This document shows, in pieces, positions 1 to 64,000 of a stretch of DNA of 64,000 bases. The translations under genes were made by a program, and so were the position numbers. This stretch comes from Nitrospinia bacterium. GTDB lineage: Bacteria; Nitrospinota; Nitrospinia; Nitrospinales; JAJDAT01. The notes beneath the pieces are model-generated. The model was not told where the DNA came from, made no database searches, and saw only the letters and a list, made by a program, of their open reading frames with translations. How positions within the stretch are numbered: position 1 is the first letter of the stretch; every line of letters begins with the position of its first letter. The DNA lies in assembly GCA_029261715.1 (NCBI GenBank), contig JAJDAT010000030.1:62001-126000 (forward strand), written 5' to 3'.

Positions 1-1
1 A

Positions 2-196
2 GTCAAGATGGTCCGTCTCTCTTATGACTACCAAACTTTACGCGCAGAACATACCCGGCTCTATAGGGAGAATCGCCTTGTAAAGCTTGAGCGGGAAAGC
101 CTTCGGTCTCTTCCGCGAGTTGAAATGATCGCAAGAAGAGATTTAGGTATGAAAAACGCAAACCCACAACAAACTATCGCTGTTTTCATTAAGTGA
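2..196 (+). CDS. ftsL: Cell division protein FtsL, C-terminal part (cut by window start)
   Basis: The frame is open to the left edge, so only the C-terminal ~65 residues are present; an internal ATG at 8 is probably not the true start. What remains is a charged, coiled-coil-like stretch with leucine/glutamate spacing, ending in RRDLGMKNANP, which matches the (A)R-x-x-LGM-x-x-P ending typical of FtsL. FtsL is a small bitopic inner-membrane protein that joins FtsB and FtsQ in the divisome and activates FtsWI; its membrane segment would lie upstream of the window. It ends 4 nt before ftsI, the standard dcw order. Identification rests on the short tail plus position. Confidence 0.85.
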   Translation, partial: VKMVRLSYDYQTLRAEHTRLYRENRLVKLERESLRSLPRVEMIARRDLGMKNANPQQTIAVFIK

Positions 197-200
197 AATC

Positions 201-1949
201 ATGGCCAAAACTAAAAACAAAAAACCTGCCGATGCCCCTGGAGACAACTTTAAGAAAAGGTTGCTTATAGCCGGTGGACTCTTGTTCGTTTATGGCATCA
301 CTATCCTAGGGAAACTCTTCTATCTTCAAATTCTCCAACATGAAGAGCTTTGGTCTCAGTCCGAAAAACAATATATTCGCAAAGTAAAAACTTCTCGCGA
401 ACGCGGGAAAATCCTTGATCGTAATTTTGTCGATTTAGCCGCAAATGTTGAAGTTGACTCTGTTTATGTCAACCCGAGATCCGTAGCCAATAAACAAAAA
501 ACAGCAAGCGCGCTTTCCCAGATTTTGGGTTTGAGCTATCAGAACGCCCTGAAAAAGGTTTCATCAAAAAAGAAATTTGTTTGGGTTAAACGTAAAAGTT
601 CCCTACAGGAATCAAAACAACTAAAGCGACTATCTTTACCTGGAATAGGTTTTAAAACTGAGATTCAACGATTTTACCCAAAAAGACAATTAGCTGCTGG
701 CACTCTCGGGTTCGTTGGAATGGATAATCAAGGTCTGTCCGGCGTTGAACATTTTCACGATACGCTATTAAAAGGATTGATTTCGCTTAAATCGGAAGAA
801 AAAGACGCGCGAGGAAGATATTTCCGCGGTCCTAAACTAGATAAAATTCAGCCAGATCGCAGTCCCGACCTTGTCTTAACTCTAGATGAAGTTATTCAAT
901 ACTATGTAGAAACTGAATTAGAAAAAGCGGTAAAAAAATACCGAGCTAAAGGCGGGGTAGCCGTCGTTATGGCTCCTAATACCGGAGAGATACTAGCTTT
1001 AGCCAATCTTCCAACTTATAACCCCAATAATTATAGCGTTTCCAATCCAAGCTCTTGGAAGAATATAGCAATCTCTTCCTCATTCGAACCGGGATCAATT
1101 TTCAAACCAATTATTGCCGCTGCAGCTATCGAAACAAAAGTGGCCTCTCCAGAAAAAGTTTTCTTTTGTGAAAATGGTTCTTACCGTATCGGTAAGACTG
1201 AAATCGGTGAAGCCGCTGAACATAAGTTCGGATGGCTAAGTCTAGCTAAGATCATTCAAAAATCCAGCAACATTGGCGTTATCAAAATCTCCGAAGAATT
1301 AGGCCCATCTCGCTATTACGATTACATACGAAAATTTGGTTTCGGCTCTAAGTCCGGCATTGATCTGCCGGGAGAAGCTTCTGGACAATTGCGTCCATTA
1401 GATCAATGGTCGAAACTCTCTGCCGCCTCTATTTCTTTCGGCCATGAAATTGGGGCAACGCCTATTCAGTTGATCTCTGCGATTTCCGCCATCGCGAATG
1501 GAGGCAACTTGATGAAACCCTATATCGCCCAAGCTGTAGTTCAGGATGGAGAAACGGTCAAAGAATTTGAACCTCAATTAATTAGGCGCGTCATATCAGA
1601 AAAAACAAGTCGACAAATGGTGGAAATATTAAAAACCGTAGTCAAAGAAGGAACGGGTAAAAAAGCCGGTTTGCCAGGCTACGAAACTGCAGGCAAGACA
1701 GGTACCGCGCAGAAAATAGATCCGGAAACGCAATCCTATTCGAATTCTGCATACGTTGCTTCTTTCGTGGGATTTGCTCCGGCAGATGCACCGCGTATCG
1801 CAATACTCGTAATGATCGACGAACCTAAGCGAGTTTATTGGGGCGGAGAAATTGCGGCTCCTGCATTTAGAGAAATTGCAAGGCAGGCTCTACGATACTT
1901 AAACGTTCCCTCTAAGGAGGAGCGCGTCGTTTATATAGAACGCGCTTAA
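201..1949 (+). CDS. ftsI: Peptidoglycan D,D-transpeptidase FtsI (PBP3)
   Basis: Septal class B penicillin-binding protein that crosslinks peptidoglycan in the periplasm as partner of FtsW. The 582-residue protein has a basic cytoplasmic tail, one membrane segment at about residues 20-42, a dimerisation/pedestal region, and a transpeptidase domain with all three active-site motifs: SIFK (Ser299, Lys302) after EPG, SSN (355-357) and KTG (499-501). Length is usual for the family and there is no C-terminal PASTA repeat. It starts 4 nt after ftsL and ends 8 nt before murE, so it belongs to one transcription unit. The third position of SxxK is Phe-Lys as in most FtsI; nothing appears damaged. Confidence 0.97.
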   Translation: MAKTKNKKPADAPGDNFKKRLLIAGGLLFVYGITILGKLFYLQILQHEELWSQSEKQYIRKVKTSRERGKILDRNFVDLAANVEVDSVYVNPRSVANKQKTASALSQILGLSYQNALKKVSSKKKFVWVKRKSSLQESKQLKRLSLPGIGFKTEIQRFYPKRQLAAGTLGFVGMDNQGLSGVEHFHDTLLKGLISLKSEEKDARGRYFRGPKLDKIQPDRSPDLVLTLDEVIQYYVETELEKAVKKYRAKGGVAVVMAPNTGEILALANLPTYNPNNYSVSNPSSWKNIAISSSFEPGSIFKPIIAAAAIETKVASPEKVFFCENGSYRIGKTEIGEAAEHKFGWLSLAKIIQKSSNIGVIKISEELGPSRYYDYIRKFGFGSKSGIDLPGEASGQLRPLDQWSKLSAASISFGHEIGATPIQLISAISAIANGGNLMKPYIAQAVVQDGETVKEFEPQLIRRVISEKTSRQMVEILKTVVKEGTGKKAGLPGYETAGKTGTAQKIDPETQSYSNSAYVASFVGFAPADAPRIAILVMIDEPKRVYWGGEIAAPAFREIARQALRYLNVPSKEERVVYIERA

Positions 1950-1957
1950 TTAAAGCT

Positions 1958-3511
1958 GTGATTCAAATTAATCTTATATCGCCGTCAATGAAAAGGCTTA
2001 CTAAATTGAATCCAAATTTCGCAACAACATTGGACAAATTGATAGAAGGTTTTTCTATTATCGACATTAAAGGTCCCAAGTGTCCTACTGTCGAATCAAT
2101 TTGTTACGATTCCAGAAAAGCGACGCCGGACTCTTTATTTGTCGCTATTCGAGGCGCGCAAAGCAACGGAGAGCAATTCATTGGACAAGCTCTATCTAAT
2201 GGGGCAACTGTCATAGTCGCCGAAACCCCTTACTCTCCAGGCCAATTTTCAGATATCGAAAACACAACATACGTTCAAGTTGAAAATTGTCGTGAAACTC
2301 TTTCGTTCATTGCTTCCAAATTTTATAAAGAGCCTTCAAAGAAATTACGGCTTTTTGGAGTTACGGGAACAAATGGTAAAACAACCGTAACCTATCTTTT
2401 AGAATCGATTTTCCAAAGCCAAGAAAAATCGGTTGGAGTTATTGGAACTGTCGATGCGCGTTATTCTGGAAAAGTTCAAGCGTCTTCAATGACTACACCA
2501 GAATCCCTAGATTTGAACAAAGAATTGTCTGAGATGGTTCAAAACGGGGTCGATCATTGTTTCCTTGAAGTTTCTTCCCATGCTTTGGCCTTACAAAGAG
2601 TCGACAACCTTCATTTTGAAACGGTTTTATTTACGAACTTAACTCGCGATCACCTGGATTTCCATCCAACATTTGAAGATTATAAAGAGACTAAAAAAAG
2701 CCTATTTAAAAGATTCCCAAATGCAAAAGCCATAATTAACATTGATGATCCTGTAGGTCTTGAAATCGTAGCTGAAAATCCTTCTTCAGATTTTTTAAAA
2801 ATAGGCCTTAACGACGAAGCTGAAATTCGAGCGACCAACATCCAATTATCGCCAAAAGGAACAAAATGGATATTGGAAACTCCTTGTGGAAACCAAAAAA
2901 TAAATTCAAAACTATTAGGCATTCACAACGTATACAACCAATTAATTGCGGCGTCAGGGGCTTTATCGCAAAAAATTTCGCTTGAAACTATCGCAATAGG
3001 GCTTGAAAAAATTAAAAAAGTTCCAGGACGTTTTGAATCAGTTGAAACAGGACAACCTTTCTCTGTAATCATTGACTACGCCCATACAGAAGACGCGTTA
3101 ACAAATGTTTTGAAAGCGTGTAAATCGGTAACGCAAAAGCGAACCATTTTGGCGTTTGGTTGCGGCGGAGATCGCGATAGAGGAAAACGCCCCAAGATGG
3201 GACGCGCGGCTTTTGAAGGAGCCGATTTTCTAGTTGTTACGTCCGACAATCCTAGAACTGAAAACCCAGACTCAATTATCGATGACATCTGCAAGGGTTT
3301 TCCCAAGACAGCTAACGAGAACGCTGAATTTATTCGGATTTCGGACAGACGTAAGGCGATCCATAGCGCTATTGAAATCGCTCAACCCGGAGACCTGGTG
3401 CTTATTGCGGGCAAAGGCCATGAAGATTATCAAATTCTAAATTCCGGAACTATTTCTTTTGACGACCGCAAGGTTGCAATAGACGCGTTGGCTAAGAGGT
3501 ATCCCAGATGA
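1958..3511 (+). CDS. murE: UDP-MurNAc-tripeptide synthetase MurE (meso-DAP type)
   Basis: Cytoplasmic Mur ligase adding the third stem-peptide residue to UDP-MurNAc-L-Ala-D-Glu. The ATP loop GTNGKTT starts at residue 137, followed by the TTP substrate motif (SSMTTPESLDL), DHLDFH, and DYAHTEDALTNVL in the C-terminal domain. The specificity motif is DNPR (430-433), the form found in meso-diaminopimelate-adding enzymes, so the wall is predicted to be DAP-type. The start is uncertain: GTG at 1958 gives 517 residues, ATG at 1988 gives 507, and neither has a clear ribosome site. The stop overlaps the murF start (ATGA), suggesting translational coupling. Confidence 0.96.
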   Translation: MIQINLISPSMKRLTKLNPNFATTLDKLIEGFSIIDIKGPKCPTVESICYDSRKATPDSLFVAIRGAQSNGEQFIGQALSNGATVIVAETPYSPGQFSDIENTTYVQVENCRETLSFIASKFYKEPSKKLRLFGVTGTNGKTTVTYLLESIFQSQEKSVGVIGTVDARYSGKVQASSMTTPESLDLNKELSEMVQNGVDHCFLEVSSHALALQRVDNLHFETVLFTNLTRDHLDFHPTFEDYKETKKSLFKRFPNAKAIINIDDPVGLEIVAENPSSDFLKIGLNDEAEIRATNIQLSPKGTKWILETPCGNQKINSKLLGIHNVYNQLIAASGALSQKISLETIAIGLEKIKKVPGRFESVETGQPFSVIIDYAHTEDALTNVLKACKSVTQKRTILAFGCGGDRDRGKRPKMGRAAFEGADFLVVTSDNPRTENPDSIIDDICKGFPKTANENAEFIRISDRRKAIHSAIEIAQPGDLVLIAGKGHEDYQILNSGTISFDDRKVAIDALAKRYPR

Positions 3512-4908
3512 TGGAATATTCAGCAATACAAATCCTAGAAGCCGTTTCTGGAAGCTGGATATCCGGAGATCAAAGCAAAACCTTTAACGGTATATCAATT
3601 GATTCTAGAACCGTAAAAAAAGGGCAACTATTTGTCTGCGTATCTGGAGACCGCTTTGATAGTCACGATTTCATTCTTGATGTCATGCAAAAAGAAGTTG
3701 CGGGAATAATTGTAAAATCCAAAGACAAAATCCCTAACAAAAAATCAGCGTCATTTGTCATACAAGTTAACGATACGGTACAGGCTTTACAAAATTTAGC
3801 GGAATTCCATCGCTCCCAATTTGATGTCTCCATACTTGCCATTACTGGAACTAATGGAAAGTCTACTACTAAAGAAATGACCGCTTCCGTTGCCGCAAGC
3901 CAGTTTAATGTCCTTAAAACAGAAGGCAACAAGAACAATCATATTGGACTTCCTCTCACTCTTTTTAACCTCAAAGCGGAACATGAAGTTTCTGTTTTAG
4001 AAATGGGAATGAGCGGTAAAGGAGAAATTAAAAGACTCGCCGAAATAGCTAAACCAAAGGTAGGAATAATTACCAATATTTCCGAAGGTCATCTCGAAAA
4101 CCTACCCACAATAAAGGACGTCCAGGAAGCTAAAGGAGAGTTATTTGAATCTTTAAATCAAGACGGCACCGCAATAGTAAATGCTGACGATCCTTTAGTC
4201 TTGGAACTATCTCGTTCATTGCGCTCCAATATTGTTACTTATGGTTTTAAAAGCTCCGCCGACATTCAAGCAGACAACGTAAAACAAAGAGGAAACGAGG
4301 GGTTTGATTTTACTCTCCATTTTTTTAATGAGAAAACCTCTGTATTCTTGCCATTCCTAGGCTCTTGCAATATTTCAAATGCGTTAGCAGCTATTGCCGC
4401 AGGACATGCCTTAGGGTTGAGCTCTCAAAAAATCTTATCAGGATTGCAAGACTGTCAATTAATGCCTCAACGAATGCAGACTGAAAAAAAAGGCGACATC
4501 ACAATCATTAACGATGCTTATAACGCCAATCCTAGATCCATGGAAGAAGCTCTTAGAACGCTATCCTCATACAAAAATAAGGGGAAAAAAGTTTTTGTGA
4601 TGGGAGATATGCTTGAACTAGGACGTATTTCAGAAAACGCCCATAAAAATTTTGGAAAGCAGTTTTCAGCCAGTTCAGTAAATCTGCTGATCGCGGTCGG
4701 ACCTTTAGCTCAATTAGCTGCACAAACTGCCCTTGATTCTGGACTCGATGAAAATCGAGTTAGAAGCTTTGAAAATAAAGAAGAGGCCATTCTTTTTCTA
4801 TACGAATCTCTCCAAGCTAACGATTGCATGCTAGTCAAAGGCTCTCGGGGAATGCAAATGGAACAAGTCATTGAAGGCATCTCAAAAAAAATGAATTGGC
4901 AAGAATAA
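3508..4908 (+). CDS. murF: UDP-MurNAc-tripeptide--D-Ala-D-Ala ligase MurF
   Basis: Cytoplasmic ATP-dependent ligase that adds the D-Ala-D-Ala dipeptide to complete the UDP-MurNAc-pentapeptide. The N-terminal domain has the SIDSRTV motif that recurs in MurE/MurF. The central domain has GTNGKST (from residue 114), then EGNKNNHIGLP, which is characteristic of MurF, and the C-terminal domain has INDAYNANPRSM. The 466 residues match the family. The start ATG overlaps the murE stop by four bases; a second ATG directly follows at 3511, so the exact initiation codon is one of two adjacent ones. mraY follows after 4 nt. Confidence 0.97.
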   Translation: MMEYSAIQILEAVSGSWISGDQSKTFNGISIDSRTVKKGQLFVCVSGDRFDSHDFILDVMQKEVAGIIVKSKDKIPNKKSASFVIQVNDTVQALQNLAEFHRSQFDVSILAITGTNGKSTTKEMTASVAASQFNVLKTEGNKNNHIGLPLTLFNLKAEHEVSVLEMGMSGKGEIKRLAEIAKPKVGIITNISEGHLENLPTIKDVQEAKGELFESLNQDGTAIVNADDPLVLELSRSLRSNIVTYGFKSSADIQADNVKQRGNEGFDFTLHFFNEKTSVFLPFLGSCNISNALAAIAAGHALGLSSQKILSGLQDCQLMPQRMQTEKKGDITIINDAYNANPRSMEEALRTLSSYKNKGKKVFVMGDMLELGRISENAHKNFGKQFSASSVNLLIAVGPLAQLAAQTALDSGLDENRVRSFENKEEAILFLYESLQANDCMLVKGSRGMQMEQVIEGISKKMNWQE

Positions 4909-4912
4909 CGAT

Positions 4913-5998
4913 ATGTTCTACGAAATTTTTTACCCATTAAGCTCTGACTACTCATTCTTAAACGTTTTTCGTTATATCACGTTCCGTGCGGCATATGCAG
5001 GTTTAACGGCGTTGGCCATTTGTTTGCTTCTCGGTCCAATAGTTATACGAATGCTTAGAAAATATCAAATCAGGGAAAAAATCAGGAAAGAAGGCCCTCA
5101 ACAACACATGATTAAGTCTGGCACTCCAACTATGGGCGGACTTTTGATTCTGTTAACAGCTCTTATATCAGTTGGGCTCTGGGCAGATTTATCTAACTCT
5201 TATGTTTGGTTAGTTGCCTTTGCCGGCATGGGTTTTGGACTAATTGGCTTTATGGACGATCTCTTAAAACTAAAATCAGGAACGGGTCTAGCGGCAAGGG
5301 AAAAATTTATCTACCAAACCGTCATTAGTTTGGCCATTGGTTTTTACCTTTTGTATTTAGATCCCGCGCGCGGTTCTTACACCACAAAGCTTTACGTTCC
5401 ATTTTTTAAAGATTTTCAACCCGACCTTGGATGGGCATATTTACTTCTAGTAGTTCTCACGATAGTTGGAACCTCCAATGCCGTAAACCTTACAGACGGT
5501 TTAGACGGATTAGCTATAGGTCCAGTAATCATTGCAACATTAGCGTATACCGCAATCGTTTATGTATGTGGTCATGTTAATTTCGCTTCTTATTTAAAAA
5601 TTCAATACATCAAAGGAGCTGGCGAGTTAGCGGTTATCTGCTTAGCTGTTGTAGGAGCGGGTCTAGGGTTTTTATGGTTCAACGCCTACCCCGCCCAAAT
5701 GTTTATGGGCGATGTAGGAGCTCTGTCTTTAGGAGGCATTCTTGGAACTATCGCCGTAATCGTTAAACACGAATTATTACTTTTCTTAGTAGGCGGTATT
5801 TTTGTTATCGAAGCTTTGTCTGTCATTTTTCAAGTCGGCTATTTCAAATATTCGGGCGGTAAGCGAATGTTTAAAATGGCTCCTTTACATCATCATTTTG
5901 AGCAATTGGGTTGGGAAGAACCCAAAGTCATCGTTCGGTTTTGGATCATCGCAGTAGTGCTAGCAATGATCGGCTTAAGTACACTGAAACTGAGATGA
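4913..5998 (+). CDS. mraY: Phospho-MurNAc-pentapeptide transferase MraY
   Basis: Integral inner-membrane enzyme transferring phospho-MurNAc-pentapeptide to undecaprenyl phosphate to make lipid I. The 361-residue protein is strongly hydrophobic with about ten predicted membrane segments. Diagnostic motifs are GTPTMGG, the aspartate pair MDDLLK (DD at 115-116), NLTDGLDG (192-199) with catalytic Asp residues, FMGDVGALSLGG, and the C-terminal APLHHHFE histidine motif. It lies between murF and murD with 3-4 nt gaps. Everything expected of an active enzyme is present. Confidence 0.98.
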   Translation: MFYEIFYPLSSDYSFLNVFRYITFRAAYAGLTALAICLLLGPIVIRMLRKYQIREKIRKEGPQQHMIKSGTPTMGGLLILLTALISVGLWADLSNSYVWLVAFAGMGFGLIGFMDDLLKLKSGTGLAAREKFIYQTVISLAIGFYLLYLDPARGSYTTKLYVPFFKDFQPDLGWAYLLLVVLTIVGTSNAVNLTDGLDGLAIGPVIIATLAYTAIVYVCGHVNFASYLKIQYIKGAGELAVICLAVVGAGLGFLWFNAYPAQMFMGDVGALSLGGILGTIAVIVKHELLLFLVGGIFVIEALSVIFQVGYFKYSGGKRMFKMAPLHHHFEQLGWEEPKVIVRFWIIAVVLAMIGLSTLKLR

Positions 5999-6001
5999 CA
6001 A

Positions 6002-7339
6002 ATGGAAATTAAGGGAAAGAAAATAACGGTTATTGGTATGGGTATAACAGGAATAGAAACGGCAAATTTTTTAGCTCTAAAAGGCGCTGAAGTCGATTTG
6101 ATCGATGGTCGCCTTAGAGAAACTTTTTCGGAACTATCGTTGCCGAAAAATCCTAAAATAAAAACCATTTTTGGATCTTCTACCCCCTCTCAGGATACGG
6201 AGATGGTAGTGCTCAGTCCTGGAGTCGACATAGAATCTCCTCAACTTCAAGAAATCAAAAATCAAGGAACGCCTATCCTCGGAGAAATCGAATTAGCTTC
6301 TCGATTCAATCAAACTCCAATAATTGCCGTAACAGGCACGAACGGCAAAACTACGACCGTTACTTTAACCGGAAACATTTTGAAAAATTCTGGAATTGCA
6401 ACCTGCGTTGGAGGAAACATAGGAACGCCTTTTATCTCCCAAATAGAAAAAGATGCTCCTAGTTACCGAGTTTTAGAAATTAGCAGTTTTCAACTAGAAA
6501 CAACGAACCTATTTCGAGCTCATATAGCTTGCGTTCTTAATGTAACTCCCGACCATCTTAATCGCCATAAAACAATTGAGGATTACGCCGGATTTAAAGA
6601 ACGTATCGCCAACAATCAAACTGATGACGATTTTTTCATTCTCAACGCTGACGATCCTTTCACGTCCGCTATGAGAAAGGGAAAACCTTCAAATATTTTA
6701 TGGTTCAGCTTACGCCAAGAAGTTCAACAAGGCGCCTGGGTTCATAATGAAAAAATCTTATTCCGAATAGGAGACCAAAAAGGCGAAGTTTGCAATCTAA
6801 AAGATTTAAATTCATCTCTTAGATTACAAACGGAAAATGCTCTCGCCGCTTTTCTGCTGTCCTATCTAGCTGGAGCTAACCTTTCGACAATTCAAAAAAC
6901 ATTTAGCGAATTCTCAGGTCTTGAACATCGTCTTGAAAGGGTCGCCACCATAGGGGGAATCGACTTCATTAACGATTCTAAGGGCACCAATGTCGGGTCA
7001 ACGCAAAAAGCAATAAATAGCTTTTCCCAGCCCATCGTCTTAATTATGGGAGGCCAAGACAAAGGTGGAGATTTTTCAAGTTTGAAAACTTTACTAAAGA
7101 ATAAAGTGAAAAATCTAATTTTGATAGGCGAAGCCAAGGAAAAAATCAAACAATCGCTTAACGGAACACCGCCAAAAGAAGAGTCCGAAAGTTTAGAACA
7201 CGCAGTTCAAAAAGCTATGAAACATGCCATTCCTGGAGATGTAGTTTTATTTTCCCCCGGATGCGCAAGTTTCGACATGTTTAAAAATTATGAAGACCGC
7301 GGCAATCAGTTCAAAAAATTTGTCGGCGATTTGAAATAA
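6002..7339 (+). CDS. murD: UDP-MurNAc-L-alanine--D-glutamate ligase MurD
   Basis: Cytoplasmic ligase adding D-glutamate to UDP-MurNAc-L-Ala. The N-terminal Rossmann-like domain opens with VIGMGITGIETA, the ATP loop GTNGKTT starts at residue 112, and NVTPDHLNRH and NDSKGTNVGST mark the central and C-terminal domains; IMGGQDKGGDF and LFSPGCASFDMF are typical MurD C-terminal motifs. The length (445) is normal. The gene starts 3 nt after the mraY stop and is followed by 35 nt to ftsW, in standard dcw order. Confidence 0.97.
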   Translation: MEIKGKKITVIGMGITGIETANFLALKGAEVDLIDGRLRETFSELSLPKNPKIKTIFGSSTPSQDTEMVVLSPGVDIESPQLQEIKNQGTPILGEIELASRFNQTPIIAVTGTNGKTTTVTLTGNILKNSGIATCVGGNIGTPFISQIEKDAPSYRVLEISSFQLETTNLFRAHIACVLNVTPDHLNRHKTIEDYAGFKERIANNQTDDDFFILNADDPFTSAMRKGKPSNILWFSLRQEVQQGAWVHNEKILFRIGDQKGEVCNLKDLNSSLRLQTENALAAFLLSYLAGANLSTIQKTFSEFSGLEHRLERVATIGGIDFINDSKGTNVGSTQKAINSFSQPIVLIMGGQDKGGDFSSLKTLLKNKVKNLILIGEAKEKIKQSLNGTPPKEESESLEHAVQKAMKHAIPGDVVLFSPGCASFDMFKNYEDRGNQFKKFVGDLK

Positions 7340-7374
7340 CTTATCGCTTCCAGAATACGGAGCAAAATACCGAA

Positions 7375-8499
7375 GTGAAGATATTAAGCGAAAAATTCGA
7401 AATAAAAGAGGGGTGCGACCCCATTTTATGTTTATCGATTCTATCGCTATTACTTGTCGGCCTAGTGATGGTTTACAGCTCAAGCGCAGTTTATGCAATG
7501 GAGGAATACGGAGATCCTTATTTCTTTTTGAAACGTCAAGCTATCTGGCTGGTTCTTGGAGGAGCAATCTTATTTTATGTAAGCTCGTTCAATTATAAAA
7601 ATTTAGAAAAATTAGCCTACCCCACGATGGCTTTCACATTCATCCTCTTACTCCTGGTCATGGTTCCGCAATTGAGCAAAGAAGTAGGAGGAGCAAGACG
7701 ATGGCTTTCTATAGGAGGAATTAATTTCCAACCATCAGAATTAGCTAAATTTGCTTTAGCAATTTTTATAGCTAAATCACTGGTGAAACGAGAAAATCGA
7801 CTTTCCGATTTCATGTACGGCTATCTTCCCAAACTAATAGTTTTGGGATTCTTCTTTTTGCCAATTTTAAATCAACCTGACTTTGGAACCGCAATGATTA
7901 TTGGCGTTGTTTCATTCATGATGTTTTTCGTCGGAGGAGTTCGGCCAAAGTTTTTATTCTATTCATGTCTAACTCTATTGCCATTTTTATTCTCTGCCTT
8001 AATGGGAGCCGAATACAGAAGACGAAGAATTTTTGCCTTTCTAGATCCTTGGCAAGATCCTTCAGATGGAGGATTTCAAGCCATTCAATCTTTTTATGCA
8101 TTTGGAAGAGGCGGATTTTCCGGAACAGGACTTGGCAAAAGTTCGCAGAAACTTTTCTATCTTCCCGAAGCTCATACCGATTTCATATTTGCCATCATCG
8201 GAGAAGAGCTAGGGCTATTAGGAGCTAGCGCCATTGTTGCCTTATTTGGAGTCTTACTTTGGAGAGGATTTAGAACCGCATTGAGAGTTAAAGATACTTT
8301 TGGGTCAAATTTAGCAATTGGATTAACGATATTAATCGTTTTCCAAGCATTTACGAATATGAGTGTAGCTGTGGGACTACTTCCAACGAAGGGATTAACA
8401 TTGCCTTTTATAAGTATGGGAGGGTCTTCTCTTTTAGTAACGATGTTATGCGCCGGAGTGCTGCTAAACATATCAGAACAAGCCGCAAAAACGCGGTAA
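7375..8499 (+). CDS. ftsW: Peptidoglycan glycosyltransferase FtsW (SEDS family)
   Basis: Polytopic inner-membrane polymerase that makes septal glycan strands from lipid II together with FtsI. The 374 residues form about ten hydrophobic segments. SEDS hallmarks are GGARRWLSIGGINFQPSEL, the NQPDFGTA motif with the catalytic-type aspartate, FIFAIIGEELGLLG, and TKGLTLPFISMGGSSLL. The start is GTG at 7375, preceded by CGGAG about 12 nt upstream; no suitable ATG is nearby. The gene sits between murD and murG, which favours FtsW over the paralogue RodA. Confidence 0.95.
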   Translation: MKILSEKFEIKEGCDPILCLSILSLLLVGLVMVYSSSAVYAMEEYGDPYFFLKRQAIWLVLGGAILFYVSSFNYKNLEKLAYPTMAFTFILLLLVMVPQLSKEVGGARRWLSIGGINFQPSELAKFALAIFIAKSLVKRENRLSDFMYGYLPKLIVLGFFFLPILNQPDFGTAMIIGVVSFMMFFVGGVRPKFLFYSCLTLLPFLFSALMGAEYRRRRIFAFLDPWQDPSDGGFQAIQSFYAFGRGGFSGTGLGKSSQKLFYLPEAHTDFIFAIIGEELGLLGASAIVALFGVLLWRGFRTALRVKDTFGSNLAIGLTILIVFQAFTNMSVAVGLLPTKGLTLPFISMGGSSLLVTMLCAGVLLNISEQAAKTR

Positions 8500-8505
8500 C
8501 AAATC

Positions 8506-9621
8506 ATGCCTCTTAAGATTGTTATCGCAGGAGGCGGAACCGGGGGCCACATTTATCCCGGGATCGCATTAGCAAAGGAATTTATGAAACACGACAACGA
8601 AATTGAAATAACTTTCGTCGGCTCCAATCAGGGCCTTGAGTCCAAAGTGGTTCCTAGAGAAGGATTTAAATTTCATCCTATTTTAGCAGGCGGTCTTGTA
8701 GGAAAAAAAGGCGTCCAACGCTGGAATTCCTGGTTAAAGTTGCCTGCCAGTATCGGACAATCTTTATGTTTCTTAGTGCGTAAAAAACCTGATCTTGTTG
8801 TGGGTGTTGGTGGTTACGCCTCAGGTCCTTTAGCGCTTTCTGCCGGTTTACTTCGAATCCCATTAGTTATTCACGAACAAAATGCAATTCCTGGAGTCAC
8901 AAATAAATGGCTAGGAAAAATTGCCAATAAAATTGCTATTTCTTTCAAACAATCACGCCAATATTTTGCGCCAGACAAAGTTATCGAAACAGGAAATATG
9001 ATTCGAGAAGAAATAGGATCGTTGGGGGGTAACCAAGACAGCAAATCCGGAAATAAATTTTGCGTTCTTATCTTTGGCGGAAGCCAAGGCGCTCAATCCA
9101 TTAATAGAGCTATCTTAGAAGCCTTGCCAATTTTAAGAAATCAAAAAGACTCAATACATTTTATCCATCAGACAGGAAACAAAGATATTGAGATTGTTAA
9201 ACAAACTTATTCAGAACATGGGTTTTCAGCAGAAGTAGAACCATTTTTTTACGACATGGCTGAACAATATCGTAAAGCGTCCTTAGTCATCTGCCGCGCT
9301 GGAGCGACTTCTATTGCAGAAATCACAGCGGCTGGGAAAGTTTCAATCTTAATTCCATTTCCACATGCCGCCCATAACCATCAAGAGAAAAATGCCGAGG
9401 TATTGGATGCTGAAGAAGCTGCAAACGTTATTTATGATCGCGATTTGACCGGAGAAAAAATAGCGGAAGCAATATCTGATGGAATGGAATCACCTGAAAA
9501 ACTTAAAGAAATGGAAGCTAATAGTTCTCGACTAGGCAAAAAAGACGCGGCTCAAAAAGTCCGCGAACTATGCCTTAACCTTTTAAATGAAACCAACGAA
9601 TTGAAGGCTCGCGGTTTATAA
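8506..9621 (+). CDS. murG: Lipid II synthase MurG (GlcNAc transferase)
   Basis: Peripheral inner-membrane GT28-family glycosyltransferase that adds GlcNAc to lipid I. The N-terminal glycine-rich loop GGGTGGHIYPGIALA (from residue 9), VGVGGYASGP, the acceptor-side HEQNAIPG, and the C-terminal nucleotide-binding motifs GGSQGAQSIN and CRAGATSIAEI with HNHQEKNAE are all visible. The length (371) is typical. The gene begins 6 nt after ftsW and ends 23 nt before murC. Confidence 0.97.
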   Translation: MPLKIVIAGGGTGGHIYPGIALAKEFMKHDNEIEITFVGSNQGLESKVVPREGFKFHPILAGGLVGKKGVQRWNSWLKLPASIGQSLCFLVRKKPDLVVGVGGYASGPLALSAGLLRIPLVIHEQNAIPGVTNKWLGKIANKIAISFKQSRQYFAPDKVIETGNMIREEIGSLGGNQDSKSGNKFCVLIFGGSQGAQSINRAILEALPILRNQKDSIHFIHQTGNKDIEIVKQTYSEHGFSAEVEPFFYDMAEQYRKASLVICRAGATSIAEITAAGKVSILIPFPHAAHNHQEKNAEVLDAEEAANVIYDRDLTGEKIAEAISDGMESPEKLKEMEANSSRLGKKDAAQKVRELCLNLLNETNELKARGL

Positions 9622-9644
9622 CGACCTAAGATTTATGAGACGAA

Positions 9645-11042
9645 ATGTTTTTAGGAAAAACTCAAAAAATTCACTTTATAGGAATCGGAGGCTCCGGAAT
9701 GAGCGGCATTGCCGAAGTTCTGACTAATTTAGGTTACCAGGTTTCTGGTTCCGATCAATCTCACTCACGGGCCACCGAACGCTTGGAAAACCTAGGAGTA
9801 AAAATAAGTTATTCACACGCTCAAGAGAACGCTCGCGACGCTCATGTTGTCGTTGTTTCAAGCGCTATCAAACCGGATAACCCAGAACTTATTTCAGCAA
9901 AAAACGAAATGATCCCGGTCATTCCTCGCGCCGAGATGCTAGCCGAACTCATGCGCATGAAATACGGAATCGCTGTCGCAGGAACCCACGGGAAAACGAC
10001 AACAACGTCCTTAATAGCTTCGGTTCTTGCAGCAGGCAAACTCGACCCGACGGTAGTAAATGGAGGGCGAATTAAGAGTATTGATAGTCATGCCAAACTT
10101 GGGCAAAGCCAATTATTAGTAGCGGAAGCGGACGAAAGCGACGGATCATTTTTAAAACTATCCCCCAGCCTTGCCGTAGTCACTACTTTAGACGAAGAAC
10201 ATTTAGATCATTACAAAACGTTTGAAGCATTAAAAGACGCTTTTCTCGTTTTTCTAAATCGAATTCCATTTTTTGGGGCCGCAATTATTTGCCTAGACGA
10301 ACCGAATATTCAGTCTCTAATTCCAAAATTAGAAAAACGTTACATCACCTATGGTCTTAACAATCAAGCGGATTATCACGCAAAAAATATCAGAAACAAC
10401 GGACTCAATACAACTTTTGAAGTTTGGATTCGAAACGAAAAACTATTAGGAGAAATTACTTCCAACCTACCCGGCGAACACAACATTCGAAACACTTTGG
10501 CCGCTATAGCGACCGGGATGGAGTTGGAATTAGATTTTGACACCGCGAAAAAAGCTATCGAAGAATTTACTGGAGTACAAAGAAGATTCGAAATTTTGGG
10601 TCACTCGGATTCTTTAACTCTAGTTGACGACTACGGCCATCATCCGGCTGAAATTTCCGCAACGCTAAAAGCCGCAAGAGAAGCTTGGCCTGAGCAAAGA
10701 ATTTTGGTTGTCTTTCAGCCTCATCGATATTCAAGGACAGCCAACTTAATGGAACAGTTTTGGTCTGCATTTCACCATGCGGATTGTTTAATAATAACCG
10801 ATATTTATCCCGCTGGAGAGTCTCCTATACAAGGAGTCGACGCAAGTCGAATCGCCGAAGGTGTGAAAAAATACGGTCATAAGAACGTGAAATATTTAAA
10901 GAGTTTTGAAGAAATAGCTTCCGATTTGAAAAACACCATCGAATCGGGAGATGTCCTAGTTACCTTAGGGGCGGGAGATATTGGAGAGTTTAGTCATAGT
11001 TTAGCCTCCAAGTTATTTCCTTTGTCTCAACAACCGGATTAG
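9645..11042 (+). CDS. murC: UDP-N-acetylmuramate--L-alanine ligase MurC
   Basis: First Mur ligase, adding L-Ala to UDP-MurNAc in the cytoplasm. The sequence starts with a nucleotide-fold motif HFIGIGGSGMSGIAE, has the MurC form of the ATP loop GTHGKTTT (from residue 113), EADESDGSF, TTLDEEHLDHY, and LVDDYGHHPAEI and FQPHRYSRT in the C-terminal half. 465 residues is normal. It precedes murB, as in most dcw clusters where the two are adjacent. Confidence 0.97.
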   Translation: MFLGKTQKIHFIGIGGSGMSGIAEVLTNLGYQVSGSDQSHSRATERLENLGVKISYSHAQENARDAHVVVVSSAIKPDNPELISAKNEMIPVIPRAEMLAELMRMKYGIAVAGTHGKTTTTSLIASVLAAGKLDPTVVNGGRIKSIDSHAKLGQSQLLVAEADESDGSFLKLSPSLAVVTTLDEEHLDHYKTFEALKDAFLVFLNRIPFFGAAIICLDEPNIQSLIPKLEKRYITYGLNNQADYHAKNIRNNGLNTTFEVWIRNEKLLGEITSNLPGEHNIRNTLAAIATGMELELDFDTAKKAIEEFTGVQRRFEILGHSDSLTLVDDYGHHPAEISATLKAAREAWPEQRILVVFQPHRYSRTANLMEQFWSAFHHADCLIITDIYPAGESPIQGVDASRIAEGVKKYGHKNVKYLKSFEEIASDLKNTIESGDVLVTLGAGDIGEFSHSLASKLFPLSQQPD

Positions 11043-11050
11043 GGAAAATT

Positions 11051-12103
11051 ATGCAGGTATCATGGAAACAAAGACTCATTCGTTACGCTCACGCGAAAGA
11101 TCAATCGAAAGCGTTGGTCAGAACCCGTTGGGATTTTCCAAAAACCGTCCTCGGCCACAGGATAATTTTGAGGGAAAGCATGAACTCGAATTTGGACTGG
11201 TTACAAAAATTAAAAGGCGATGTTCTTCGTGACGAAATGCTTTACTCGCATACGTCCCTAAGAATTGGCGGTCCTGCGGATGTTTTTATTTATCCCAAAG
11301 ACCTTAACGACCTACAGATTATTTTTAAAAATGCAGGAACGCATCCTATTTTTCTATTAGGTGAAGGAACCAACTTGCTGGTAGGAGATGCCGGTATTCG
11401 AGGCATTGTCGTTTCCTTAAAGAATAGTTTTCGATCCGTTCACGAAACAGAATTACCTTCCGTCTCAGAAGAGAATCAACGTGTCTTGATTAAGGCGGAC
11501 GCTGGCGTAAAAACTTCTTACTTAGCTAAAAGAACAGCACGTCTAGGATTAACAGGATTAGAGGAACTTGCTGGAATTCCTGGTTCGATAGGAGGATCTC
11601 TCCATATGAACGCCGGAGCTGAGGGAAAAGAAATAGGAACCTTAGTTAAACAAGTAACTCTTTTGACCCCGGATGGAGATATCAAAACAATTTCAAAAGA
11701 AGATATTAAGTTTGGATATCGGTCAGCTATTTATCCGTTCCCTGTAGGGGCCATTGTCGAGGTTCAACTTGAATTGGATAAGGAAAACCCAGTAATCATA
11801 CAAAATAAAATTGCCGGTTATTTAGATAAGCGAAAGAATACTCAACCTCTTAATTTGCCAAACTCAGGCTCCGTATTTAAAAATCCGGTCGATGCTAAAG
11901 CCGGAAAGTTAATCGAAGACGCTGGATTAAAGGGATACTCCATTGGAGATGCAGGTATCTCTTTAAAACATGCAAACTTCATAGTTAACAAAGGAAATGC
12001 AACAGCTCGCGATGTTACAAAACTTATTAAACTAGTCCAAAAAGAAGTCAAAGAACATTCAGGTTATGAATTAGAAAAGGAAATTATCTTTGCGGGGATT
12101 TAA
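11051..12103 (+). CDS. murB: UDP-N-acetylenolpyruvoylglucosamine reductase MurB
   Basis: FAD enzyme reducing UDP-GlcNAc-enolpyruvate to UDP-MurNAc. FAD-domain motifs are LRIGGPAD, LGEGTNLLVGD and GIPGSIGGSLHMNAG; NSGSVFKNP (271-279) carries the proton-donating serine and LEKEI the C-terminal glutamate. The pattern FGYRSAIY followed by GSVFKNP resembles type II MurB. As called, the protein is 350 residues with a basic ~43-residue N-terminal extension. An in-frame ATG at 11180 with AGGGAA just upstream would give about 307 residues, the usual length, but the ATG at 11051 also has AGGGAA before it, so the start is unresolved. Confidence 0.94.
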   Translation: MQVSWKQRLIRYAHAKDQSKALVRTRWDFPKTVLGHRIILRESMNSNLDWLQKLKGDVLRDEMLYSHTSLRIGGPADVFIYPKDLNDLQIIFKNAGTHPIFLLGEGTNLLVGDAGIRGIVVSLKNSFRSVHETELPSVSEENQRVLIKADAGVKTSYLAKRTARLGLTGLEELAGIPGSIGGSLHMNAGAEGKEIGTLVKQVTLLTPDGDIKTISKEDIKFGYRSAIYPFPVGAIVEVQLELDKENPVIIQNKIAGYLDKRKNTQPLNLPNSGSVFKNPVDAKAGKLIEDAGLKGYSIGDAGISLKHANFIVNKGNATARDVTKLIKLVQKEVKEHSGYELEKEIIFAGI

Positions 12104-12117
12104 AAAATTAAATTTAT

Positions 12118-12139
12118 CTTGAGGTCGCCATTCCTCAAG
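12118..12139 (+). terminator. Hairpin just after murB
   Basis: CTTGAGG (12118-12124) can pair with CCTCAAG (12133-12139) around an 8-nt loop. It begins 15 nt after the murB stop and has no U-run of its own, so on its own it is a weak terminator; it may act together with the larger element immediately downstream. Confidence 0.45.
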
Positions 12140-12146
12140 ACTAAAG

Positions 12147-12210
12147 GGTCCGTTTAGGTTGCCCCTCCTTCCTTTCCCGGTCTGCTTTTTAGACCGGGGG
12201 CGGACCTTTT
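12147..12210 (+). terminator. Nested stem ending in a T-run, between murB and ddl
   Basis: GGTCCG (12147-12152) pairs with CGGACC (12201-12206), which is followed by TTTT. Inside it, CCCGGTCT (12176-12183) pairs perfectly with AGACCGGG (12191-12198) over a 7-nt loop. The arrangement resembles a Rho-independent terminator with a larger folded domain, or a cis-acting leader for the downstream small ORF and ddl. It is G+C-rich in an AT-rich gap, so it stands out. I match it to no known RNA family. Confidence 0.6.
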
Positions 12211-12243
12211 CTAAATTTAGTAAAAATCGAAAAAAGGGAAAAA

Positions 12244-12429
12244 ATGGATATTATTTTTGATAAATCGCAATTTGAAATTTTAGAGAGAAACCCTAGGCTT
12301 GAAAGCTCTGACGCCAAGGATAAAGATAAATCATTACTGAATCTGGTTTCCTATTCAATCAATCCAGATACAAAGTTTTCAATCTCGGTTACAAAAGAAG
12401 GTTTTTTCTTTGGAAACGTTGAAAAATAA
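12244..12429 (+). CDS. Small hypothetical protein (61 aa) overlapping ddl start
   Basis: A 61-codon ORF with a good ribosome site: AGGGA followed by 5 nt and ATG. Its last 20 nt overlap the TTG start of ddl, so its translation could be coupled to ddl, and the AGAAGG that serves ddl lies inside it. The peptide is acidic/polar with no membrane segment or known motif; its end reads EGFFFGNVEK. It might be a real small protein or a leader peptide; I do not recognise it. Against it, the ORF is short and could be a chance frame. Confidence 0.45.
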   Translation: MDIIFDKSQFEILERNPRLESSDAKDKDKSLLNLVSYSINPDTKFSISVTKEGFFFGNVEK

Positions 12430-13342
12430 AAAAATCGCTGTTCTGATGGGCGGAATTTCTTCAGAAAGAGAAATATCTTTACAAACTGGAAAAGCAGTTT
12501 TAAAGGCTCTTAAGCAAAAAGGCTTTAATGCTATGGATATTGATATTGATAGGAATGCCGCTGAATCAATAAAAAAAGCTACCCCAGATATTGCTTTTAT
12601 CGCTCTTCATGGAACTTTTGGAGAAGATGGAGCCATTCAGGGAATTCTTGAGTATGCAGGGATACCTTATACAGGTTCCGGTGTTTTGGGCAGCTCTCTC
12701 GCATTTGACAAGTTAATTTCAAAAGCAGTTTTAGAAAACAAAAATATTCCAACTCCAGAATATAAAGTTTTGGATAAGCAAAATTTAGATTCCCTAAGCG
12801 CTCCACCATTTATGCCCTGTGTTGTCAAACCACCGAATCAAGGCTCCAGTATTGGCATTGGGATTGTAAAAAAAATAGAGCAATGGGAACCAGCATTAGA
12901 GGAAGCTTTCAAATATTCGGATGAAATACTTGTTGAACGTTTTATCGAAGGGAAATTATTAGCTATTGGAGTCAAGCCTGGAAAATCTCTTCCCATCGTT
13001 CATATTGAACCTAAATCTGGTTTTTACGATTACGAGGCAAAATATACCGCCGGTAAAACTGAATATCACTGCCCTGCGGATTTAGATGACGAAACAACAA
13101 AAATATGCTCTCAAATTTCTTTAAATACTTATCGCGCCTTAAATGCGAGAGGCTTTGCCAGAGTTGACGTCATCTTGGATGAAAAAAACACGCCATATGT
13201 ACTGGAACTAAACACAATCCCTGGGATGACCCCAACCAGTTTATTACCTATGGCCGCTAAAAAAGACGGTCTCGATTTCGATGATCTGGTCCAAGAAATT
13301 GTTTCTACCGCTAAATTAGATAATCAAGGCAATCAATTATGA
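12410..13342 (+). CDS. ddl: D-alanine--D-alanine ligase Ddl
   Basis: Cytoplasmic ATP-grasp ligase making the D-Ala-D-Ala dipeptide used by MurF. Motifs are MGGISSEREISLQTG at the N-terminus, HGTFGEDGAIQG, KPPNQGSSIGIGIV in the ATP-grasp domain, LVERFIEGKLL, and ELNTIPGMTPTSLLP near the end. The length of 310 is usual. The only in-frame start codons at the right place are TTG (12410, or 12419); AGAAGG at 12396-12401 is 8 nt before 12410, supporting it. The stop overlaps the ftsQ start by four bases. Confidence 0.95.
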   Translation: METLKNKKIAVLMGGISSEREISLQTGKAVLKALKQKGFNAMDIDIDRNAAESIKKATPDIAFIALHGTFGEDGAIQGILEYAGIPYTGSGVLGSSLAFDKLISKAVLENKNIPTPEYKVLDKQNLDSLSAPPFMPCVVKPPNQGSSIGIGIVKKIEQWEPALEEAFKYSDEILVERFIEGKLLAIGVKPGKSLPIVHIEPKSGFYDYEAKYTAGKTEYHCPADLDDETTKICSQISLNTYRALNARGFARVDVILDEKNTPYVLELNTIPGMTPTSLLPMAAKKDGLDFDDLVQEIVSTAKLDNQGNQL

Positions 13343-14247
13343 ATTACGCAATCGCCGAAAAAAAGGGTCTTATTTTAGGGCTAAAACAAACTGTGAAACA
13401 AAGCCCCTTTCCAAAAAAGAAACGAGCTCCATTAGCCAAACTCAAGAAAAAGAAGAAGACAACACCTTTACTGGCAAATGATCTAAAAAAATCGACGGTA
13501 CAAGTCGCTTTCGAATCAATATTGATAGCCGCTTTTTGTTTCGTAGTTTTCCAAAGCTATATGTTCCTTTCACGGTCTCCACATCTTAGAATTTCTCAAA
13601 TTTCCATTGATGGAAACCAATACATGTCCGAAGCAAAAATTTTAGATTGGGCCGGACCACTCGTTGGACAAAGCATTTTGAAATTGGAATTACCACAATT
13701 GGTCGAACGACTTTATCAACACCCCTGGACCTTGGAAGCGTCGGCAGAACGAATTCTTCCAGACACTCTGCGAATTTCGATTGTCGAACGGGAACCCTTT
13801 GCCACAGCGGTATTAGATAAACATTATGTAATGGATCGGTTTGGCGTGTTGTTGGAGGAAACCAGTAAAAGCTACGACGCTTTACCCACTATCAGCGGAT
13901 TAACCGCACATAATCCTAAACCAGGAAATGCAGTCGACGGTAAATATTTAGCTCCTGGGCTTAAAGCCATGCACTATATTAATCGACTCGACTTTTTTAA
14001 GAATAATCCCGCAGATTCGATTCACTTTTTAAGTCAAGGCATAGCCCGCTACGTAAGCAAAGACAAAATGTTCGAGGTCAAAATGAATTTGCAAGAAATA
14101 GAAAAAAGTTTTGAAAGTTTAAAAATCGTTTTGGAATTACTTTCTGAGGAACACGCAAGGTCTTGTTCAATTGATTTAACGTTTAAAGATAAAGCCGTGG
14201 TTCGACAATTAGACAAACCTGTAAGAGAGATTTTTCACAGCTCATAA
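13339..14247 (+). CDS. ftsQ: Cell division protein FtsQ
   Basis: Bitopic inner-membrane divisome scaffold that binds FtsB/FtsL. A very basic cytoplasmic region (KKKRAPLAKLKKKKK) precedes one membrane segment at about residues 55-73, followed by a periplasmic POTRA domain (LRISQISIDGNQYMSEAKIL) and the FtsQ beta domain with LPDTLRISIVEREPFA and RFGVLLEE. ATGA overlap with ddl and 18 nt to ftsA place it in the operon. The family is poorly conserved, but topology, motifs and order agree. Confidence 0.93.
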   Translation: MNYAIAEKKGLILGLKQTVKQSPFPKKKRAPLAKLKKKKKTTPLLANDLKKSTVQVAFESILIAAFCFVVFQSYMFLSRSPHLRISQISIDGNQYMSEAKILDWAGPLVGQSILKLELPQLVERLYQHPWTLEASAERILPDTLRISIVEREPFATAVLDKHYVMDRFGVLLEETSKSYDALPTISGLTAHNPKPGNAVDGKYLAPGLKAMHYINRLDFFKNNPADSIHFLSQGIARYVSKDKMFEVKMNLQEIEKSFESLKIVLELLSEEHARSCSIDLTFKDKAVVRQLDKPVREIFHSS

Positions 14248-14265
14248 CCCGGGAGAACCAACTCA

Positions 14266-15498
14266 ATGTCCAAAAAAACCGATTTTCTGGTTGGCCTAGA
14301 TATTGGAACAACAAAAATCTGCTGCATCATAGGAGAAATATCCCCTAGCGGCGGCATAGATATCATTGGTCTCGGCCAGCATCCTTCAACCGGCCTTAGA
14401 AAAGGCGTAGTAGTGAATATCGACAGCACCGTTGAGTCGATTAAAAGCGCGGTAGAAGAAGCCGAATTGATGGCCGGATGCGAAATCGAATCCGCTTTTG
14501 TAGGAATTGCGGGAGGCCATATAAAAAGTATGAATAGCCACGGTATTATCGCGGTAAAAAATAAAGAAGTGACTGAGCAAGACGTAAGTCGAGTTATCGA
14601 AGCTGCTAAAGCCATCGCCATTCCTATGGATCGCGAAGTTTTACACGTTCTACCGCAAGAATTCATTATCGATAATCAAGACGGAATCAAAACGCCTTTA
14701 GGAATGGCTGGAGTTCGTCTTGAAGCCAAAGTGCATATCGTTACAGCCGCTGTCACTTCTGCTCAAAATATTGTTAAGTGTGTTAACAAAGCGGGCATTG
14801 GCGTTCAGGACATAGTCCTCGAACAACTTGCTTCAAGCGAATCAGTTCTTTCTAATGATGAAAAAGAATTAGGAGTCGCGCTCGTTGATATTGGAGGCGG
14901 AACCTCAGACGTAGCTCTATTTTATCAAGGAGCGATCAAACACACTTCTGTACTAGCGATTGCAGGAGCTCAAATGACAAACGATATCGCTATTGGTTTG
15001 AGAACGCCTAATAGCGAAGCCGAAAAGATAAAACATATGTATGGCTGCGCTTGTCCAGCGCTAGTTAAAGAAGACGAAATGATTGAAATCATAAACGTCG
15101 GAGGACGCGCTCCACAACATGTTTCTCGCAAAATATTAAGCGAAATCATTGAAGCTCGAGCAAAAGAAATGTTCGAAATTATGAACAATGAAATTGAGCT
15201 TTCAGGTTTTCACGACTTATTGTCTTCTGGAATTGTTTTGACGGGAGGCGTCTCGTGTATGGAAGGATTGTCTGAACAAGCCGAAAGAGTTTTTCAGGTA
15301 CCGGTTAGAGTCGGAATCCCTCAAGGACTTGGAGGCTTAATCGATGTTGTCAATAATCCGCGCTACGCTACTAGCGCCGGACTGATTCTTTATGGGTTGA
15401 AAAGTTTTAAAGCAGGAAACGCTCGTGAACTTAAAGGGCGTAACTTATTTGAAAAAATTCTTACGAGAATGAAAGATTGGGTAGAAGAGTTTTTTTAG
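14266..15498 (+). CDS. ftsA: Cell division protein FtsA
   Basis: Actin-fold ATPase that tethers FtsZ filaments to the inner membrane. Phosphate-1 motif VGLDIGTTKICCIIGE, the 1C insertion domain, phosphate-2 ALVDIGGGTSDVALF and adenosine motif GIVLTGGVSCMEGL are visible. The C-terminal end is FEKILTRMKDWVEEFF, an amphipathic helix suited to membrane binding. 410 residues is typical. GGGAG lies just upstream of the ATG, and the gene is followed by a 145-nt gap before ftsZ. Confidence 0.97.
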   Translation: MSKKTDFLVGLDIGTTKICCIIGEISPSGGIDIIGLGQHPSTGLRKGVVVNIDSTVESIKSAVEEAELMAGCEIESAFVGIAGGHIKSMNSHGIIAVKNKEVTEQDVSRVIEAAKAIAIPMDREVLHVLPQEFIIDNQDGIKTPLGMAGVRLEAKVHIVTAAVTSAQNIVKCVNKAGIGVQDIVLEQLASSESVLSNDEKELGVALVDIGGGTSDVALFYQGAIKHTSVLAIAGAQMTNDIAIGLRTPNSEAEKIKHMYGCACPALVKEDEMIEIINVGGRAPQHVSRKILSEIIEARAKEMFEIMNNEIELSGFHDLLSSGIVLTGGVSCMEGLSEQAERVFQVPVRVGIPQGLGGLIDVVNNPRYATSAGLILYGLKSFKAGNARELKGRNLFEKILTRMKDWVEEFF

Positions 15499-15643
15499 GA
15501 ACTTGGAGGGGAAACTTATTCCAAAGTTACTAAAACCTCTAAAAATTGTTTTTCAAACAGCGGTCAGTTTTAAATGGTCGCCAATTAATCTTTTATATAT
15601 GGCTAAGTTTTAACAGTATGTATTTATCAATGAGGAGGGAACC

Positions 15644-16828
15644 ATGGCTTTAATCGAATTTGATAATGTCAGCGAATATTCTGCTTGCATTAAGGTGTTT
15701 GGAGTTGGTGGCGGGGGCACAAACGCCGTTAACTCCATGATCAACTCCAGCATCATGGGCGTGGAGTTTATCGTTGCAAACACAGACCTTCAATCTCTTG
15801 AAATGTCTAACTGCCCCTTTAAGATTCAGATTGGAGGAGCTCTTACAAAAGGACTTGGCGCTGGCTCCAACCCTGATGTAGGTAAAAAAGCGGCTGAGGA
15901 AAATGAAGATCAAATCCGTGAAATGCTTAACGGCGCAGATATGGTATTCATTACCGCAGGTATGGGTGGAGGAACAGGAACTGGAGCCGCTCCCGTAGTT
16001 GCAAAAGCAGCAAAAGAATCGGGAGCCTTAACCGTTGGAGTAGTTACTCGACCTTTCTCTTTTGAAGGCAAACGCCGTCAAAAGCAGGCCGAAGAAGGAA
16101 TTCAAGCGTTGAAAGAAGCGGTTGACACGCTAATCGTTATTCCGAATCAAAAACTCTTGAGCTTTATCGGTAAACAAACCTCTTTTACTTCCGCTTTTTC
16201 AGCGGTAGACGACGTTCTAAGACAAGCGGTTTCTAGCATTTCAGATTTGATAGTAATTCCAGGCTTAATCAATCTTGACTTTGCCGATGTCAGCGCAATT
16301 ATGTCAAAAATGGGTAAAGCTCTTATGGGGTCGGGAACAGCTACCGGAGAAAATAGAGCTATCGACGCCGCGCAAAAAGCTATCTCTAGTCCTTTACTCG
16401 ACGATTCATCAGTAGACGGAGCGCGTGGACTTTTGATAAATGTTACTGGAGGATCAGATCTAACGCTGCATGAAGTCAGCGAAGCGGCAGAGTTGATTCA
16501 AGATAGCGCGCATGACGATGCTCATATTATTTTTGGCGCTGTTATTGACAACAATCTTGACAATGAGATGCGTGTCACAGTAATAGCGACAGGTTACGAA
16601 GAAGCTATCGAAGTTCCAGTAGAACAACCTAAAGCTATAGTTCATCAGCTAATGGATCATAAAGAAAAGAAGGAGGAGGCCGAAGCTCCGAAGGAAGAGT
16701 CCAAAAAATCTGCAGAATCTCTTAAACATTTGGCTGATTCTCTCAAAGGAGACCAAGTAGTAAATTCTTCATATACCACTTCAGTAGATTTCGACATCCC
16801 TACTTTTTTGCGTAAGCATGCCGATTAA
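15644..16828 (+). CDS. ftsZ: Cell division GTPase FtsZ
   Basis: Tubulin-like GTPase forming the Z-ring. The tubulin signature GGGTGTG is at 108-114, [12 protein letters not shown] at the N-terminal nucleotide loop, and the T7-type loop NLDFADV supplies the GTPase-activating aspartate. The C-terminus ends in a variable linker rich in Glu/Lys and the conserved tail [13 protein letters not shown] that binds FtsA. An exceptionally strong ribosome site (GAGGAGGGA) lies directly upstream, fitting its known high expression. The 145-nt gap after ftsA may carry a separate promoter, but I cannot define one. Confidence 0.98.
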
Positions 16829-16842
16829 GCGTTTTATATAAG

Positions 16843-16883
16843 GCGGCTCTGCACAACCCCGGTTTTTCCGGGGTTGTTGCCGC
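16843..16883 (+). terminator. Rho-independent terminator after ftsZ
   Basis: ACAACCCCGG (16853-16862) pairs perfectly with CCGGGGTTGT (16868-16877) over TTTTT, extended by an outer GCGGC/GCCGC pair (16843-16847 with 16879-16883) and followed by AATATTTTTC. It lies between convergent ftsZ and the DUF547 gene and probably ends the dcw transcription unit. Confidence 0.9.
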
Positions 16884-16895
16884 AATATTTTTCTA

Positions 16896-17699
16896 TTATT
16901 CGTTCAAATCCCAATCATAATCTAAATACTTTACCTTTAGTTTTCCACTTTTTAATGTCGGCATATACCTAGAGTCTACATATTTAGTCAAGTATGGAAC
17001 CACCCCACCCTTCGGCTCAAAGTCTTCCTCAAACCATTTAAATATCGACGACAAATAAACCTTATTGCCCTCAATTTTAAAACCTTTTCCTTGGTTCATT
17101 AAAAACTTTGTTAATTGATCGTCCAATTGTGTATCGAGTTTTTCTGTAGTATAAGCTTCTGGTCGTAAATCTGGGCAACTCACCGAAGCGCAAACAATAG
17201 CTACATGGATTCTAGGCTCGCCCATTTTCCTTAAAATTTTATGTTCAATATCATTTAATGTTGTAACTTTCCCTGCAACCACCCCCACTTCCTTTTTCCA
17301 TACAGACTTAAATAAACTGCCCGCATCTTTTATACTTTTAACAGGATAGTTATCTAACACCATCTTTACCGCCATAACGTTATATACGTTAATCCAAAAT
17401 GTGAGTTTATCGTTTTTGGATTTTAAGTCGGAAAGATTATAATCTTTAAGATCTCCAATTAATTTTTCATAAGCAGGATCACTCTTAATATTTTTATAAT
17501 TAACGGCGTTTAACTTAACGTTCGAAATAACCTTAGACCCTACATTTTTCTTTAACAATGTATCCCAACCTGAAAAATCAAAAGCTATTGCTGGGGAAGT
17601 CATAAAAATCAGCAATCCTGCAAAAGCTATTGATCCTTTCCACATACAAGAAGATCTATTATTTTTTTGAAAAATTTTCCTAAACATCAACAGCCACAT
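16896..17699 (-). CDS. DUF547 family secreted protein
   Basis: A 267-residue protein with an N-terminal signal peptide (hydrophobic stretch around residues 22-40, ending SPAIAF). It carries the DUF547 hallmarks: LTFWINVYNVMAVKMVL, the block IHVAIVCASVSCPDLRPEAY with paired cysteines, and LSSIFKWFEEDF. The fold is distantly thiol-protease/transglutaminase-like but the function of the family is unknown; the protein is probably periplasmic. AGGAG lies 7 nt before the ATG, which supports this start. It is monocistronic and divergent from the HAD gene. Family assignment is good; no role can be given. Confidence 0.85.
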   Translation of the reverse strand: MWLLMFRKIFQKNNRSSCMWKGSIAFAGLLIFMTSPAIAFDFSGWDTLLKKNVGSKVISNVKLNAVNYKNIKSDPAYEKLIGDLKDYNLSDLKSKNDKLTFWINVYNVMAVKMVLDNYPVKSIKDAGSLFKSVWKKEVGVVAGKVTTLNDIEHKILRKMGEPRIHVAIVCASVSCPDLRPEAYTTEKLDTQLDDQLTKFLMNQGKGFKIEGNKVYLSSIFKWFEEDFEPKGGVVPYLTKYVDSRYMPTLKSGKLKVKYLDYDWDLNE

Positions 17700-17886
17700 A
17701 TTTTGCTCCTATTCAAAAACCAACATTCATCCGTATTTTCTCATTTGTCGAAGGACGTTTCCAAACCTTACATAAAATGGTATTTAGACAAAACTATAAT
17801 TGGTAGTTTAACAGTTTTCATATACAATTTTTGATTCTACAATTAACTCGCTAAACTTACTCAACCAAACGAAAAACTTAATCTCT

Positions 17887-18741
17887 ATGACGACAGATTC
17901 AAAAAACTTTCTTTACGTTTCCGATTTAGACGGCACTTTGTTAACTCCAGATAGTTTTCTTTCTCCCAAGGCTATCGAAAGATTAAACAAGTTATTATCA
18001 AAGGGTTTAAATTTTACCATTGCAACAGCAAGAAACTACGACTCCGTTCGTCCAATATTGAAAGGACTCGATTTAAAAATTCCCGTTATATTATTTAATG
18101 GCGTCTATTTAACGGACTTCCATACCGGAGAAAATATTCTAACTTCTCGTCATCTACCAAAATCTGCCGTAGTCGATATAATAAACGAAGCAGGTAAAAA
18201 AAATATCGATCCCTTTGTCTATACATTCGATCGAACACACAGCGTCTATCACAGAAACATCACCAACCCAGGTTCACAAAATTACGTCAACTATATAAAT
18301 AAAATCAGCAACGAAAGTCGGTTAAGGCATATTAAGAATTACGAGTTTTTGTCCGACATGACAATACCAGGCCTTTTGTTCATCGACACCTACTCAAAGT
18401 TAGCTCCGATAAACGAAAAAATTAAAGCGCTAAAAAACGCGGACCTTAACGTCTATTTTGCGGAAGATATTGCGGTGGAAGGACATTTTTGGCTACAAGT
18501 TTTCGACGGTCAAGCAAACAAAGGCAACATGTTAAAACAGCTTGCGCATAGATTGGACACTCCTCTTGAAGAAACCGTAGTTTTTGGAGATTATTTAAAC
18601 GATCTTGAAATGTTTAAAATTGCAGGACGATCAATTGCTATGGGTAATGCATTAAAAGAGGTCAAACAAGCGGCAGATATGATAATTGAAAATAACTCTG
18701 ATTTAGCGGTTATTAACTACCTCGAAAAAATCGGATTTTAA
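17887..18741 (+). CDS. Cof-type HAD-IIB phosphatase
   Basis: Cytoplasmic haloacid-dehalogenase-superfamily hydrolase, likely a sugar-phosphate or nucleotide phosphatase. The first motif SDLDGTLLTP gives Asp13 (nucleophile) and Asp15, the second-motif residue lies in ITIA-like FTIATAR, and the third/fourth motifs are ANKGNMLKQL (Lys) and VFGDYLNDLEMF with the metal-binding aspartates. The C2B cap between them is as in the Cof subfamily. The length (284) is usual. The gene stands alone, with about 187 nt to its divergent neighbour. The substrate cannot be read from the sequence. Confidence 0.9.
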   Translation: MTTDSKNFLYVSDLDGTLLTPDSFLSPKAIERLNKLLSKGLNFTIATARNYDSVRPILKGLDLKIPVILFNGVYLTDFHTGENILTSRHLPKSAVVDIINEAGKKNIDPFVYTFDRTHSVYHRNITNPGSQNYVNYINKISNESRLRHIKNYEFLSDMTIPGLLFIDTYSKLAPINEKIKALKNADLNVYFAEDIAVEGHFWLQVFDGQANKGNMLKQLAHRLDTPLEETVVFGDYLNDLEMFKIAGRSIAMGNALKEVKQAADMIIENNSDLAVINYLEKIGF

Positions 18742-19038
18742 TTGCCTATCAATATTTTCAATAAAGATTTCAATAATACGGAAACAGTTCGACCAGTCTA
18801 TTTATTATATTGCTGAGAATCTATATTTTGAAAAACCAATAATCTCAAAATTCACACTTAGAAAAAAATAAACAAGCCTTAAGCTTCACCATTCCAAAAT
18901 GAAACAATGTTGTAACAAAACAACCTTTTACTTGTTTTTTTAGCTCTCTAAGCTAAATTGTTAAAGACTACGCTAATCAACATAGATATAACGTATCTTA
19001 ACTTTCGCAATTATATACTGGTCGAAAAACGTTTTGTT

Positions 19039-21036
19039 ATGCCATTGACTCATTCTAAAGCAAAAGTAGCATCTCTTTTGCTTTTTATTTTTTTACTTAT
19101 ATTTAGCCGGACCTCTTTGGCTCAAGAGTCTTCTAACGCTCAGTCTCAAGATAAGTTAGCCACGTACGCTTCCATAGACGAAGAATTGGACGCATTGATT
19201 GCTATGGAACCAGAGGAGCTCCTCACGGTTGTTGTCGCTTCTAAAAGAAAAGAAAACTGGAAAAAAGCTCCAGGAGTGATCACGGTAGTAACAAAAAAAG
19301 ATATACAAAGCTATGGAGCGAATAATCTACACGACGTTTTAATTCGACTTCCCAATGTCTATACTTTTGGCAACACTATTTTTAGAGATAATGTTGTTTC
19401 CATCCGCGGCCAATCATTTACCAATACCGATAACCATGTATTAATTCTCTTAAATGGTAGACCTGTTAGAGAAAGCCATATTGGCGGCATTAATATGCCT
19501 GTGTATAAAGGAATTCCTCTAGAAAGTATCGAACGATTAGAAGTGATTCGGGGTCCTGGTTCCGTTTTATATGGAACAAATGCGTTTTCCGGAGTTATTA
19601 ATATAATTACCTTAAACCCAAAAAATAACCCTGAAAACGAAATTACTGGAGGTTGGGGATCAGACAACACGGGATTGGTTTCTGGAAACTTTAGTAAACA
19701 ATGGGAAGACGCTGATTTTTTCTTATCAGGAAAATTTTTTGGTAGCGATGGTTGGGGATTTCACGGTGTTGACGGCGATGGCGCCGCTAACTCCGTAGAT
19801 TTTGCTGAAGAAAGCTATGGAGTTTTTGCGGATGCAACTTACAAAAATTTCAAGTTTATGGGATTCACAGGAAACATTACCGACACGGCCGTTCCGTCTA
19901 GACCTCTCTTTCCAGCCGTTGATGATGGACTTGAAGTCCGTCGAGATTTCTCAGATGTTCAATGGCAGCATGACTGGACCCCCAACTGGAATAGCAAGCT
20001 AAATTTTACTTACAACGGTTTTTACCAGCAAAATAATACTCAGGCAGCAAAACCAGAGTTTGATTACCAAGACTATATTTTTGAACCATCAATTAGTGGT
20101 CATTTCCTAGAGAAGTTTAATCTCCAAACGGGCGCCATTTACCAAAGAATTAACGGCACATTGAATAGTGGCGCAACTAACTATTCAAATGATCGTTTTA
20201 ATTTTTACATGCAAATGGATTATTCCCCCTGGGATTTCCTCAAATTAATTGGCGGCTTTCAAGTCAATAAACCAGAAGGAGTCGACTTTAACGTTTCTCC
20301 TAGATTTGGAGCTATTGCTAATATTAACAAAAATTTGGGAGTAAAATTACTTTTTGGTCAAGCATTTCGTTCAGCTTTTGCTGCAGAACAAGCTATCAAT
20401 ATATCTGTTCTCAAAGGAAACCCTGAGTTAAACCCAGAAACAATTGAAACCTTTGACGCTCAAATTTTTTATACTTCGACAAAGTTTTATACGGCTCTAA
20501 CCTATTATCAAAGCAATCAACAGGATACAATCATTAGAGTAAGAGGTTCCGATGGAATTCAAAGATTTTTCAATAGTGGAGAAATCGACTACGAAGGAAT
20601 TGAATGGGAAGGCAAAATTCAACTTCCAATGAATCTAGAATTTACCGGTTCATTAACCTACCAAACTAATGAAGATGCCGACAGAGTTCAAGATGTTGGA
20701 TTAGTTCCAAACTTCATGACAAAACAGGGAATGTCTTATTCATCCCAGAAATATACTTTAGGTCTATTCCACAGCTATTTTGGAGATGCGGGAAGGTTTC
20801 AAAGTATTCCTGAACGAAACCCACCAGCAGAAGCATATCACTTATTAACTTTTAGGGGATCTATGAGATTAAATCCCTGGTTACCCACCAACTCTCCAGA
20901 CGTTTCTGCAAATCTTTTTATCGATAATCTATTGGATGAAAACATCAATTTTGTTGCCGTTAATTCAACCACGACAAATACCTTTCCCTTACATCGTGGG
21001 CTTTCCTTATTTGGAACATTAACTATCAAATATTGA
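19039..21036 (+). CDS. TonB-dependent outer-membrane receptor
   Basis: Beta-barrel receptor for active uptake of a scarce ligand. The ATG at 19039 is preferred over an upstream TTG at 18958 because it places a signal peptide (hydrophobic core SLLLFIFLLIF, cleavage after SLAQ) at the N-terminus. The plug domain has VVVASKRKENWKKAPGVI, LPNVYTFGN, VSIRGQS and ERLEVIRGPGSVLYG. The barrel ends in an aromatic residue (TLTIKY). About 665 residues, BtuB/CirA-like in size. The ligand is unknown. It lies convergent to the cobalamin-binding regulator gene, which makes a cobalamin link tempting but unproven. No TonB/ExbBD in the window. Confidence 0.92.
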   Translation: MPLTHSKAKVASLLLFIFLLIFSRTSLAQESSNAQSQDKLATYASIDEELDALIAMEPEELLTVVVASKRKENWKKAPGVITVVTKKDIQSYGANNLHDVLIRLPNVYTFGNTIFRDNVVSIRGQSFTNTDNHVLILLNGRPVRESHIGGINMPVYKGIPLESIERLEVIRGPGSVLYGTNAFSGVINIITLNPKNNPENEITGGWGSDNTGLVSGNFSKQWEDADFFLSGKFFGSDGWGFHGVDGDGAANSVDFAEESYGVFADATYKNFKFMGFTGNITDTAVPSRPLFPAVDDGLEVRRDFSDVQWQHDWTPNWNSKLNFTYNGFYQQNNTQAAKPEFDYQDYIFEPSISGHFLEKFNLQTGAIYQRINGTLNSGATNYSNDRFNFYMQMDYSPWDFLKLIGGFQVNKPEGVDFNVSPRFGAIANINKNLGVKLLFGQAFRSAFAAEQAINISVLKGNPELNPETIETFDAQIFYTSTKFYTALTYYQSNQQDTIIRVRGSDGIQRFFNSGEIDYEGIEWEGKIQLPMNLEFTGSLTYQTNEDADRVQDVGLVPNFMTKQGMSYSSQKYTLGLFHSYFGDAGRFQSIPERNPPAEAYHLLTFRGSMRLNPWLPTNSPDVSANLFIDNLLDENINFVAVNSTTTNTFPLHRGLSLFGTLTIKY

Positions 21037-21124
21037 TTCTGTTTTTTTATTCTTCTTGCAATTAAAACCGCGATTTAAAACCCTTTTGCAGATTAGTTTT
21101 CTTTTGTCGGCCGCCACCCATTTA

Positions 21125-22042
21125 TCATCCACTTATTCGATCCAACCATTGGTGATATTCTGAAAACTCTGAAAACTTAACAACACCTGGGACATTGGCA
21201 GGAGCGCCTTCTCCCCCAACAACTATAAAAACTCGGTCGCTTAAGCAATTTCTTAATTGACGGAGATAAATCTCTGCATTTACCGCATCAAAGCAATTAG
21301 AAACGCTAATACCAAGTAACTTAGCCTGACACTCTTCAAGAACTGAGGCAATACCCTCGCAAGAATTATTTGATCCAAGAAAAACAATTCCATTATCGCT
21401 TAAAGCTGTCACAACAGCGCACATCTGAAGTCCTAACTTATGAGTTTCGCCAGGAATGTTGGCCAAAACAACGTTTGTGTTCTTTTTCTTTTCGTTTAAT
21501 TTCTTCCATTTTTCAGACAAAAAAGCTCCTAATAACTCCGACGCAAAGTGCTCTTGAGATATAGTTAATTCTTGAGACCTCCAAGCAACCCCTACTTTTT
21601 TTACAAAAGGAACTGCATAATCGGTAATAAAATGGATTGGATCATGCGCATCCCATTCATGCCGAAGCCCTTCGCTCAATGATTCTTCGTCGTAAAGGAG
21701 AGCCGCTTCCAACCAATTTGAAATGGTCAGGTCAATTTCTGAAAAATCCTTTTCTGTTCCACCATCTTCTATACTGCATGAGTGTATAATAAAGTCTAAC
21801 TCTCTAAGCGTTCTACCCACGACTTTACTTGGCTTATGCCCCGACTCTAAAGCTCTATTTATAGCTTGTAATCGGTCAACTTCGACTCTGCGATATCGAC
21901 GGTGATTGGAAGGAAGCCTGATAGATGCTGGAGCCCCATAGCGCTTTTCCCAAACCCTCAAGGTATGAGTTCCGATTCCTGTTAGTTTTGATAATTCTCC
22001 AATTGTGACGAAATCTTCACTACTTTCGCTATTAAAAATCAT
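21125..22042 (-). CDS. MerR-type regulator with cobalamin-binding domain (CarH/LitR-like)
   Basis: A 305-residue transcription regulator. Residues ~10-80 form a MerR winged helix (VTIGELSKLTGIGTHTLRVW, KRYG, NHRRYRR). The C-terminal part is a B12-binding module with both signature motifs of light-sensing CarH/LitR proteins: W154-x9-EH (164-165) and E199-x-H201-x-x-G204. In characterised CarH, adenosylcobalamin promotes a DNA-binding tetramer that light disrupts, releasing repression. AAGGAG sits 6 nt before the ATG. It is the last gene of a minus-strand series that starts below the photolyase, so it probably controls that locus. Whether it uses B12 and light needs biochemical proof. Confidence 0.88.
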   Translation of the reverse strand: MIFNSESSEDFVTIGELSKLTGIGTHTLRVWEKRYGAPASIRLPSNHRRYRRVEVDRLQAINRALESGHKPSKVVGRTLRELDFIIHSCSIEDGGTEKDFSEIDLTISNWLEAALLYDEESLSEGLRHEWDAHDPIHFITDYAVPFVKKVGVAWRSQELTISQEHFASELLGAFLSEKWKKLNEKKKNTNVVLANIPGETHKLGLQMCAVVTALSDNGIVFLGSNNSCEGIASVLEECQAKLLGISVSNCFDAVNAEIYLRQLRNCLSDRVFIVVGGEGAPANVPGVVKFSEFSEYHQWLDRISG

Positions 22043-22214
22043 TTTCTACTCCTTGCTTCTCAATTCAACGTTTCCTAGTAGTCTAATGTTCGCTTTAAAA
22101 ATCTAAGTTTGTATTAGAAAATTTTTTAATCCTATTCTTTGCCTTACTCCAAGACCTTAGGGGATTACCAAAAATAACTTAAAAAAATCCATCGCAACTA
22201 ATTTCAAATATTAG

Positions 22215-22916
22215 TTATTCAAAAAAAATAGAGCTTGCAAATTCGTTTGGCAACGCTGCAACTTTAGTCGGTTCGACAATTTTCATTATTTGAATTCCAC
22301 CAGTAGTCAATTTACCCATTAACCGAGAATGAAGAGCCGAGCTTATGAAAGTCATTCCAACTCGAATCCCATAATGTTCCAATTCGGCTCGATCAAACTT
22401 TGACAATCCAACTAATCCTTTTAAATTTCCAGATTTAATTTTATCTTCCATTCGCTTTTGGATCTTTTCAGAAAACATCCATTCGTAAGGGTAATGAGAA
22501 TGATCATGGCCAGCGTGAGATTTAGTAGTCATTGATGTGCGAGCCACCTGGAAATTTTTATCTACAGGAAGAGAACGAGAGTTAAAGGCTCGTTCCGCTT
22601 TCATCTGTTTAACAATCTTGATTCCTGAAGTGGTTTTTTGAAATCGAAATAATTTATTATCAATCTTAGCGTCAAAAGTTCTTCCCTCTTTCACTCCATA
22701 TTGATCCATGATTTTATTTTCAAAGCGTGAAAGACCAAAAGATTTTACCTGAGAATATTTTTTCAACTGTGCATTAATATTGGCTTTGGTTTCGTTTGTG
22801 AACTCCCACTTAATACCAGTATAAGAGTGGTCATGTTCTGAATGGGCCAATGCGACCGAAGCTCCTACCAATAAACCTGCTACTATCAATGCGGATGCTA
22901 AAATTGTTTTTTTCAT
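22215..22916 (-). CDS. Secreted two-module histidine-rich protein (copy A)
   Basis: Unrecognised 233-residue exported protein. After a signal peptide (cleaved after VALA) come two copies of a ~80-residue module, at about residues 25-105 and 137-215. Each opens with a histidine motif (HSEHDHS, HAGHDHS), then a W-x-F-[TS] motif (KWEFT, EWMFS), a GLS motif, Y-G-x-[RV]-x-G-x-TF, and a [TL]-T-[ST]-G-I end. The gene 23258-23944 encodes a paralogue with the same two-module plan. The HxxHDH start suggests metal binding, an inference. AAAGGGA precedes the start. No known family comes to mind. Confidence 0.75.
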   Translation of the reverse strand: MKKTILASALIVAGLLVGASVALAHSEHDHSYTGIKWEFTNETKANINAQLKKYSQVKSFGLSRFENKIMDQYGVKEGRTFDAKIDNKLFRFQKTTSGIKIVKQMKAERAFNSRSLPVDKNFQVARTSMTTKSHAGHDHSHYPYEWMFSEKIQKRMEDKIKSGNLKGLVGLSKFDRAELEHYGIRVGMTFISSALHSRLMGKLTTGGIQIMKIVEPTKVAALPNEFASSIFFE

Positions 22917-22969
22917 TTTTCGATCCCTTTTATAAAAAGTTATTTAGGATGTTTTAATTTCTAGAACTA

Positions 22970-23182
22970 TTAATAATTAAAATTTAAAGATGAATCATAG
23001 AGATGCGGATACATTTCTTTAAGTTTTTTATAAATACTGGTTTTACCCATCTTCTTTGACGCCACTGTCGATTTATCATCTTCTTCATAAATCTTTTTCC
23101 AAAAATCTTTACTTAGTTCCAAGCTGCTAACTTTGCTTTTCAACTTCCCTTTTGCATCCGAAACTCTGACTTCGTAAAACAT
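22970..23182 (-). CDS. Small basic hypothetical protein (70 aa)
   Basis: A short lysine-rich, signal-less protein lying between the two module proteins, in the same orientation. Two ATGs are available; the second (23182) is preferred because AAGGAG is 7 nt upstream of it and only 1 nt upstream of the first (23188). The sequence shows alternating charged helices (KKLKEMYPHLY at the end) and no motif I know. The gaps of 53 and 75 nt to its neighbours suggest co-transcription. It could be a cytoplasmic partner or regulator of the locus; there is no direct evidence. Confidence 0.6.
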   Translation of the reverse strand: MFYEVRVSDAKGKLKSKVSSLELSKDFWKKIYEEDDKSTVASKKMGKTSIYKKLKEMYPHLYDSSLNFNY

Positions 23183-23257
23183 TTTCATTCTCCTTTTTAT
23201 CTAAAAATATTCGTTGTTAAGTTTTGTTTCAAAAGAGCAATTACCATGCTCTAGAAA

Positions 23258-23944
23258 TCACATAGCCTCTTCTTGAGTCATTGAAGCAACTTGAACGCCT
23301 TTTCCTTCTTCAACAAACAAACCGCCAGAAGTCTTTTTAATATTCAATTGCTTTCCCGCTACTCGCGCATTAAAAGTATTTCCAACTTTGATGTCATACT
23401 TTTTCAGCATTTTTCTTTCATGGGAACTCAAACCAACAACGATTGGAAATTTTCCGGAGACAACTTTTTCAGAAATCTTTGATTGAGTTTTTTTGGAAAA
23501 AACCCATTGATAAGGAAGAGCCGTATGGTCATGACCTTGGTGATGATGACGCATAGATACTTTTTTTATTTCCATAGTCTTTTGAACTGGGATTTGAGGA
23601 ACTGCGGTATTACTAAATCTGTGAACTTCTTTAATCAAGATCCCTGAAGAGGTGCGTTGAAGCGTAATAGTTTTTCCATTTACTTGAGCAAGAAAGCTGT
23701 TACCAACATCCACGTTATAATCGTCGAAAAACTTTTGCTCTAACCGAGAGGTTCCAATGGCAGAAACGTCATGCCTGTTTACTTTCAAAATATTTTCGAT
23801 TTTTGCTTTGGTTTCTTTCGTAAATTCCCATTTCATTGGGAGCTTAGAAAAGTCATGCCCAGAATGGGCAAATGAACTTGTAGAAGTTAGAGCAATTAAA
23901 GAACCGATAGCGATAACTTTTGAAATGATGTTGGCTTTTTTCAT
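23258..23944 (-). CDS. Secreted two-module histidine-rich protein (copy B)
   Basis: Paralogue of the protein at 22215-22916, with a signal peptide ending SSFA and two copies of the same module. Module starts are HSGHDFS...KWEFT and HQGHDHT...QWVFS; the cores contain GTS/GLS, Y-[ND]-[VI]-x-VGN-[ST]-F and TS-[SG]-G-[IL]. An insert of histidines (MRHHHQGHDH) precedes the second module. AGGGG lies 9 nt before the ATG. It is the first gene below the TAGACA repeat region, so it is the most likely direct target of whatever binds there. Function unknown; presumably periplasmic or secreted and metal-binding. Confidence 0.75.
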   Translation of the reverse strand: MKKANIISKVIAIGSLIALTSTSSFAHSGHDFSKLPMKWEFTKETKAKIENILKVNRHDVSAIGTSRLEQKFFDDYNVDVGNSFLAQVNGKTITLQRTSSGILIKEVHRFSNTAVPQIPVQKTMEIKKVSMRHHHQGHDHTALPYQWVFSKKTQSKISEKVVSGKFPIVVGLSSHERKMLKKYDIKVGNTFNARVAGKQLNIKKTSGGLFVEEGKGVQVASMTQEEAM

Positions 23945-24293
23945 CGTATGACCCCTAAAAAATAGTTAGACAAATCGTTAAATACCTAGACATAGTGTTA
24001 ACTTATTCCTAGACATTGTCAACTATTTTGTCGAATTATTTTTCATTAATTCTAGTTTTTTCCTCAAATTACTGAAAAATAATGCTTAATAACTAGACAA
24101 AAATAAAAATATCTAGAGAGATACTCAGGACATATAGACAAAAAAAAGGAAAGCTCGTCTTTTTAGGAAAAATAAGATCGATTTAGAGACGATTTGAAGA
24201 AGACTTTCTATTTCTAAAAGAACTGTCTCAAAATAATGGGAATTCAAAAATAATAGGTAGGAAGTGCCGCAGTTTGCTCTTGTATGTCAACTT
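23945..24293. other. 349-bp intergenic region with the repeat cluster
   Basis: Very AT-rich spacer between copy B of the module proteins and photolyase (both minus strand). Apart from the TAGACA repeats and the Shine-Dalgarno of copy B, I see no ORF, RNA gene or convincing terminator hairpin for photolyase. The promoter of the downstream genes must lie here. Confidence 0.6.
23967..24140. promoter_or_regulatory. Five TAGACA direct repeats, probable operator
   Basis: TAGACA occurs at 23967, 23987, 24010, 24094 and 24135, all in the same orientation, within 174 bp. The first three are 20 and 23 bp apart (about two helical turns) and the third is followed by TTGTCA, giving a partial dyad. By chance a given hexamer is expected about once per 2 kb on either strand. 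The cluster lies 23-196 nt upstream of the first module-protein gene and downstream of photolyase. Multiple same-direction sites spaced by helical turns are what CarH-type tetramers use, so an operator is inferred. Confidence 0.6.
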
Positions 24294-25727
24294 TCAAGCT
24301 GGACTTTGAATTTTAGCTTTTTTATACATATTCAAAGCCATTCTTCTTTGTACCGCATGGTCTACAATAGGAAACGGGTAATCTTTTCCCAAAACACAAT
24401 CAGCCTTACATTGTTCCGTTTGCTTTGCCATTATTGGCCAATGAATATACTTTTTTGAAAATCCACTCAATTCTGGAATTTCGTTTTTTATAAACTCACC
24501 TTCAGGGTCAAATCTTTTTGACTGAGCAATGGGATTAAAGATTCTAAAATAAGGTTGCGCGTCGCATCCCGTTGAGGAGGCCCATTGCCACCCTCCGTTA
24601 TTTGCCGCCAAATCAAAATCTAATAAGTTTTGAGCAAACCAAGCTTCTCCTTTTCTCCAATCAATTAACAAGTCTTTGGTTAAAAAAGAAGCCACAACCA
24701 TCCTCAAACGATTATGCATCCAACCAGTCTTTTTAAAATGCCGCATAGCGGCATCAATTAAAGGATATCCAGTCATTCCATCTTTCCATAATTGAAAATG
24801 CTTTGTTTTCCCTTCCCATTGAATGCCATCATACTCTGGCTTAAAATTCCCAATAACTATATGAGGAAAACAATCAAGAATGGTTTGGTAAAAATCGCGC
24901 CAGATTAATTCCGACAACCATGTTTTGTAGCCTTTAGAATTATTCTTCATCGCAAAACGCACCAAAGCTCTTACAGAAATAGTTCCAAAACGTAAATGAA
25001 TGGATAGCCCCGACGTTCCATTTACTCTTGCTGGATAATCACGATTTGTATCGTATTCCTCGATATACCTTTTAAAAGAATTCAAACGTGACCTGGCTCC
25101 TTTTTCTCCAGGCTGAATATTTGGAAAATTTTGCTTAAAGCCTATTTTTTCTAAGCTCCAATCCCATAGATGCTTTTTGCAAACTTCTTTAGGAGCTAAT
25201 CGGTCCAGCTTGCAAGAAAAATCAGAGTAGCTTTCTTCGCATAACTCTTTTAGCCAAGCATTTTTGTATGGAGTAAATACTCTAAAGGAAGTCCCTTGCT
25301 GAGTTAATACTTCTGGATGCTCGAAAACGACATGGTCTTTATAAGAATTAAAATCAACTCCTATAGATCTCATCTTTTTTAAAACTCGATCATCCCTATC
25401 TTTTGCGCTTGGCTCGTAATCTCTATTTATAAAAACAGCATTAACTTTTAATTCTTTAACAATTTTAAAAACCTCTTTTACTGGATCTCCATACCGTATT
25501 ATTAAGGATGAGTGTTTAGATTTAATAGACTTTTCGAGCTCTCTCAAACAATTCGCAATAAAAGAAACTCTACGGTCGTCTTTATCTTTCAACTTATTCA
25601 GTATATTCGTATCAAAAATGAAAAAGAGGAATACCCTCTCTGACTGTCGAATGGCATGCGACAATGCCACATGATCAGAAAGACGAAGATCTCTTCTAAA
25701 CCAACATAGGGATTGTTTATATTTCAT
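24294..25727 (-). CDS. phrB: Deoxyribodipyrimidine photolyase / cryptochrome family
   Basis: FAD-dependent, blue-light-driven repair enzyme for UV cyclobutane pyrimidine dimers. The N-terminal antenna domain starts LCWFRRDLRLSDHVAL. The FAD-binding C-terminal domain has GTSGLSIHLRFG, LSELIWRDFYQ, GWMHNRLRMVVASFLTK and the invariant NNGGWQWASSTGCDAQPYFR. The electron-transfer tryptophan region WRKGEAWF and the full length of 477 suggest an active class I-type enzyme rather than a pure cryptochrome. AGGAT lies about 6 nt before the ATG. Neighbouring CarH-like regulator fits the light-induced photolyase operons known in other bacteria. Confidence 0.95.
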   Translation of the reverse strand: MKYKQSLCWFRRDLRLSDHVALSHAIRQSERVFLFFIFDTNILNKLKDKDDRRVSFIANCLRELEKSIKSKHSSLIIRYGDPVKEVFKIVKELKVNAVFINRDYEPSAKDRDDRVLKKMRSIGVDFNSYKDHVVFEHPEVLTQQGTSFRVFTPYKNAWLKELCEESYSDFSCKLDRLAPKEVCKKHLWDWSLEKIGFKQNFPNIQPGEKGARSRLNSFKRYIEEYDTNRDYPARVNGTSGLSIHLRFGTISVRALVRFAMKNNSKGYKTWLSELIWRDFYQTILDCFPHIVIGNFKPEYDGIQWEGKTKHFQLWKDGMTGYPLIDAAMRHFKKTGWMHNRLRMVVASFLTKDLLIDWRKGEAWFAQNLLDFDLAANNGGWQWASSTGCDAQPYFRIFNPIAQSKRFDPEGEFIKNEIPELSGFSKKYIHWPIMAKQTEQCKADCVLGKDYPFPIVDHAVQRRMALNMYKKAKIQSPA

Positions 25728-25882
25728 TTTTTATCCTAAGGAGTCCTCTTTTATCGATTAATTGGTAAACTCTCGCATCATTTATAATTTAGACTTCACT
25801 TAGTTTACTCATTGGATATAGGTTTTGACAAAATTCCAGGAAAATTTTTCTAATTAAGCGTTTAAAAGTATAAAACTGGCGC

Positions 25883-25888
25883 TATAAT
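25883..25888 (+). promoter_or_regulatory. Possible -10 element upstream of the parvulin gene
   Basis: TATAAT lies 39 nt before the ATG at 25928. The -35 position has no good match, though a TTGACA occurs further upstream at 25825. Weak evidence only. Confidence 0.3.
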
Positions 25889-25927
25889 TTAGAAATAGTT
25901 AATACGCCCATATAATAGGAGTTTCTT

Positions 25928-26581
25928 ATGTCAGATAAAGAAGCCCAAAAAGATCCTAAAGAAGCCCCGGTTACCGCAAAAAAGCGTCCACCCGTAAAAC
26001 CTCGCAAAAAGTTTGTAGCTAAAAAGCAGGTTTTTAAATCTGATAAACCCTTGGAACATAGGGTCCGTCATATCCGATTATCATCCTTGGAAGCGGCTCA
26101 ACTGATTAGACAAACAATAGTTGATTTCCAAAAAGAGTTAGCGGCTCAACCAATGGTAGATGTAGATAAAGAAATTATGGACCAAGAAAAAACCGAGAAG
26201 TTTTTTGGTAGGCTCGCTAAAAAATATAGCGCATGTCCTTCACGAGCCTCTGACGGAGATTTGGGTTGGGTACACGTGCCAGATGAGGCCCCTGACTCTG
26301 GAATTAAAACCGTAGAGAAATCAGATTTCATGGAATTTCTTCCTCAATACGAAAAAAGTCTGACAAAAAAGCTCATTGCAGGAATTATGTCCTGCGAAAA
26401 ACACAAAATCTCAGAACCAATTGAAACGTCATCTGGTTTTCATGTAGTGCTTATTTGTGAAACGCGTTTTCACAAAGCTGTAATTGAAGACAAAGAAGGT
26501 AGGGATCTGATGGACGATGTACATAAGAACGCTTTTCACGCTAAGCCTAAAGTTTGGGAAGAAAAGTTTGGTCCCAACTAA
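25928..26581 (+). CDS. PpiC/parvulin-type peptidyl-prolyl isomerase, cytosolic form
   Basis: 217-residue protein with a parvulin rotamase domain at about residues 55-185: VRHIRLSS, SACPSRASDGDLGWV and ISEPIETSSGFHVVLI are the typical blocks. Instead of a signal peptide it has a lysine/proline-rich basic tail (KKRPPVKPRKKFVAKKQ), so it is predicted to stay in the cytoplasm, perhaps contacting nucleic acid or the ribosome. An insertion around residues 75-90 and a cysteine pair (ACPS, SCEK) are unusual for small parvulins. It is monocistronic. Fold assignment is firm; partner unknown. Confidence 0.85.
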   Translation: MSDKEAQKDPKEAPVTAKKRPPVKPRKKFVAKKQVFKSDKPLEHRVRHIRLSSLEAAQLIRQTIVDFQKELAAQPMVDVDKEIMDQEKTEKFFGRLAKKYSACPSRASDGDLGWVHVPDEAPDSGIKTVEKSDFMEFLPQYEKSLTKKLIAGIMSCEKHKISEPIETSSGFHVVLICETRFHKAVIEDKEGRDLMDDVHKNAFHAKPKVWEEKFGPN

Positions 26582-26651
26582 ACGCTCATCTAGTCTCTCG
26601 ACCTCGCTCTTCGAGGCGCAGGTCGAAGGCTAATTAATCTCGCCTAAAAAC

Positions 26652-26667
26652 ACCTCATCTAAGAGGT
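26652..26667 (+). terminator. Weak hairpin between convergent genes
   Basis: ACCTC (26652-26656) pairs with GAGGT (26663-26667), followed by TATTTTCTT. It is short, and overlaps the end of the methyltransferase gene on the other strand. It may terminate the parvulin transcript. Confidence 0.4.
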
Positions 26668-27489
26668 TATTTTCTTCCCTATTGCCCAGATATCGTTACT
26701 GAAAAGAAAATTAAAAGGTGGAAATAAAGATAAAGGATAAGCATGACAAAGAATCTGTCGCGCTGTTTCCAATATTTTCATTGCAGTTGAATCTTTTGAA
26801 GCGGGAGTTACATACTCGCTTCCCAACCACGTTTGCACTTTAAAATCTGCGCTCCGGAAATACTTTTTTAAAGAAAGAATCGTTTGTTCATTGATATGAA
26901 CTTTGAGATCCGTCTCTGTTCGAATGGGCCGCGTTAACAGGTTTTGCTTGAATAAAGCGTTCGCCACAATATTGATTGGTCGCTCCCACAATGGATATCC
27001 AAAGTCGTTGTACCAACGATTAGGAGACGTATGAACAATTAAAGATCCATTAGGCTTCAAAATTCGAAAACATTCTGCAAAGCAATCGAACAACTGTTGA
27101 GCATATAAGTGCTCGACAATATCCAGCATATAAATGGAGTCGAACTCTTCGTTGAGAAAGTCTAAAGCGGTAGCGTCCGATTGAACGATAGATATCCGCG
27201 ACGAAATATCCCCGTCCAGTTTACTTACCGTTTCGCGAGCGATTTCCACAGCGTCTTTGGAATAATCAACACCAACAACATTAGCGCCGCTTCTAGCGAG
27301 CGCGATCGTTAAATCTCCTCGACCGCAACCAATATCTAAAACTTTCTGACCTTCCGTCAAAGAGCCCACTTTGATCGCCCTCAAAAACTTGGGAGCAATT
27401 TCACCCTTATAAAAATAATCAGCTCCGTCAGTTTGCTCGAAGTACTCCTTGTCGTATAATCTAGAATCTACGTTTGAATTTTCACTCAA
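26659..27489 (-). CDS. SAM-dependent class I methyltransferase
   Basis: A 276-residue cytosolic methyltransferase. Motif I is VLDIGCGRGDLTIALARSG, motif II VVGVDYSKDAVE, and LDFLNEEFDSIYMLDIVEHL matches motifs II-IV of Methyltransf_11/25 enzymes; EYFEQTDGADYFYKG at the N-terminus resembles methyltransferases acting on sugars, lipids or small molecules. The C-terminal part has hydrophobic stretches (FPPFNFLFSND) like membrane-associated members. It is convergent to the parvulin gene and divergent from the DJ-1 gene, so there is no operon context. The substrate is unknown. Confidence 0.85.
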   Translation of the reverse strand: MSENSNVDSRLYDKEYFEQTDGADYFYKGEIAPKFLRAIKVGSLTEGQKVLDIGCGRGDLTIALARSGANVVGVDYSKDAVEIARETVSKLDGDISSRISIVQSDATALDFLNEEFDSIYMLDIVEHLYAQQLFDCFAECFRILKPNGSLIVHTSPNRWYNDFGYPLWERPINIVANALFKQNLLTRPIRTETDLKVHINEQTILSLKKYFRSADFKVQTWLGSEYVTPASKDSTAMKILETARQILCHAYPLSLFPPFNFLFSNDIWAIGKKITS

Positions 27490-27585
27490 TGGATGCGCCT
27501 CTTTGATTTTAATTAAATCACTATGAATTATAAAAGGACTCGTTTAATTGGTCCATAAAGATTTTTTCTGATATTACGATAACTT

Positions 27586-28113
27586 ATGAATATTTTAATA
27601 GTCATTCCCAAAAACCGCTTTGCAGAAAGCGAACTATTTGAAGTGAAGAAAGTCCTCGAAGAGGAAGGCTCTACAGTTGTAGTCCTTTCTCCTAACGGAC
27701 AAGAAGCAGTTGGAGAAAATAAAACACGATTCAAACCAGATGGGTATCTCATCGATTGGAACCACCAGCCCGGTTTTTCTGGTAAATATAAAGCAATAAT
27801 CGTCGTTGGCGGCAAAGGGTCGCCCAAATCCTTATGGGACGACAAGATTTTGCCTCAAATATTAACGGATCACAATAGAGCCGGTTCTATAATTGGCGCT
27901 ATAGGACAATCGGTAGTCGTACTAGCAAAAACGGGTCTCATTCGCGGAAGTTCAGCAGCTCCAGAAGACGAAAAAACTCGCGCCGCCTTAGAACAAGAAA
28001 ACGTTGGAATTGTTGAAAAACCGGTCTACAGATTGGAAAACATCGTTACCGCTAGAGACGGCACAGTTGCAAAAGAGTTTGCAGAAATGATCCTAACAAT
28101 TTTGAATGAATAA
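27586..28113 (+). CDS. DJ-1/PfpI family protein lacking the nucleophile cysteine
   Basis: 175-residue Rossmann-type protein of the DJ-1/ThiJ/PfpI family: MNILIVIPKNRFAESELFEV with the conserved acidic residue, AIIVVGGKGSPKSLW, and a nucleophile-elbow-like segment IIGAIGQSVVVLA. In the family the elbow reads AIC-[HAG]-G/x; here the cysteine position is Gly107 and the following His is Gln. The usual protease, chaperone or glyoxalase chemistry is therefore unlikely, and a regulatory or binding role is more probable. It stands alone between divergent methyltransferase and convergent molybdoenzyme genes. Confidence 0.8.
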   Translation: MNILIVIPKNRFAESELFEVKKVLEEEGSTVVVLSPNGQEAVGENKTRFKPDGYLIDWNHQPGFSGKYKAIIVVGGKGSPKSLWDDKILPQILTDHNRAGSIIGAIGQSVVVLAKTGLIRGSSAAPEDEKTRAALEQENVGIVEKPVYRLENIVTARDGTVAKEFAEMILTILNE

Positions 28114-28156
28114 TGTTTTTGTCCTTGACGATTTAACGCGTTGAAAACTTGTTTTT

Positions 28157-30367
28157 CTAATTTTTCTTAGATAGTTTAACGGGAATCGATTTAAAAGCTG
28201 GAGTCCGAGATTTTTTGTCGCAAGTTCTTGGGACTAAAATATTAGCTTCAGGATAATACATCATAATATTGCCCGGCTTCACGGGAAACGCTTGAACTCG
28301 TCCTTCCATCTCACCTGTTGTATTTTTAACTAATACTTTCCCGCCCTGGGAAAAGCCTAGTTTTTCGATATCTTCTGGACTCATAAAAATAACATCGCGA
28401 GTCTTCGCTCCACGGTACCGATCAAAAGAATCATAAACAACCGTATTAAATTGCCCCTCCGACCGAATCGTAGACAACATAAATTCATTTTCGCCTTTAT
28501 CTACCAATTTAGGTAACGAGCAAACAGAAAACTTAGCTTTTCCATTCGTCGTTGGAAATTTATTTTCATGCAAAGCTCTGCCGGGAATAAAAAATTCCTC
28601 GCGCGTTTCGTCAATCTTGCCCAAATTCCCTAAACCAGGAATGGCTATAGAAATCGCTTTTCTAATATTCGCGTGATTCTTAAACTCTGCCCAACTAATC
28701 GAATCTTCGGACAAAACCTTATCCGCAATTTCTGCAATGATTTCCGTTTCGCTCCGTGGGCCAGCATAACGTATTTCCCCTCCATCGCTCATTCGCACAA
28801 AACTAAACATGCTTTCCTGCGTGGTTTTTTGTGGCTCTTCATCTCGCGCCAATACAGGTAAGATCAAAGAAGTTTTGCCTCTTCCTCTAAAATGGCCCGG
28901 ATTCAACGTCGTATTCATATAAAGAGTGAGTCCTATTTTCGAAAACGCCTGCTCGGCATATGTCGAATCGGGATTAGCTCCAAATAAATTTCCTCCCAAA
29001 TGCCAAGCAAAATCAATCTCGCCTTTTGCAGCCGACTCAAGACAGGCTAAAGTATCCATCCCATTAGAACCGGGAAGTTTTTTTCCGTAAGTTGATTCTA
29101 AGTTTTCTAAAATCGTTTGTTTGAGTTGTGGAGTCACTCCAACCGAACCGACTCCTTGAACATTGCTATGCCCGCGTAAAGGAAGAAGTCCTGCATTTTT
29201 GCGGCCAACCATTCCGCGCAATAAAGCTAAATTGACGATTGCTCGAACATTTTCAACTCCCGATACGTGATGCGTAATTCCCATAGCCCAAGCAAAAACT
29301 GCGTTTTTAGATTTAGCATATAGTGCAGCAATCTCTTCAATTTCCAGACGCCCTACTCCCGAGCTAGTCGTGATTTCATCCCACGAAGTTTTTTCTAAAT
29401 CTTTTTTGAACTCGTCAAAACCCTCTGTCGAAGAATCTACAAAATCTTTAGAAAGAATTTTTGGATCTCGTTCCGCTAACGTCATCAACGCTTTCGCAAT
29501 TCCCATCAGCAGAGGTAAATCAGCGCCAAAGTTTGGTTGAATATATTGATTACTTATTTCAGAACCAAACAGCAAACTCCGAACATCCGAAGGAACGCTA
29601 AAGTTCTCTAATCCACGTTCGCGCGCTGGATTGATAACGATAACGTGTCCACCACGTCGTCTTATCTCCATTAGCGTTCGCATAAATCTTGGATGGTTGG
29701 ACGATGGATTAGCGCCAATCAAAAACATCAAGTCGCACTCTTCTAAGTCTTCCAACTTAATAGTCGCCGTTCCGGTTCCTAAACTATCTCCCAAACCAAC
29801 TCCAGAAGCTTGATGGCAATAGTAAGAACAATTGTTCACATTATTAGTGCCAAAAAATCTGGCAAATATTTGGAGAAGGAATGCCGCTTCGTTAGAAGAT
29901 CTTCCACTGGCATAAAAATAACTTCTATCAGGAGAAACGCTTTTCATCTTATCCACAACAGTGTCTAAAGCGGTTTGCCAATCGATTTCGCGATACTTAT
30001 CGCTCCCTTCTTCATATAAGACAGGTCGAGTCAATCGACCGCTCAATTCAAGTTGCCGTGGCGTCCACTTACAGAGTTCTTCAACCGTATGTCGATCAAA
30101 AAAACCTGGAGGCAGAACACCCTGCATATCGGAAGCTTGGGCTTGGAAAGATTTATTACAAACTTCTGGGAACTTACCCTTTTCGTTAATCAATCCTCCG
30201 CTTTGTCCCCCCATCCCCAGCGCGCAAGTTTTACAAGCATTTTTGGAGAGCAACGCTTTAAGCATAGGGATCACCCCACCAGCACGGCGCGACATTTTTA
30301 AGGAATACAATATCGATCCCCAACCGCCAGCTTTTTTAGGGCGGTTATCTTTAAACTGAGTAGACAT
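28157..30367 (-). CDS. Molybdopterin oxidoreductase, YdeP/FdhF-like (no Mo-ligand Cys/Sec)
   Basis: 736-residue protein of the formate-dehydrogenase-alpha-like YdeP group. It starts without a complete 4Fe-4S motif but has CKTCALGMGGQSGG, YYCHQASGVGLGDSLGTGT, LIGANPSSNHPRFM, VINPARE and WAMGITHHVSGVEN for the bis-MGD cofactor, and a C-terminal molydopterin-binding domain (FNTVVYDSFDRYRGAK, DVIFMSPEDIEKLG). In true formate dehydrogenases the motif around CH-U/C-P supplies selenocysteine or cysteine to molybdenum; here it is CHQA, as in YdeP relatives (CHEA). The natural substrate is unknown; YdeP has been tied to acid resistance. It is monocistronic, with no FdhD or partner subunits nearby. Confidence 0.88.
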   Translation of the reverse strand: MSTQFKDNRPKKAGGWGSILYSLKMSRRAGGVIPMLKALLSKNACKTCALGMGGQSGGLINEKGKFPEVCNKSFQAQASDMQGVLPPGFFDRHTVEELCKWTPRQLELSGRLTRPVLYEEGSDKYREIDWQTALDTVVDKMKSVSPDRSYFYASGRSSNEAAFLLQIFARFFGTNNVNNCSYYCHQASGVGLGDSLGTGTATIKLEDLEECDLMFLIGANPSSNHPRFMRTLMEIRRRGGHVIVINPARERGLENFSVPSDVRSLLFGSEISNQYIQPNFGADLPLLMGIAKALMTLAERDPKILSKDFVDSSTEGFDEFKKDLEKTSWDEITTSSGVGRLEIEEIAALYAKSKNAVFAWAMGITHHVSGVENVRAIVNLALLRGMVGRKNAGLLPLRGHSNVQGVGSVGVTPQLKQTILENLESTYGKKLPGSNGMDTLACLESAAKGEIDFAWHLGGNLFGANPDSTYAEQAFSKIGLTLYMNTTLNPGHFRGRGKTSLILPVLARDEEPQKTTQESMFSFVRMSDGGEIRYAGPRSETEIIAEIADKVLSEDSISWAEFKNHANIRKAISIAIPGLGNLGKIDETREEFFIPGRALHENKFPTTNGKAKFSVCSLPKLVDKGENEFMLSTIRSEGQFNTVVYDSFDRYRGAKTRDVIFMSPEDIEKLGFSQGGKVLVKNTTGEMEGRVQAFPVKPGNIMMYYPEANILVPRTCDKKSRTPAFKSIPVKLSKKN

Positions 30368-30771
30368 ATTTTTGCAAAATTTAATTATCTTTAAAAAGAT
30401 TATTATATCGAACAGTTATTCATCAATGAGCTGGATTTGAAAATCAAAATTACAATGCCCAACTAACAATTTACCAATAGCTTTTCATTAAATCTAGGGC
30501 GCCTCGAAAAACCTCATAATAAGTCTAATTTCTTTTTAAATCAAAAACCATAATGGAAAAGCTTTTGTGAAGAAAAGAGTTTTTTAAGCGACGACGCGCC
30601 ATCATTATTTGGAGAGTCGTTGATTTATTAGACAAACAAAACTAAAATAGCCTAATATTTTCAAATACCAAAATTAATAGCCTTAAAACACATCGTTTAA
30701 AAAAATTAAGAATTCAATTAAGCCACAACTTAATAATCTAAAAAACCAGGATAATCCTGGGAGGGGCAGTC
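30368..30771. other. 404-bp AT-rich intergenic region between divergent genes
   Basis: This lies between the divergent molybdopterin oxidoreductase and sulfatase genes, so both promoters should be here. I see no ORF with coding character, no RNA gene and no clear -35/-10 pair. One TAGACA occurs at 30629, which for a single hexamer means nothing. Confidence 0.5.
30746..30760 (+). promoter_or_regulatory. Palindrome abutting the sulfatase ribosome site
   Basis: CCAGGAT-A-ATCCTGG is a perfect 7+7 palindrome directly adjoining the very strong Shine-Dalgarno GGGAGGGG that precedes the ATG at 30772. In RNA it could form a small hairpin that partly shields the ribosome site; in DNA it could bind a dimeric protein. 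Confidence 0.4.
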
Positions 30772-32370
30772 ATGAGCGCCAAGGCATGGGGACCATTCAA
30801 AAAAGCTCCAAATTTTCTTATTTTAATTAGCGATCAACAAAGCGGAGTGGACCACTTTCCCGCAGGTTGGGCGGCCAAAAATCTACCTGTCCTGACCCAA
30901 TTGAAGGCGGGAGGAATTTCTTTCGAAAACTCGTTCATCAGCTCTGCCGCGTGTTCGCCTAGCCGAGGAGCTTTATGGACCGGAAATTATCCACAGACGA
31001 CTACGGTAACAGAAACGGGAGGCGCCACGCTTCCCGATTATACTCAATTGCCTAATATCGCTTCGGTATTAAGCTCTGCCGGCTACGAAGTGGTTTATAA
31101 AGGAAAGTGGCATTTATCCGGAAATTTCGTCGGCTTTGCTCAGGTTCGCCCTGTCGATGTAAAGAAAGCCGCAGCAGAGGACGCTTCAATGACTACAAAC
31201 TGGGGGTTTGCAAGCGCAAATGGTTTCTCCGCCTGGACCTCCCCTGATATGGGTACCGAGCTCAGCGCTTCAGGCCCGCCAAATCCTAATGGAACAACGC
31301 CCTCAAATACATTAGCGGGAGGACTCGCGGCGAACGACGAGAGAGTAGTTTCGGGAAAGGGACTGCAATCAAATCAGCAATCCGCTGTCGATTATCTCAA
31401 AAACGTCGATCCAAAGAACAAAACTCCATTTTGTCTCACTGTTTCTTTAGTCAATCCCCATGACGTCTATTTATACCCAAAATATGCTAAAGAAGCCGGT
31501 TACGATCTATCCATTTTGAAAAAATCTATTTATAAAAACTTCAAAAGACCCGCCAGTTATAAAGAAAAAATAAAAGGAATTAAACCTTCGGCACAATATG
31601 CTTGGCTGGAAAGTTTTCAGGGCGGTCCTTTAGGCCCCAAACAGGCCGACGACTATATAAGATTCTACGCCTACTTGCAAAATCTTACCGATCAATTGAC
31701 CGGAGACGTCATAAACGCCATGTCCTCCAAAGTCAAAGAGGACACCATAATCATTCGGATATCAGATCACGGCGAAATGACGCAGGCACATGGCGGTCTC
31801 CGTGAAAAAGAAAACTCCGCTTATAGAGAAACGTTGCACGTTCCTTTAATTTTTTCCAATCCGAAGCTGTTGGCTCTTTACAACAATAAACCCGTAACAT
31901 CGGACGCTTTGGTCAGTCATGTAGACTTTCTACCTACGTTAGCCGACATCGCTCAAGTTCCCTATATAGATACCCCTGTTTTCCAAGGGAAAAGTTATTC
32001 GAGTACGCTTCTTGATCCTTCTTCCCCTACACAAGACGACGTTTTATTTACCTACGACGACGCGGATAGCGCTCCGGACCCCGTTTTTCATATTCGTTGC
32101 ATCGTCTCCGACCATTATAAATATGCCGTTTATTATGATCCCACTGGGAATTATTGCGACAATGAATACGAGTTATACGATTATTCAACTTCAGGGGGAT
32201 TAGCCGAAACCGACAATCTTTTGTGCGGTACCGTTAGAAACACAACTTGCAAACCGCCTTCGAAAGCGACGAAAACTTTGTGGCAAAAATTACACACTCG
32301 ACTCACAAAAATTTTAATCCGAACAAGCACAACGCCAAAAAATTGGCCTGCAATACCTCCGAAAATTTAG
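30772..32370 (+). CDS. Sulfatase family enzyme (formylglycine type)
   Basis: 532-residue alkaline-phosphatase-superfamily sulfatase. Metal-binding LISDQQSG (Asp21) opens the domain, and the formylglycine site is Cys61 in AACSPSRGALWTG, matching C-x-P-x-R followed by xxTG, so activation by a formylglycine-generating enzyme is predicted. KGKWHLSG and RISDHGEMTQAHGG are further active-site motifs. No signal peptide is apparent, unlike most sulfatases, so it may act in the cytoplasm; the residues before the domain are only a dozen. A very strong ribosome site precedes the ATG. It is alone; no anaerobic maturase is in view. Substrate (choline-sulfate, aryl or sugar sulfate) cannot be told. Confidence 0.9.
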   Translation: MSAKAWGPFKKAPNFLILISDQQSGVDHFPAGWAAKNLPVLTQLKAGGISFENSFISSAACSPSRGALWTGNYPQTTTVTETGGATLPDYTQLPNIASVLSSAGYEVVYKGKWHLSGNFVGFAQVRPVDVKKAAAEDASMTTNWGFASANGFSAWTSPDMGTELSASGPPNPNGTTPSNTLAGGLAANDERVVSGKGLQSNQQSAVDYLKNVDPKNKTPFCLTVSLVNPHDVYLYPKYAKEAGYDLSILKKSIYKNFKRPASYKEKIKGIKPSAQYAWLESFQGGPLGPKQADDYIRFYAYLQNLTDQLTGDVINAMSSKVKEDTIIIRISDHGEMTQAHGGLREKENSAYRETLHVPLIFSNPKLLALYNNKPVTSDALVSHVDFLPTLADIAQVPYIDTPVFQGKSYSSTLLDPSSPTQDDVLFTYDDADSAPDPVFHIRCIVSDHYKYAVYYDPTGNYCDNEYELYDYSTSGGLAETDNLLCGTVRNTTCKPPSKATKTLWQKLHTRLTKILIRTSTTPKNWPAIPPKI

Positions 32371-32438
32371 TTCAAGGAAAAAGGCTTTGAGGTTTCATAT
32401 TGATCGATATTCCAAAACGTTTTTTATGAGAAACCTCG

Positions 32439-33413
32439 CTAGCCTTTCCTTACGGTGGGTCCCAGCATCACAATAAAATTACGGATAATTTCCAAATCAA
32501 ACGTATCTCGCAAATTTTGGGTCATCATACTCAGCGCTTCCATAGGCGTCATTGCTTTGCGGTATTTTCTTGGCGACACCATAGAGTCGTAAACGTCGGC
32601 GACTTTACAAATTCGCGATAATAGCGAAATGTCTGTTTTGTTAGATCCATGAGGATAACCGCTGCCATTACAATCCTCATGATGTTGCTCCACGATTTGC
32701 ATGACTGGCATTCCATAACGTCTCATACCTTCTAAAATTTCTACTCCAATTTTAGGATGCCCCTGAACATTCCCCATTTCTTCTTCGTCCAAACTCCCCT
32801 TTTTGTAAATAATTTCTTGAGGGATTTTAGATAATCCAAGATCGTGAAACATACCTCCCAAACCAAGCGTACGAATATCTTTTTTATCCATTTTCATTTG
32901 GGTTCCATAGCTGATGCAATACATCGCAACATTTACGGAATGCGTATACACATGATAATCGCGAACCAAATGTTCTGCGACGCTCGCAAACCCCTGGTCG
33001 CTTTGCGAAACAACGCCTTCCATAATTTCTAAAACTTCATCGGCAACGCCAAGAACGCTATCCGAGGCATTGTAATCAAAGAATTCCTGCATGAGTTCTT
33101 TCGAAACGCTGTAGATTTTTTTCGCTTTTCGATTGATCGGGACTTTTTCGTTAGTCGCCCACTTCTGAAGCTTTTTGCTGGCTTGGGCAAAATACAGATC
33201 CCGGTCATTTTGATGAAAATAAAGCTCCTGCTGAAGTTCTCCCTTTTCTAACAGTTGCCGTACTTTAGCTTGATGTTCGGCGGCTTTGCCTGCGAAGCGA
33301 ACAAACTTAGCCTCGCCCTCTTGAACAGTCTTAAGATAAAGGTCGAAACACTGGTCAGCGTTTCGATTCAAGAATTCTTTATTGAGTGGTCGGAACTCGG
33401 CTTCCGGGTGCAT
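32439..33413 (-). CDS. HD-GYP domain protein (cyclic-di-GMP phosphodiesterase-like)
   Basis: 324-residue cytosolic protein. The N-terminal ~130 residues resemble a PilZ-less sensor helical region; the C-terminal part is an HD-GYP domain with YHVYTHSVNVAMYC, GMFHDLGLSKIP (HD pair), GHPKIGVEIL, QIVEQHHEDCNGSGYPHG (HH and GYP) and RICKVADVYDSMVSPRKYR. All metal-binding histidines and aspartates seem present, so hydrolysis of cyclic-di-GMP is plausible. It probably acts as a signalling effector, but no chemotaxis or motility genes flank it. Monocistronic, with a long AT-rich gap upstream. Confidence 0.9.
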   Translation of the reverse strand: MHPEAEFRPLNKEFLNRNADQCFDLYLKTVQEGEAKFVRFAGKAAEHQAKVRQLLEKGELQQELYFHQNDRDLYFAQASKKLQKWATNEKVPINRKAKKIYSVSKELMQEFFDYNASDSVLGVADEVLEIMEGVVSQSDQGFASVAEHLVRDYHVYTHSVNVAMYCISYGTQMKMDKKDIRTLGLGGMFHDLGLSKIPQEIIYKKGSLDEEEMGNVQGHPKIGVEILEGMRRYGMPVMQIVEQHHEDCNGSGYPHGSNKTDISLLSRICKVADVYDSMVSPRKYRKAMTPMEALSMMTQNLRDTFDLEIIRNFIVMLGPTVRKG

Positions 33414-33650
33414 TGTGAGAATCGCTTATAAATAAGGGGAGTGATTAGATTTACACCAAATCTTGACACTTTTAGAAAGAGACGTCAAGGGTTTCAGTTA
33501 TTAATGAATGATCAAAGAAAAACACCGTAATTTTTGATAATAAAATTTATTATGACATATTGAATTTTTTTTTATTTTTGATAGAATTAATAGTAATCAT
33601 ATAAATTTTAAGTTTTTTTATATTTTTAATATAAAAAGAAGGCATAATTC

Positions 33651-34796
33651 ATGGTCGTAAAAAAATGTACAACTTGTAAAAATATAGTAATAGTCCCTTC
33701 TATAACTCTTCTTTGTCCTCTTCCTCTTTGCTACGGCATCTTGGAGCAAATTTACCCAATAGTTTGGAGTCCTGATATTCCGCTTTCTACCAGCTTATCC
33801 GTTATTCCACCATTTAGAGGTTCTTCAATGGGGTTGTGGAGACACTTTCCAAGTCTATCGGCCACTAACGTTATTCAATCGCTCATGTTTTCAAGATTAA
33901 AGGCTATATTAGATATAAAAGAAGAATACTCCGTCGAACTTTATACAGGACATAACCGGGGGCGTAGATTAGTCATGGAAAGGACACTACCAACCGAGCG
34001 TTTGGGTTGCGACTTAACCATGCAACCTTACGAATGGTGTTTTTCTAAAACTAAAAACTATTTTGAAGGTTCTACCCGTTTGATAATGAATCCAGGGACG
34101 AACCAAAGCCTTTTTAACGTTATGATGGCTGCTCGTCTGGAGTTTTCGCAACCAAGCTTTTTTCATTCCAGGATTAGCGGAAACATGGATTTAGCCGTAA
34201 ACTCAACATTAGATCCCACCCTATATTTAAAAGACCATCCACATTTAGCCAAACTTGCCCCAAAATTCAGAGGGCTCATAAGAGTTCAAGGCATTACTTA
34301 TGTCGCCGATCTTGATTATCCCCTATCCTTAGGGTTAGATAATTGGACTTTAAGACATCCTATTTCATCCGTTAGAGTTAAAGTAACACCCAAAATAGGC
34401 TTGTCTGTACGCGCGAATAAAGTTCAATGCGGCCCTGTGACTCTCCGAGATCCCTATATTGAATCATCAATCAATATTTTTGCATTTGACTCAAGCGACA
34501 CAAAATTCGGCGGCAATATATCGGGGAGAGGAGGACATGGTGATTTAGAACTCGCTTTGCCCAAACCTAAACCAAGAGACTTAAGAGTTGTACGAATGGT
34601 AAAAAACGTTTTACCTAAAAAAGTTCGCCTTCTGAAGGCAAATACCTATGATTATAATTTTAATTTCAGTTTTGATCGGAGCGGCGGGCTGAGTCTTCAA
34701 AATCAGTCGCCATCGCCATCGCCTTCACCACACCGATTGAAACATTTAGCGGAAATGCAACCTGGAGGAATGTACGACACTTCTAATTTTTCTTAA
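33651..34796 (+). CDS. Hypothetical protein with hydrophobic N-terminus and SP-repeat tail
   Basis: A 381-residue protein I do not recognise. It has a hydrophobic stretch near the N-terminus (IVIVPSITLLCPLPLC) that could be a membrane anchor or signal, two early CxxC cysteines (CTTCK), a long beta-rich body with repeated acidic/aromatic strands, and a short SPSPSPSP stretch followed by a polar tail. The layout is faintly reminiscent of GspN/AsmA-type periplasmic proteins, but no motif confirms this. AGAAGG upstream of the ATG supports the start. It stands alone, flanked by very AT-rich DNA. Confidence 0.6.
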   Translation: MVVKKCTTCKNIVIVPSITLLCPLPLCYGILEQIYPIVWSPDIPLSTSLSVIPPFRGSSMGLWRHFPSLSATNVIQSLMFSRLKAILDIKEEYSVELYTGHNRGRRLVMERTLPTERLGCDLTMQPYEWCFSKTKNYFEGSTRLIMNPGTNQSLFNVMMAARLEFSQPSFFHSRISGNMDLAVNSTLDPTLYLKDHPHLAKLAPKFRGLIRVQGITYVADLDYPLSLGLDNWTLRHPISSVRVKVTPKIGLSVRANKVQCGPVTLRDPYIESSINIFAFDSSDTKFGGNISGRGGHGDLELALPKPKPRDLRVVRMVKNVLPKKVRLLKANTYDYNFNFSFDRSGGLSLQNQSPSPSPSPHRLKHLAEMQPGGMYDTSNFS

Positions 34797-34843
34797 TGCC
34801 CTATGTGGAACCTTTTATGGGCTTGTAAAAGAGGGTCTCTGTT

Positions 34844-37800
34844 TTAAGTCTTTTTCGGAAAGTGTTTGGCTAAAACTTCTTTAATTTCATCGGGTTTGTA
34901 GAAATGTTCGACGAGTTCGTCGGCCTTGTAGGATTTGAAACCGACTTCCTCCGTATAGCGGAGGTGGCGCAACCCTTCGGCGTTAGCGTCAAACCGACCA
35001 TCCGGTAATAAGACTAACCAACCATTGGCGTCAAAAGAATAAAAAGAAGCAATGGTCTGGTAACTCTTTAAATCCCAAATCTGAATTCTCCCAGCGTACC
35101 CCCCGACGATTAAAATATCTGAATTGGGAATAAAAGACACTGACCGGGCTGAACCTAAATGTCCTTCCAGCGTTTTAAGACATCGCCCCGATTCCGCCTC
35201 CCACACCCGCACGGTTTTGTCATAAGAACCGCTCGCGATTTGACCGTCATGAAAAGCCACAGAATATACCCCGCCGGAATGTCCCTCCAGCGTTTTAAGA
35301 CATCGCCCCGATTCCGCCTCCCACACCCGCACGGTGTTGTCATAAGAACCGCTCGCGATTTGACCGTCATGAAAAGCCACAGAAGATACCCCGCCGGAAT
35401 GTCCCTCCAGCGTTTTAAGACATCGCCCCGATTCCGCCTCCCACACCCGCACGGTTTTGTCATAAGAACCGCTCGCGATTTGACCGTCATGAAAAGCCAC
35501 AGAATATACCCAGCCGGAATGTCCCTCCAGCGTTTTAAGACATCGCCCCGATTCCGCCTCCCACACCCGCACGGTTTTGTCATCAGAACCGCTCGCGATT
35601 TGACCGTCATGAAAAGCCACAGAATATACCCAGCCGGAATGTCCCTCTAATTCTCTCAATAGAACGCCGTCGTCCTTCCGCCATACTCTAATAACTCCAT
35701 CTCGCCCGCCAGTAACAATATAAGCGCCATCGGGGCTAAAAACGACTGACTCCACTCCATTCGCATGTCCACGTTGAACAATGGGAGCCAGATTGATAGC
35801 GTTATCAATCGTTCCCGCCTCTCTGGAGGTAAATCCAGCAAGCCCTCGACTCTCCTGAGTTTTTGCCGAATCCAGATCCACTCCTTCCAAATTACAATCC
35901 TCAAAAACACTGCCAATTAAATCTGCTTCTTGAAATTTAGCATCCGAAAAATCCGCTTTATCAAAATAAGCGTACCGAAAATTCAACCCTTGTAATTGCG
36001 CGTTCTGCAATTGCATCTCTTTTGGGAGAGTATTTTTTAACTCATTTAATAACTCATCAGGTCGATCAATCTCGCGCTCCATTCCTAATCGATGACGAAC
36101 TGTCCAATACAAAACCTGCAATGCGTTTTCGGAAACATTCGAAAGGTAACCATCCTGCAATCGTTTTTGTAACAAACCAGTCAATTCGTCGTTTGCATCA
36201 ATTTGCGATAAGAAAAAAATCACTTTAGGGTTCAAAATTGGTAGATCAAGAACTTTCAAAGGATTTTTTGGATATTCACTTTCTTGAATATCTCGAAAGA
36301 TTTTTCTCGCTAAAAAATATTCACTAAACGATTTATGAATGAACGAAAAGTTTCCTTCGTCATCGCGATTTAAAAACGAAGCCGCCTGCATGTCTCCGGC
36401 AACGTCATCAGGTTTTTCCGGTCCCACACGAATCTTTTTTTCGGAAAGTAGCTCATTTATAAAAGAAATGGTTTCTTTGTAATGGATCGAATCAGTCTCT
36501 TCCGTCCAGAATTTCAAAGCGAGGTGCAACATCAACTCCAACCGGACATCCTTTTCCAACATACGTTCGTTTTCTTTTTCCCTTTGCACCCAAATGTCGG
36601 TGAATATTTTGTACAACCCGGCGGCATTCAGATTTTTTTCTTTTAAGGAATTCTCTCGCAATAACTTTGCAATCATCTCTAACAACAATGGTTGTGTAGA
36701 TAATTGTTCCAAATTATATATACCCTTGATCGTTTGCCAATCTTCCTGGCAAGAACCTGTTCCCGCCTTTTCCAAGTAATCCAGAATTTCCTTTTCATCA
36801 AACTTCTGCAAGTAAACCGCATTAGCGCCGGAAATTTTCCGCAAGCGTTCATAGAGAACCGTTTCTGTTTCCGCAAGAATAGAACTCTTTCCCGTTAACA
36901 AAGCCTCTTCATCGCTATTTTTGAAATAATGCGAACGACATGTTAAAACGCTTTTCCATCCGTTAAAAGCCGCCTGCGAAAGTTCGCTAAAATTGGAACA
37001 AGACACTTCCCAACGCACTCGGTCGGCCATTTCGTCGAACGCGTCGAAAAAAACTACTACTTTTCCAAGTTTCGCTAGTAAATTGAACCCCTCAAAATCA
37101 AACTTTTTGAATCCCTGGCTTTCGAAATGCGCGTCGACTACACTTTTTAGCGTAATAGCCTTTTTAATAACTTTGAGCGGGATATGAATTGGCGCGGGAT
37201 GTCTTACTGGATCTTCCAAAAAACTTTTCGCCATGTGGTATGACAAAAACCGAGTCAACGTTGTCTTCCCAGTGCCTAAATCTCCAAGTAACGTTAAAAG
37301 CTTACCTTCAGAGTTACCCAGCCATTTTGAAAAATGCTCAAGCGCTGGAACATTTTCAGAACCTCCCTCCAGTTTAATTTTGGGTCTCACATAGCAATCT
37401 TTACCACTCCATTGATCGACCATGAATTTTTCAAAATTGAATTTCAATCGTTCGGAATATTTTTCTAAAGGGGCTAACGTTTGTAAAAGATTGGCATAAT
37501 GTATGCTGTTGATATCGTTTTCCCTCAACCGCTCCAAAGCATTTTCATCACATCCCTGTCTGTATAATAAAGTCCACTGGCTTCGCGCATTTCTCGCAAG
37601 AATTTCCGCTTTTTTCTCTAAAAACCGTTCGACATCTTTCAAAGTAACCCAGTCTTCCTGGCAAATAACCATTCCTTTAAATTCAAAACCAGGTTCTGTT
37701 CTCTCAATCTCTATACATTGAAATCCAACATCAGAAAATATAGCCTCCAGTTGAAAGCCTTTAGCTTCATAATAAGCCAAAGCTTCGTTTAGAAAGTACC

Positions 37801-38305
37801 GATCACTTGTACTCTTCTTTTCATTTTGAAAAAGCCTTCTGGTAATAGAGTCACTAAACTGATCGCTTTCGACCTTAAAGTTTTCTCGCTTTTGAGTTGG
37901 AAGATCTAAAGCTTCTATCAACTTTCTCAAATTAAAATGAAAATCCACCTCTTTTGTAAAGTCGATGCGGCTTAAAGCATCGAATAACGGGAGTAATTCA
38001 CACTCTTCTTTGAGTAAGGGAATGAGAGAACGTTCACGGCTTAAAGAGTCGGAATGGAGGCTGGCAAAGCTTTCGGCTTGCGCAAAATCTTTAGTTAAAT
38101 AAATAGGTGAAAAAACTACCGCCATTTTTCTCGAAAGCTTGATTCCTTCGTTGATCTTTTTTTGAACGTTATCTCCAGGCGGAATTCTCCAGTCGTCGAA
38201 CCAAACTTTAACGCCATTGTCGCGCAAAGAATCCGCTAGTTTGGTTGCAAAACCTTTATCTTCACTGGCGTAACTTATGAATACATCGTATTGGTAGTTT
38301 CGCAT
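34844..38305 (-). CDS. TIR-NACHT-pentapeptide-WD40 NLR-like protein
   Basis: A 1153-residue multi-domain protein. Residues 1-~135 are a TIR domain (YDVFISYASEDKGFATKLAD, with Glu78 at the position of the TIR NADase glutamate). An unassigned helical/alpha-beta region follows (about 170-290, perhaps nuclease-like). A NACHT/STAND ATPase has Walker A GDLGTGKTT (341-349) and Walker B VVVFFDAFDEM (416-426), then a helical arm. Pentapeptide-like repeats lie at ~763-812, six WD40 units at ~849-1090, and a C-terminal DGRFDANAEGLRHL segment also found in bacterial caspase/WD40 proteins. This is the architecture of bacterial NLR-type defence proteins: ligand sensing by WD40, oligomerisation by NACHT, NAD cleavage by TIR. 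No phage-defence neighbours are present. Confidence 0.9.
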   Translation of the reverse strand: MRNYQYDVFISYASEDKGFATKLADSLRDNGVKVWFDDWRIPPGDNVQKKINEGIKLSRKMAVVFSPIYLTKDFAQAESFASLHSDSLSRERSLIPLLKEECELLPLFDALSRIDFTKEVDFHFNLRKLIEALDLPTQKRENFKVESDQFSDSITRRLFQNEKKSTSDRYFLNEALAYYEAKGFQLEAIFSDVGFQCIEIERTEPGFEFKGMVICQEDWVTLKDVERFLEKKAEILARNARSQWTLLYRQGCDENALERLRENDINSIHYANLLQTLAPLEKYSERLKFNFEKFMVDQWSGKDCYVRPKIKLEGGSENVPALEHFSKWLGNSEGKLLTLLGDLGTGKTTLTRFLSYHMAKSFLEDPVRHPAPIHIPLKVIKKAITLKSVVDAHFESQGFKKFDFEGFNLLAKLGKVVVFFDAFDEMADRVRWEVSCSNFSELSQAAFNGWKSVLTCRSHYFKNSDEEALLTGKSSILAETETVLYERLRKISGANAVYLQKFDEKEILDYLEKAGTGSCQEDWQTIKGIYNLEQLSTQPLLLEMIAKLLRENSLKEKNLNAAGLYKIFTDIWVQREKENERMLEKDVRLELMLHLALKFWTEETDSIHYKETISFINELLSEKKIRVGPEKPDDVAGDMQAASFLNRDDEGNFSFIHKSFSEYFLARKIFRDIQESEYPKNPLKVLDLPILNPKVIFFLSQIDANDELTGLLQKRLQDGYLSNVSENALQVLYWTVRHRLGMEREIDRPDELLNELKNTLPKEMQLQNAQLQGLNFRYAYFDKADFSDAKFQEADLIGSVFEDCNLEGVDLDSAKTQESRGLAGFTSREAGTIDNAINLAPIVQRGHANGVESVVFSPDGAYIVTGGRDGVIRVWRKDDGVLLRELEGHSGWVYSVAFHDGQIASGSDDKTVRVWEAESGRCLKTLEGHSGWVYSVAFHDGQIASGSYDKTVRVWEAESGRCLKTLEGHSGGVSSVAFHDGQIASGSYDNTVRVWEAESGRCLKTLEGHSGGVYSVAFHDGQIASGSYDKTVRVWEAESGRCLKTLEGHLGSARSVSFIPNSDILIVGGYAGRIQIWDLKSYQTIASFYSFDANGWLVLLPDGRFDANAEGLRHLRYTEEVGFKSYKADELVEHFYKPDEIKEVLAKHFPKKT
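35161..35640 (-). repeat. Four 120-bp near-identical WD40 repeats
   Basis: Four head-to-tail copies (35161-35280, 35281-35400, 35401-35520, 35521-35640) differ at only five alignment positions: 35165, 35272/35392 versus 35512/35632, 35336, 35385 and 35584. Each encodes one 40-residue WD40 unit (EGHS...VRVWEAESGRCLKTL). Such identity at DNA level means recent expansion or gene conversion. Four of the five differences change the amino acid, at repeat residues 6, 8, 22 and 24. The length of 120 bp keeps all three frames open, which produces long spurious ORFs on both strands. Confidence 0.97.
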
Positions 38306-38417
38306 GGGATTTCCCGTAGGGTTTTTATTTTTGCATACGAAATATTACGCAATTTCAAGGTAAATTGAAAGGAAAGAATTTTATTGAATCGAGGCGCCCC
38401 TTCGACACAGCTTTGAG

Positions 38418-38660
38418 ACTCCTTTTAAAGAACTAAAATGGGGAGGTCGCATTTCGAGAACCTCAATGTGACATTTTTATTTTTTTGATTTTAGTTATTT
38501 AATTTTATTCAATCGGGGCGACCCTTCGACATGTACTTCGACAGGCTCAGTATAAACTTCGGGTGACAAATATTAGGATTCAGAATGATGCTTCACCTAA
38601 CTTAAAAGTTTGGTTCAGGATGACATGCCATGGGGAAGGCGCAAAATAAGACCAACTTTG
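38418..38660. repeat. Non-coding composite repeat, copy 1
   Basis: Between the NLR-like gene and the efflux genes, a block starting with a stretch reading GGGAGGTCGCATTTCGAGAA (from 38440) is repeated at 38764-38950 with the same order of landmarks: GAGGTCGCATTTCGAG, CTCAATGTGACATTTTT, TTTTAGTTATTTAA, ATCGGGGCGA, CCTTCG, and GGATGACATGC. It also contains CTTCGACAGGCTCAG (38536-38550), a motif frequent in intergenic repeats of many bacterial genomes. Confidence 0.8.
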
Positions 38661-38763
38661 GATTTAAGGTAAACTCTTCAAGACTTAAGGAGCATACTTC
38701 TCTGAAGCATAGATTTCTCGACAAGCTCGAAATGACGTTTGGTAAGGTTGTCACGCTTCGAAA

Positions 38764-38950
38764 ACCTCCTAAGGAACTAAAATAAGGAGGTCGCATTTCG
38801 AGAGCCTCAATGTGACATTTTTTATCTTTTTGCTTTTAGTTATTTAAAAAGGAATTAACTTTATTAAATCGGGGCGAGATCCTTCGCCGATATTAAAATA
38901 TCGCCTCTGGATGACATGCAATGGGAACCGATTAAAACTTAGCCAACTTT
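38764..38950. repeat. Non-coding composite repeat, copy 2
   Basis: Diverged second copy of the 38418-38660 block, with the same landmarks in the same order and orientation but shorter. The stretch AGGAGGTCGCATTTCGAGAG matches copy 1 apart from a few bases. CTCGACAAGCTCG lies just before it at 38717-38729. No coding potential. The whole 738-bp gap 38306-39043 otherwise holds nothing I recognise. Confidence 0.75.
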
Positions 38951-39043
38951 TAATTAACATTCTACGCAAAAAATCTGAAAAAATTGGCTGTCATACTTTA
39001 AGAACCTGAGTATAACCGTTGATTAAGTTAAAGCATTTTAAAC

Positions 39044-40264
39044 TTATTCAACACGTAATGCGTCCATGGGGTCAAGGCGAGAGGCTTTGATCGCGGGGTA
39101 TAATCCAAATAACAATCCTATAGTCAAGCAAACGCCGCAGGATACAAATATCGAAAGTTGACTGAGTATCAACGTCCAGGGACTCCAAGCGGCAAGGGCT
39201 AATACGATTCCAGAGCCGGCGGCGGCGCCAACAATTCCCCCTAAAAAACCGATAACGGCGGCTTCCCACAAAAACTGTTTTACAATATCGCTACGTGTCG
39301 CCCCGACAGCGCGTCGAACGCCAACTTCCCGTGTTCTTTCTTTCACGGATATCAACATAACCGCTAATATTCCTATCCCGCCAACCACTAACGAAATACC
39401 GGCAACGCCGACGGTTAACTTGGTCATGGTTTCGGTCGTTTCCACTTTTACTTTTTCTAATTCTAACTGACTACGCACCGTAAAATCGTCTTCAGAATCG
39501 TCCTGTAATTTATGACGATCTCTCAAAACCTCGCTGATTTTTGGGATAATGCTATCGATATCTTTTCGCGCGACCGCTTGAACATATATTGTATTGATAA
39601 AGGTTTGATTCAATACTCTGCGCAATAAGGATGATATCGGAATCATGATAATATCGTCTTGATCTTCGCCATCAGAGTCCGACCCTTTTTCAACAAAAAC
39701 GCCGATCACCGTAAAAGGAATAAACTCGATGCGAAACGTTTGTCCTATAGGGTTTTCTTCCCCAAATATATTTTCCACCGCCGTTTTTCCCAATACCGCA
39801 ACACGCGCTCCGTTGAGCACGTGATCTTCTGTCATCGGTTCTCCCACTTCCACAGAATATTTGCGAACATCCATAAACTCTGGAGTCGTCCCTGAAACAT
39901 TGGATCGAAATGCGTTTTGCGCGTACTTAATTCGTAACGACTCCGAATGAAATGGAATGGCTCTTTCGACCTCTGGTATTTCTTCAGCCAGCGCAATGGC
40001 GTCTTTGGGTTTTAAAGTCGTCACGTTACCGGTCAATCGCATCTTGCCGCCGCGACGCTTCAATTCTCCTGCGCCAATGGTTATTAAGTTTTCTCCCATC
40101 TGCCGGATAATATCTAAGACTTCTTTTTTCGATCCATTTCCAACCGCAACCATGATGATAACCGCCGCGATTCCGATGACGACTCCTAAAGAAGCTAACG
40201 CTGCTCTTGTTTTACGCGCTCCAAGGGAAACTAACGCGATGTCCAAACCTGGTAAAGTTTTCAT
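39044..40264 (-). CDS. MacB-like ABC transporter permease (second)
   Basis: 406-residue inner-membrane permease of the MacB/FtsX type: an N-terminal membrane segment (LASLGVVIGIAAVIIMVAVGNG), a large periplasmic MacB_PCD domain, and three C-terminal membrane segments with GISLVVGGIGILAVMLISVKERTREVGVRRAVGATR. It lies 9 nt after the first permease gene on the same strand. With the ATPase and adaptor genes it makes a four-gene, MacAB-type export unit of the substrate-to-outside kind. Two separate permease genes rather than one fused MacB is the split form known in many bacteria; here the pair probably forms a heterodimer. Confidence 0.92.
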   Translation of the reverse strand: MKTLPGLDIALVSLGARKTRAALASLGVVIGIAAVIIMVAVGNGSKKEVLDIIRQMGENLITIGAGELKRRGGKMRLTGNVTTLKPKDAIALAEEIPEVERAIPFHSESLRIKYAQNAFRSNVSGTTPEFMDVRKYSVEVGEPMTEDHVLNGARVAVLGKTAVENIFGEENPIGQTFRIEFIPFTVIGVFVEKGSDSDGEDQDDIIMIPISSLLRRVLNQTFINTIYVQAVARKDIDSIIPKISEVLRDRHKLQDDSEDDFTVRSQLELEKVKVETTETMTKLTVGVAGISLVVGGIGILAVMLISVKERTREVGVRRAVGATRSDIVKQFLWEAAVIGFLGGIVGAAAGSGIVLALAAWSPWTLILSQLSIFVSCGVCLTIGLLFGLYPAIKASRLDPMDALRVE

Positions 40265-40273
40265 GATGCTAGA

Positions 40274-41485
40274 TTAAGCCCGGAGAGTTTCATCAGGATT
40301 TAATTGGGAGGCTTTTCTTGCGGGTTGCACGCCAAAAATTAGACCAATGAGTGCGCATAACCCAAATGCGGCGATAAAAGGTTCCCAGGTAACCGTGGCT
40401 GGCAATAAATCCAACTGATTACTTGTTTCAGAAAGGGCAAATCCTAAAAGCGAACCCAGCAAACCTCCCGCCAGGGAAATCAAAACTGCTTCAAATAAAA
40501 ATTGTTGCGCGATATCTAATCGTCTAGCTCCGAAACATCGTCGCACGCCAATTTCTTTGATCCGTTCTCTGATAGATACCAACATGATATTCATGATAAC
40601 GATACCCCCAACAAGGAGCGATACGGTCGAAATCAAAGCCAACATGCGGTTCATCGCCTGCTTTTGTTCGGTAACCCACTGCATGATGCCCGCCGGAGTA
40701 ACATATCGAAAATCATCTGAGGCCAACGAGGACAACCCATGGTTTCTTCTAAGAATTTCCGTTACGGCCTCCATTGTTTCAGGGACGGTTTCAGGAACGT
40801 AGGTGCGAACGCGAATACTATGTAAATGGGTTTGGTTTAATAACCTGGACATGGTTGTTGTTAGCGGAACCAATATCCTATTATCAGGATCGTAGCCACT
40901 CTCGGTAACACCCTTTTCTTTCAATACCCCTATAACTTCAAAAAAAATATCATCGAGTCGGACCATCTTCCCAATTGGATCTTTATCGCCAAATATATTA
41001 CGGATAGGCGTCGCCCCCATAACTGCGACTTTACGTTTCCTTCGTAAGTCGGAATCGTTTAAAAAGCGTCCGTCTTCCATTTCCCAATCTCTTGCAATAA
41101 CCCATTCTGGCGTCACACCATAAGCGCGCGTATCTGTGAATTCTTTTTTGTAGATTGCTTTCAATCTCTTGCGTTGCCGGGGCACGACTATAGAAACCGT
41201 CGGAAGAGCGCGGATATCTTCCGCGTCTTGCAATGTCATCGATTGTGGATCTTCCGCTTTTTTGAAAAATAGACGTCCCGCCCCTGAATACACGGAAAAT
41301 GATTCTGGTCCGAAACCCAAATTAGCGATTCGTTTTAAAACTTTATTTTTTACCCCTTCGCCGACGGCAACAATGACAGTCAGCGAAGCAATGCCAACCA
41401 CGATACCCAGCATCATGAGCGCGGCGTTTACGCGATTTGATCCTATCCCGCGCAAGGCTTGTAAAAAGTTTCTTAACGTTCTCAT
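40274..41485 (-). CDS. MacB-like ABC transporter permease (first)
   Basis: 403-residue paralogue of the neighbouring permease with the same plan: LMMLGIVVGIASLTVIVAVGEG near the N-terminus, a periplasmic domain, and ISTVSLLVGGIVIMNIMLVSIRERIKEIGVRRCFGARR followed by two membrane helices. The start ATG overlaps the ATPase stop by four bases, indicating coupling. The pair is diverged (different periplasmic domains), consistent with a heterodimeric transporter. Confidence 0.92.
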   Translation of the reverse strand: MRTLRNFLQALRGIGSNRVNAALMMLGIVVGIASLTVIVAVGEGVKNKVLKRIANLGFGPESFSVYSGAGRLFFKKAEDPQSMTLQDAEDIRALPTVSIVVPRQRKRLKAIYKKEFTDTRAYGVTPEWVIARDWEMEDGRFLNDSDLRRKRKVAVMGATPIRNIFGDKDPIGKMVRLDDIFFEVIGVLKEKGVTESGYDPDNRILVPLTTTMSRLLNQTHLHSIRVRTYVPETVPETMEAVTEILRRNHGLSSLASDDFRYVTPAGIMQWVTEQKQAMNRMLALISTVSLLVGGIVIMNIMLVSIRERIKEIGVRRCFGARRLDIAQQFLFEAVLISLAGGLLGSLLGFALSETSNQLDLLPATVTWEPFIAAFGLCALIGLIFGVQPARKASQLNPDETLRA

Positions 41486-42162
41486 ACTAGTTCGTCCGAA
41501 TCGATCAATCCGTCCTTCATTCGAATAATTCGATTGCCATGATTAGCCACTTCAGGATCATGGGTCACTAAAATTATCGTATTTCCTTCTTCATTCAATT
41601 CGTCAAAAATTTTCATAATTTCAGCGCTATTGTGAGAATCCAAATTTCCGGTAGGTTCATCCGCCATGATAATTTTAGGACGATTGATTAAAGCGCGCGC
41701 AATAGTGGTTCTTTGTTGCTCGCCGCCGGACATTTGACCTGGAGCGTGATCCATCCGCTTTGCCAACCCTACCCTAGTCAATGATTTGATTACACGATCC
41801 TTAGCGTCTTTTGGAGGTTTTTCGCAATAGATTAAGGGCATCATCACATTATCAAACGCGCTCACTCCAGGGAGTAAGTGAAAAGCTTGAAAAACAAAAC
41901 CTATTTTTTCATTTCGGACTTGTGAAAGGGATCGATCGCTCATTCCTGCAACTTCTTGATCGTCCAATAGATAAGAACCCGTGGTGGGAGCGCCGAGACA
42001 ACCCAATAAAGTCATCAAGGTGCTTTTTCCGGCCCCTGAAGGACCAATAATACTTACGTATTCACCTTCTTCTATATTTAAATCGATCCCTTTAAGAACT
42101 TCCGTCTCAAAAGCCTGATTGCGATAGCTTTTGCGGATCTCCTTCATTTCAATCAGGCTCAT
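41482..42162 (-). CDS. ABC transporter ATP-binding protein (MacB/LolD type)
   Basis: 226-residue ATPase for the two permeases. Walker A GPSGAGKST (40-48), Q-loop FVFQAFHLLPG, signature MSGGEQQRTTIARAL, Walker B IIMADEPTGNLD and a switch His in VTHDPE are all intact. The MacB/LolD/LptB-like group powers export through MacA-type adaptors. A second in-frame ATG six codons in is also possible. It follows the adaptor gene after a 106-nt gap and overlaps the permease gene. Confidence 0.95.
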   Translation of the reverse strand: MSLIEMKEIRKSYRNQAFETEVLKGIDLNIEEGEYVSIIGPSGAGKSTLMTLLGCLGAPTTGSYLLDDQEVAGMSDRSLSQVRNEKIGFVFQAFHLLPGVSAFDNVMMPLIYCEKPPKDAKDRVIKSLTRVGLAKRMDHAPGQMSGGEQQRTTIARALINRPKIIMADEPTGNLDSHNSAEIMKIFDELNEEGNTIILVTHDPEVANHGNRIIRMKDGLIDSDELV

Positions 42163-42268
42163 TGGGGCTTTGGCTTTTTCCTTTTTTGTTTGAGAAGCAA
42201 ATTAAAAAGCGAGGTTCTTCGAGAAACTTTTTAAGGCTCCTCCAGGATGATCTACAAATAAACTTTAA

Positions 42269-43549
42269 CTAGGACCGACGTCTACGTTTCTTCTTATCAG
42301 TTTGCGGCTTAAGGGGAGTTCCTACCATATCCCCCTGTTTTAAACCCGAAACGATCTCAATAAATTTTCCGTCTCTCCATCCAGAAGAAACTTCCATTTC
42401 GCTTAAAGTTCCTCCGCGGTTTACTGTCACCAATTGTTTATCGCCTTTTCGCTTAATCGCCTTTTTAGGAATGGCAAGCGCGCTATCTTTTTTGTCAGTT
42501 ACGATGGATACGTTAGCTGTCATTTCCGGTCGCAGGAGATCAACGCTAGACTTTTCTATCTCTAGAATCGTTTCGTAGTTAACCACGTGATCTTTAATCA
42601 TGGCTTTAGGTCGAATCTCCCTAACGATCCCTTTAAAAAACTTTTTTGCATAACTATCTACCGTAAAAGTAGCTTCTTGATCAACTTTTACTCTGCCGAT
42701 ATCAGTTTCGTCAACGTAAACGGTCACTTCCAATTTATTAAGATCAACCAAAGTTACAAAAGTAGGAGAATTTAAACTCGCGGCGACGGTTTCGCCTTTT
42801 TGAGTAGATATCGACGCAACGGTTCCATTTATTGGAGCCACGACAGTCGCATAAGAAAGCTGAGTTTTCACTTCTTGAAGATCGGCTTTCGCTTTTTGGA
42901 CGTTTGCTTCTCCTAATCTGATATCGTTTTCTAATTGAGCCTCTTTCAATCTGAGAGTTTCTTCAGCCGACCTATAACGCGCTTTAATAACTTTCAGTTT
43001 TTCTTGGCTTTCATCCAGTACCGTAACTGACACGACCCCTTTGTCGCTTAATTCTTGATTCCGTTTAAGCATTTTTTCGGCTAAGCCAATTTGGGCTTCA
43101 ATTTCCTCATATTCTGCTCTAGCTTTATTGATTTCTAAAGGCCCTTCGTTGGCAATTTTTTCCAATCTAGCGCGTTGAGCCGATAACTCGGCCTTCCTTT
43201 GTGCTACACGCGAGTCTAAATCAAAATGTTCAATGACCGCAATCACTTCGCCAGCTTTAACAGAATCTCCTATTTGAACGAACAATTCCTCTAATTGTCC
43301 GGAAATTCTAGAACCAATTTTGACTTCAGCTCCGGTTTTAAGCGTCACGGTACCCGTTGCTGAAACGGTTTGACGTAATTCGCGCAATTCGGCTTTAGTA
43401 AACTTGAAACTCTTTGCCGACGAGGCATGACCCTGGCGATCTCCTCCGCTCACAAATCCCAAAATCGGAGCTAAAAGAGCCGGTTGAAACTTCCAAGCGA
43501 CAGCGGTTCCCGCAATTGCGAAAAATAATATAAGAAAAAGCTTTTTCAT
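42269..43549 (-). CDS. Periplasmic adaptor (MacA/HlyD family)
   Basis: 426-residue membrane-fusion protein. A short N-terminal anchor (LFLILFFAIAGTAVA) is followed by a lipoyl-like half (VKIGSRISGQLEELFVQIGDSVKAGEVIAVIEHF), a long coiled-coil hairpin at about residues 115-215, the second lipoyl half (ATVVAPINGTVASISTQKGETV), and beta-barrel parts. The order lipoyl-coil-lipoyl is the MacA/HlyD arrangement. The basic tail KKKRRRRS is unusual. It is first in a four-gene minus-strand unit; no outer-membrane TolC gene is in the window. Confidence 0.93.
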   Translation of the reverse strand: MKKLFLILFFAIAGTAVAWKFQPALLAPILGFVSGGDRQGHASSAKSFKFTKAELRELRQTVSATGTVTLKTGAEVKIGSRISGQLEELFVQIGDSVKAGEVIAVIEHFDLDSRVAQRKAELSAQRARLEKIANEGPLEINKARAEYEEIEAQIGLAEKMLKRNQELSDKGVVSVTVLDESQEKLKVIKARYRSAEETLRLKEAQLENDIRLGEANVQKAKADLQEVKTQLSYATVVAPINGTVASISTQKGETVAASLNSPTFVTLVDLNKLEVTVYVDETDIGRVKVDQEATFTVDSYAKKFFKGIVREIRPKAMIKDHVVNYETILEIEKSSVDLLRPEMTANVSIVTDKKDSALAIPKKAIKRKGDKQLVTVNRGGTLSEMEVSSGWRDGKFIEIVSGLKQGDMVGTPLKPQTDKKKRRRRS

Positions 43550-43903
43550 ATTCTAAGGACTTAAGAATTTATTTGGATATTTGTTTCCATTTTAACATAT
43601 CGGCTGAATCCTTCCGAACCTGAGTTTTAATGGCGCCTCTAATAATTCGAAATTTTAGCTTAAGGCAGCTCGCTCGCCCTTTGTTTGCAAAGGCGGCTCG
43701 TGGCCAATATTAATTTTTAGAAACCCTCTTAAATAATAATCGCACACAGGAATCTCTAATTATCGGACTTTTCCGACCCCATTCGTCGGTAGAATTTACT
43801 CTAAACATGGTTTCGAATTCTTCAAAGCAAGCTCTAAAATTAATTCAAGAGTTTTATGCTATTTTATTAACAGACAATAGGCGATTAAAAAAACAAACTT
43901 TTT
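43550..43903. other. 354-bp intergenic region between divergent genes
   Basis: Between the adaptor (minus) and the AsmA-like gene (plus). It contains one copy of a dispersed repeat (43636-43711) and otherwise nothing coding. Promoters for both genes are expected here but I cannot point to them. Confidence 0.5.
43636..43711. repeat. Dispersed 76-bp intergenic repeat, copy 1
   Basis: About 70% similar by eye, without gaps, to 54404-54479: both read CTCTAATAATTC, then TTTTNRCTT, GGCARCTCGC, GCCCTT and CTCGTRGCCA at matching distances. Both copies lie between genes near operon edges. Family unknown. Confidence 0.6.
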
Positions 43904-44875
43904 ATGAGAAAACTTTCCCTCCAAATAAAAAAAACCATTCAAACCTCGTTTTTTCTTTATCTCGTTAGCGTTTCCTCAATTTGTTCCGCCGCCTCTTTCC
44001 AAGACAATCTATTTCGAGAAATGGTTTCTCTAACTCTTTCCCAAATAACAAAAACTCAAGTTAGATTTCAAAGTTTTGACGCAACTTTTTCTCCAAAAAT
44101 AAGATTCAAACTTGGGGAAGTTGAATTTAAAAAAAAGGATAAAATTCTACTCTCAGCTAAAACTCTATGGTTAGAACCTTCGCCAATGTTTTTATTATCT
44201 TGGAGAAAAACGCCAAGTTCAAAAGCATTTATGAATTTTAGTTTAGAAGGAGGAAAAACTGAAAAAATCGATATCAGGAAGGCTCAAGGGACTCTGCGAG
44301 CTAACGCTGAAACATTAACGCTTGAGTCAACCCAAATTCTACCTCAGAAAGGTGAAATACTACTATCAGGAGATTATCAAAAAAGCTTAAAGGCTTTTAA
44401 TGGGACAATTACAACTAAACAATTTGCGCTAAATTCATTCAAAGGAGTCGGCATATCAGGTTCCGTCGACTTAAACGCAAACATCCAGGGTTATGTCAGT
44501 CAAGAAAGAAAGATTATTCCAATGAATGGTAACGGAAAAATACTTGCCACAAATGGAAAAATAAAAAACCCATCCATTACTAAACTTTTAGCAAAAACGT
44601 TGAAACTCAGCAATCAAAACAGTCCTATCTATCCTAGTTGGAATTTCAAAATCATTTCCGGAAATTTCAATATCAATCGTGGCGTCATGCAAGCAAAAGA
44701 ATTAAAGCTTCATGGCAATCCGATGAATGTTGCAGGTGGAGGAATAATAAACTTTATGGCTCAAAGTTTTAATCTTAAGTTTCAAACAGAAGAAAAACGC
44801 CGCGAGCATTATAAAAATAGTTTTGATCTAAGAGGAACGTTTAAAAAGCCTCAGATATACCGCAAAGTCAATTAA
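43904..44875 (+). CDS. AsmA-like exported protein
   Basis: 323-residue protein with a signal-type N-terminus (TSFFLYLVSVSSICSAASF) and a beta-rich body. The C-terminal half resembles AsmA_2 domains: GEILLSGDY, GSVDLNANIQGYVSQ, MNGNGKILATNGKIKNPSITKL, ELKLHGNPMNVAGGGIINFMAQSFNLKF and a final FDLRGTFKKPQIYRKV. AsmA-family proteins bridge the periplasm and are implicated in lipid transfer to the outer membrane. This one is short compared with classical AsmA and lacks the usual N-terminal transmembrane-plus-chorein length. It stands alone. Confidence 0.75.
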   Translation: MRKLSLQIKKTIQTSFFLYLVSVSSICSAASFQDNLFREMVSLTLSQITKTQVRFQSFDATFSPKIRFKLGEVEFKKKDKILLSAKTLWLEPSPMFLLSWRKTPSSKAFMNFSLEGGKTEKIDIRKAQGTLRANAETLTLESTQILPQKGEILLSGDYQKSLKAFNGTITTKQFALNSFKGVGISGSVDLNANIQGYVSQERKIIPMNGNGKILATNGKIKNPSITKLLAKTLKLSNQNSPIYPSWNFKIISGNFNINRGVMQAKELKLHGNPMNVAGGGIINFMAQSFNLKFQTEEKRREHYKNSFDLRGTFKKPQIYRKVN

Positions 44876-45104
44876 ATATCTTAAAATCATTCCTTTCAGA
44901 CCTATCCAATACTTATTATAATTTTTTTGAGGTCTAGAAAAAATAGTCTGACTTGACAATAAAAACTATACCTATAATATCATAATATATCCAATTTACT
45001 ATTTTTGAATCATTAGGAAAGCTCCATCAATTTAATTTTGCTCACCAAAAAAAATAACGACATTAAAACTAAATAGAAGTTTCATCATTTTTTAAGGGCT
45101 CCCC

Positions 45105-46067
45105 ATGGATAGTGAAAAAATAGACCTCTCCTCAATGAAGATTCTACTTGTTGACGATATTCCAGCAAATTTGAATGTCCTAGTGGAAACTCTTAAAAAT
45201 GAAGGGTACAACCTATCGTTTGCCACTAGCGGAGAAATCGCGCTAACCACTGTCGGAAAATTCCAGCCTGACCTTATTCTTTTGGACATTATGATGCCTG
45301 GAATTGATGGGTTCGAAACTTGCCAACGGCTAAAACAAAACAACGAAACCAAGCACATTCCCATTATTTTTATCACCGCCAAAGCCGATACCGAAGACAT
45401 TGTTAAAGGGTTTACATTTGGAGGGATAGATTACATCACAAAACCTTTTAGACAGGATGAAGTCTTAGCGCGAGTAAGAACTCATTTGGCTCTACAAAAA
45501 ACTCTAAGAGACAAAGACGAGTTAATAGAGGAACTCAAAGACACACAAGAGATATTAGAAAATTCAGCAAGAATAGATTTACTAACCGGACTTTATAACA
45601 GAAAAGATCTGGAAGAAAAGTTGGACCAGGAAAAACTTCGGAGCGAGCTAAATGACACAACGTTTTCAGTCGCTTTAGCGGGTATTGATAGTTTTAGCGA
45701 TATTAATGGCGAATTTGGTGAATACGTTGGGAACCATGTCTTGATTAGCATCGCGGCGATCCTTTCGGAAAGCATTCGGCAACAAGATTTTGTCGGCCGA
45801 TGGACAGGGTCTCATTTTTTAATCATCCTCCCACAAACAGATCTGCAAGACTCCCAAAATATCGTCGAAAATTTACGCGCAAAAATGGAAAATGAAAAAC
45901 TCGACTTTGACGGAAAAGATATTCCTTTTACTTTAAGCTTTGGCCTTGCTGAATTTAAAAAAGGGATTGAATTATATCGTTTTTTAAAACAAATAGAAGA
46001 CGAGTTACGCTCGTCCAAAAAGAATGCTAAAAATCAAGTCGTTATAGTGGAATCCCCTACAGTTTAA
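45105..46067 (+). CDS. Response regulator with degenerate GGDEF domain
   Basis: 320-residue two-domain protein. The receiver domain has LLVDDIPANLNVL, phospho-acceptor Asp61 in LILLDIMMPGIDGFE, and FITAKADTED with the conserved lysine in YITKPFRQDEV. A coiled coil links it to a GGDEF-like domain that begins DLLTGLYNRKDLEEKL. The signature position reads WTGSHFLII in place of GG[DE]EF, so diguanylate cyclase activity is probably lost, though the domain may still bind GTP or c-di-GMP. A good ribosome site (AAGGGCTCC) precedes the ATG. cheR follows 26 nt later. Confidence 0.9.
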   Translation: MDSEKIDLSSMKILLVDDIPANLNVLVETLKNEGYNLSFATSGEIALTTVGKFQPDLILLDIMMPGIDGFETCQRLKQNNETKHIPIIFITAKADTEDIVKGFTFGGIDYITKPFRQDEVLARVRTHLALQKTLRDKDELIEELKDTQEILENSARIDLLTGLYNRKDLEEKLDQEKLRSELNDTTFSVALAGIDSFSDINGEFGEYVGNHVLISIAAILSESIRQQDFVGRWTGSHFLIILPQTDLQDSQNIVENLRAKMENEKLDFDGKDIPFTLSFGLAEFKKGIELYRFLKQIEDELRSSKKNAKNQVVIVESPTV

Positions 46068-46093
46068 ACGCAATCCCCCAGAGGAATTTCATC

Positions 46094-46915
46094 TTGCCTA
46101 TTCAACCATCTGATTTCAAATATATCAGCGATTTTATCAAAAGCGCGGCTGGTATTGTTTTAGCGCCCGGTAAAGAATACCTAGTCGAAAATCGTTTGAG
46201 CATGCTAGCGCACACTTTGAAAATAGAAAGTATTGACGAATTAATAAAAAAACTACGAAAAGAAAATTCTAACGATTTGAAGCAAAAAGTTGTAGATGCG
46301 CTCACGACAAACGAAACCTCTTTTTTTAGAGACAAACATCCTTTTGAAACTTTGAAAACGTCGCTACTACCACAAATCATAAAAAAACGCGCGGCAATCA
46401 AACAGTTGAATATATGGTGCGCGGCTAGCTCTAGCGGTCAAGAACCTTACACAATAGCAATGGTTTTAAATCAAATACCCGCTTTGAGCGGATGGAGGAT
46501 CAACTTCATAGCTAGCGATATATCAGAGGAGATGTTGGAACGATGCCGCCAAGGGCTTTACACTCAACTTGAAATTGGCCGAGGATTACCCGCTAATCTG
46601 CTTCCTAAATATTTCAGCCGTCACCAAAATCGTTGGCAAATAAAACAAGAATTAAGAACTATGATCGACTTTCGAATCTTTAATTTATGTAAGCAATGGC
46701 CTTTTATGGTTAATATGGACATCATATTTCTGCGCCATGTACTCGTTTATTTTAACGACGCTACTAAAAGGGAAATTTTGGGAAAGGTTCGTAAACAGTT
46801 AAAACCCGATGGTTTTCTATTTGTTGGATCGGGCGACAACCCAGAGCTGCTAGACAAAAACTTTACGCGCACAGAATTTTCAACATCCGCTTGCTATAAA
46901 ATAACTTCCCCCTAA
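46094..46915 (+). CDS. cheR: CheR-type protein-glutamate methyltransferase
   Basis: 273-residue cytosolic enzyme that methylates glutamates of chemoreceptors with SAM. The N-terminal helical domain is followed by TNETSFFRDKHPFETL, LNIWCAASSSGQEPYTIAMVL (SAM motif) and FLRHVLVYFNDATKREILGKV, the three CheR hallmarks. The start is TTG at 46094 with AGAGGAA upstream; no ATG fits. It follows the response regulator by 26 nt and may form a small signalling unit. No chemoreceptor, CheA or CheB is in the window. Confidence 0.93.
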   Translation: MPIQPSDFKYISDFIKSAAGIVLAPGKEYLVENRLSMLAHTLKIESIDELIKKLRKENSNDLKQKVVDALTTNETSFFRDKHPFETLKTSLLPQIIKKRAAIKQLNIWCAASSSGQEPYTIAMVLNQIPALSGWRINFIASDISEEMLERCRQGLYTQLEIGRGLPANLLPKYFSRHQNRWQIKQELRTMIDFRIFNLCKQWPFMVNMDIIFLRHVLVYFNDATKREILGKVRKQLKPDGFLFVGSGDNPELLDKNFTRTEFSTSACYKITSP

Positions 46916-46942
46916 CTATCCCTTAATCTTATTTCTTTCCAT

Positions 46943-48226
46943 CTAAGTCTCATTTTCAACTGTCAATCTTTTATGCAATATAAAACGATTGATCCCTTCT
47001 GCCGCCATTTTAAATCCAATAGGCGCCGTTGCCGTTTCTAAAAATATTTGTTTGTAAGGCTTATGGCCCGACACAGAATTGAATAAACAATTCATGAATA
47101 CTGAGTCGTCTTTCGCAATTTTCAAAAGATGGTCCATGAATTCGAAGCTAAGACTCAGTTTCGTCATCCATCTTAAAACTCGCCCATAAGGAAGATCTTG
47201 AGTTAATTCTTTGCAATCCTTGATAAAAAACTCGAAAGCTTTTTTCGAAACCCCATAATTCATAATAGTTTTTGCCGCATATATACCGGTTAAACAAGCG
47301 GAATTGATTCCTTTTCCTTTATAGGGACGAATTAAACCCGCCGCATCTCCAATAGTTACATAACGATGTCCAAATAAATTTTTAGCAGGGCCAATTGGGA
47401 ACTTGCCACGAAAATAATTCAATGGTTTTTCTCTTCGTTTATGTTCCGGCAAAAACCTTTGGACCGGAGCCGAACGCAAAAAATCTAACATAACCTGAGA
47501 AGAAACATTACCTCCAGCGACATTAATAGAAAGATGATCGTCTTTGGGAGTGATCGCTCCAAACTCCAATCCATTGCGCGACAATAAAAAAGCGTGAATG
47601 GTTGGTCCCATTTCTTGCAGAAAATCTTCACCAGGATAGATTTTAGTAATAACAGTGTTTAAAAAATCTGGCTGTCTGTATGGCGTCGCTTGCTCAAAAA
47701 TTCTAGTTGAACCATCGTCCAAACCAAAAGCTCCAACCACCGCCGCCGCTCGACAATTTTCTCCTTCGCTATAAACTAAAACATCTTCATCGGCAATTTC
47801 AACCGCCGTAACTTTATTATGAACAACCTCCGCGCCAGCCTCCTCGGCCTTTAACATCATAAAAGCGTCAAACTTAGATCTTTTAACAGCGTAACTTTTT
47901 CCTCCTTCTTCCCCATTTAAATCCAAGCTTCTGTTATCGGAGTGAAGGCAATACCCAGCAATTTCTTTTTGAATCATATCGGCAGGAAGCTCTAAACCTA
48001 AATTTTCTCTTAGAATATCTTCTAAAGGAGGAGAAAGAACCCCGATGCACTGATTGTATTGTCTATGTTCCTCAAATTTCTTCTGTTCGAAAATGACGAC
48101 TCGAATATTTTTGCCCAGTTTCTCAGCTTCCTTTTTTAGCGCAATAGCGCAACCAGAACCACCAGGTCCACCGCCGAAAATGCAAATCGTGTCGCCATTT
48201 TGAATGGGTTTAAGATCGTCGCTCAT
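46943..48226 (-). CDS. Geranylgeranyl-reductase-like flavoprotein
   Basis: 427-residue FAD-dependent oxidoreductase. It opens with the dinucleotide motif ICIFGGGPGGSGCAIAL, then an aromatic-hydroxylase-like FEQKKFEEHRQYNQCIGVLSPP, KRSKFDAFMMLKAEEAGAEV, and the FAD-phosphate motif IGDAAGLIRPYKGKGINSAC. The pattern is that of ChlP/digeranylgeranylglycerophospholipid reductases, which saturate prenyl chains; in bacteria without chlorophyll the role could be menaquinone side-chain or other isoprenoid reduction. It ends 27 nt before nothing obvious and lies 21 nt after the YbjT-like gene, so the two are likely co-transcribed. Confidence 0.85.
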   Translation of the reverse strand: MSDDLKPIQNGDTICIFGGGPGGSGCAIALKKEAEKLGKNIRVVIFEQKKFEEHRQYNQCIGVLSPPLEDILRENLGLELPADMIQKEIAGYCLHSDNRSLDLNGEEGGKSYAVKRSKFDAFMMLKAEEAGAEVVHNKVTAVEIADEDVLVYSEGENCRAAAVVGAFGLDDGSTRIFEQATPYRQPDFLNTVITKIYPGEDFLQEMGPTIHAFLLSRNGLEFGAITPKDDHLSINVAGGNVSSQVMLDFLRSAPVQRFLPEHKRREKPLNYFRGKFPIGPAKNLFGHRYVTIGDAAGLIRPYKGKGINSACLTGIYAAKTIMNYGVSKKAFEFFIKDCKELTQDLPYGRVLRWMTKLSLSFEFMDHLLKIAKDDSVFMNCLFNSVSGHKPYKQIFLETATAPIGFKMAAEGINRFILHKRLTVENET

Positions 48227-48247
48227 CCGAGAGCCGTTTTTGTAGTT

Positions 48248-49783
48248 TTATGGAATTTGTTTGGGAGCCGTCGCTTCTCTATAGAAATAATCCAACATAC
48301 CTTTAAAAATATAGGTATGAAATTTTGACAAAATTTTCCAATATATTTTTCCCCAAAAAGGATAAGGAATAAAATGAGCCGTTAAAGTTAATCGAGTATT
48401 TCCGTCATCTTCCAGATTCAGTTGGAATTGCAACCAAGAAAATCCAGGCGAAATCATTTCCGCTCTTAAAAGCAATTCTTTATTTATTTCAATTCTTTCA
48501 ACGCGCCAAAAATCAATAAAATCTCCCACTCTTAAATTATCCGGATCGCGCCTTCCTCTTTGCAAACCGACTCCGCCTAAAAACCGGTCAATAATTCCGC
48601 GCAGTCTCCACAAAAAAATACCATGATACCAACCATTTTCGCCGCCAATTCGCGCAATTAATTGAAAAACTTTTTCCGCAGAGGCAGGAATATCGATATG
48701 ATGTTTTTCCGCTACAAAATCTGAAGATTCAAATTTATGTAAGGGCATAAGGTTGTGCATTTTTTCAGGAGGAACGTCCGCCCAATGCGAATGAACTTGC
48801 GAATTATCTTCCCTTTTAAGGGCTCGTTCAACGGCATCTTCAAATCCCAAAGGTTCGAAGGGTACAATTTTGCGAATTTCTTGATTCCAACAAATGACGT
48901 TGGTTTTCAAGCTATCCAATAAAAGCGAAATTATATTTACTGGAACCGAAATAAAAAAATGGAGCCAGTAAGCATAAATGCGACATAAAGTAGTTATTGG
49001 AAGGGGAACACTAGAAACGTCAAAAAATTGAACGTTCTTTTCAAGTATTTTTGCAAATCGGAGAATCATTTCTTTATAGGAAAAAACATCCTTTCCTCCG
49101 ATAGGAAAAACTCCGCTAATAGGTTCCTTGGTTTCCATAGCTCCAACAAGATATTTGATCACGTCGCGAATGGCTATCGGTTGGCATTTAGAATTAAATT
49201 CCTCAAGAAAAGGTATCCATCTATTATGCAATATTAATGATTTGAGCAATTCATAAGATGCGCTACCCGCGCCAATAATAATAGCCGCGCGTAAGCGTAT
49301 TACGGGAACGCCTCGACTTGATAAGGTAGCGCCTACCTCCATCCGGCTTCGCAGATGAGGCGACAAACTGGCGTTGGCTTCGCCAAGTCCGCCTAAATAA
49401 ATAATTTTATCAACGCCACAACTCTCGGCAACTTCCGCAAAATTTTCAGCAGCTTTGCGGTCGGTATCGGAAAACTTGTCCTTTTTAAGCCGCATACTAT
49501 GAATAAGGTAATAGGCTACTTTCACTTTTTCTAAAGCGGGAACTAATTCAGCCTTGCTCAAACAATCTGCGTAAATAACTTCAATATTTGGATGTTTTAA
49601 AAGGAAAGGACTGTGTCGATTTCGCAGCATGCAACGGACAAAATATCCGCGAGCGACGAGCTCTGGAATCAACCGGCGAGCGACATAACCGTTTGCGCCT
49701 GTAACCAGTACAACTTTACCTGGCGGTAACGGAATTGTCTTTAAGCCATCGCAGTAATGATAATTTACTGTCTCAGGATCCAT
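48248..49783 (-). CDS. YbjT-like NAD(P)-binding protein fused to DUF2867/SRPBCC domain
   Basis: About 511-residue two-domain protein. The N-terminal half is an atypical short-chain dehydrogenase: VLVTGANGYVARRLIPELVARG, ADCLSKAELVPALEKVKVAYYLIHSM and IIYLGGLGE. The C-terminal ~160 residues (VAEKHHIDIPASAEKVFQLIARIGGENGWY to the end) fit DUF2867, often fused to YbjT proteins. The ATG at 49783 is preferred over a TTG at 49810 because a strong GGAGGAAGG lies just before it. It may act on an isoprenoid-type substrate with its flavoprotein neighbour; that is inference only. Confidence 0.85.
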   Translation of the reverse strand: MDPETVNYHYCDGLKTIPLPPGKVVLVTGANGYVARRLIPELVARGYFVRCMLRNRHSPFLLKHPNIEVIYADCLSKAELVPALEKVKVAYYLIHSMRLKKDKFSDTDRKAAENFAEVAESCGVDKIIYLGGLGEANASLSPHLRSRMEVGATLSSRGVPVIRLRAAIIIGAGSASYELLKSLILHNRWIPFLEEFNSKCQPIAIRDVIKYLVGAMETKEPISGVFPIGGKDVFSYKEMILRFAKILEKNVQFFDVSSVPLPITTLCRIYAYWLHFFISVPVNIISLLLDSLKTNVICWNQEIRKIVPFEPLGFEDAVERALKREDNSQVHSHWADVPPEKMHNLMPLHKFESSDFVAEKHHIDIPASAEKVFQLIARIGGENGWYHGIFLWRLRGIIDRFLGGVGLQRGRRDPDNLRVGDFIDFWRVERIEINKELLLRAEMISPGFSWLQFQLNLEDDGNTRLTLTAHFIPYPFWGKIYWKILSKFHTYIFKGMLDYFYREATAPKQIP

Positions 49784-50018
49784 CTCTACCTTCCTCCCAA
49801 AAACTGACAAGAATGAAACAAATTGACTCTATTACTATTATGGTTTCTTTTTACGCTAGACTCAATTCAGAAATCTTCTAAAAACATCATCTACCTTAAT
49901 CAAACTAATTTTAGACAGACAATCGGTAGCTTTTTTTGACAATAAGCGTTTAATTACATTTAAGATAAAGTTGTTTTAAACTAGCCTTTTAATCACCTAT
50001 CGGTAGGGTCAATTGAAA

Positions 50019-50804
50019 ATGCAAACTGTACATCGGGCAATTTACTTAGCCATCTTCATTTTAATCGCTGGCTGTGTCGGCTCTTCGAAAAATATAGAAC
50101 CGGAACTCTCCCAAGAAAACTCCAAACCATTTGTTCTTAACGCTGAAGAAAAAGCTTGGTTAGCTTCTCATCCAAATATCAAGCTAGCTCCCGACCCCGA
50201 ATTTATCCCAATTGAATATTTTGACGAACATGGAAACTATAAAGGCATTGCGGCAGATTATCTTGCTCTTGTCGAAGAAAAATTAGAAATCAAATTCAAC
50301 ATCGTTCGTTTAAAAAACTGGGAAGAGATTATCGCGCAAACAAAAATGGGAGAAATCGATATGTGGGGAGCCGCAAAAGACACTCCTCAACGGTTACATT
50401 ATATGATGTTCACAAAACCTTATATCCAAATTCCAGCCGGAATTTTTGTGACAAGCGAAGTACAAGGGGCAATTGAAATTTCACAACTCGATGGAGAAAA
50501 AGTTTCTATTCCTTCCGGTTATGCGATGCAGGACTATATCGAAAATCACTATCCGAAAATAAAGTTGGATCTCGTTCCAAATACTTCGGCGGGGCTTCAC
50601 AGAGTGTCTTCTGGAAAATCAAAAGCTTTCATTGGGAATGTAGTTTTAGCTAGCTACTACATACATCAGGAAGGTATCAAAAATCTACGCATCGCCAGTA
50701 AACCAGGAATCAATTACGAATGGGGGTTTGCCACTCGAAAAGACTGGCCAATACTTAACCGTATCCTGGAAAAAACAATAGACGACATTGAAGCGGAAGA
50801 ATAA
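50019..50804 (+). CDS. Family-3-type solute-binding lipoprotein
   Basis: 261-residue periplasmic-binding-type protein with a lipoprotein signal (LIAGC, then SS). The body has EKAWLASHPNIKLAPDPEFIP, YKGIAADYLALVEEKLEI, and LDGEKVSIPSGYAMQDYIE, the blocks seen in SBP_bac_3 sensor modules of BvgS-like kinases and GGDEF proteins. Here it stands alone without a kinase or permease. The ATG at 50019 is preferred; a TTG at 50013 would sit only 4 nt from the AGGG. It may sense an amino acid or small acid. Confidence 0.85.
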   Translation: MQTVHRAIYLAIFILIAGCVGSSKNIEPELSQENSKPFVLNAEEKAWLASHPNIKLAPDPEFIPIEYFDEHGNYKGIAADYLALVEEKLEIKFNIVRLKNWEEIIAQTKMGEIDMWGAAKDTPQRLHYMMFTKPYIQIPAGIFVTSEVQGAIEISQLDGEKVSIPSGYAMQDYIENHYPKIKLDLVPNTSAGLHRVSSGKSKAFIGNVVLASYYIHQEGIKNLRIASKPGINYEWGFATRKDWPILNRILEKTIDDIEAEE

Positions 50805-51063
50805 AGCATAAGAGGATTACTAGCCTGCACTGCGCTACATTTATGCTTACAAGTTTTGTAAAAAATTTTCTAAACTAAAGGAGGGAAAAATTGATCCCGA
50901 TTTGCCTATTGATTTATGGTAAACCACTACGCGATTTACATACATAGCCAACAGGCATGCAATTACTACTTTTATGTAAAGCGTTAAAATTTGAGACTGT
51001 TTACATCTAATAGCTCAGACATTATTGATAGACTGTGTCAGATATCAGACGATCGGATTCGCC
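50805..51063. other. Intergenic stretch left of the first 50-bp inverted repeat
   Basis: No coding gene is evident. It contains an imperfect hairpin (50929-50984) and, at 51022-51060, a stretch (GATAGACTGTGTCAG and following) distantly similar, in inverse orientation, to DNA around 53620, which may be a transposon relic. An ORF spanning 50991-51236 crosses the inverted repeat and looks spurious. Confidence 0.45.
50929..50984. repeat. Imperfect inverted repeat (bulged 12-bp stem)
   Basis: ACGCGATTTACATA (50929-50942) pairs with TATGTAAAGCGT (50973-50984) apart from a 2-nt bulge, around a 30-nt loop. Near the edge of the foreign-looking segment. A relation to integron attC sites was considered but the consensus core is absent. 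Confidence 0.4.
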
Positions 51064-51113
51064 TGCGACTTCAATTGGTCGACGCAACACTTTATCTTAA
51101 GAATAAAAAGATG
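51064..51113 (+). repeat. 50-bp perfect inverted repeat, left copy
   Basis: Starts TGCGACTTCAATTGGTCGAC and ends GAATAAAAAGATG. Its exact reverse complement is found at 52517-52566, with no mismatch over 50 bases. The two copies enclose 1.4 kb carrying a proline iminopeptidase gene and a small ORF. Confidence 0.95.
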
Positions 51114-51210
51114 AAACGCAATTACGGCATACCAAATCCGAAGAAATTATATAGCAGTACAAATGTCAGGTGTCAACGCATCGACGAATTGGTAGTCTTT
51201 AATCGAGCGT

Positions 51211-52167
51211 TTATTGTTGTCTTGTGGCCACTATAGATTCGCGCAGCGCTTGCACCATGTCTGCACTATACGGCGAGTGTCCTGCGCCCGGAACAACTTT
51301 CAATTGAGTGCCCTCGATCGAATCAGCCACTAGCTGCGCGCCGCTTAGCGGGCAAATCCAGTCCGAAGCGCCGTGAACCAATACCACAGGCAGTTCAATC
51401 AGCGCGCTCGGGTTAATCAATAAATGGCCGTGTGGGAGAAAAGTCCTGTTCGCCCAGTAGTGAAGATAAATCATCGCGCGATTGACCATGCTCTCGTCAA
51501 TCTCATCAAGGCTCATCGTTGGCAGCGTTTGCGGTTCCGGGCCTTCCAAGTCGGCTTCCAACACCCAAACGGCGTAAGTTGCCTCGAGTCGGTTCTTTCG
51601 ATCCGGAGACAAACTCTTTCGATAATAAGCTGTAATCGGATCAGCTCGGTCGTCGGGAGTAAGCGCCTTCAGAAACTCCTCGTGACGTTCGGGTAACAAC
51701 CTCGCACGCTCCTCAAGTATCCACGCGGTCTGATGTTCGTGGCGATTTGACAACCCTGCCAGCACCAAGCCAGTACTAACCTGTGGGTGGTTTTGACTAT
51801 AGAGCAATGCAAGAGAGGCCCCCCAAGACACACCAAAGACCAACCAACGCTCGACGCTTAAGTAGCAGCGCAGTTTTTCGATATCATCTAATAAATCTTG
51901 CGGCGTGTTTTTAATCGTAGTGGCCGACGGCGTTGATTGCCCGGTACCGCGCTGATCGAATATGATCACCCGATGGATTTGTGGGTCGAAGAACGTTAAG
52001 TGTCGGGGACTTGAGCCGGAACCAGGACCACCGTGCAGTGCAATAACTGGAATCGCATCGGGATGGCCGAAAGAGCGCCAATAAATAGAGTGAGAATTGC
52101 CAACAGCAAGCAATCCAGAGGTCGATGGTCCATTTAGCCAAGCGCTTGGCACCTGTCGGTCAGTCAT
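51211..52167 (-). CDS. pip: Proline iminopeptidase (alpha/beta hydrolase)
   Basis: 318-residue cytosolic peptidase of the S33 family that removes N-terminal proline. Motifs: oxyanion HGGPG (45-49), FDQRGTGQS, nucleophile Ser114 in GVSWG, then an aspartate region HGASDW and histidine in GAGHS. The ribosome site AGGAGC is present. Codon and base usage are visibly more G+C-rich than any neighbour, indicating recent transfer. It lies between two perfect 50-bp inverted repeats, oriented opposite to the neighbouring small ORF. Function assignment is good; native donor unknown. Confidence 0.93.
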   Translation of the reverse strand: MTDRQVPSAWLNGPSTSGLLAVGNSHSIYWRSFGHPDAIPVIALHGGPGSGSSPRHLTFFDPQIHRVIIFDQRGTGQSTPSATTIKNTPQDLLDDIEKLRCYLSVERWLVFGVSWGASLALLYSQNHPQVSTGLVLAGLSNRHEHQTAWILEERARLLPERHEEFLKALTPDDRADPITAYYRKSLSPDRKNRLEATYAVWVLEADLEGPEPQTLPTMSLDEIDESMVNRAMIYLHYWANRTFLPHGHLLINPSALIELPVVLVHGASDWICPLSGAQLVADSIEGTQLKVVPGAGHSPYSADMVQALRESIVATRQQ

Positions 52168-52249
52168 GAATTCTCGCTCCTAATCAGTGGGTAAGGCGCT
52201 TATCCACGTAGTTCCTTATGGTGAGGAAATATCCAAGATTTAGGCTTGG

Positions 52250-52462
52250 ATGTCAACTCAAAAATGCAGGGGAATAGTATTTATTGGAACGGTTACCGAA
52301 GATTGGATAGATCACACAGAGCTTGTACATATTCATTTCTGGCATGATAAAAAAAGGATTATTATGGGTTGCGATGGAGCAGAACCTCGCTACTTTGATA
52401 ATGCCCAAGAAGCCTTAAAGCATTCAATAGACTATAGATTATGCAAGTTGGGCATTACTTAA
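52250..52462 (+). CDS. Small hypothetical protein (70 aa)
   Basis: A 70-codon ORF inside the inverted-repeat segment, divergent from the iminopeptidase. The peptide is compact with several tryptophans and histidines (EDWIDHTELVHIHFWHDKK) and no signal or membrane segment. No known family is recognised and the ribosome site is unclear. Its base composition is closer to the host. Possibly real, as it fills the space between repeats, but could be a chance ORF. Confidence 0.45.
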   Translation: MSTQKCRGIVFIGTVTEDWIDHTELVHIHFWHDKKRIIMGCDGAEPRYFDNAQEALKHSIDYRLCKLGIT

Positions 52463-52516
52463 ATGCGAAAGCCTAGGACTTTTTTACCCGTCTACGATAG
52501 GCCATTGTTCACACTC

Positions 52517-52566
52517 CATCTTTTTATTCTTAAGATAAAGTGTTGCGTCGACCAATTGAAGTCGCA
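52517..52566 (-). repeat. 50-bp perfect inverted repeat, right copy
   Basis: Exact reverse complement of 51064-51113. Read outward on the minus strand, its flank continues as CCGCTTTGGGT, whereas the left copy is flanked by a different sequence, so identity stops exactly at the repeat edge on the outer side. Confidence 0.95.
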
Positions 52567-52712
52567 ACCCAAAGCGGATATTTCTAGATTTACAGATATG
52601 TGTGATTTCAATACATTTTTGCACAGTAATATGATGTTATAAGGCAGAGCTTGAATTTCGGGCGATTCGCTCTACCCCCTCACACAAAATAGAGATAAAC
52701 AAGGAGAAAAAT

Positions 52713-53537
52713 ATGAACAAGCTGACTATTACCAAAAACGATGGGGTAGCGAACGTTATTATTAATAACCCGCCAGTAAATATTTTGACAATTGACTTGA
52801 TTAACGAAGTCAATGCATTCGTCCTTTCACTTAAGAACGATCACGATACCAAAGCAGTAGTTTTTAAATCGTCTAATGATAAGTTTTTCTCTGCTCATCT
52901 TGATCTGAATGTCATTAATGGCACAGAAGAGGGGCAAGCTGCATGTGTTGAGTTTAGTCGCATGATCAGCAACATCAAGGAAATGAAACAACTTTCCATT
53001 GCGTTCGTAGATGGCATTGCCCGCGGTGGCGGCAATGAATTTGTTATGTCTTGCGACCTAGCATACGGCACCGAGAATGCTAGATTTGCTCAACCGGAAT
53101 TGAACGTAAATATTCCAACAGGAGGTCAAGGTGGGGTTCAATTTGCCCGTCGCATGGGCAAAAACAAGGCTCTCCAAGCATTACTGGTAGGAGCAGACTT
53201 TACTGCACAACAGGCCGAGGCTCTTAATATTATCACTCAGTTTATTCTCAAGGCTGAGGCGGACGCTTTTCTTGAGCAATTACTCTCAGTCGCCAGAAAT
53301 CTAAAAGTTCGCGATATTGTCATGTATAAAGAAATCATCGCTGCCTCTATTAAGGATGAAAAAGCCGGTACAGAAGTCGAACTGCGTCACTTCCTTGAAC
53401 GTGCCAAAGAGAAAAAAACTCAAGCAATCATAGCTGCATTTTTGAAACATGGTGGCCAGACTGAGCGGGAAGCTAATGACTTTCAGGGTTTGTTTGCTGA
53501 TACTGCAACAGAGCTTGCAGGGCAAATACGGTCCTAA
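52713..53537 (+). CDS. Enoyl-CoA hydratase/isomerase family protein
   Basis: 274-residue crotonase-fold protein. The N-terminal part has NNPPVNILTIDLINE, the oxyanion loop KFFSAHLDLNVINGTEEG, and DGIARGGGNEFVMSCDLAYG. The canonical second catalytic glutamate position reads EFVMSCDLAYGTENARFAQPELN, with acidic residues as in isomerases/hydratases. A GGAG ribosome site precedes the ATG. It lies just outside the inverted-repeat segment and its base composition is intermediate. The acyl-CoA substrate is unknown; there are no beta-oxidation neighbours. The C-terminus is longer than in minimal crotonases. Confidence 0.88.
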   Translation: MNKLTITKNDGVANVIINNPPVNILTIDLINEVNAFVLSLKNDHDTKAVVFKSSNDKFFSAHLDLNVINGTEEGQAACVEFSRMISNIKEMKQLSIAFVDGIARGGGNEFVMSCDLAYGTENARFAQPELNVNIPTGGQGGVQFARRMGKNKALQALLVGADFTAQQAEALNIITQFILKAEADAFLEQLLSVARNLKVRDIVMYKEIIAASIKDEKAGTEVELRHFLERAKEKKTQAIIAAFLKHGGQTEREANDFQGLFADTATELAGQIRS

Positions 53538-53567
53538 TAACTAGCAGCGGCTAATTTAGTTTAATGT

Positions 53568-53587
53568 CCACTTTTGGCTGCGACTTC
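53568..53587 (+). repeat. Degenerate copy of the inverted-repeat edge
   Basis: CCACTTTTGGCTGCGACTTC matches, with three mismatches in 20, the minus-strand reading of 52557-52576, CCGCTTTGGGTTGCGACTTC, which spans the outer border of the right inverted repeat. Similarity fades after the CTTC. It suggests a third, decayed element end behind the hydratase gene. Confidence 0.5.
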
Positions 53588-53705
53588 CTGATCGGATGTT
53601 TAATACAGTCTATAAATTTTGTACACGCAAATAGTAACCATCCTAACTAAACTAGAATTTACGGTTTGCTTAAAAGTTGACTTATTGCTGAGTTATCTAC
53701 AAGTA

Positions 53706-54197
53706 CTATCCCAGCAACAGAAAAACCTTTTTCCTTAAATCATCATTGTTGAAAGGTTTCAGCATATATTGATCTACTCCCGAACTAACTGCTTTTAATA
53801 TATTTTCTTTTTGGCCTTCGGACGTCATCATTAAAAAAGGGACTTTAAAGAAGTCTGGGTCTGCTCTAATCCTTTTAATAAATTCCAGACCTGTCATACC
53901 CGGCATATGCCAATCGGAAATGATCAAATTAAAGGTCTGGTCAGACAAAATATCTAAAGCCTTTTGACCGTCTCCCGCCAAACCAATATTCCCTCTCTGA
54001 AATCCAAATTCCATCAAAGCGTCTAAAATAATTTCCTGCATTAACTCCGAATCATCCACAACTAAAACCTTGGTCATTCTCAAACGCTGCTCGCGTTCTT
54101 TTTTTAGACTTTCACGGAGTTTTTTGTTTTCAGCTTTTAACCGAATAATCTCTTCATTCAAATCGATAATATTTTTTCCGTCTGAATCAGGTTCCAT
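53706..54197 (-). CDS. CheY-like response regulator with N-terminal coiled coil
   Basis: 163-residue protein. Residues ~10-40 form a charged coiled coil (NEEIIRLKAENKKLRESLKK), followed by a single receiver domain with VLVVDDSELMQ, phospho-acceptor Asp95 in LIISDWHMPGMTGLEF, MMTSEG and the conserved lysine in YMLKPFNNDDL. No output domain. The coiled coil probably docks it to a partner or dimerises it. Isolated from kinases in this window. The ATG is supported by the homologous start of the receiver following the coil. Confidence 0.92.
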   Translation of the reverse strand: MEPDSDGKNIIDLNEEIIRLKAENKKLRESLKKEREQRLRMTKVLVVDDSELMQEIILDALMEFGFQRGNIGLAGDGQKALDILSDQTFNLIISDWHMPGMTGLEFIKRIRADPDFFKVPFLMMTSEGQKENILKAVSSGVDQYMLKPFNNDDLRKKVFLLLG

Positions 54198-54220
54198 AAC
54201 CTTACCAATCGTTAAAACTG

Positions 54221-54361
54221 TTAATCCAAAATGTATTCAACATAAATGATCCATCCCAGCATCGAGAGCACTAAAATTGTATATCCCGTATGAACCCAAA
54301 TTGTGAAAAATAGATTTTCTTTTCGTTTTTTTGGCGGCTCTTCTTTTTCTTTATCGTCCAT
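54221..54361 (-). CDS. Tiny membrane protein (46 aa)
   Basis: A 46-codon ORF, found by reading this gap directly. The N-terminus is charged (MDDKEKEEPPKKRKEN), followed by a single hydrophobic segment (LFFTIWVHTGYTILVLSML) and a short tail. The pattern of an acidic/basic head and one helix suggests a real bitopic membrane protein. It ends 23 nt before the response-regulator gene and points the same way, so they may be co-transcribed. No family recognised; the ribosome site is weak. Confidence 0.5.
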   Translation of the reverse strand: MDDKEKEEPPKKRKENLFFTIWVHTGYTILVLSMLGWIIYVEYILD

Positions 54362-54403
54362 TTTTTTTCATTTTCTTAAAGAACTACTAATATTTTAAGG
54401 ATA

Positions 54404-54479
54404 TCTCTAATAATTCAATATTTTTACTTGCGGCAACTCGCAAGCCCTTATTTCATAAAGTCCACTCGTAGCCAAAAAC
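54404..54479. repeat. Dispersed 76-bp intergenic repeat, copy 2
   Basis: Diverged counterpart of 43636-43711, aligned without gaps in the same orientation, about 70% identical by eye. It sits between the two tiny membrane-protein ORFs. Confidence 0.6.
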
Positions 54480-54492
54480 AGTAAATGTTCCC

Positions 54493-54672
54493 TTAAGCTT
54501 TTAAACGTTTCCATAGATAGTAGCCGCCTCCTGCTAAGGCAATCAAAAGATAAAAACCGTATTCTACAAGTATAGAATAAATATAACCTTTTAAAACTAT
54601 CTTGATAATCGGCAAAATCAAAATTAATACGCCTATTGCCCCACATACAATTAAAATATTTTTAAAGTTCAT
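54493..54672 (-). CDS. Small two-segment membrane protein (59 aa)
   Basis: A 59-codon ORF with two clear hydrophobic segments, ILIVCGAIGVLILILPIIKIV and FYLLIALAGGGYYLW, and a positive end (KRLKA). An inside-out topology with both ends cytoplasmic is likely. It was recognised by translating the minus strand here; another, longer frame overlaps it but has no coding character. Separated from the preceding tiny membrane protein by the dispersed repeat. Function unknown. Confidence 0.55.
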   Translation of the reverse strand: MNFKNILIVCGAIGVLILILPIIKIVLKGYIYSILVEYGFYLLIALAGGGYYLWKRLKA

Positions 54673-54821
54673 TTAGATAAATTTCATAAGTTGTTTAAAT
54701 ATTAAAGAACACTTTACCAAATAACTGAATATTTTTTTAGTCCTCTATGGCATTCGTTTGGATTCAACTTAGTTAAAGAGTATAATTTTTATACTACATA
54801 ATTGCCAACGCTACAGGAATT

Positions 54822-56261
54822 ATGAAAACCAACTTTGTTATTTTCTCCCTTTTGTTAAACCTTCTTTTCGCTCCAACAGCGATAAGCGCTACTCGCGGTA
54901 TTGTTCCCATCCCTATAATAGATGAGCAAGGAAACCGCGTTGGTTTATATAAAGAAAGTCACGCGCTAATTGTTGGCATTAGCGAATATTCTTATTGGCC
55001 TAACCTCCCCGGAGTCGAGCAGGATATCCAAAGCGTTAAACAAACTTTGGAGAATCATGGTTTTCATACCGTTGTACACTCCAACTCAAATTTCGACAAT
55101 CTCATCAAGTCCATAGAAAGCTTTATCAATCAATATGGGCACAATCCCGACAATCGTCTTTTGTTTTATTTTGCCGGACATGGGCACACGTTAAAACTAG
55201 CCTATGGAGAAGAGATGGGATATCTCGTATCCGCGAATACCCCAAATCCAAATCACGATAAAGCCGGTTTTTTGACTAAAGCGATGGACATGCAACAAAT
55301 TGAAGTTTATGCCAAACGTATTCAATCTAAACACGCTTTATTCCTGTTTGACAGTTGTTTTTCTGGCGCTATCTTTTCTCTTAGTAGATCCATTCCTAAA
55401 AATATTTCGTCTAAAATTAATAAACCCGTAAGACAATTTATTACAGCGGGCAGTAAATATGAACAGGTCCCCGACAAGAGTATTTTCCGTGAGCAATTTG
55501 TATCCGCATTGAATGGAGAAGCAGATACCAACAGGGACGGTTATGTTACAGGAGTCGAGCTTGGAGAATTCTTACAAAGAACCGTCGTTAATTATTCTAA
55601 AGGAACGCAACACCCTCAACATGGGAAAATCCGCAATCCATATTTAGATAAAGGGGATTTTGTATTTTCTTTAAAAAAACTGGAACCACAAAACATCACT
55701 CAAGCTTCTATCGCTCCTGTTTCCACACTCCCACAATCTTCCGCTATCGACTCAATACCTTCTCCACCTCAACACACTAAACAATTTGGACATCTGCAAG
55801 TCAACGTTAATGTCTTCGAAGCTAAAATCAGCATTAACGGTGAACCTAAAGGAATAGCACGATTAAACAATCCGCTAAATATTACTAGGTTACCCGTTGG
55901 AGAAGTTTGGGTGCACATTGAGTCAGACGACTATGTTCCCTTAGACTTCAGCAGTCATATAAAAAATAATGCTTGGTCCGAAGAGTGGTATTGGCTTTTT
56001 AAAGAAGAAAAAGAGCAATTTGTTCATAAAGATCAAATAAAAGATATTGGAGACTTATCAAACGTCAACGTGCGAATATTTACTTCTGATTCTACTAAAT
56101 CAGCCCCAGCGCAAAAACCGGCGCAATCTCAGCGTATCGAAATAATACATAAATATGATTTGCCCCGATACAAACGCCAAATTATTGAACAGCGAAGACA
56201 CTACAACTTAAGTGGCAAAAACAAAAAACAACATTTTCGCAATCATCGGCGAATGCGATAA
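54822..56261 (+). CDS. Secreted caspase-like (peptidase C14) protein with EF-hand and PEGA domain
   Basis: 479-residue protein with a signal peptide (VIFSLLLNLLFAPTAISA). The caspase fold at ~44-190 contains SHALIVGISEYSYWPNL, catalytic His120 in FYFAGHGHT and Cys179 in LFDSCFSGA. Next is a probable EF-hand loop (DTNRDGYVTGVELGEF), a linker rich in Ser/Pro, and a PEGA-like domain at ~325-400 (GHLQVNVNVFEAKISINGEPKG). The C-terminus is basic. Both catalytic residues are present, so activity is plausible, possibly calcium-controlled. AGGA is near the ATG. Bacterial metacaspase-like proteins of this type are of unknown role; export argues for work in the periplasm. Confidence 0.9.
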   Translation: MKTNFVIFSLLLNLLFAPTAISATRGIVPIPIIDEQGNRVGLYKESHALIVGISEYSYWPNLPGVEQDIQSVKQTLENHGFHTVVHSNSNFDNLIKSIESFINQYGHNPDNRLLFYFAGHGHTLKLAYGEEMGYLVSANTPNPNHDKAGFLTKAMDMQQIEVYAKRIQSKHALFLFDSCFSGAIFSLSRSIPKNISSKINKPVRQFITAGSKYEQVPDKSIFREQFVSALNGEADTNRDGYVTGVELGEFLQRTVVNYSKGTQHPQHGKIRNPYLDKGDFVFSLKKLEPQNITQASIAPVSTLPQSSAIDSIPSPPQHTKQFGHLQVNVNVFEAKISINGEPKGIARLNNPLNITRLPVGEVWVHIESDDYVPLDFSSHIKNNAWSEEWYWLFKEEKEQFVHKDQIKDIGDLSNVNVRIFTSDSTKSAPAQKPAQSQRIEIIHKYDLPRYKRQIIEQRRHYNLSGKNKKQHFRNHRRMR

Positions 56262-56320
56262 CCGCACAAGCTACCTGTAGTTAAACTCATAAAATACTAA
56301 ATAACGCTTCGGATTTAAAT

Positions 56321-57268
56321 ATGAAAATAGTCAGCCTACTTCCTTCTTCAACAGAAATTGTTTGCCAACTTGGATTGAGCGATAAGCTTGTGGGAATTTC
56401 TCATGAGTGTGACCATCCAACTTCTATCGCCCACTTACCACGTTTAACTTCTTCAAGAGTGGACTACTCTGGTAAAAGCGATTCAATCCATCAATCAGTG
56501 ATGGAACTGCTAAAAACTTCCGTTTCAGTTTACGACTTGAACATGGAACTGTTAGCCGAATTAAATCCTGATTTCATCATTACACAAGATTTGTGCGATG
56601 TTTGCGCAGTTTCTTTCGACCAAGTTCAAGCTGCTTGCAACGACTACTTAGACTCCAACGCTAAAATTATTTCTCTAAAGCCTAAAACGCTTGAAAATAT
56701 TTGGTCGGATATTGACCACGTTGCAAAAGAATTAAATGTCGTCTCGGCAGGTTCCAACTTTAAAGTTCAAGCGAATCAACGGATAGAATCAATTCAAAAC
56801 AAAATTAAACAAGCCCAAGTTCCTAGAAAACAAATCATAACCATTGAATGGCTCGACCCAATAATGGCCGGAGGTATGTGGGTGCCTGAAATGATTGAAA
56901 TTGCGGGAGGTGAAGCGCTTCTAGTCAAAGAGGGAGATCTGGCCTTAACTCTAGATTACTCTGCATTGGAAAAAATAGATCCTGAAGTTGTTGTAATCAA
57001 ACCCTGTGGCTTTAAATTAGATCAAACGATACGAGAACTAGATGTCATCCGCGAAAATATTCCGTGGAAAAACTGGCGAGCTTATAAAAACAATAAAATG
57101 TTTCTAGTGGATGGTAACGCCTATTTCAATCGACCAGGTCCGAGAATTGTAGACTCTATAGAAATACTTGCTTACTGCGCTTTTCCAGAATTATTTCCCG
57201 ACTTAAAAAATCGGTTTTCAGATGACATTATTCAGTTGCAAGAGGGAATGGAACTAGCCTCTCGTTAG
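56321..57268 (+). CDS. Cobalamin-binding-type periplasmic binding protein (BtuF-like), no signal peptide
   Basis: 315-residue protein of the Fe3+/cobalamin periplasmic-binding family: MKIVSLLPSSTEIVCQLGLSDKLVGIS, ELNPDFIITQDLCDVCAVS, and EWLDPIMAGGMWVPEMIEIAGGEALL are the characteristic blocks, with DPEVVVIKPCGF at the second lobe. Unlike BtuF it has no signal peptide or lipobox, matching the cytosolic cobalamin-binding subset. It could bind corrinoids in the cytoplasm. It follows the caspase-like gene by 59 nt but relation is unclear. A connection to the B12-type regulator at 21-22 kb is only suggestive. Confidence 0.85.
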   Translation: MKIVSLLPSSTEIVCQLGLSDKLVGISHECDHPTSIAHLPRLTSSRVDYSGKSDSIHQSVMELLKTSVSVYDLNMELLAELNPDFIITQDLCDVCAVSFDQVQAACNDYLDSNAKIISLKPKTLENIWSDIDHVAKELNVVSAGSNFKVQANQRIESIQNKIKQAQVPRKQIITIEWLDPIMAGGMWVPEMIEIAGGEALLVKEGDLALTLDYSALEKIDPEVVVIKPCGFKLDQTIRELDVIRENIPWKNWRAYKNNKMFLVDGNAYFNRPGPRIVDSIEILAYCAFPELFPDLKNRFSDDIIQLQEGMELASR

Positions 57269-57274
57269 ATTTTT

Positions 57275-58303
57275 TTAATCGGCGGGTTGGAGGTCTAATC
57301 CAGTAAAAGCTTCTTCTGCTTCCCTGTAAAGTTGATTTTTCCGCTCAAAATGTTTCGGGGAAAAATGAAAAGGAATTAATTTTTTGACTTGAGCTCTTCT
57401 AGCCAAAGTTCCCGCTTGGCGGCTGGTTAAATGCCTCCGCTCTTTCCCTCGCTCTTTTTCTTCAGCGATAAATGGCGATTCACAAAAAAACTTATCGGCA
57501 TCTTTGACTAACTCTACTATTTTCTCATTATTACCTTCTTGGAAAACAGTATCCGTAATGTAGGCAATTTTTTGACCAGGTGATATCTGAACAAGTTCTT
57601 CCTTCAACTCGTTTAAAGTAAACGACTCAGTTACAAACTCCGCCGAATTTCCTACCGGCACTGAAATCGTAGAATCGTTAGGAGCTCCCTCGTTTATCAT
57701 GGTCTTTAATTCATTTAACCATCGACCTGGAATAAATTTTCGCGATTCAAGCTTATCCTTCCGAATATTCAAATGCCTATTCTCTACCAATGCAAATCCT
57801 AAACAAGGCACTCTATGCTCTAAAATAGCGGTATAGACTTTAAGAGAAGGTTCTTCCCATAAAGGCTGAGTTTCCAAAAAGGTTTCTTCTTTTTCACAGC
57901 TTCTTTGAAATTGTTCAATCGCTTTAAATGTCGCTCTGCGAATCAAACCTGGAAGCACTTCCGCAACTTCTATAGTAAGGGATTCATCATAGCGATCTAC
58001 CAAGTTCCATGTAAATCCCGCCAATTTTCCTTCTACGTTTCTAATAAAGTTTTCTGGACCAAAGAATCGAATGGTTTTTTCGCGCCCAAAGTTGACTCTC
58101 AGCAATTGATCAAATCCTACAAAATGATCGATATGGGTGTGACTCACAAAAACATGTGAAGCTTTGATTAAATCGGATGTCGACAAAGCGGATATATTAC
58201 CTACATCAAATAATATACCTCGCTTTTCGTAAAGAAAATCAATATAGATGCCCGGATCTCCAAATGGATCGTTGACAAGTCTTGGGTTCAAAGAGGGCTT
58301 CAT
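57275..58303 (-). CDS. Metallo-beta-lactamase-fold hydrolase, RNase Z-like
   Basis: 342-residue protein with the metal motif HTHIDH (55-60) in VFVSHTHIDHFVGFDQ, FFGPENF, and C-terminal YITDTVFQ, FCESPF and HLTSRQAGTLARRAQVKKLIPFHFSPK resembling RNase Z's AEHLTAxxA and HxS motifs. RNase Z trims tRNA 3' ends; however this protein is longer with an unusual central insertion, so it might instead be a related phosphodiesterase. It is convergent to the cobalamin-binding gene and 72 nt downstream of prfB. Confidence 0.8.
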   Translation of the reverse strand: MKPSLNPRLVNDPFGDPGIYIDFLYEKRGILFDVGNISALSTSDLIKASHVFVSHTHIDHFVGFDQLLRVNFGREKTIRFFGPENFIRNVEGKLAGFTWNLVDRYDESLTIEVAEVLPGLIRRATFKAIEQFQRSCEKEETFLETQPLWEEPSLKVYTAILEHRVPCLGFALVENRHLNIRKDKLESRKFIPGRWLNELKTMINEGAPNDSTISVPVGNSAEFVTESFTLNELKEELVQISPGQKIAYITDTVFQEGNNEKIVELVKDADKFFCESPFIAEEKERGKERRHLTSRQAGTLARRAQVKKLIPFHFSPKHFERKNQLYREAEEAFTGLDLQPAD

Positions 58304-58374
58304 AATAAATTATTAGTTATGTACTTATTTAAAGATTCAAAATCGTCAATTTTTTATCAAACAATTGATATATT

Positions 58375-59482
58375 TTATTTGCTCGCGGAGGCATCATGAA
58401 GTAAAAACGCTTCGATAAATTTTCCTAAATCGCCGTCCATTACCGCATCGACATTACCCGTTTCTACCTGGGTTCGCAGATCTTTCACCATCCTATAAGG
58501 ATGCATTACATAGGATCTTATTTGGCTACCCCATTCAATTTTCTTTTTATCTTTTTCCAAATCCTTCATATCTTCCATTTGTTTTTCTTTTTCAAGCTCA
58601 TATACACGAGCCTTCAAAACTTTCATACAGGAAGCTCTATTTTTATGTTGAGACCTTTCATTCTGGCACTGCACCACAATACCCGTTGGTTTGTGCGTAA
58701 TACGAACGGCTGAATCAGTTGTATTTACACCCTGTCCTCCCGGTCCGGAAGCTCGGTACACGTCAATTTTCAAATCAGATTCACTGATATCGACATCAAC
58801 ATCATCATCCACTTCAGGATAAACAAAAACGGATGCAAACGAAGTGTGGCGCCTTTTATTTGCGTCGAATGGCGATATTCTTACTAAACGATGCACTCCA
58901 ATTTCAGCTTTCAAGTACCCAAACGCGTATTCTCCGGTAAAAAGAATCGTTGCGCTTTTGATACCCGCTTCTTCTCCATATTGCATGTCAAGGACTTCCA
59001 CTTTGAAATCATTTCGATCGCCCCAACGGGAATACATTCGCATCAACATCATTGCCCAATCTTGAGATTCGGTACCTCCAGCTCCTGAATTTATCGCCAA
59101 AATTGCGTTATTAGAATCGCTTTCTCCGGAAAGCATGGCTTTAAACTCAGCGCTGGCCACTTCCTCTTCGTGTTCTTTCAAAGACCCTTCAATTTCTTCG
59201 AACAAAGATTCGTCGTTCTCTTCTTGGCAAAGCTCAATCATGACCAAGATATCTTCATTTGCTTTTGATAACTTATTCCAAATTTCAACAGGTTTTTGAT
59301 AGGAAGATCTTTTTTTTAAGATTTTTTGAGCAGACTCACTATCATTCCAAAAATCTGGAGCCTCTACAGCTTTATCTAATCCCTCTAATTCTTTTAATTT
59401 ATTAGCGACGTCAAAGATAACCTCGTAATCGTTCAATTCGACCGGTTAATTCTTTACACTGATTTTGATATTCGTCTAACAT
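58375..59482 (-). CDS. prfB: Peptide chain release factor 2, with +1 programmed frameshift
   Basis: RF2 ends translation at UGA/UAA. The main frame (58375-59412) has the GAGGTESQDWA block, the catalytic SGPGGQGVNTTDSAVRITH (GGQ) and NERSQHKNR. Reading upstream gives a second short frame: an ATG at 59482 (AGGAGC 9 nt before) starts 23 codons ending RLRGYL and then UGA. The site CGAGGTTATCTTTGAC is the classical RF2 frameshift signal, so a +1 shift at CUU-U joins the two parts into about 368 residues, the normal RF2 length. This gives autoregulation by RF2 levels. An ATG at 59436 would give a truncated N-terminus and is not preferred. Confidence 0.95.
59410..59416 (-). promoter_or_regulatory. 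prfB +1 frameshift site
   Basis: CTTTGAC on the minus strand: codon CUU slips +1 onto UUU at the in-frame UGA, after which reading resumes at GAC. An SD-like GAGG lies 4 nt before the CUU, as in the known RF2 signal. RF2 shortage favours the shift, giving a feedback loop. Confidence 0.95.
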
Positions 59483-59658
59483 CGCTATGGGCTCCTGTAA
59501 TTTTTTATAAATTGCTAGAGTTAATCTCTTAACGGATTATTCTGGATAAATTCCGATCCGAATTCAAGGAGAAAGCTAAAACAACTGTAAAGTTAGGATA
59601 ATAAACAAATTTAATCCCGATTATATTTTTATTCCCCGCAAGCTATAAAATAGTCTAA

Positions 59659-59728
59659 AATGGGGAGTCAAACATTATGCCTAAAACGCTTTGAAAGATA
59701 ATATCTTCCAGCTCAGGCATTCCCCATT
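59659..59728 (+). promoter_or_regulatory. Nested stem-loop leader upstream of the radical SAM gene
   Basis: AATGGGGA (59659-59666) pairs with TCCCCATT (59721-59728); just inside, ATGCCT (59677-59682) pairs with AGGCAT (59715-59720), which is contiguous with the outer 3' arm; and AGATAATATCT (59696-59706) forms a small hairpin at the tip. The structure ends in ATTATTTTTC, terminator-like, 25 nt before the ATG. It could be an attenuator or RNA-binding leader for the following cluster. Confidence 0.5.
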
Positions 59729-59753
59729 ATTTTTCAATCTTACCAATTAATCG

Positions 59754-60938
59754 ATGGATTCTTTAACCTCGCCACAACCAAAAACCGATGAGGACAAAAC
59801 CTCGACGCTAAAAGCCACTGAAGTTTCAACAAATGGTGATGGCAACTCGGCAATTTCATTTCTAAAAAAATTGGCTAAGAAAATGCCGTTTGCGATGGCT
59901 TTGGATTTTTATCGCAGACGATTTCTCGATTCTCCACTTTTTGATAGTTCAATAGAATCAATGGCCAGTCTTTTAGAGGATTGGCCTCGGGTTTTAGTTA
60001 TAGATAACACCAATAGTTGCAATGCCAAGTGCGTTTGGTGCCCAAATCCAGATCTCACCAACCTGGGCGTTATGAAAATGGACGTTTTTCGTCATATTAT
60101 CGACGATTACGCTAGCCGCGGTGGGCATATACGGTTTGGAACTTTTGGCGAGCCGATGCTAGATAAAACTTTAGACCAAAAAATTGAGTATCTTCGAAGG
60201 TTTTCCTCAATTACCGGAGCTGAAGTTTTAACAAATGGCTATTTCTTAAACGGAAAGATCATTCCTGTCCTGCTTGAACACTCTATTGGCGTTGAAATTA
60301 GCTTGGATGAGCTAGATAAAGAAACTTTCGAAGACGTCAAAAAAATGAGCTATGACGTGGTGCGAGACAATATCTTGGAATTTCTGGAAGCAAATGATCG
60401 GTCTCCTAAACCAGTGCCGGTTAATTTTCGGGTAAAAACTTTAAAAACTTATGAAGAAACGGTCAATCACGAACTTTATAAACGAATGTCCGATCATAAC
60501 TGCACTATCGAACTCACGCCAATTGACGATAATATCATCGCTAATTGGGCAGGCAAATTCGATAAAGATTCCTTTTTTGATTCTTATGTAAAAGGTTCTC
60601 CATCAAAAACTAAGTTTAGCTATAAGCAATTTAACCTGACAAACACGGCTCCATGCGTTCAACTCTGGAAATGGCTCGTTATTTATTGGGACGCTTCGGT
60701 TGTATTGTGTTGTGTTGATATGTTTTCTACTACCCGACTCGGAAATCTTAAAGATAAATCTATAGAAGAAATCTGGACCGGCCCGGCTATGACTAAAATG
60801 CGTCAAAAAATGCGAGATCGAGAGCGCTTTGATATTCCAATTTGCAAAGAATGCGATATCCATTTGAGTTGGCACAATCTCAAAGAATATTACGACAAAT
60901 CAGGAAACATTCTTCCTAAACGTCGATTCATAAGCTAA
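59754..60938 (+). CDS. Radical SAM/SPASM protein
   Basis: 394-residue protein with the radical SAM cluster motif CNAKCVWC (Cys89, Cys93, Cys96), GTFGEPMLDKTL, and a C-terminal SPASM-like domain binding auxiliary iron-sulfur cluster(s): cysteines in APCVQLWKW, VLCCVDMF and ICKECDIH with the following segment. An N-terminal ~45 residues are polar and probably disordered. Such proteins modify sugars, peptides or cofactors. It heads a + strand cluster of hexapeptide acyltransferase, acyl carrier protein, deacetylase, MaoC and SDR genes, suggesting a tailoring step in a glycolipid or modified-sugar pathway. Confidence 0.9.
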   Translation: MDSLTSPQPKTDEDKTSTLKATEVSTNGDGNSAISFLKKLAKKMPFAMALDFYRRRFLDSPLFDSSIESMASLLEDWPRVLVIDNTNSCNAKCVWCPNPDLTNLGVMKMDVFRHIIDDYASRGGHIRFGTFGEPMLDKTLDQKIEYLRRFSSITGAEVLTNGYFLNGKIIPVLLEHSIGVEISLDELDKETFEDVKKMSYDVVRDNILEFLEANDRSPKPVPVNFRVKTLKTYEETVNHELYKRMSDHNCTIELTPIDDNIIANWAGKFDKDSFFDSYVKGSPSKTKFSYKQFNLTNTAPCVQLWKWLVIYWDASVVLCCVDMFSTTRLGNLKDKSIEEIWTGPAMTKMRQKMRDRERFDIPICKECDIHLSWHNLKEYYDKSGNILPKRRFIS

Positions 60939-60983
60939 TAGCTTTCATTCCTGATCTCTCCAATCCCCTAATTTGTTTTTCCA

Positions 60984-61502
60984 ATGACCCGCCTTTTTAA
61001 TATCTTAAAAATTATTTTTAGCCCAACGCTATATACCGAAATGGTCCGGTACTTAGTTTATTATTTCTACGAACACGTTGTGCCCATTTCTAAAATCAAC
61101 CGGGGAAAAAGTGTTGATATCCACCCCACCGCTTCATTGAGATTTGGAGAAAACATTACTTTAGGAGATAACGCGTTAATCGAAGCTAACTGTTGTGTAT
61201 GGGCCTCTAAGGGTTCTAAAATACATATAGGGGCAAATTCTGCGGTAGCTTATGGCACCATGGTCATTTCCTCCAACCACGGTTTTTTAAAACGCGAAAG
61301 TTATACAAAACAAGAGATCTTAGAAAAAGATATCGTTATTGAAGACGACGTTTTCATAGGCGCCAACTGTGTTATTATGTACGGCGTAACCATCGGAACA
61401 GGCTCGGTAATCGGCGCCGGCACGGTGGTTTCGAAGAATATTCCGGCTTATTCTGTTGCTGTTGGGAAAAGCCGAAACTTGACAATTCTGGATAGAAGAT
61501 AA
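60984..61502 (+). CDS. Hexapeptide-repeat acyltransferase
   Basis: 172-residue left-handed beta-helix protein. It has isoleucine-rich hexapeptides: VDIHPTASLRFGENITLGDN, IHIGANSAVAYGTMV, DIVIEDDVFIGANCVIMYG and VTIGTGSVIGAGTVVSKNIP, followed by YSVAVGKSRNL, the usual CoA-binding end of WbbJ/LacA-type enzymes. The N-terminus begins hydrophobic (FNILKIIFSPTLYTEMVRYLVYYFY) and may associate with membranes. It probably O- or N-acylates a sugar. 45 nt after the radical SAM gene, 26 nt before the ACP gene. Confidence 0.92.
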   Translation: MTRLFNILKIIFSPTLYTEMVRYLVYYFYEHVVPISKINRGKSVDIHPTASLRFGENITLGDNALIEANCCVWASKGSKIHIGANSAVAYGTMVISSNHGFLKRESYTKQEILEKDIVIEDDVFIGANCVIMYGVTIGTGSVIGAGTVVSKNIPAYSVAVGKSRNLTILDRR

Positions 61503-61528
61503 CTAAAAACTGGAGTGAAAGGCAGTTT

Positions 61529-61768
61529 ATGGACGAACAATTGAAAGAGGCTTTTGCTACAGCGTTAGATTTAGAAGTCGAAGAAATTGAAGAGAATTGT
61601 TCCCAAGATGATCTCGAAGACTGGGACTCTCTAGGACATCTAAACTTGATTTCGGAAATCGAAAAAACGTTCAAAGTAAAGATCACCATGGACGAAGTAA
61701 TGGAAATGACTTCATACGTAAAAGTAAAAAAAGTTGTGAATAGCCATTTAGAAAAAGTTTCCAATTAA
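61529..61768 (+). CDS. Acyl carrier protein
   Basis: 79-residue acidic four-helix protein with Ser34 in DWDSLGHLNLI, the site for the 4'-phosphopantetheine arm. It carries acyl chains or amino acids as thioesters in the cytoplasm. Its presence among sugar-modifying genes, rather than in a fatty-acid operon, suggests a specialised carrier. The sequence after DSLG (H instead of D) is common in such specialised ACPs. A GTGAAAGG ribosome site lies upstream of the ATG. Confidence 0.93.
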   Translation: MDEQLKEAFATALDLEVEEIEENCSQDDLEDWDSLGHLNLISEIEKTFKVKITMDEVMEMTSYVKVKKVVNSHLEKVSN

Positions 61769-61881
61769 TTTTTCCATTTAAACTTTCGCAAACGCCCCTG
61801 TCAAAAATCAACTTTCCTACTTTCAGTTTTCTTAAAAACCTCGATTATTAAACTCATTCCGATTTCAAAAAACGAATTTCC

Positions 61882-62646
61882 GTGATAAAACGCCTAGTTA
61901 AGAACGCCTTTGCGTCCAAAAAAAATCGAGTCGTATCCAGTTATTACAATATCGTTAATTCCCTTTCATCGTTAACGCCTGAAACTTACCCAGAAGTTCC
62001 AGAGGGCAAAAATATCGTTGCTGTCGCCCCTCACTGCGACGATGAAGCTTTGGGTTGCGGTGGTATTCTATATAAACATGTTCAAAAAAATTGTAACGTA
62101 ACCGCTGTTTTTATGACAGACGGCTCTCAGTGCGAAACCGATTTAAGTAAAGAAGAAATCGTTCAATTGAGAAAAGAAGAAGCGCATAAGTCCGCTAAAA
62201 TTTTAGGAGTTCATCGGTGCGTCTTTTTAGACTTTCCCGACAGAGAACTGAGACATAATCCAGAAAGCGTAGAAAAAGTTGAATCTATATTCAAAGAATT
62301 AAATCCAGATACAGTTTACGTCCCATTCTATTTAGACAATCATCCGGACCACAAAGCGACCGCTTCTATATGCATTGAAGCCTTAAAACGCAAACCGGTA
62401 AAAAACGCTTTTTTCTATGAGGTGTGGACTGCAATGATTCCTAACCGAATAGTAAATATAGACGACTGCATTGATAAAAAAATGGAAGCAATATCGGTCT
62501 ATAAATCCCAAAAAGGAATCGAGAAGTTAGGGGAGCAAATAAAAGCTCTGAATAAATTCCGGTCAATAGGGGGAAATGAAGGGTTTGAATATGCTGAAGC
62601 TTTATATAAAATAGCTGACGATGAGTTGAAAAAATGGAACTTTTAA
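61882..62646 (+). CDS. PIG-L/LmbE family deacetylase
   Basis: 254-residue zinc-dependent N-deacetylase of the LmbE/PIG-L family. Metal motif APHCDDEALGCGG (His51, Asp53/54), the third ligand in DNHPDHKAT, and MTDGSQCE are present. Typical substrates are GlcNAc-linked lipids or sugar conjugates such as those of bacillithiol/mycothiol or glycolipids. The start is GTG at 61882. It lies 113 nt after the ACP gene. The substrate is unclear; the cluster context points to a sugar-lipid. Confidence 0.9.
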   Translation: MIKRLVKNAFASKKNRVVSSYYNIVNSLSSLTPETYPEVPEGKNIVAVAPHCDDEALGCGGILYKHVQKNCNVTAVFMTDGSQCETDLSKEEIVQLRKEEAHKSAKILGVHRCVFLDFPDRELRHNPESVEKVESIFKELNPDTVYVPFYLDNHPDHKATASICIEALKRKPVKNAFFYEVWTAMIPNRIVNIDDCIDKKMEAISVYKSQKGIEKLGEQIKALNKFRSIGGNEGFEYAEALYKIADDELKKWNF

Positions 62647-62663
62647 AGGAAAACTAGAACCGT

Positions 62664-63086
62664 ATGCCAGAATATGAAGAAGTTGAAGTTGGAGACGAGG
62701 TAGAATTAACTCGAACGGTTACGGAGGAAGACGTTCGGCGCTTTGCCGAAATTTCAGGCGATCAAAATTTAATTCATACAGACAAAGAATTTGCCGGTAA
62801 AACTCGATTTAAAAAGCCCATTTCGCATGGAATGTTCACCGCTTCCTTATTCTCTAATTTAATCGGCAACGTATTGCCTGGAAACGGTTCGTTATATTTA
62901 ACTCAAGACTTAAACTTTAAAAAACCAGTTTTTATAAACGACACGATACGAGCTAAACTAATTGTCCTCCGTAAAGTAGACGGGCCAAAAATATTAGTCT
63001 TAAAAACGATTGCACACAATCAAAACGACGAAGTTGTTTTGACGGGAAAAGCCCAAGTAACATGGGCTCGCCCAGTAGAAGAGTAA
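62664..63086 (+). CDS. MaoC-like (R)-enoyl hydratase
   Basis: 140-residue hotdog-fold protein with the hydratase-2 motif: RFAEISGDQNLIHTDKEFAG, where Asp and His act together, followed by SHGMFTASLFSNLIG and the strand LYLTQDLNFKKPVFINDTI. It dehydrates or hydrates 3-hydroxyacyl thioesters, plausibly on the ACP of this cluster. It starts 18 nt after the deacetylase stop and lies 54 nt before the SDR gene. Confidence 0.93.
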   Translation: MPEYEEVEVGDEVELTRTVTEEDVRRFAEISGDQNLIHTDKEFAGKTRFKKPISHGMFTASLFSNLIGNVLPGNGSLYLTQDLNFKKPVFINDTIRAKLIVLRKVDGPKILVLKTIAHNQNDEVVLTGKAQVTWARPVEE

Positions 63087-63139
63087 AGCTTTATTACAGT
63101 TTAAAAGGGATTTTTATTTTATTATCGAAGGTATAAATT

Positions 63140-63889
63140 ATGTTCGACTTGAAAAATGAAATTGCTATTGTCACCGGCTCCAGTAGAGGCATCGGAGCGG
63201 ATATCGCTAAAACTTTGGCTAGCTATGGTTGTACAGTTGCAATCAACTATTTTAAAAGTCCCGAAAAAGCGGAAACCCTAGTCGCGTCAATAAAAGAAGC
63301 GGGAGGGAAAGCTATGGCATTTCAGGCCGACGTTTCAAACCCAGATGCAGCTCAAGATTTAGTGGATCAAACGCTAGGAAACTTTGGAATTCCAACGATC
63401 TTAGTAAATAACGCAGCCTCTCCTATGATTCACAAAAAAATCGCCAAAACAGATTGGAGCGACTTTGCGTCTACCTTTGATATGGCTGTTAAATCGGCTT
63501 ACAATTGCTGCCGGTCCGTCATGCCTCACATGAAAAAAAACAAGCGAGGTAAAATCGTAAACGTAGTCACACAATATGTATACGGCGTTCCTCCTTTTGG
63601 TATGGCAACCTACGTTACCGCCAAATACGCATTAGAAGGTTTTTCCAAAAGCTTAGCAATGGAGCTTGCGCCAAACGTCCAGGTCAACATGGTATCTCCA
63701 GGACTTACCGAAACAGACTTGGTGAGCGGTTTACCCGACTCATTCAAACAATCAATCGCTCAACAAACGCCAATGAAAAGAAATACGGAGTTCAAAGATA
63801 TTTCCAACGCGGTCTTATTTTTGGTTTCTCCGCTTTCCGACTATTTAACGGGGACGAATTTGCCTGTTTGCGGCGGCAACGTTATGTAA
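63140..63889 (+). CDS. Short-chain dehydrogenase/reductase (FabG-like)
   Basis: 249-residue NAD(P)-dependent oxidoreductase. Cofactor motif TGSSRGIG (12-19), LVNNAAS (88-94), and the active-site tyrosine Tyr158 with Lys162 (TYVTAK). The catalytic serine that normally sits 13 residues before Tyr is Gln145 (preceded by Thr144; VVTQYVYG), so activity through Thr144 or an altered mechanism needs checking. It could reduce 3-ketoacyl-ACP in a route with MaoC and the local ACP. A GAAGGT ribosome site precedes the ATG. The next gene starts one codon after its stop. Confidence 0.9.
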   Translation: MFDLKNEIAIVTGSSRGIGADIAKTLASYGCTVAINYFKSPEKAETLVASIKEAGGKAMAFQADVSNPDAAQDLVDQTLGNFGIPTILVNNAASPMIHKKIAKTDWSDFASTFDMAVKSAYNCCRSVMPHMKKNKRGKIVNVVTQYVYGVPPFGMATYVTAKYALEGFSKSLAMELAPNVQVNMVSPGLTETDLVSGLPDSFKQSIAQQTPMKRNTEFKDISNAVLFLVSPLSDYLTGTNLPVCGGNVM

Positions 63890-63890
63890 A

Positions 63891-64000
63891 ATGTCATATG
63901 AATTCTCAAGCGAAAAACGAATAGAAGCCAACCTTGATTCCAGCTCAAAAAAAGAGCTGTCTCTCCGGCTGATCGAAACGAAATTAGAGTTCCTCATCGA
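63891..64000 (+). CDS. Start of a gene running off the window
   Basis: An ORF opens with ATG at 63891, right after the SDR stop, and stays open to the edge (about 36 codons, beginning MSYEFSSEKRIEAN). The visible part is charged and helical; no domain can be identified. Its 1-nt spacing from the previous stop suggests an operon member. No clear ribosome site, so the exact start is uncertain. Confidence 0.5.
   Translation, partial: MSYEFSSEKRIEANLDSSSKKELSLRLIETKLEFLI

Follow-up and report, generated by a model that had tools for sequence, protein, structure and literature searches.

A two-module, putatively exported protein family, apparently undescribed and so far seen in Nitrospinales, in the neighbourhood of a CarH-type B12-dependent regulator

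CarH/LitR regulons, as outlined in those parts of PMC9304148 that deal with them, depend on a B12-dependent regulator composed of a MerR domain and a B12-binding domain, whose operators are 11-base tandem repeats of the half-site TnnACA overlapping the promoter. Light-response genes lie near the regulator and the target in the described cases is carotenoid synthesis. According to the same parts of PMC9304148, CarH proteins carry three signatures, namely the recognition helix RxWE[KR]RY, the motif Wx9EH, which contacts the adenosyl group, and the lower-ligand motif D/ExHxxG. The window, i.e., the whole stretch of 64,000 nucleotides that was analysed here, displays a comparable arrangement, with a regulator of the same domain composition, TnnACA-type repeats as a candidate operator and a photolyase as the nearby light-response gene. 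Instead of carotenoid synthesis, however, the conserved first gene encodes an undescribed exported two-domain protein, and the half-sites are also found inverted and do not follow each other in an 11-base tandem. The domain family appears to be undescribed, and the CarH-type regulator with its candidate operators is of a known kind. The features of the locus are the following:

21125 to 22042, minus strand: repressor of the CarH type with MerR and B12-binding domains, following gene A after a gap of 172 bases
22215 to 22916, minus strand: gene A, 233 aa, signal peptide and two modules (family profile matching residues 24-106 and 133-215)
22272 to 22520, minus strand: module A2 (HAGHDHS...), from the alignment
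22599 to 22847, minus strand: module A1 (HSEHDHS...), from the alignment
22970 to 23188, minus strand: small ORF of 72 aa between genes A and B
23258 to 23944, minus strand: gene B, 228 aa, signal peptide and two modules; first gene past the repeat-rich upstream region
23297 to 23545, minus strand: module B2 (HQGHDHT...), from the alignment; the module folded singly in structure prediction
23621 to 23869, minus strand: module B1 (HSGHDFS...), from the alignment
23967 to 24140, minus strand: candidate operator for CarH, consisting of five TGTCTA repeats ahead of gene B (read on the plus strand as TAGACA, at 23967, 23987, 24010, 24094 and 24135)
24294 to 25727, minus strand: DNA photolyase, upstream of gene B (PF03441 8.6e-86, PF00875 2.2e-43)

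The original prediction had proposed two neighbouring genes, each encoding a signal peptide and two modules, and both were recovered as minus-strand open reading frames with the coordinates listed above. Both proteins start with a hydrophobic, signal-peptide-like stretch ending in A-L-A or S-F-A and followed by a histidine; here as elsewhere, signal peptides were assigned by eye, without a trained predictor. The modules are about 83 residues long, and the motifs that had been ascribed to them were all found in each of the four, i.e., the opening H-x-[GE]-HD-[HF]-[ST] (HSEHDHS, HAGHDHS, HSGHDFS, HQGHDHT), W-x-F-[TS] (WEFT, WMFS, WEFT, WVFS), G-[LT]-S (GLS, GLS, GTS, GLS), Y-x-[IV]-x-x-G-x-[ST]-F (YGVKEGRTF, YGIRVGMTF, YNVDVGNSF, YDIKVGNTF) and the terminal [ST]-[SG]-G-[IL] (TSGI, TGGI, SSGI, SGGL). 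The alignment of the four modules has 12 invariant columns out of 84, and the six pairwise local alignments scored from 101 to 170 against a shuffled maximum of 49 (500 shuffles per pair, z from 15.8 to 31.1). Identity reaches 45% between the first modules of genes A and B, 28% between modules 1 and 2 of gene A, and 38% between the two genes over their length.

Profile searches in Pfam, NCBIfam, PHROGs and PADLOC returned no convincing match, and the family profile matched none of the sequences of solved structures, in agreement with the proposal that the module was undescribed. The best E-value obtained with these curated families was 0.00068, this and the weaker matches concerning few members and unrelated families, and the Pfam matches of the window's family proteins all stayed below the family cut-offs. 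The candidate identities SoxB (0.00068), Cas12f (0.00092), ArgoL2 (0.0014), PKD_4 (0.0031), Trm56 (0.0047) and DUF6488 (0.064) were scattered over members and were rejected as chance. The family is carried by 27 of the 77 genomes of the phylum Nitrospinota, and by the same number of genomes among 100 relatives and among a wider set of 387 genomes that includes the 77. The carriers are confined to the order of the window (27 of its 64 genomes, own genome counted), the family being absent from the 13 other genomes of the phylum and from the 310 genomes beyond it; so far, it is seen in Nitrospinales only. Because the best match per carrier genome ranged from 1e-69 to 1e-98 against a search threshold of 0.001, the family is sharply delimited at this level of sensitivity. 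Among named genomes, a scan retrieved 17 loci, each bearing a title that designates it as a MAG of Nitrospinota, Nitrospinae, Nitrospinaceae or Nitrospina; an earlier scan of named genomes with gene A as query found no relative. The genome of the window contains two family matches, which are genes A and B only. The "four copies" of the original prediction are too low a figure for the family, since the two-module layout was found in all 37 copies, distributed over 35 loci (34 fetched stretches and the window) in 27 genomes. In a tree of the 74 modules, 69 were split into first and second position; it was left unused because its support was only 0.24.

The original prediction had overlooked the neighbouring operon genes and the regulation of the family. 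The regulator of the window was matched by the Pfam families MerR_1 (2.1e-12) and B12-binding_2 (1.9e-7), whereas B12-binding (4.2e-6) remained below its cut-off. Its best NCBIfam match was the CarH equivalog NF052513 (3.1e-30), and as the 105 bits obtained are under the cut-off of 400, the protein is designated CarH-type and not as the equivalog. A CarH-type gene was found in 31 of the 35 loci, always downstream and on the same strand, with a nearest gap of 6 to 620 bases. Among these 31 proteins, RxWE[KR]RY is present in 30 (RVWEKRYG in the window; L027 has RMWERRHG), Wx9EH in 29, window included (one has the changed form WANGELAVGQGH and one is truncated), and D/ExHxxG in 25 (ETHKLG in the window), with Tyr or Gln instead of His in five and a truncation in one. 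In the five substituted proteins (L033, L035, L042, L043 and L052, out of 30 full-length ones), the lower-ligand His is replaced by Tyr in four cases and by Gln in one while Wx9EH is intact, which would possibly correspond to altered cofactor use or light sensing.

With a threshold of at most 1e-30, the CarH-type regulator was detected in 33 of the 77 phylum genomes; family and regulator occurred together in 25 genomes, the family alone in 2, the regulator alone in 8 and neither in 42. This co-occurrence gives Fisher p values of 3e-11 for the 77 genomes and 8e-9 within the order, kinship being ignored in both. A count of B12-binding_2 in six genomes was left out of the comparison, the sample being too small. 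Thus, 25 of the 27 family-bearing genomes possess the regulator, and because the two others (G029 and G044) are 72% and 84% complete, its absence there is tentative and may be due to an assembly gap.

Upstream of gene B, five TGTCTA repeats spaced 20, 23, 84 and 41 bases apart occur within 174 bases, whereas 200 shuffled windows contained at most 3 per 250 bases. Their complement, TAGACA, conforms to the CarH half-site TnnACA. No TGTCTA repeats of this kind precede gene A, which probably rides on the gene B transcript or on an unrecognised promoter. When the 300 bases upstream of the 37 copies were considered together, TGTCTA was counted 40 times against a mean of 3.4 in mononucleotide shuffles, and TAGACA 27 times against 3.6. 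In the relatives, the TAGACA repeats overlap the -35/-10 region and their spacing differs from that of the 11-base tandem. The composite pattern TTGACA-N12-14-[TA]GTCTA lies upstream of 23 of the 37 copies, and its 23 occurrences on both strands of the 34 fetched loci are all upstream of family copies. A stricter version was searched in 20 whole genomes picked from the 27 family carriers and yielded 25 matches, 18 of them before family genes as judged by position, one before the second carH gene in G022 and six elsewhere, compared with 2 for the reversed control. As these genomes are all carriers and the promoters searched are those from which the pattern had been derived, this result is a measure of specificity for the family and not an independent discovery. 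Neither gene A nor gene B matches the strict pattern, and the genome of the window has no match at all. Together with the position of the regulator gene, these sequence patterns make regulation of the family by the CarH-type repressor well supported on comparative grounds, and expression of the family is probably switched on by sunlight. Besides, one of the six matches found elsewhere (L155, G002 contig 1, position 2907269) stands before the gene of a 117-aa exported-looking protein beginning MKTTTRKSILSL, a possible further target of the promoter pattern.

The photolyase upstream of gene B is consistent with a light-response neighbourhood. The 72-aa ORF located between genes A and B is related to small ORFs found just downstream of CarH in three other genomes (L047, L048 and L056); a weaker relationship links it to a DUF2256-like ORF, rich in cysteine, of ten further loci (z from 11.5 to 12.0 against cluster 33 and from 3.1 to 7.0 against cluster 5). 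Recurrent neighbours of the family include a protein of the CbiX family, a DUF1731-containing epimerase, a DUF4149 protein, an NmrA-type protein, a peroxiredoxin, a 2-thiouracil-desulfurase-family protein, presumably DUF523-like, and a lipocalin-like protein, the latter recognised by eye. Cluster 31 had been taken for a photolyase because of its length, an assignment that was rejected since its sequence resembles, by eye, a sigma-54-type regulator. Small exported-looking proteins were also observed beside or near the family and CarH, in cluster 15 (L029, L030, L043, L045, L050 and L090) and in cluster 28 (L031, L040 and L044); a Pfam search with one of them gave no match. In the window's own genome, another contig (C20; L094, 282-2889) carries a second CarH-type gene, next to which lie two more genes of the light cluster and a CbiX-like gene that is divergent, so that the light cluster of this genome seems to be split over two contigs. 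At L099 (7077-9053), a gene for a CobW/ZigA-type GTPase comes directly after that of a CarH-type paralogue, which may possibly constitute a further link of light sensing to metal handling.

The chelatase-like gene of the CbiX family (cluster 2; Pfam CbiX 2e-12), present in 16 of the 35 loci and often near CarH, raises the question of whether the light-induced exported protein could bind a tetrapyrrole or corrinoid such as heme, porphyrin or free cobalamin, its tails providing axial ligands, and so quench or carry a photosensitising pigment. CarH being itself a corrinoid sensor, such a function would suit the neighbourhood. However, around the regulator of seven of the eight regulator-only genomes, which were fetched, several have a CbiX-like or epimerase gene beside the CarH-type gene; as these genes adjoin CarH where the family is absent, they track the regulator and not the family. 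Furthermore, no known heme motif was recognised in the family, and we consider pigment binding quite unlikely.

The model of module B2, obtained with 36 alignment rows, had a mean pLDDT of 82.0 and a pTM of 0.68, with the order strand, helix, strand, helix and three strands; that of full-length protein B (18 rows) reached 64.7 and 0.40, its linker (residues 112-146) being of low confidence (below 50). Foldseek found nothing at an E-value of 0.001 or better (best 0.53), and the best E-value in a viral structure library was only 0.12. The top VIA-align match was the N-terminal domain of RsmE, both for the module (Z 6.5, 62 residues, 2.1 A) and for the full-length model (Z 6.2, 64 residues, 2.1 A, residues 35-110). 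The lower rows 3iuw, 1zce, 6ihg, 1i2d and 6k6u are taken by us to be the same PUA-like superfold, and none of the remaining folds clearly outranked RsmE; rows of the PilT type (Z about 4.5) fitted module 2 of the full-length model and were not trusted. RsmE is a cytoplasmic methyltransferase that acts on rRNA. The predicted model shares the strand and helix order of its N-terminal PUA-like domain (PF20260, PUA_4), whereas profile similarity is absent and the family is predicted to be exported. Homology at the profile level was rejected, the score being 12.7 over 9 columns when shuffled columns reached 14.3 (RsmE profile of 26 sequences, 26 of 30 extracted), and with Z values under 8 the resemblance may be just a common arrangement. 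According to the model, the module would be a compact alpha/beta domain, weakly PUA-like, with the His motif as a flexible tail. One may then suppose that the folded pair does the work by binding a nucleotide, another small ligand or a partner in the envelope, with the tails as accessories. The RsmE match in both models and the retention of the domain core in two variants devoid of tails (see below) would agree with this reading; given the low Z values, the Foldseek result and an RsmE profile score within its shuffled controls, we regard it as unlikely.

In the first module, the tail A-H-S-x-H-D-H-S is conserved at its successive positions in 34 (A), 33 (H), 33 (S), 33 (H), 34 (D), 31 (H) and 34 (S) of the 37 copies; the tail of the second module retains H in 35, G in 34, H in 35, D in 28 and H in 35. 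Two residues of the domain itself, W14 and Y50, are invariant in the 74 modules. The original prediction had suggested looking in a predicted structure for a site built by the HxxHD motif together with the tryptophan. A single folded site of this kind is not supported by the model, in which the first ten residues of the module, i.e., the His tail, have a mean pLDDT of only 58 and the Trp is part of strand 1. The conservation of a His motif in such a low-confidence stretch suggests a function other than packing. A histidine directly follows the expected small-x-small signal peptidase site in 33 of the 37 copies (among the four exceptions, L058 has two extra residues inserted behind the His), and the mature protein is expected from its sequence to start with His after cleavage (A-x-A|H-S-x-H-D-H-S). 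The mature proteins contain at most one Cys and 7 to 13 His, the latter falling to 2 and 4 in L057 and L059. These two, from G029 and G044, respectively, keep the domain and have lost both His tails, L057 resembling a lipoprotein by eye (LAGC); in L055, the His residues of the first tail are also gone. Since two genomes keep the domain without the His motif, the fold does not depend on metal binding. L057 and L059 are the only variants lacking both tails, their upstream regions have no promoter repeats, and they belong to both of the family-bearing genomes in which no CarH was detected. This joint absence, in two cases from incomplete genomes, suggests that the function of the tails belongs to the light response.

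CopC, LPMO and ZinT are exported proteins with His-first or His-rich N-termini. Like these proteins, as they are usually described, the mature chain of the family is expected to begin with His and carries a His/Asp-rich tail; unlike them, it has no sequence match in Pfam or NCBIfam. The conserved His and Asp of the tails, the near absence of Cys and their location in a stretch that folding apparently does not require would favour binding of transition metals on the outer side of the membrane, which, given the tail conservation and the expected N-terminal position in the mature chain, is plausible. Alternatively, the protein could belong to the light response as an envelope component with a structural or adhesive role and without ligand, its tails providing surface charge. 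The two-module layout and the long low-confidence linker would accommodate such a role, but tail His and Asp are kept in 28 to 35 of the 37 copies per column, beyond what composition would demand, and this makes it very unlikely.

The explanation that we prefer, and to which we would give about an even chance, is that of a light-induced exported protein binding a transition metal through its His tails under CarH-type control. Comparison establishes the family, its architecture, the conserved linkage to CarH and the promoter pattern; light induction, export, metal binding and a protective role are what we infer. In the dark, the CarH-type repressor with adenosylcobalamin would occupy the TnnACA repeats overlapping the promoter and keep the gene off. 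Light would break the cofactor, leading CarH to release the DNA, and the exported protein would be made along with the other products of the light operon. Upon export to the periplasm or to the surface, cleavage of the signal peptide would expose the first His as residue 1, a second tail (H-x-G-H-D-H) preceding the second domain. Both tails would bind copper, zinc, nickel or cobalt ions, and the two compact domains would display the tails or anchor them to a partner. The protein may in this way hold metal ions outside the membrane, the metal being buffered or sequestered there while light raises oxidative damage.

Some of the organisms concerned oxidise nitrite, and they are mostly marine. A broader proposal, which we find rather doubtful, is that a duplicated, His-tailed PUA-like fold, relocated to the exterior of the cell, would serve light-switched periplasmic metal handling as the principal target of the B12 photoreceptor, shielding periplasmic metalloenzymes, e.g., those of nitrite oxidation, from sunlight. 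No publication on Nitrospina with CarH or LitR was found in a search of mostly openly accessible literature. As documented in PMC9239080, nitrification is subject to photoinhibition, which has a bearing on the distribution of nitrifiers in the water column. If marine Nitrospinota use a B12 light switch whose target is clear and nearly exclusive, this would offer a testable molecular handle on the light response, and the family would join the unassigned exported proteins as an added domain family.

Follow-up and report, generated by a model that had tools for sequence, protein, structure and literature searches.

A putative operator of a CarH-type, coenzyme B12-dependent and light-responsive repressor probably lies in a 349-bp gap of the window, the stretch of 64,000 nucleotides from a Nitrospinia bacterium that was analyzed here, where it would control the promoter of an operon ending in the regulator gene itself. 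The gap separates a photolyase gene (24294-25727, minus strand) from the gene (23258-23944, minus strand) of MOD, a 228-residue protein whose N-terminus is signal-like and which comprises two related modules. Within the gap are five exact TAGACA hexamers, all on the plus strand, at 23967-23972, 23987-23992, 24010-24015, 24094-24099 and 24135-24140, with start-to-start spacings of 20, 23, 84 and 41 bp. Read on the minus strand, these are TGTCTA half-sites located at -28, -48, -71, -155 and -196 relative to the MOD start. Downstream of the sites, the order of the minus-strand genes is MOD, a 72-residue ORF (22970-23188), a second two-module protein, MOD2 (22215-22916), 39% identical to MOD, and the gene of the CarH-like regulator (21125-22042). 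At its N-terminus, the 72-residue ORF shows weak similarity to the small cluster c5 gene present in the MOD-carH operons of relatives. As the operon driven by the putative operator ends in carH, the regulator would be autoregulated. By analogy with known CarH biology, the four genes would be read as a single transcript. In the dark, CarH loaded with AdoCbl would occupy several TnnACA half-sites across the promoter, blocking RNA polymerase; in the light, breakage of the Co-C bond would release CarH, and the MOD proteins together with more CarH would be switched on.

The regulator presents the domain composition of the CarH/LitR B12-dependent photoreceptor-repressors, namely an N-terminal MerR-type domain with MerR DNA-binding character followed by B12-binding_2 and B12-binding domains. 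In the Pfam comparison, MerR_1 (47 bits) and B12-binding_2 (31.6 bits) scored above their cut-offs; B12-binding, at 27 bits, fell short of the 32.1 set for it. The protein aligned with the Thermus thermophilus CarH chains 5c8d/3whp at about 1e-18, and it scored 105 bits against the NCBIfam CarH model, below the curated cut-off of 400. The cobalamin signature formed by W-x9-EH and ExHxxG is complete (W154, E164, H165, E199, H201 and G204).

A second CarH gene is carried by contig C20 of the same genome (locus L106), with one TGTCTA in its own divergent promoter region and no MOD beside it. The presence of two CarH genes, one of them preceded by such a half-site, leaves room for the alternative that the sites upstream of MOD bind the C20 paralogue, or both proteins, while the adjacent CarH has another job. 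We consider this unlikely, since 29 loci of relatives, in addition to the window, have MOD and carH adjacent on one strand with MOD upstream, and most of these loci carry the sites, many of them coming from genomes with a single CarH. The linkage was also visible at the level of whole genomes. Among 61 genomes MOD occurred in 27, CarH in 31 and both in 25; CarH was thus present in 25 of the 27 MOD genomes versus 6 of the 34 others (Fisher p 2.5e-9), these relatives being order-level and not phylogenetically independent. The adjacent CarH is thus the more probable ligand of the sites.

The hexamer is conserved upstream of MOD. In 30 upstream regions (7.5 kb), 57 TAGACA/TGTCTA were counted versus 4.4 in shuffles, with at least one in 26 of the 30 regions, and the density of sites reached 7.6 per kb versus 0.8 for unclustered genes of the same loci. 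In an unbiased ranking of hexamers, TAGACA came first (57 versus 2.7 expected), followed by hexamers overlapping it and then by TTGACA; its z of 32.7 overstates independence because the upstream regions are related by descent.

In the relatives, the half-sites follow a conserved layout of alternating inverted orientation, TnnACA-N12/13-TGTCTA-N10(or N8)-TnnACA. Upstream of TGTCTA, a TnnACA lay 12 bp away in 11 cases and 13 bp away in 14, other distances being almost absent; downstream, the gap to TnnACA was 10 bp in 13 cases and 8 bp in 6. Among 35 TGTCTA, 25 had an upstream TnnACA at 12 or 13 bp (mean of shuffles 0.6, maximum 4) and 13 had a downstream one at 10 bp (mean of shuffles 0.3, maximum 3); in these shuffles TGTCTA was kept fixed and the remainder was shuffled, the spacings having been picked after the gap histogram was viewed. 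Several relatives present the chain TATACA-N13-TGTCTA-N8-TTGACA-N12-TGTCTA-N10-TATACA, in which TTGACA is likely the -35 element and the second TGTCTA likely runs into the -10 element (TGTCTAATAT). The promoter overlap is clear by sequence in these relatives, as TTGACA-N12-TGTCTAATAT.

In the window, the region 23945-24140 contains several TnnACA elements: the five TAGACA on the plus strand, and TTAACA, TTGACA and TCGACA on the minus strand. The TGTCTA at -71 (24010-24015) matches the conserved operator in both position and geometry, most relatives having a site at -65 to -77. It forms the degenerate N13/N8 unit TCGACA-N13-TGTCTA-N8-TTAACA with two degenerate TnnACA arms on the same strand, TCGACA at 24029-24034, N13 upstream, and TTAACA at 23996-24001, N8 downstream. 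A TTGACA (24017-24022, minus strand), N1 upstream of the same TGTCTA, could be either a -35 element or a further TnnACA half-site; a sigma-70 promoter scan of the window gave nothing above shuffles. Direct repetition at 20 and 23 bp, which involves the half-sites at -71, -48 and -28, is peculiar to the window, in contrast with the alternating half-sites of the relatives. The sites at -155 and -196 have no conserved counterpart upstream of MOD in the relatives.

The published CarH elements have the form nnnnTnnACAn, one of them containing the -35 TTGACA (PMC9304148), and CarH bound to AdoCbl in the dark occupies the TnnACA elements of the promoter and represses it until light releases the protein (PMC9304148; PMC4557120). 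As in the CarH operators of T. thermophilus, Bacillus megaterium and Myxococcales, the half-site here is TnnACA, in the form TAGACA, the sites precede an operon that holds carH, those of the relatives overlap a likely -35 TTGACA, and the regulator of the window has the cobalamin signature. Unlike these operators, which are tandem direct repeats of 11 bp, the half-sites alternate in orientation (N12/13, N10, N8), the window has extra copies in the same direction at 20 and 23 bp, and the predicted targets are MOD proteins instead of carotenoid genes. The first-pass annotation had read the cluster as good candidate regulator sites on the ground that CarH-type operators consist of several direct repeats. 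The reading as a CarH operator is favored by the adjacency to carH and by the enrichment of the hexamer before CarH genes of other phyla (see below), but a tandem array of 11-bp direct repeats is absent as exact TnnACA, the plus-strand spacings being 20 bp or more. The agreement with TnnACA and the failure of the 11-bp tandem test together led us to call the cluster an operator that works in a CarH-like manner with a variant architecture.

The class II LitR sites, T(G/A)TACA-N12-TGTA(C/T)A (PMC9758184), were also compared. As in LitR class II of Pseudomonas and PplR1, hexamers are paired 12 bp apart with one over the -35 element (TTGACA-N12-TGTCTA in the relatives); in P. mendocina a second site lies between the transcription start and the ATG. 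The N12/13 spacing agrees with the class II consensus, but the hexamers, TTGACA/TCGACA with TGTCTA, differ from it, since they are of the TAGACA/TTGACA type and not TGTACA. Moreover, the regulator of the window differs from these in having a B12 signature, and beside it we noticed no LOV gene.

The occurrence of the motif in CarH loci devoid of MOD was analyzed within and outside Nitrospinota. In Nitrospinota, carH genes without MOD can bear sites (L082, L104 and L107, plus the second carH of the genome, L106). Outside this phylum, 49 CarH loci spanning Planctomycetota, Acidobacteriota/Holophagae, Sumerlaeota and others were picked by peptides of the DNA-binding domain, so that the 49 CarH proteins share a similar reading head; because neither the window nor its relatives are in the set, it constitutes an independent test. 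No MOD was found near these genes within the locus DNA examined. In the 200 bp before carH, TAGACA was again the top hexamer, with 27 occurrences in 13 loci versus an expectation of 0.99 derived from the remaining DNA of those loci. Arrays of TGTCTA-N10-TAGACA with three or four alternating sites were present in three Holophagae/Acidobacteria loci (L215, L217 and L219), where they lie about 70 bp before carH and end about 10 bp before its start, and each of two Planctomycetota has one TGTCTA-N10-TAGACA pair before carH. Given the similarity among the three Holophagae/Acidobacteria loci, the independent count is lower than 27, yet several phyla are still represented. The first rank of TAGACA before CarH genes without MOD argues that the motif tracks CarH.

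These data bear on a second alternative, in which the sites belong to an unrelated regulator, or to promoter elements of an alternative sigma factor, and are connected with carH by co-regulation only. It would account for the overlap of TTGACA-N12-TGTCTA with the -35 and -10 positions in the relatives, and binding of CarH to the sites is itself a prediction. Nevertheless, TAGACA obeys the published TnnACA element of CarH, and in other phyla it ranks first before carH at an N10 spacing, which is not that of a promoter. We thus hold this explanation to be quite improbable, and the operator of a CarH-type repressor remains the better reading.

It had been claimed in the first-pass annotation that five exact same-strand hexamers in 174 bp, three of them spaced 20 and 23 bp, exceed chance, and the question was raised whether equal clusters occur elsewhere in the genome and whether the hexamers are kept upstream of orthologous genes. 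The positions proved exact (starts 23967, 23987 and 24010 for the three), and when the window was simulated 60 times with a first-order Markov model, not one run reached even three TAGACA in 174 bp. Among hexamers containing two or more G/C, TAGACA alone attains five copies on one strand, without overlap, inside 174 bp anywhere in the window. In the whole 5.3-Mb genome, the pattern TAGACA-N5..35-TAGACA-N5..35-TAGACA occurred once, at this place, while the reversed-pattern control gave 0; no equal same-strand cluster thus exists elsewhere at gaps of 5-35 bp, and the hexamers are kept upstream of the orthologous genes in the order-level relatives, so that neither check named in the annotation refuted its reading. 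Although the region is AT-rich and the count of TAGACA in the whole window is ordinary (15 on the plus and 6 on the minus strand, 21 in total versus 19 expected), a chance cluster is hardly credible in view of the simulations, the uniqueness in the genome and the conservation in relatives.

The excess is local, as indicated by the ordinary count in the window (0.16 per kb on the plus strand when the cluster is excluded) and by the pairs in the genome, which are at background: 12 simple TAGACA pairs versus 12 in controls, and mixed-orientation pairs at control level (3 versus 2 and 5 versus 7). A large regulon of exact TAGACA pairs was rejected on these counts. One other multi-site cluster, of mixed orientation, was found on contig C33 (C33:29624-29671; L009:2624-2672). 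It precedes a TIGR01777/yfcH SDR gene by about 100-150 bp and is divergent to a small ORF. The 17-mer TAGACAAAAATAAAAAT is common to this cluster and to the window site at 24094-24099, and the TIGR01777 SDR family (cluster c4) occurs in the carH neighbourhood in 13 loci of relatives, including MOD-carH operons. The C33 cluster is a probable second target of CarH, and its position before the SDR gene and the shared 17-mer support a small CarH regulon.

Upstream of the photolyase gene of the window, neither TAGACA/TGTCTA nor TnnACA-N12/13-TGTnnA was found. The full-length photolyase homologues of relatives had no CarH-type sites upstream; three partial ones had a single TGTCTA less than 25 bp from the start, and one degenerate N13 pair was seen. 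Membership of the photolyase in the CarH regulon is unsupported by the motif.

The modules of MOD form a tandem pair with HxxHD(H) motifs, and HxGHDH-type motifs and a Trp are conserved across the family. No Pfam hit of MOD exceeded its cut-off, and no NCBIfam model matched. AlphaFold modeled the protein well (mean pLDDT 82), and Foldseek returned no match for the model at E <= 0.001. In VIA-align, one module weakly resembled RsmE-type methyltransferases in their N-terminal domain, with Z 6.1 over about 65 residues, which is below the level to be trusted. The family probably consists of secreted His-motif proteins, for which light and B12 offer a first handle, no trusted Pfam or NCBIfam family having been found.

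Nitrospinota include major marine nitrite oxidisers. A literature search, thin on subscription journals, returned no report of CarH or of a CarH regulon in Nitrospinota, nor of the TAGACA word. On a broader proposal we are evenly divided: CarH of Nitrospinota, Acidobacteriota and Planctomycetota may use facing and back-to-back TAGACA half-sites (N12/13 and N10), which would require its DNA-binding domains to be arranged otherwise than in the tandem binding of T. thermophilus CarH, and within Nitrospinota it may place an undescribed, probably secreted His-motif family under the control of light. The alternating layout provides a clear structural test of the DNA-binding modes of CarH, and with the operator word light regulons could be listed, from sequence alone, for uncultured bacteria carrying CarH in several phyla.

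Two further observations concern the relatives. In seven Nitrospinota CarH homologues (L090, L096, L097, L100, L101, L105 and L107), the His of ExHxxG is replaced by Tyr or Gln, W-x9-EH is kept, and the TGTCTA sites are kept in most; a changed cobalamin ligand or a loss of B12 sensing is possible in these proteins. The genes often found after carH are those of CbiX, a TIGR01777-type SDR, DUF4149, a lipocalin or a peroxiredoxin. In 21 loci, the gene of the small CbiX-type chelatase (cluster c2; L075-L107, e.g. L081:9654-10181) either comes after carH or faces it, which suggests that the light operon may be tied to tetrapyrrole or cobalt metabolism.

What the first reader, a model, noticed from the sequence alone, without database searches (positions are those of the whole stretch)
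34844..38305. Bacterial NLR-like protein: TIR + NACHT + pentapeptide + WD40
The 1153-residue protein combines an N-terminal TIR effector, a NACHT ATPase with intact Walker motifs, pentapeptide repeats and a WD40 sensor. TIR effectors of bacterial defence cleave NAD, and NACHT modules oligomerise on ligand binding. This single-gene layout fits a stand-alone immune receptor; the pentapeptide insert between NACHT and WD40 is unusual.
Basis: partly seen in the sequence, partly recalled or inferred. Interest (0 to 1): 0.82.

Follow-up and report, generated by a model that had tools for sequence, protein, structure and literature searches.

The report
Bacterial immune receptor, fungal-style repeat sensor
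This bacterial gene looks like a self-contained immune receptor whose sensor is built of almost identical repeats that differ only at the four spots where a fungal self/non-self recognition protein is known to diversify, and it carries a dead DNA-cutting domain that is still intact in its relatives.

Summary
The reported protein is real: 1153 aa on the minus strand, with a TIR domain (Glu78 present), a NACHT-like STAND NTPase with intact Walker motifs, pentapeptide repeats and WD40 repeats. (1) The unassigned stretch between TIR and NACHT is a PD-(D/E)xK restriction-endonuclease fold. Distant relatives keep its D...E-x-K active site; both copies in this genome have lost it and the domain has become their least conserved part apart from the short pentapeptide stretch, so TIR is the only effector left intact. 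One relative shows the reverse: intact nuclease, degraded TIR. (2) The WD40 sensor holds four 120-bp repeats, 97.8% identical on average. [quoted passage not shown] Four related arrays concentrate variation at the same sites. Best reading: a stand-alone bacterial NLR that senses a ligand by its WD40 propeller, oligomerises and depletes NAD+, its sensor renewed by repeat homogenisation plus point diversification. Function, ligand and strain variation are untested; dN/dS at the sites exceeds 1 in only three of five arrays; short-read assembly may have miscounted the array. New variant of a known kind.

The parts
34844..38305 (-). Gene for the 1153-aa TIR / inactive REase / NACHT-like / pentapeptide / WD40 protein
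37919..38284 (-). TIR domain (residues 8-129); Glu78 at 38072-38074
   Evidence: Pfam TIR_2; Glu78 invariant in 6 of 6; nearest solved sequences are bacterial TIR proteins incl. NAD hydrolase AbTIR
37451..37804 (-). Degenerate PD-(D/E)xK (Mrr-like) nuclease fold (residues ~168-285); the E-x-K position reads I-C-Q at 37658-37666 (residues 214-216)
   Evidence: alignment, Pfam Mrr_cat in four relatives, model and fold match, catalytic columns
36041..37378 (-). NACHT-like STAND NTPase module and helical part (residues 310-755); Walker A 37262-37285, Walker B 37031-37051
35852..36016 (-). Pentapeptide repeats (residues 764-818)
35045..35770 (-). WD40 repeats, six blades (residues 846-1087)
35158..35647 (-). 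Array of four near-identical 120-bp WD40 repeats; amino-acid differences only at repeat residues 5, 7, 21 and 23
34847..35044 (-). C-terminal tail WLxLLPDGRFDA... (residues 1088-1153), also seen at the end of the relatives whose C-terminus is held
   Evidence: sequences

Best explanation
A single-gene bacterial NLR-type immune receptor. The WD40 propeller holds the protein off; binding of an invader protein (or a host protein altered by it) to the top face of the propeller lets the NACHT-like NTPase exchange nucleotide and oligomerise; this clusters the N-terminal TIR domains, which cleave NAD+ and stop growth or kill the cell. The nuclease-fold domain next to the TIR is a former second effector, kept as a structural or nucleic-acid-binding part in this genome. 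The sensor is renewed by copying WD40 units within the gene while the four top-face codons of each unit diversify, as in fungal HET-D/HET-E. Shown: domains, motifs, loss of the nuclease active site, near identity of repeats, place of the differences. Inferred: activation steps, NADase activity, ligand, defence, and that selection rather than drift placed the differences.
For: TIR with the Glu78 column invariant in 6 of 6 aligned members and bacterial TIR NADases among the nearest solved sequences; Walker A and B columns invariant in 6 of 6; NACHT found in 5 of 6 members. Window repeats: 4 of 4 amino-acid-changing codons fall on sites 12, 14, 30, 32; the one further change is silent. These are the x-V-x and x-D-x pairs that Paoletti 2007 (PMC1805685, passages) lists as codons 7, 9, 25, 27. 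Four positions drawn at random did as well in 1 of 100,000 draws for the window, and 82, 8, 201 and 6 of 100,000 for the paralogue, L014, L016 and L033. dN/dS at the seven HET-E sites against the rest: window 13 pairwise replacement and 0 silent differences against none; paralogue 1.37 v 0.33; L014 1.28 v 0.37. Patchy spread: 1 of 77 genomes of its phylum, 4 of 162, 1 of 40, 1 of 397.
Against: No functional data exist for any member found here. dN/dS at the sites is below 1 in L016 (0.65) and L033 (0.66), though above the rest (0.16, 0.23). Ordinary WD40 proteins of the same genome are also more variable at these sites, less sharply (1.5- and 1.4-fold; 3820 and 6062 of 100,000; four repeats each). 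Only four replacement changes exist in the window array. The ten neighbouring proteins scanned are a methyltransferase, sulfatase, HD protein, MacB-like exporter parts and the like, not defence genes. The full-length model is weak (mean pLDDT 66).
Confidence: 0.6

Rival explanations
1. Self/non-self recognition between neighbouring bacterial cells (allorecognition), the role HET-D/HET-E have in fungi, rather than phage defence: the WD40 face reads a variable protein of a kin cell.
For: Same NACHT-WD40 layout, same homogenised repeats and same variable codons as the fungal incompatibility genes; two copies in one genome with different arrays.
Against: No delivery route or partner gene seen; fungal genes act after cell fusion, which bacteria lack. 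The same sensor evolution fits phage defence equally well.
Confidence: 0.12
2. A STAND-type regulator of development, stress or transcription with no immune role.
For: Chromosomal setting among metabolic and envelope genes; many bacterial STAND and WD40 proteins are uncharacterised (general knowledge).
Against: TIR and nuclease effectors, patchy spread and changes focused on the binding face are unlike a housekeeping regulator.
Confidence: 0.13
3. The repeat pattern is neutral: WD40 arrays grow from single blades and the loops that vary are simply the least constrained.
For: Hu 2017 (PMC5587647, section 11) and the propeller papers listed describe recent repeat duplication and variable hot-spot sites generally; two ordinary WD40 proteins here show a weak form; dN/dS is below 1 in two arrays.
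Against: dN/dS above 1 at the sites in window, paralogue and L014; other loop positions stay invariant in the window array.
Confidence: 0.3
4. A degraded gene: with the nuclease dead, the rest is on its way to loss.
For: Nuclease active site lost in both copies.
Against: Frame fully open; TIR and NTPase motifs intact; the NTPase is 61% identical between the two copies.
Confidence: 0.04

Closest known systems
Fungal HNWD NLRs (HET-D, HET-E, HET-R of Podospora anserina)
   Same: NACHT-WD40 layout with an N-terminal effector; near-identical WD40 repeats; differences at the codons reported under diversifying selection.
   Different: Bacterial; TIR_2 plus nuclease fold instead of HET; pentapeptide stretch; strain variation and recognition not shown; most arrays other than the window's are less homogeneous.
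bNACHT25/bNACHT32 (bacterial NACHT anti-phage proteins with a PD-(D/E)XK DNase; PMC12169576, passages)
   Same: Nuclease-fold domain upstream of NACHT, single gene.
   Different: Here a TIR precedes it, the nuclease is dead in this genome, and the sensor is WD40 rather than the NCH1 helical domain.
Pfam NA-iREase1 (NACHT-associated inactive restriction endonuclease 1, PF22722)
   Same: Inactive nuclease fold beside NACHT; weak match to relative L016 (E 0.0038).
   Different: The window segment itself matches no Pfam family, and the relatives here are active-type.
Metazoan NWD1/NWD2/TEP1 (TIR-like DUF4062-NACHT-WD40; PMC13174449, passages) and APAF-1
   Same: Effector-NACHT-WD40 order with a TIR-like NADase in the effector place.
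   Different: Different TIR-like family; no nuclease fold or pentapeptide stretch is described in the passages read.
Highly-Repetitive prokaryotic WD40 proteins (Hu 2017, PMC5587647)
   Same: High internal identity with diverse hot-spot residues.
   Different: That paper has no mention of NACHT or TIR in the term search.

Membership tests
Bacterial NLR / NACHT STAND proteins (bNACHT-like) | P-loop NTPase with Walker A and D-x-x-D-E type Walker B | tested here: met
   GDLGTGKT at 341 and FFDAFDE at 419, columns invariant in 6 of 6
Bacterial NLR / NACHT STAND proteins (bNACHT-like) | Match to the Pfam NACHT model above its cut-off | tested here: inconclusive
   Window 17.6 bits against cut-off 26.7; 5 of 6 members match at E<=0.01, best 4e-8
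Bacterial NLR / NACHT STAND proteins (bNACHT-like) | N-terminal effector and C-terminal repeat sensor | tested here: met
Bacterial NLR / NACHT STAND proteins (bNACHT-like) | Protection against phage | not testable with these tools
   needs an experiment
TIR-domain NADases | TIR fold family with catalytic Glu | tested here: met
   TIR_2 E 2.3e-28; Glu78 conserved; AbTIR E 2e-13. That this Glu is catalytic is recalled from the family.
TIR-domain NADases | NAD+ hydrolysis | not testable with these tools
   needs an assay
PD-(D/E)xK restriction endonucleases (Mrr-like) | alpha-beta-beta-beta-alpha-beta core fold | tested here: met
   model; VIA-align Z 12.4 to 1y88 (rmsd 2.5, 106 aligned) and 11.7 to EndoMS 5gkj (rmsd 2.3, 101 aligned); MspJI best in Foldseek, E 1.8e-4
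PD-(D/E)xK restriction endonucleases (Mrr-like) | Catalytic D and E-x-K | tested here: not met
   Window gap/I/Q and paralogue A/V/F where four relatives have D/E/K
HNWD-type NLRs with high internal conservation | Repeats over 85% identical over at least 100 aa (definition in PMC4986451, passages) | tested here: met
   Four 40-aa repeats, mean 94.6% aa identity, minimum 90%. Not met by the other arrays: means 75, 71, 67, 64%
HNWD-type NLRs with high internal conservation | Diversification at the codons flanking the conserved V and D | tested here: inconclusive
   Positions match 4 of 4 but dN/dS is above 1 in three of five arrays only and changes are few
HNWD-type NLRs with high internal conservation | Repeat number and sequence differ between strains | not testable with these tools
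   The window's genome is the only one of its family searched, and no second strain is held
HNWD-type NLRs with high internal conservation | N-terminal HET domain | tested here: not met
   The N-terminus is TIR_2
A catalogued defence system (PADLOC 2023) | Match over most of the protein to one model | tested here: not met
   Of 19 models matched, nearly all touch only the TIR, the P-loop or the WD40 part

The most novel reading that the evidence does not exclude
Bacteria hold NLRs whose WD40 sensor evolves by the same engine as the fungal incompatibility genes (homogenisation of near-identical repeats plus diversifying selection at the same four codons per blade), within a family that carries two effectors, TIR and restriction nuclease, of which either one may be lost in a given lineage.
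Probability: 0.4. Interest if true: 0.8.

Novelty: new variant of a known kind. Interest (0 to 1): 0.6.

Why it matters
What bacterial NLRs with repeat sensors recognise, and how such sensors keep up with changing targets, is largely open. A bacterial receptor with a fungal-style self-renewing WD40 sensor could be read like a fingerprint: the four residues per blade name the binding face, so ligand screens and sensor swaps become direct tests. The paired TIR and nuclease effectors, with loss of one or the other, offer a natural experiment on whether a receptor needs one killing activity or two.

Tried and rejected
Diversity-generating retroelement: the one reverse transcriptase found in the genome (PF00078) matches the retron type RT-Toprim I-C and lies on another contig, and the changes inside the array are T/G, A/C, G/T and A/C on the coding strand; so a DGR is not supported. 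Mobile copies: no match among 72,556 plasmid records or 50,697 phage records; 169 pattern hits in viral contigs, none confirmed. Antisense ORFs across the array (35159-35650 + and 35155-35610 -) are taken as by-products of a 120-bp period and not as genes; this was not tested further. No RNA family and no tRNA in the window. Overall test of dN/dS above 1 with codon models was not run; the Nei-Gojobori sums pool non-independent pairs of repeats. The full-length model was searched but its matches are almost all WD40 propellers, so it says little of the rest. Paper searches for an earlier report of this architecture or of diversifying WD40 sensors in bacterial NLRs gave none in the listings read; subscription papers are not held, so this is not proof of absence.

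Rows dropped before counts: the repeats at 846 and 1048 of the window protein (not part of the near-identical array); one of 12 repeats of L033 (longer loop); repeats of the paralogue not matched by the pattern, with the five found in L003 and two in L002 pooled as one array although they lie on two contigs. L017 was left out of the nuclease tally (sequence gap and a duplicated stretch).
Full report
Observation. The window holds one open frame of 1153 codons at 34844-38305 on the minus strand. From the N-terminus it has a TIR domain (8-129), a stretch with no Pfam match (about 140-315), a NACHT-like NTPase (Walker A at 341, Walker B at 419), pentapeptide repeats (764-818), WD40 repeats (846-1087) and a short tail. 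NACHT is below the Pfam cut-off in this protein but is found in 5 of 6 aligned members.

The hidden domain. A genome scan found six distant relatives, in Blastocatellia (two), Acidobacteria, Calditrichaceae, Phycisphaerae and a pseudomonadotal MAG, 36-43% identical. In four of them the same stretch matches the Mrr-type restriction endonuclease model above its cut-off (E 4.6e-9 to 5.9e-7) and carries D and E-x-K. A fifth relative, L033, from the class of L014's genome, and the fragment L019 carry them too. In the window protein and in the second copy of this genome they are gone (gap/I/Q and A/V/F): 6 of 8 informative members are intact and both copies here are not. A model of the window stretch alone (mean pLDDT 69, best in the core) has the helix-three strands-helix-strand-helix-strand order of PD-(D/E)xK nucleases, and matches 1y88 (Z 12.4, rmsd 2.5, 106 aligned) and EndoMS (Z 11.7, rmsd 2.3, 101 aligned); Foldseek puts MspJI first (E 1.8e-4).

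Relaxed constraint. In the six pairs among the four relatives with an intact nuclease, that domain is 51-76% identical. In five of the six pairs it is more conserved than both TIR and NTPase; in the closest pair, L014-L015, it is 76% against 77% and 82%. Between the two copies of this genome it is 31%, against 53% for TIR and 61% for the NTPase; only the 55-residue pentapeptide stretch (38%) is near it. So the nuclease has been set free and the TIR is the remaining intact effector. L033 shows the opposite: nuclease intact, but the TIR-like stretch lacks eight residues and has Ala where Glu78 aligns. One case each way is a hint, not a rule.

The sensor. Four 120-bp units at 35158-35647 are 98% matching by tandem-repeat search; pairwise DNA identity is 96.7-99.2% and protein identity 90-97.5%. 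Five codons vary. Four change the residue (W/G, Y/S, D/Y, K/N at repeat residues 5, 7, 21, 23) and one, at residue 40, is silent. The four flank the conserved Val and Asp of the unit. Paoletti 2007 (PMC1805685, passages) reports that in the Podospora NWD genes exactly four codons, 7, 9, 25 and 27, flanking conserved 8 and 26, are under strong positive selection and lie on the top face, in the loop from strand d to a and the turn from b to c. A later paper numbers the high-dN/dS sites 10, 11, 12, 14, 30, 32 and 39 (PMC12222747, passages). The register 12/14/30/32 = 7/9/25/27 is my alignment by these landmarks; the fungal sequence itself was not fetched. Under a uniform draw, four of four falling in the seven sites has chance 3.8e-4; falling on exactly these four, 1 of 100,000 draws.

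Related arrays. The same four sites are more variable than four random positions in the paralogue (82 of 100,000 draws do as well), L014 (8), L016 (201) and L033 (6). dN/dS at the seven sites against the rest is 1.37 v 0.33 (paralogue), 1.28 v 0.37 (L014), 0.65 v 0.16 (L016) and 0.66 v 0.23 (L033); the window has 13 replacement and no silent pairwise differences at the sites and none elsewhere in the 37 codons used. Controls from the same genome: a WD40-GTPase-TIR protein (L037) and a cytochrome-like WD40 protein (L038), four repeats each, show 1.5- and 1.4-fold excess (3820 and 6062 of 100,000); a third protein with 12 repeats (L036), itself repeat-rich, shows 2.8-fold (104 of 100,000). So part of the signal is general to WD40 surfaces, as Hu 2017 noted for hot-spot sites (PMC5587647, section 11), and part is stronger here. 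Repeats are more alike within a gene (DNA 0.978 window, 0.835 paralogue) than between the two genes (0.724), which fits homogenisation within each gene or recent separate amplification.

The second copy. Contig C51 begins and contig C30 ends inside a WD40 array (L002, L003); the ends share 28 bases, and L002 supplies the TIR-to-WD40 half, 51% identical to the window protein over its N-terminal 830 residues, and L003 the WD40-to-tail half, 66%. They are probably one gene about 85 kb from the window gene on the same stretch. Relatives L015 and L018 also stop at a contig end in or at the start of the WD40 part. Short-read data cannot rebuild such arrays in Podospora (PMC12222747, abstract passage), so the number of repeats in the window must be treated as uncertain; collapse would hide variation rather than create it.

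Setting and spread. The ten neighbours scanned are a methyltransferase, a DJ-1/PfpI protein, a molybdopterin oxidoreductase, a sulfatase, an HD protein, one with no match, MacB-like permease, ABC ATPase, membrane-fusion protein and a YhdP-like protein: no defence island. The family is rare and scattered: only this genome of 77 in its phylum, 4 of 162 in the class of L014's genome, 1 of 40 and 1 of 397, a sample of a larger group. These searches score only part of the candidates per genome, and the scan depends on short conserved words, so the counts are lower bounds.

Mechanism and comparison. By analogy with bacterial NACHT proteins (tripartite plan, PMC12169576, passages) and the effector-NACHT-WD40 plan of TEP1/NWD1 and APAF-1 (PMC13174449, passages), the likeliest course is ligand binding at the propeller face, NTPase-driven assembly and TIR activation with NAD+ loss. 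None of this was measured. It works like an NLR; it is a member of the NACHT STAND group by motifs; it is not a member of the active restriction endonucleases; it shares the sensor pattern of HNWD proteins but not their HET domain, and strain variation could not be tested. The novelty lies in the combination: a TIR plus nuclease double effector with one part lost, and a bacterial sensor varying at the fungal sites.

Noticed in passing
L036 (G000:C25:404000-409500), frame 429-3677: Another protein of the same genome with repeat-rich WD40 units (12 matched the pattern) behind an N-terminal stretch without a PADLOC match; its variable sites also favour the top face.
   Followed up: partly
L037 (G000:C18:1-4000), frame 288-3413: WD40 repeats, a GTPase-like middle and a C-terminal TIR/SEFIR-like domain (bSEFIR model E 6.4e-21).
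   Followed up: partly
L040 (G000:C20, match 85941-86561): A retron-type reverse transcriptase with Toprim, RT-Toprim I-C (E 2e-214), 577-codon open frame.
   Followed up: partly
G000: C1, C52, C15, C5: Four further TIR-containing frames of 332-380 codons match the TIR part, so this genome is rich in TIR proteins.
   Followed up: no
window 35000-35999: The WD40 array is 49% G+C while the rest of the gene is about 39%, as if the repeat unit came from elsewhere or is shaped by conversion.
   Followed up: no
L033, N-terminal ~200 residues: The relative with the degraded TIR carries about 200 extra residues before the TIR-like stretch; not identified.
   Followed up: no
window 33651-34796 +: A 381-aa frame next to the gene matches no Pfam family at 1e-5.
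   Followed up: no

Follow-up and report, generated by a model that had tools for sequence, protein, structure and literature searches.

Why do the WD40 blades of one bacterial receptor gene, otherwise nearly identical, differ from each other at only four positions, and do these positions form a recognition surface that is being diversified, as a sequence-only reading of the locus had proposed? In the window, by which we mean the whole stretch of 64,000 nucleotides that was analysed, we described the gene and its repeats, and we compared them with a paralog, with homologs and with other bacterial WD40 genes. Beyond the sequence-only reading, this brought out the complete TIR-NACHT receptor, its paralog in the genome and a doubtful number of repeats. 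The explanation that we consider best, and likely to be right, is a stand-alone NLR-type defence receptor with a recently amplified propeller and a diversifying top face.

The receptor gene lies at 34844..38305 on the minus strand, as do all its features below, and encodes a protein of 1153 aa with a TIR domain, a degenerate Mrr-like region, a NACHT-type STAND ATPase, pentapeptide repeats and WD40 repeats (open reading frame; Pfam TIR_2, Pentapeptide and WD40). The best PDB relative of the TIR domain (aa 8-129, 37919..38284; TIR_2 E=9.8e-27) is 7uxr, a TIR domain protein. Its Glu78 is invariant in an alignment of six homologous sequences from several phyla and is, by analogy with known TIR NADases, a candidate catalytic residue. 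Next comes the remnant of an Mrr-type PD-(D/E)XK nuclease region (about aa 167-279, 37469..37808; Mrr_cat in homologs, alignment A4). The ATPase, of approximate extent (36550..37290), has a Walker A motif, GDLGTGKTT (aa 341-349), and a Walker B-like motif, FFDAFDE (aa 419-425), both conserved in six homologs; the window protein reaches no curated NACHT cut-off, and PF05729 is passed by the homolog L049 alone. Pentapeptide repeats (about aa 765-803, 35897..36013; PF00805 E=6.3e-12) are followed by a divergent first WD unit (aa 846-886, 35648..35770), four near-identical WD units of 40 aa and 120 bp each (aa 887-1046, 35168..35647) and a divergent last one (about aa 1047-1085, 35051..35167), the two divergent units being found with a repeat HMM. 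The C-terminal tail (NGWLVLLPDGRFDA...LRHLRYTE, 34847..35050) is conserved and common to the window protein, the paralog and the homologs (alignment A2), and in an AlphaFold2 model it forms two short strands and then helices of low confidence. With an N-terminal TIR_2 effector, a NACHT ATPase with Walker A and B motifs and C-terminal WD40 repeats, the protein is by its sequence features a bacterial NLR, related to the immune sensors of animals and fungi.

The source genome (5.33 Mb, 52 contigs) contains a paralog of the receptor which is 52% identical to the window protein from TIR through WD40. The start of contig 51 cuts the 5' part of this paralog within the WD40 array, and the end of contig 30 likewise cuts, within the array, a fragment with WD40 repeats and tail that is 66% identical to the window. 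We take the two fragments to be probably one gene. The pieces are L002:1-2916 and L003:1492-2439, and the contig ends overlap by only 28 bp. Homologs with 36-43% identity are found in Blastocatellia, Calditrichaceae and Phycisphaerae MAGs. At E<=1e-60 the gene is absent from 76 of the 77 genomes of the window's class, the sole match being its own genome, and the viral contigs scanned hold no relative of the receptor family. Such a patchy distribution is as expected of defence genes. The gene is in no evident defence island, its neighbours being ABC transporter genes and an HD-domain gene. Elsewhere in the window, a 381-aa plus-strand ORF without a Pfam match (33651-34796) is convergent with the receptor gene, and at 201-16828 a run of about a dozen plus-strand ORFs resembles a cell-wall/division (dcw) cluster in sizes and order.

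The homologs also inform on the likely effector. In L047 and L049 Mrr_cat is above the cut-off between TIR and NACHT, and the acidic D and the ExK motif are visible (alignment A4). The window protein and its paralog retain the region, but both the acidic residue and the ExK motif are missing from it (alignment A4), and in the Pfam profile search neither the window protein nor L002 reaches the Mrr_cat cut-off. In L047 (5995-8600) and L049 (5992-8600) the Mrr-type nuclease is apparently intact. To judge by these sequences, the ancestor may have carried both TIR and an Mrr nuclease as effectors. Since Glu78 is kept in all six sequences while the Mrr residues are lost here, the TIR domain would be the likelier effector in the window protein, by analogy with known TIR NADases.

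Tandem Repeats Finder detects a single array in the window (35158-35647; period 120, 4.1 copies, 98% match), which lies at the 3' end of the receptor gene and can be read in frame from the minus strand. DNA identity among the four 40-aa units is 96.7-99.2%, matching the roughly 97-99% that had been read from the letters alone. They differ at exactly four nucleotides, with four replacement and no silent differences. At unit position 6 a T/G difference (35632; copies 35512, 35392, 35272) gives the codons TGG/TGG/GGG/GGG and the residues W/W/G/G. At position 8 it is A/C (35625; copies 35505, 35385, 35265), with TAT/TAT/TCT/TAT and Y/Y/S/Y. Position 22 has G/T (35584; copies 35464, 35344, 35224), which results in GAT/TAT/TAT/TAT and D/Y/Y/Y, and position 24 has A/C (35576; copies 35456, 35336, 35216), with AAA/AAA/AAC/AAA and K/K/N/K. 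The codons confirm the earlier count of four residue-changing sites out of five, W/G, Y/S, D/Y and K/N. The fifth site is indeed silent (Glu, GAA/GAG; T at 35165 versus C at 35285, 35405 and 35525), and it is the first codon of the following divergent unit at the array edge, outside the four-unit comparison. All four differences (35272, 35385, 35584, 35336 and their equivalents) are transversions of the A:T to C:G type, unlike the mixed mutation spectra of the paralog and homolog arrays. This uniformity in the window could be due to chance, or to a sequencing or mutational bias.

The positions of these sites are not arbitrary with respect to known WD40 receptors. The hypervariable columns of the fungal repeats are 10, 11, 12, 14, 30, 32 and 39 (PMC12222747). 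When we allow for two loop residues missing from the 40-aa unit, these columns map to unit positions 4, 5, 6, 8, 22, 24 and 31, and the variable sites of the window fall on HNWD columns 12, 14, 30 and 32. The correspondence with HET-D and HET-E that had been proposed from the spacings is thereby upheld. For sites placed uniformly, the probability that all four replacement sites land in the fungal set of 7 out of 40 is P=3.8e-4. A second rule is independent of the fungal columns. Wu 2012 (PMC3419727), from which we also took the side-chain exposure of the variable sites, defines the top-face hotspots R1-2, R1 and D-1 relative to two landmarks, the V-R1-R2-V motif and the Asp of the tetrad. Applied to the unit EGHSGWVYSVAFHDGQIASGSDDKTVRVWEAESGRCLKTL, this places the hotspots at positions 6, 8 and 22, with position 24 directly after the Asp. 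Sites 6, 8 and 22 are therefore contact positions by this rule as well, and as three of the four sites are at published top-face positions, they are not expected to be buried in the propeller.

It is questionable whether the assembled array is complete. The repeat HMM finds 14 WD units in L047 and in L049, as well as in 11 of the 13 plasmid-record receptors (the other two have 13 and 15), and 7 units in two smaller proteins, compared with 6 in the window and 3 + 6 around the contig break in the paralog. In the AlphaFold2 model of the window WD40 region (pTM 0.80), which matches PkwA and WDR5, there are six four-stranded blades plus the two short tail strands, so that a partial seventh blade is possible; L047 and L049 have the same tail on top of their 14 units. 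The array could thus be an assembly artefact, in which short reads of a longer and more diverse array were collapsed or joined into a chimera. Short-read assemblies are unreliable on such arrays (PMC12222747), and the two contig ends that cut the paralog both lie within its own array. Against this, the longest exact repeat in the array is 106 bp, short enough to be resolved with long k-mers or 150-base reads, the reading frame is unbroken, and the paralog has the same four columns with more diverged blades. Furthermore, collapse alters the number of units but cannot create replacements at contact sites, and an artefact of this kind, to which we give slightly better than even chances, is compatible with our favoured explanation. 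We consider it somewhat likelier that WD units are missing from the assembly than that they are all present, and the true array is probably larger, with 7 or 14 WD units in total, the numbers that suit a closed propeller, rather than 6.

The unit differences alone could also have a simpler origin. Blades may have been amplified recently without any special selection, and the changes may have fallen on positions which any WD40 tolerates. Blade identity is 97-99% within the window gene compared with 68-78% against the blades of the paralog, as expected of a recently amplified propeller of the WRAP type, which the favoured explanation assumes as well. Recent amplification is also the published and favoured explanation for bacterial propellers (PMC9218822). 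The near-identity of the repeats, which had been read as homogenisation, is real, but homogenisation is indistinguishable here from such amplification. In addition, the four columns rank 2, 3, 4 and 6 of 42 by entropy, which places them near the top of all WD40 columns in variability, and four replacement to no silent changes has a probability of about 35% under neutrality, so that nothing on selection follows from the window alone.

We parsed the repeats of 22 bacterial WD40 genes, which comprise the family, five non-receptor proteins and 13 NB-ARC/NACHT receptors taken from plasmid records. Close repeats (<=20 nt apart) were joined in minimum spanning trees, and the changes along these trees were counted, with numbers of sites after Nei-Gojobori. 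The choice of the four columns, based on the window and the fungal papers, preceded any counting in the test set, and the comparison columns (1, 2, 3, 4, 7, 24, 40 and 41) were picked by entropy over the same repeats. At columns 12, 14, 30 and 32 pN/pS is 2.07 (P=8e-4; ten arrays with usable pairs, window excluded), a value to be read with the caveat that spanning-tree changes are not fully independent, that recombination between blades is ignored and that only ten genes contribute. In the same ten arrays the eight comparably variable columns have a pN/pS of 0.76 (Fisher 1.6e-5 against the four columns). The four-column ratio is 1.8-2.3 when single genes are left out and 1.3-3.1 in a bootstrap over genes, with a bootstrap P(ratio<=1) of 0.0006. 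The cut-off of 20 nt is one of three that were tried, the all-gene ratios at 12, 20 and 30 nt being 2.2, 2.1 and 1.6. The five columns with the highest replacement rates are 12, 14, 11, 30 and 32. We also tried the seven fungal columns as one group, which was weaker than the core four, and columns 10, 11 and 39 jointly have a pN/pS below 1.

Tolerance alone would give at most about 1 in both column sets, and the value of 2.07 consequently counts against amplification without selection, which we regard as unlikely. For bacterial arrays taken as a class, the data support selection at the four columns. Broken down by group at the 20-nt cut-off, the four-column ratio is 3.1 (P=0.006) in the family and 2.2 (P=0.007) in the non-receptor proteins. 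In the 13 other NLR arrays the ratio at 20 nt is 1.12 and the excess over neutrality is not significant, because few blades are close enough to be counted. In the paralog taken by itself, 18 replacements stand against zero silent changes at these columns, which suggests diversifying selection there. For the window gene itself, with too few changes of its own, we infer selection from the class. The claim of a diversified recognition surface therefore holds at the level of the class (2.07 versus 0.76) and does not follow from the window on its own. The array copies of Tolypothrix PCC 7712 and PCC 7601 are the same protein and hence uninformative as a strain comparison.

What did not survive is the idea that the pattern is a signature of hypervariable receptors. 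Caspase-, kinase- and peptidase-linked WD40s show the same column pattern as strongly as receptors do. The pattern thus belongs to bacterial WD40 blades of recent duplication in general, and alone it is no indicator of immunity. Among the non-receptor proteins are a Haliscomenobacter WD40 protein, a kinase and a caspase (L060, L061 and L073), in which the same four columns vary. One might then ask whether the window protein is a structural or signalling scaffold, with propeller faces that vary so as to match different partners in the host. Hu 2017 (PMC5587647) takes diverse hotspots as an adaptation to different partners, the columns are shared with the caspase-, kinase- and peptidase-linked proteins, and no defence island is apparent. 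However, the protein joins TIR and NACHT on one chain, the family is patchily distributed and the homologs have the Mrr nuclease region, all of which suggests conflict systems, and we find the scaffold explanation rather improbable.

A diversity-generating retroelement (DGR) or another targeted mutator as the source of the variants can be given almost no credence, even though DGRs are a source of diversity in NACHT-linked targets of other bacteria (PMC10907252) and this genome has one reverse transcriptase. We rejected it on the bases at the sites, the absent template and the type of reverse transcriptase: on neither strand do all four sites include adenine among their bases, the genome contains no template copy of the repeat beyond the window and paralog arrays, and the reverse transcriptase is encoded on a different contig by an ORF of 573 aa that extends far at its C-terminus. 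The reverse transcriptase of a DGR is expected to be smaller than this ORF. In the 573-aa protein (L075:1363-3084), which matches Pfam RVT_1 only, the C-terminal motifs LCEGVSDR and LLTDND look Toprim-like. From its sequence it is possibly a retron- or DRT-type defence gene.

The favoured explanation, a defence receptor with a recently amplified and diversifying propeller, leads to the following mechanism, in which ligand, phage defence and NADase activity are proposed by analogy with known systems. The top face of the WD40 propeller would sense a target protein, most likely one derived from a phage. The NACHT ATPase would then oligomerise in an ATP-driven step, and the TIR domain would destroy NAD+ or make a signal, leading to growth stop or cell death. 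The propeller would be a recent product of tandem amplification from a single 40-aa blade, with unequal exchange perhaps keeping it uniform, and selection would alter four top-face residues per blade (columns 12, 14, 30 and 32) with the scaffold conserved. More broadly, the TIR-NACHT-WD40 family across phyla might be the prokaryotic counterpart of the fungal hypervariable NLRs, an evolving repertoire in which the propeller is re-amplified and the four columns diversify without a dedicated mutator; we put this forward tentatively, leaning slightly against it. If the mechanism is true, bacteria and fungi evolve recognition alike, with a uniform propeller scaffold and four variable contact residues per blade, and the four-column rule would offer a quick and testable way to read likely specificity residues from bacterial WD40 NLRs. 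It also carries a warning, as short-read assemblies of genes of this kind lose the repeat number and probably the specificity too.

Among known systems, the fungal HNWD genes (HET-D, HET-E and HET-R of Podospora anserina) share with the window gene a TIR-related effector, NACHT and near-identical WD40 repeats (PMC12222747, PMC4986451), as well as the variable columns 12, 14, 30 and 32. They differ in having 42-aa repeats, 10-12 of them near-identical, and a HET effector domain (PMC12222747, PMC4986451), which was not found in the window protein, where TIR_2 takes that place. Allelic recognition and repeat-number polymorphism are proven for HNWD (PMC12222747, PMC4986451), whereas the window gene is known from one genome. 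The window gene may work like an HNWD gene but is not one, and the likeness is one of mechanism, which we do not state as common descent of the arrays.

The bNACHT/Avs proteins, which are antiphage proteins, resemble the window protein in domain layout, with a central NACHT/STAND ATPase flanked by an effector at the N-terminus and a sensor at the C-terminus (PMC12169576, PMC10907252). No PADLOC model spans the full TIR-NACHT-WD40 protein. Half of the highly repetitive WD40s of Hu et al. 2017 (PMC5587647) are bacterial. They resemble the window array in having at least 70% internal identity and diverse sites that are interaction hotspots. The survey names neither TIR nor NACHT and, in the text read, contains no four-column pN/pS.

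The closest bacterial relative in kind is WRAP, Npun_R6612 of Nostoc punctiforme, a STAND ATPase with 14 near-identical blades and 10 mutations, none of them silent (PMC9218822, PMC6805158). A role in prokaryotic innate immunity with rapid turnover has been proposed for it (PMC9218822, PMC6805158; Dunin-Horkawicz 2014 as cited there). Both proteins have a STAND ATPase, recently amplified near-identical WD40 blades at the C-terminus, replacement-only changes and a link to TIR. By sequence, the best PDB match of the window WD40 region is the WRAP structure, 2YMU, which is also the best match of L047 by fold, the latter from a poor propeller model (pTM 0.47) that served as a lead only. In Npun_R6612 the TIR domain is on a second STAND protein of the operon, whereas the window protein has it on its own chain and, unlike WRAP, has a dead nuclease region, pentapeptides, 6 WD units instead of 14 and a 40-aa blade. 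Near-identical blades with replacement-only changes on bacterial STAND proteins have thus been published before, and the four-column pattern in bacteria is known but little measured. New here are the quantified test of the four columns in bacteria and the TIR-Mrr-NACHT-WD40 family.
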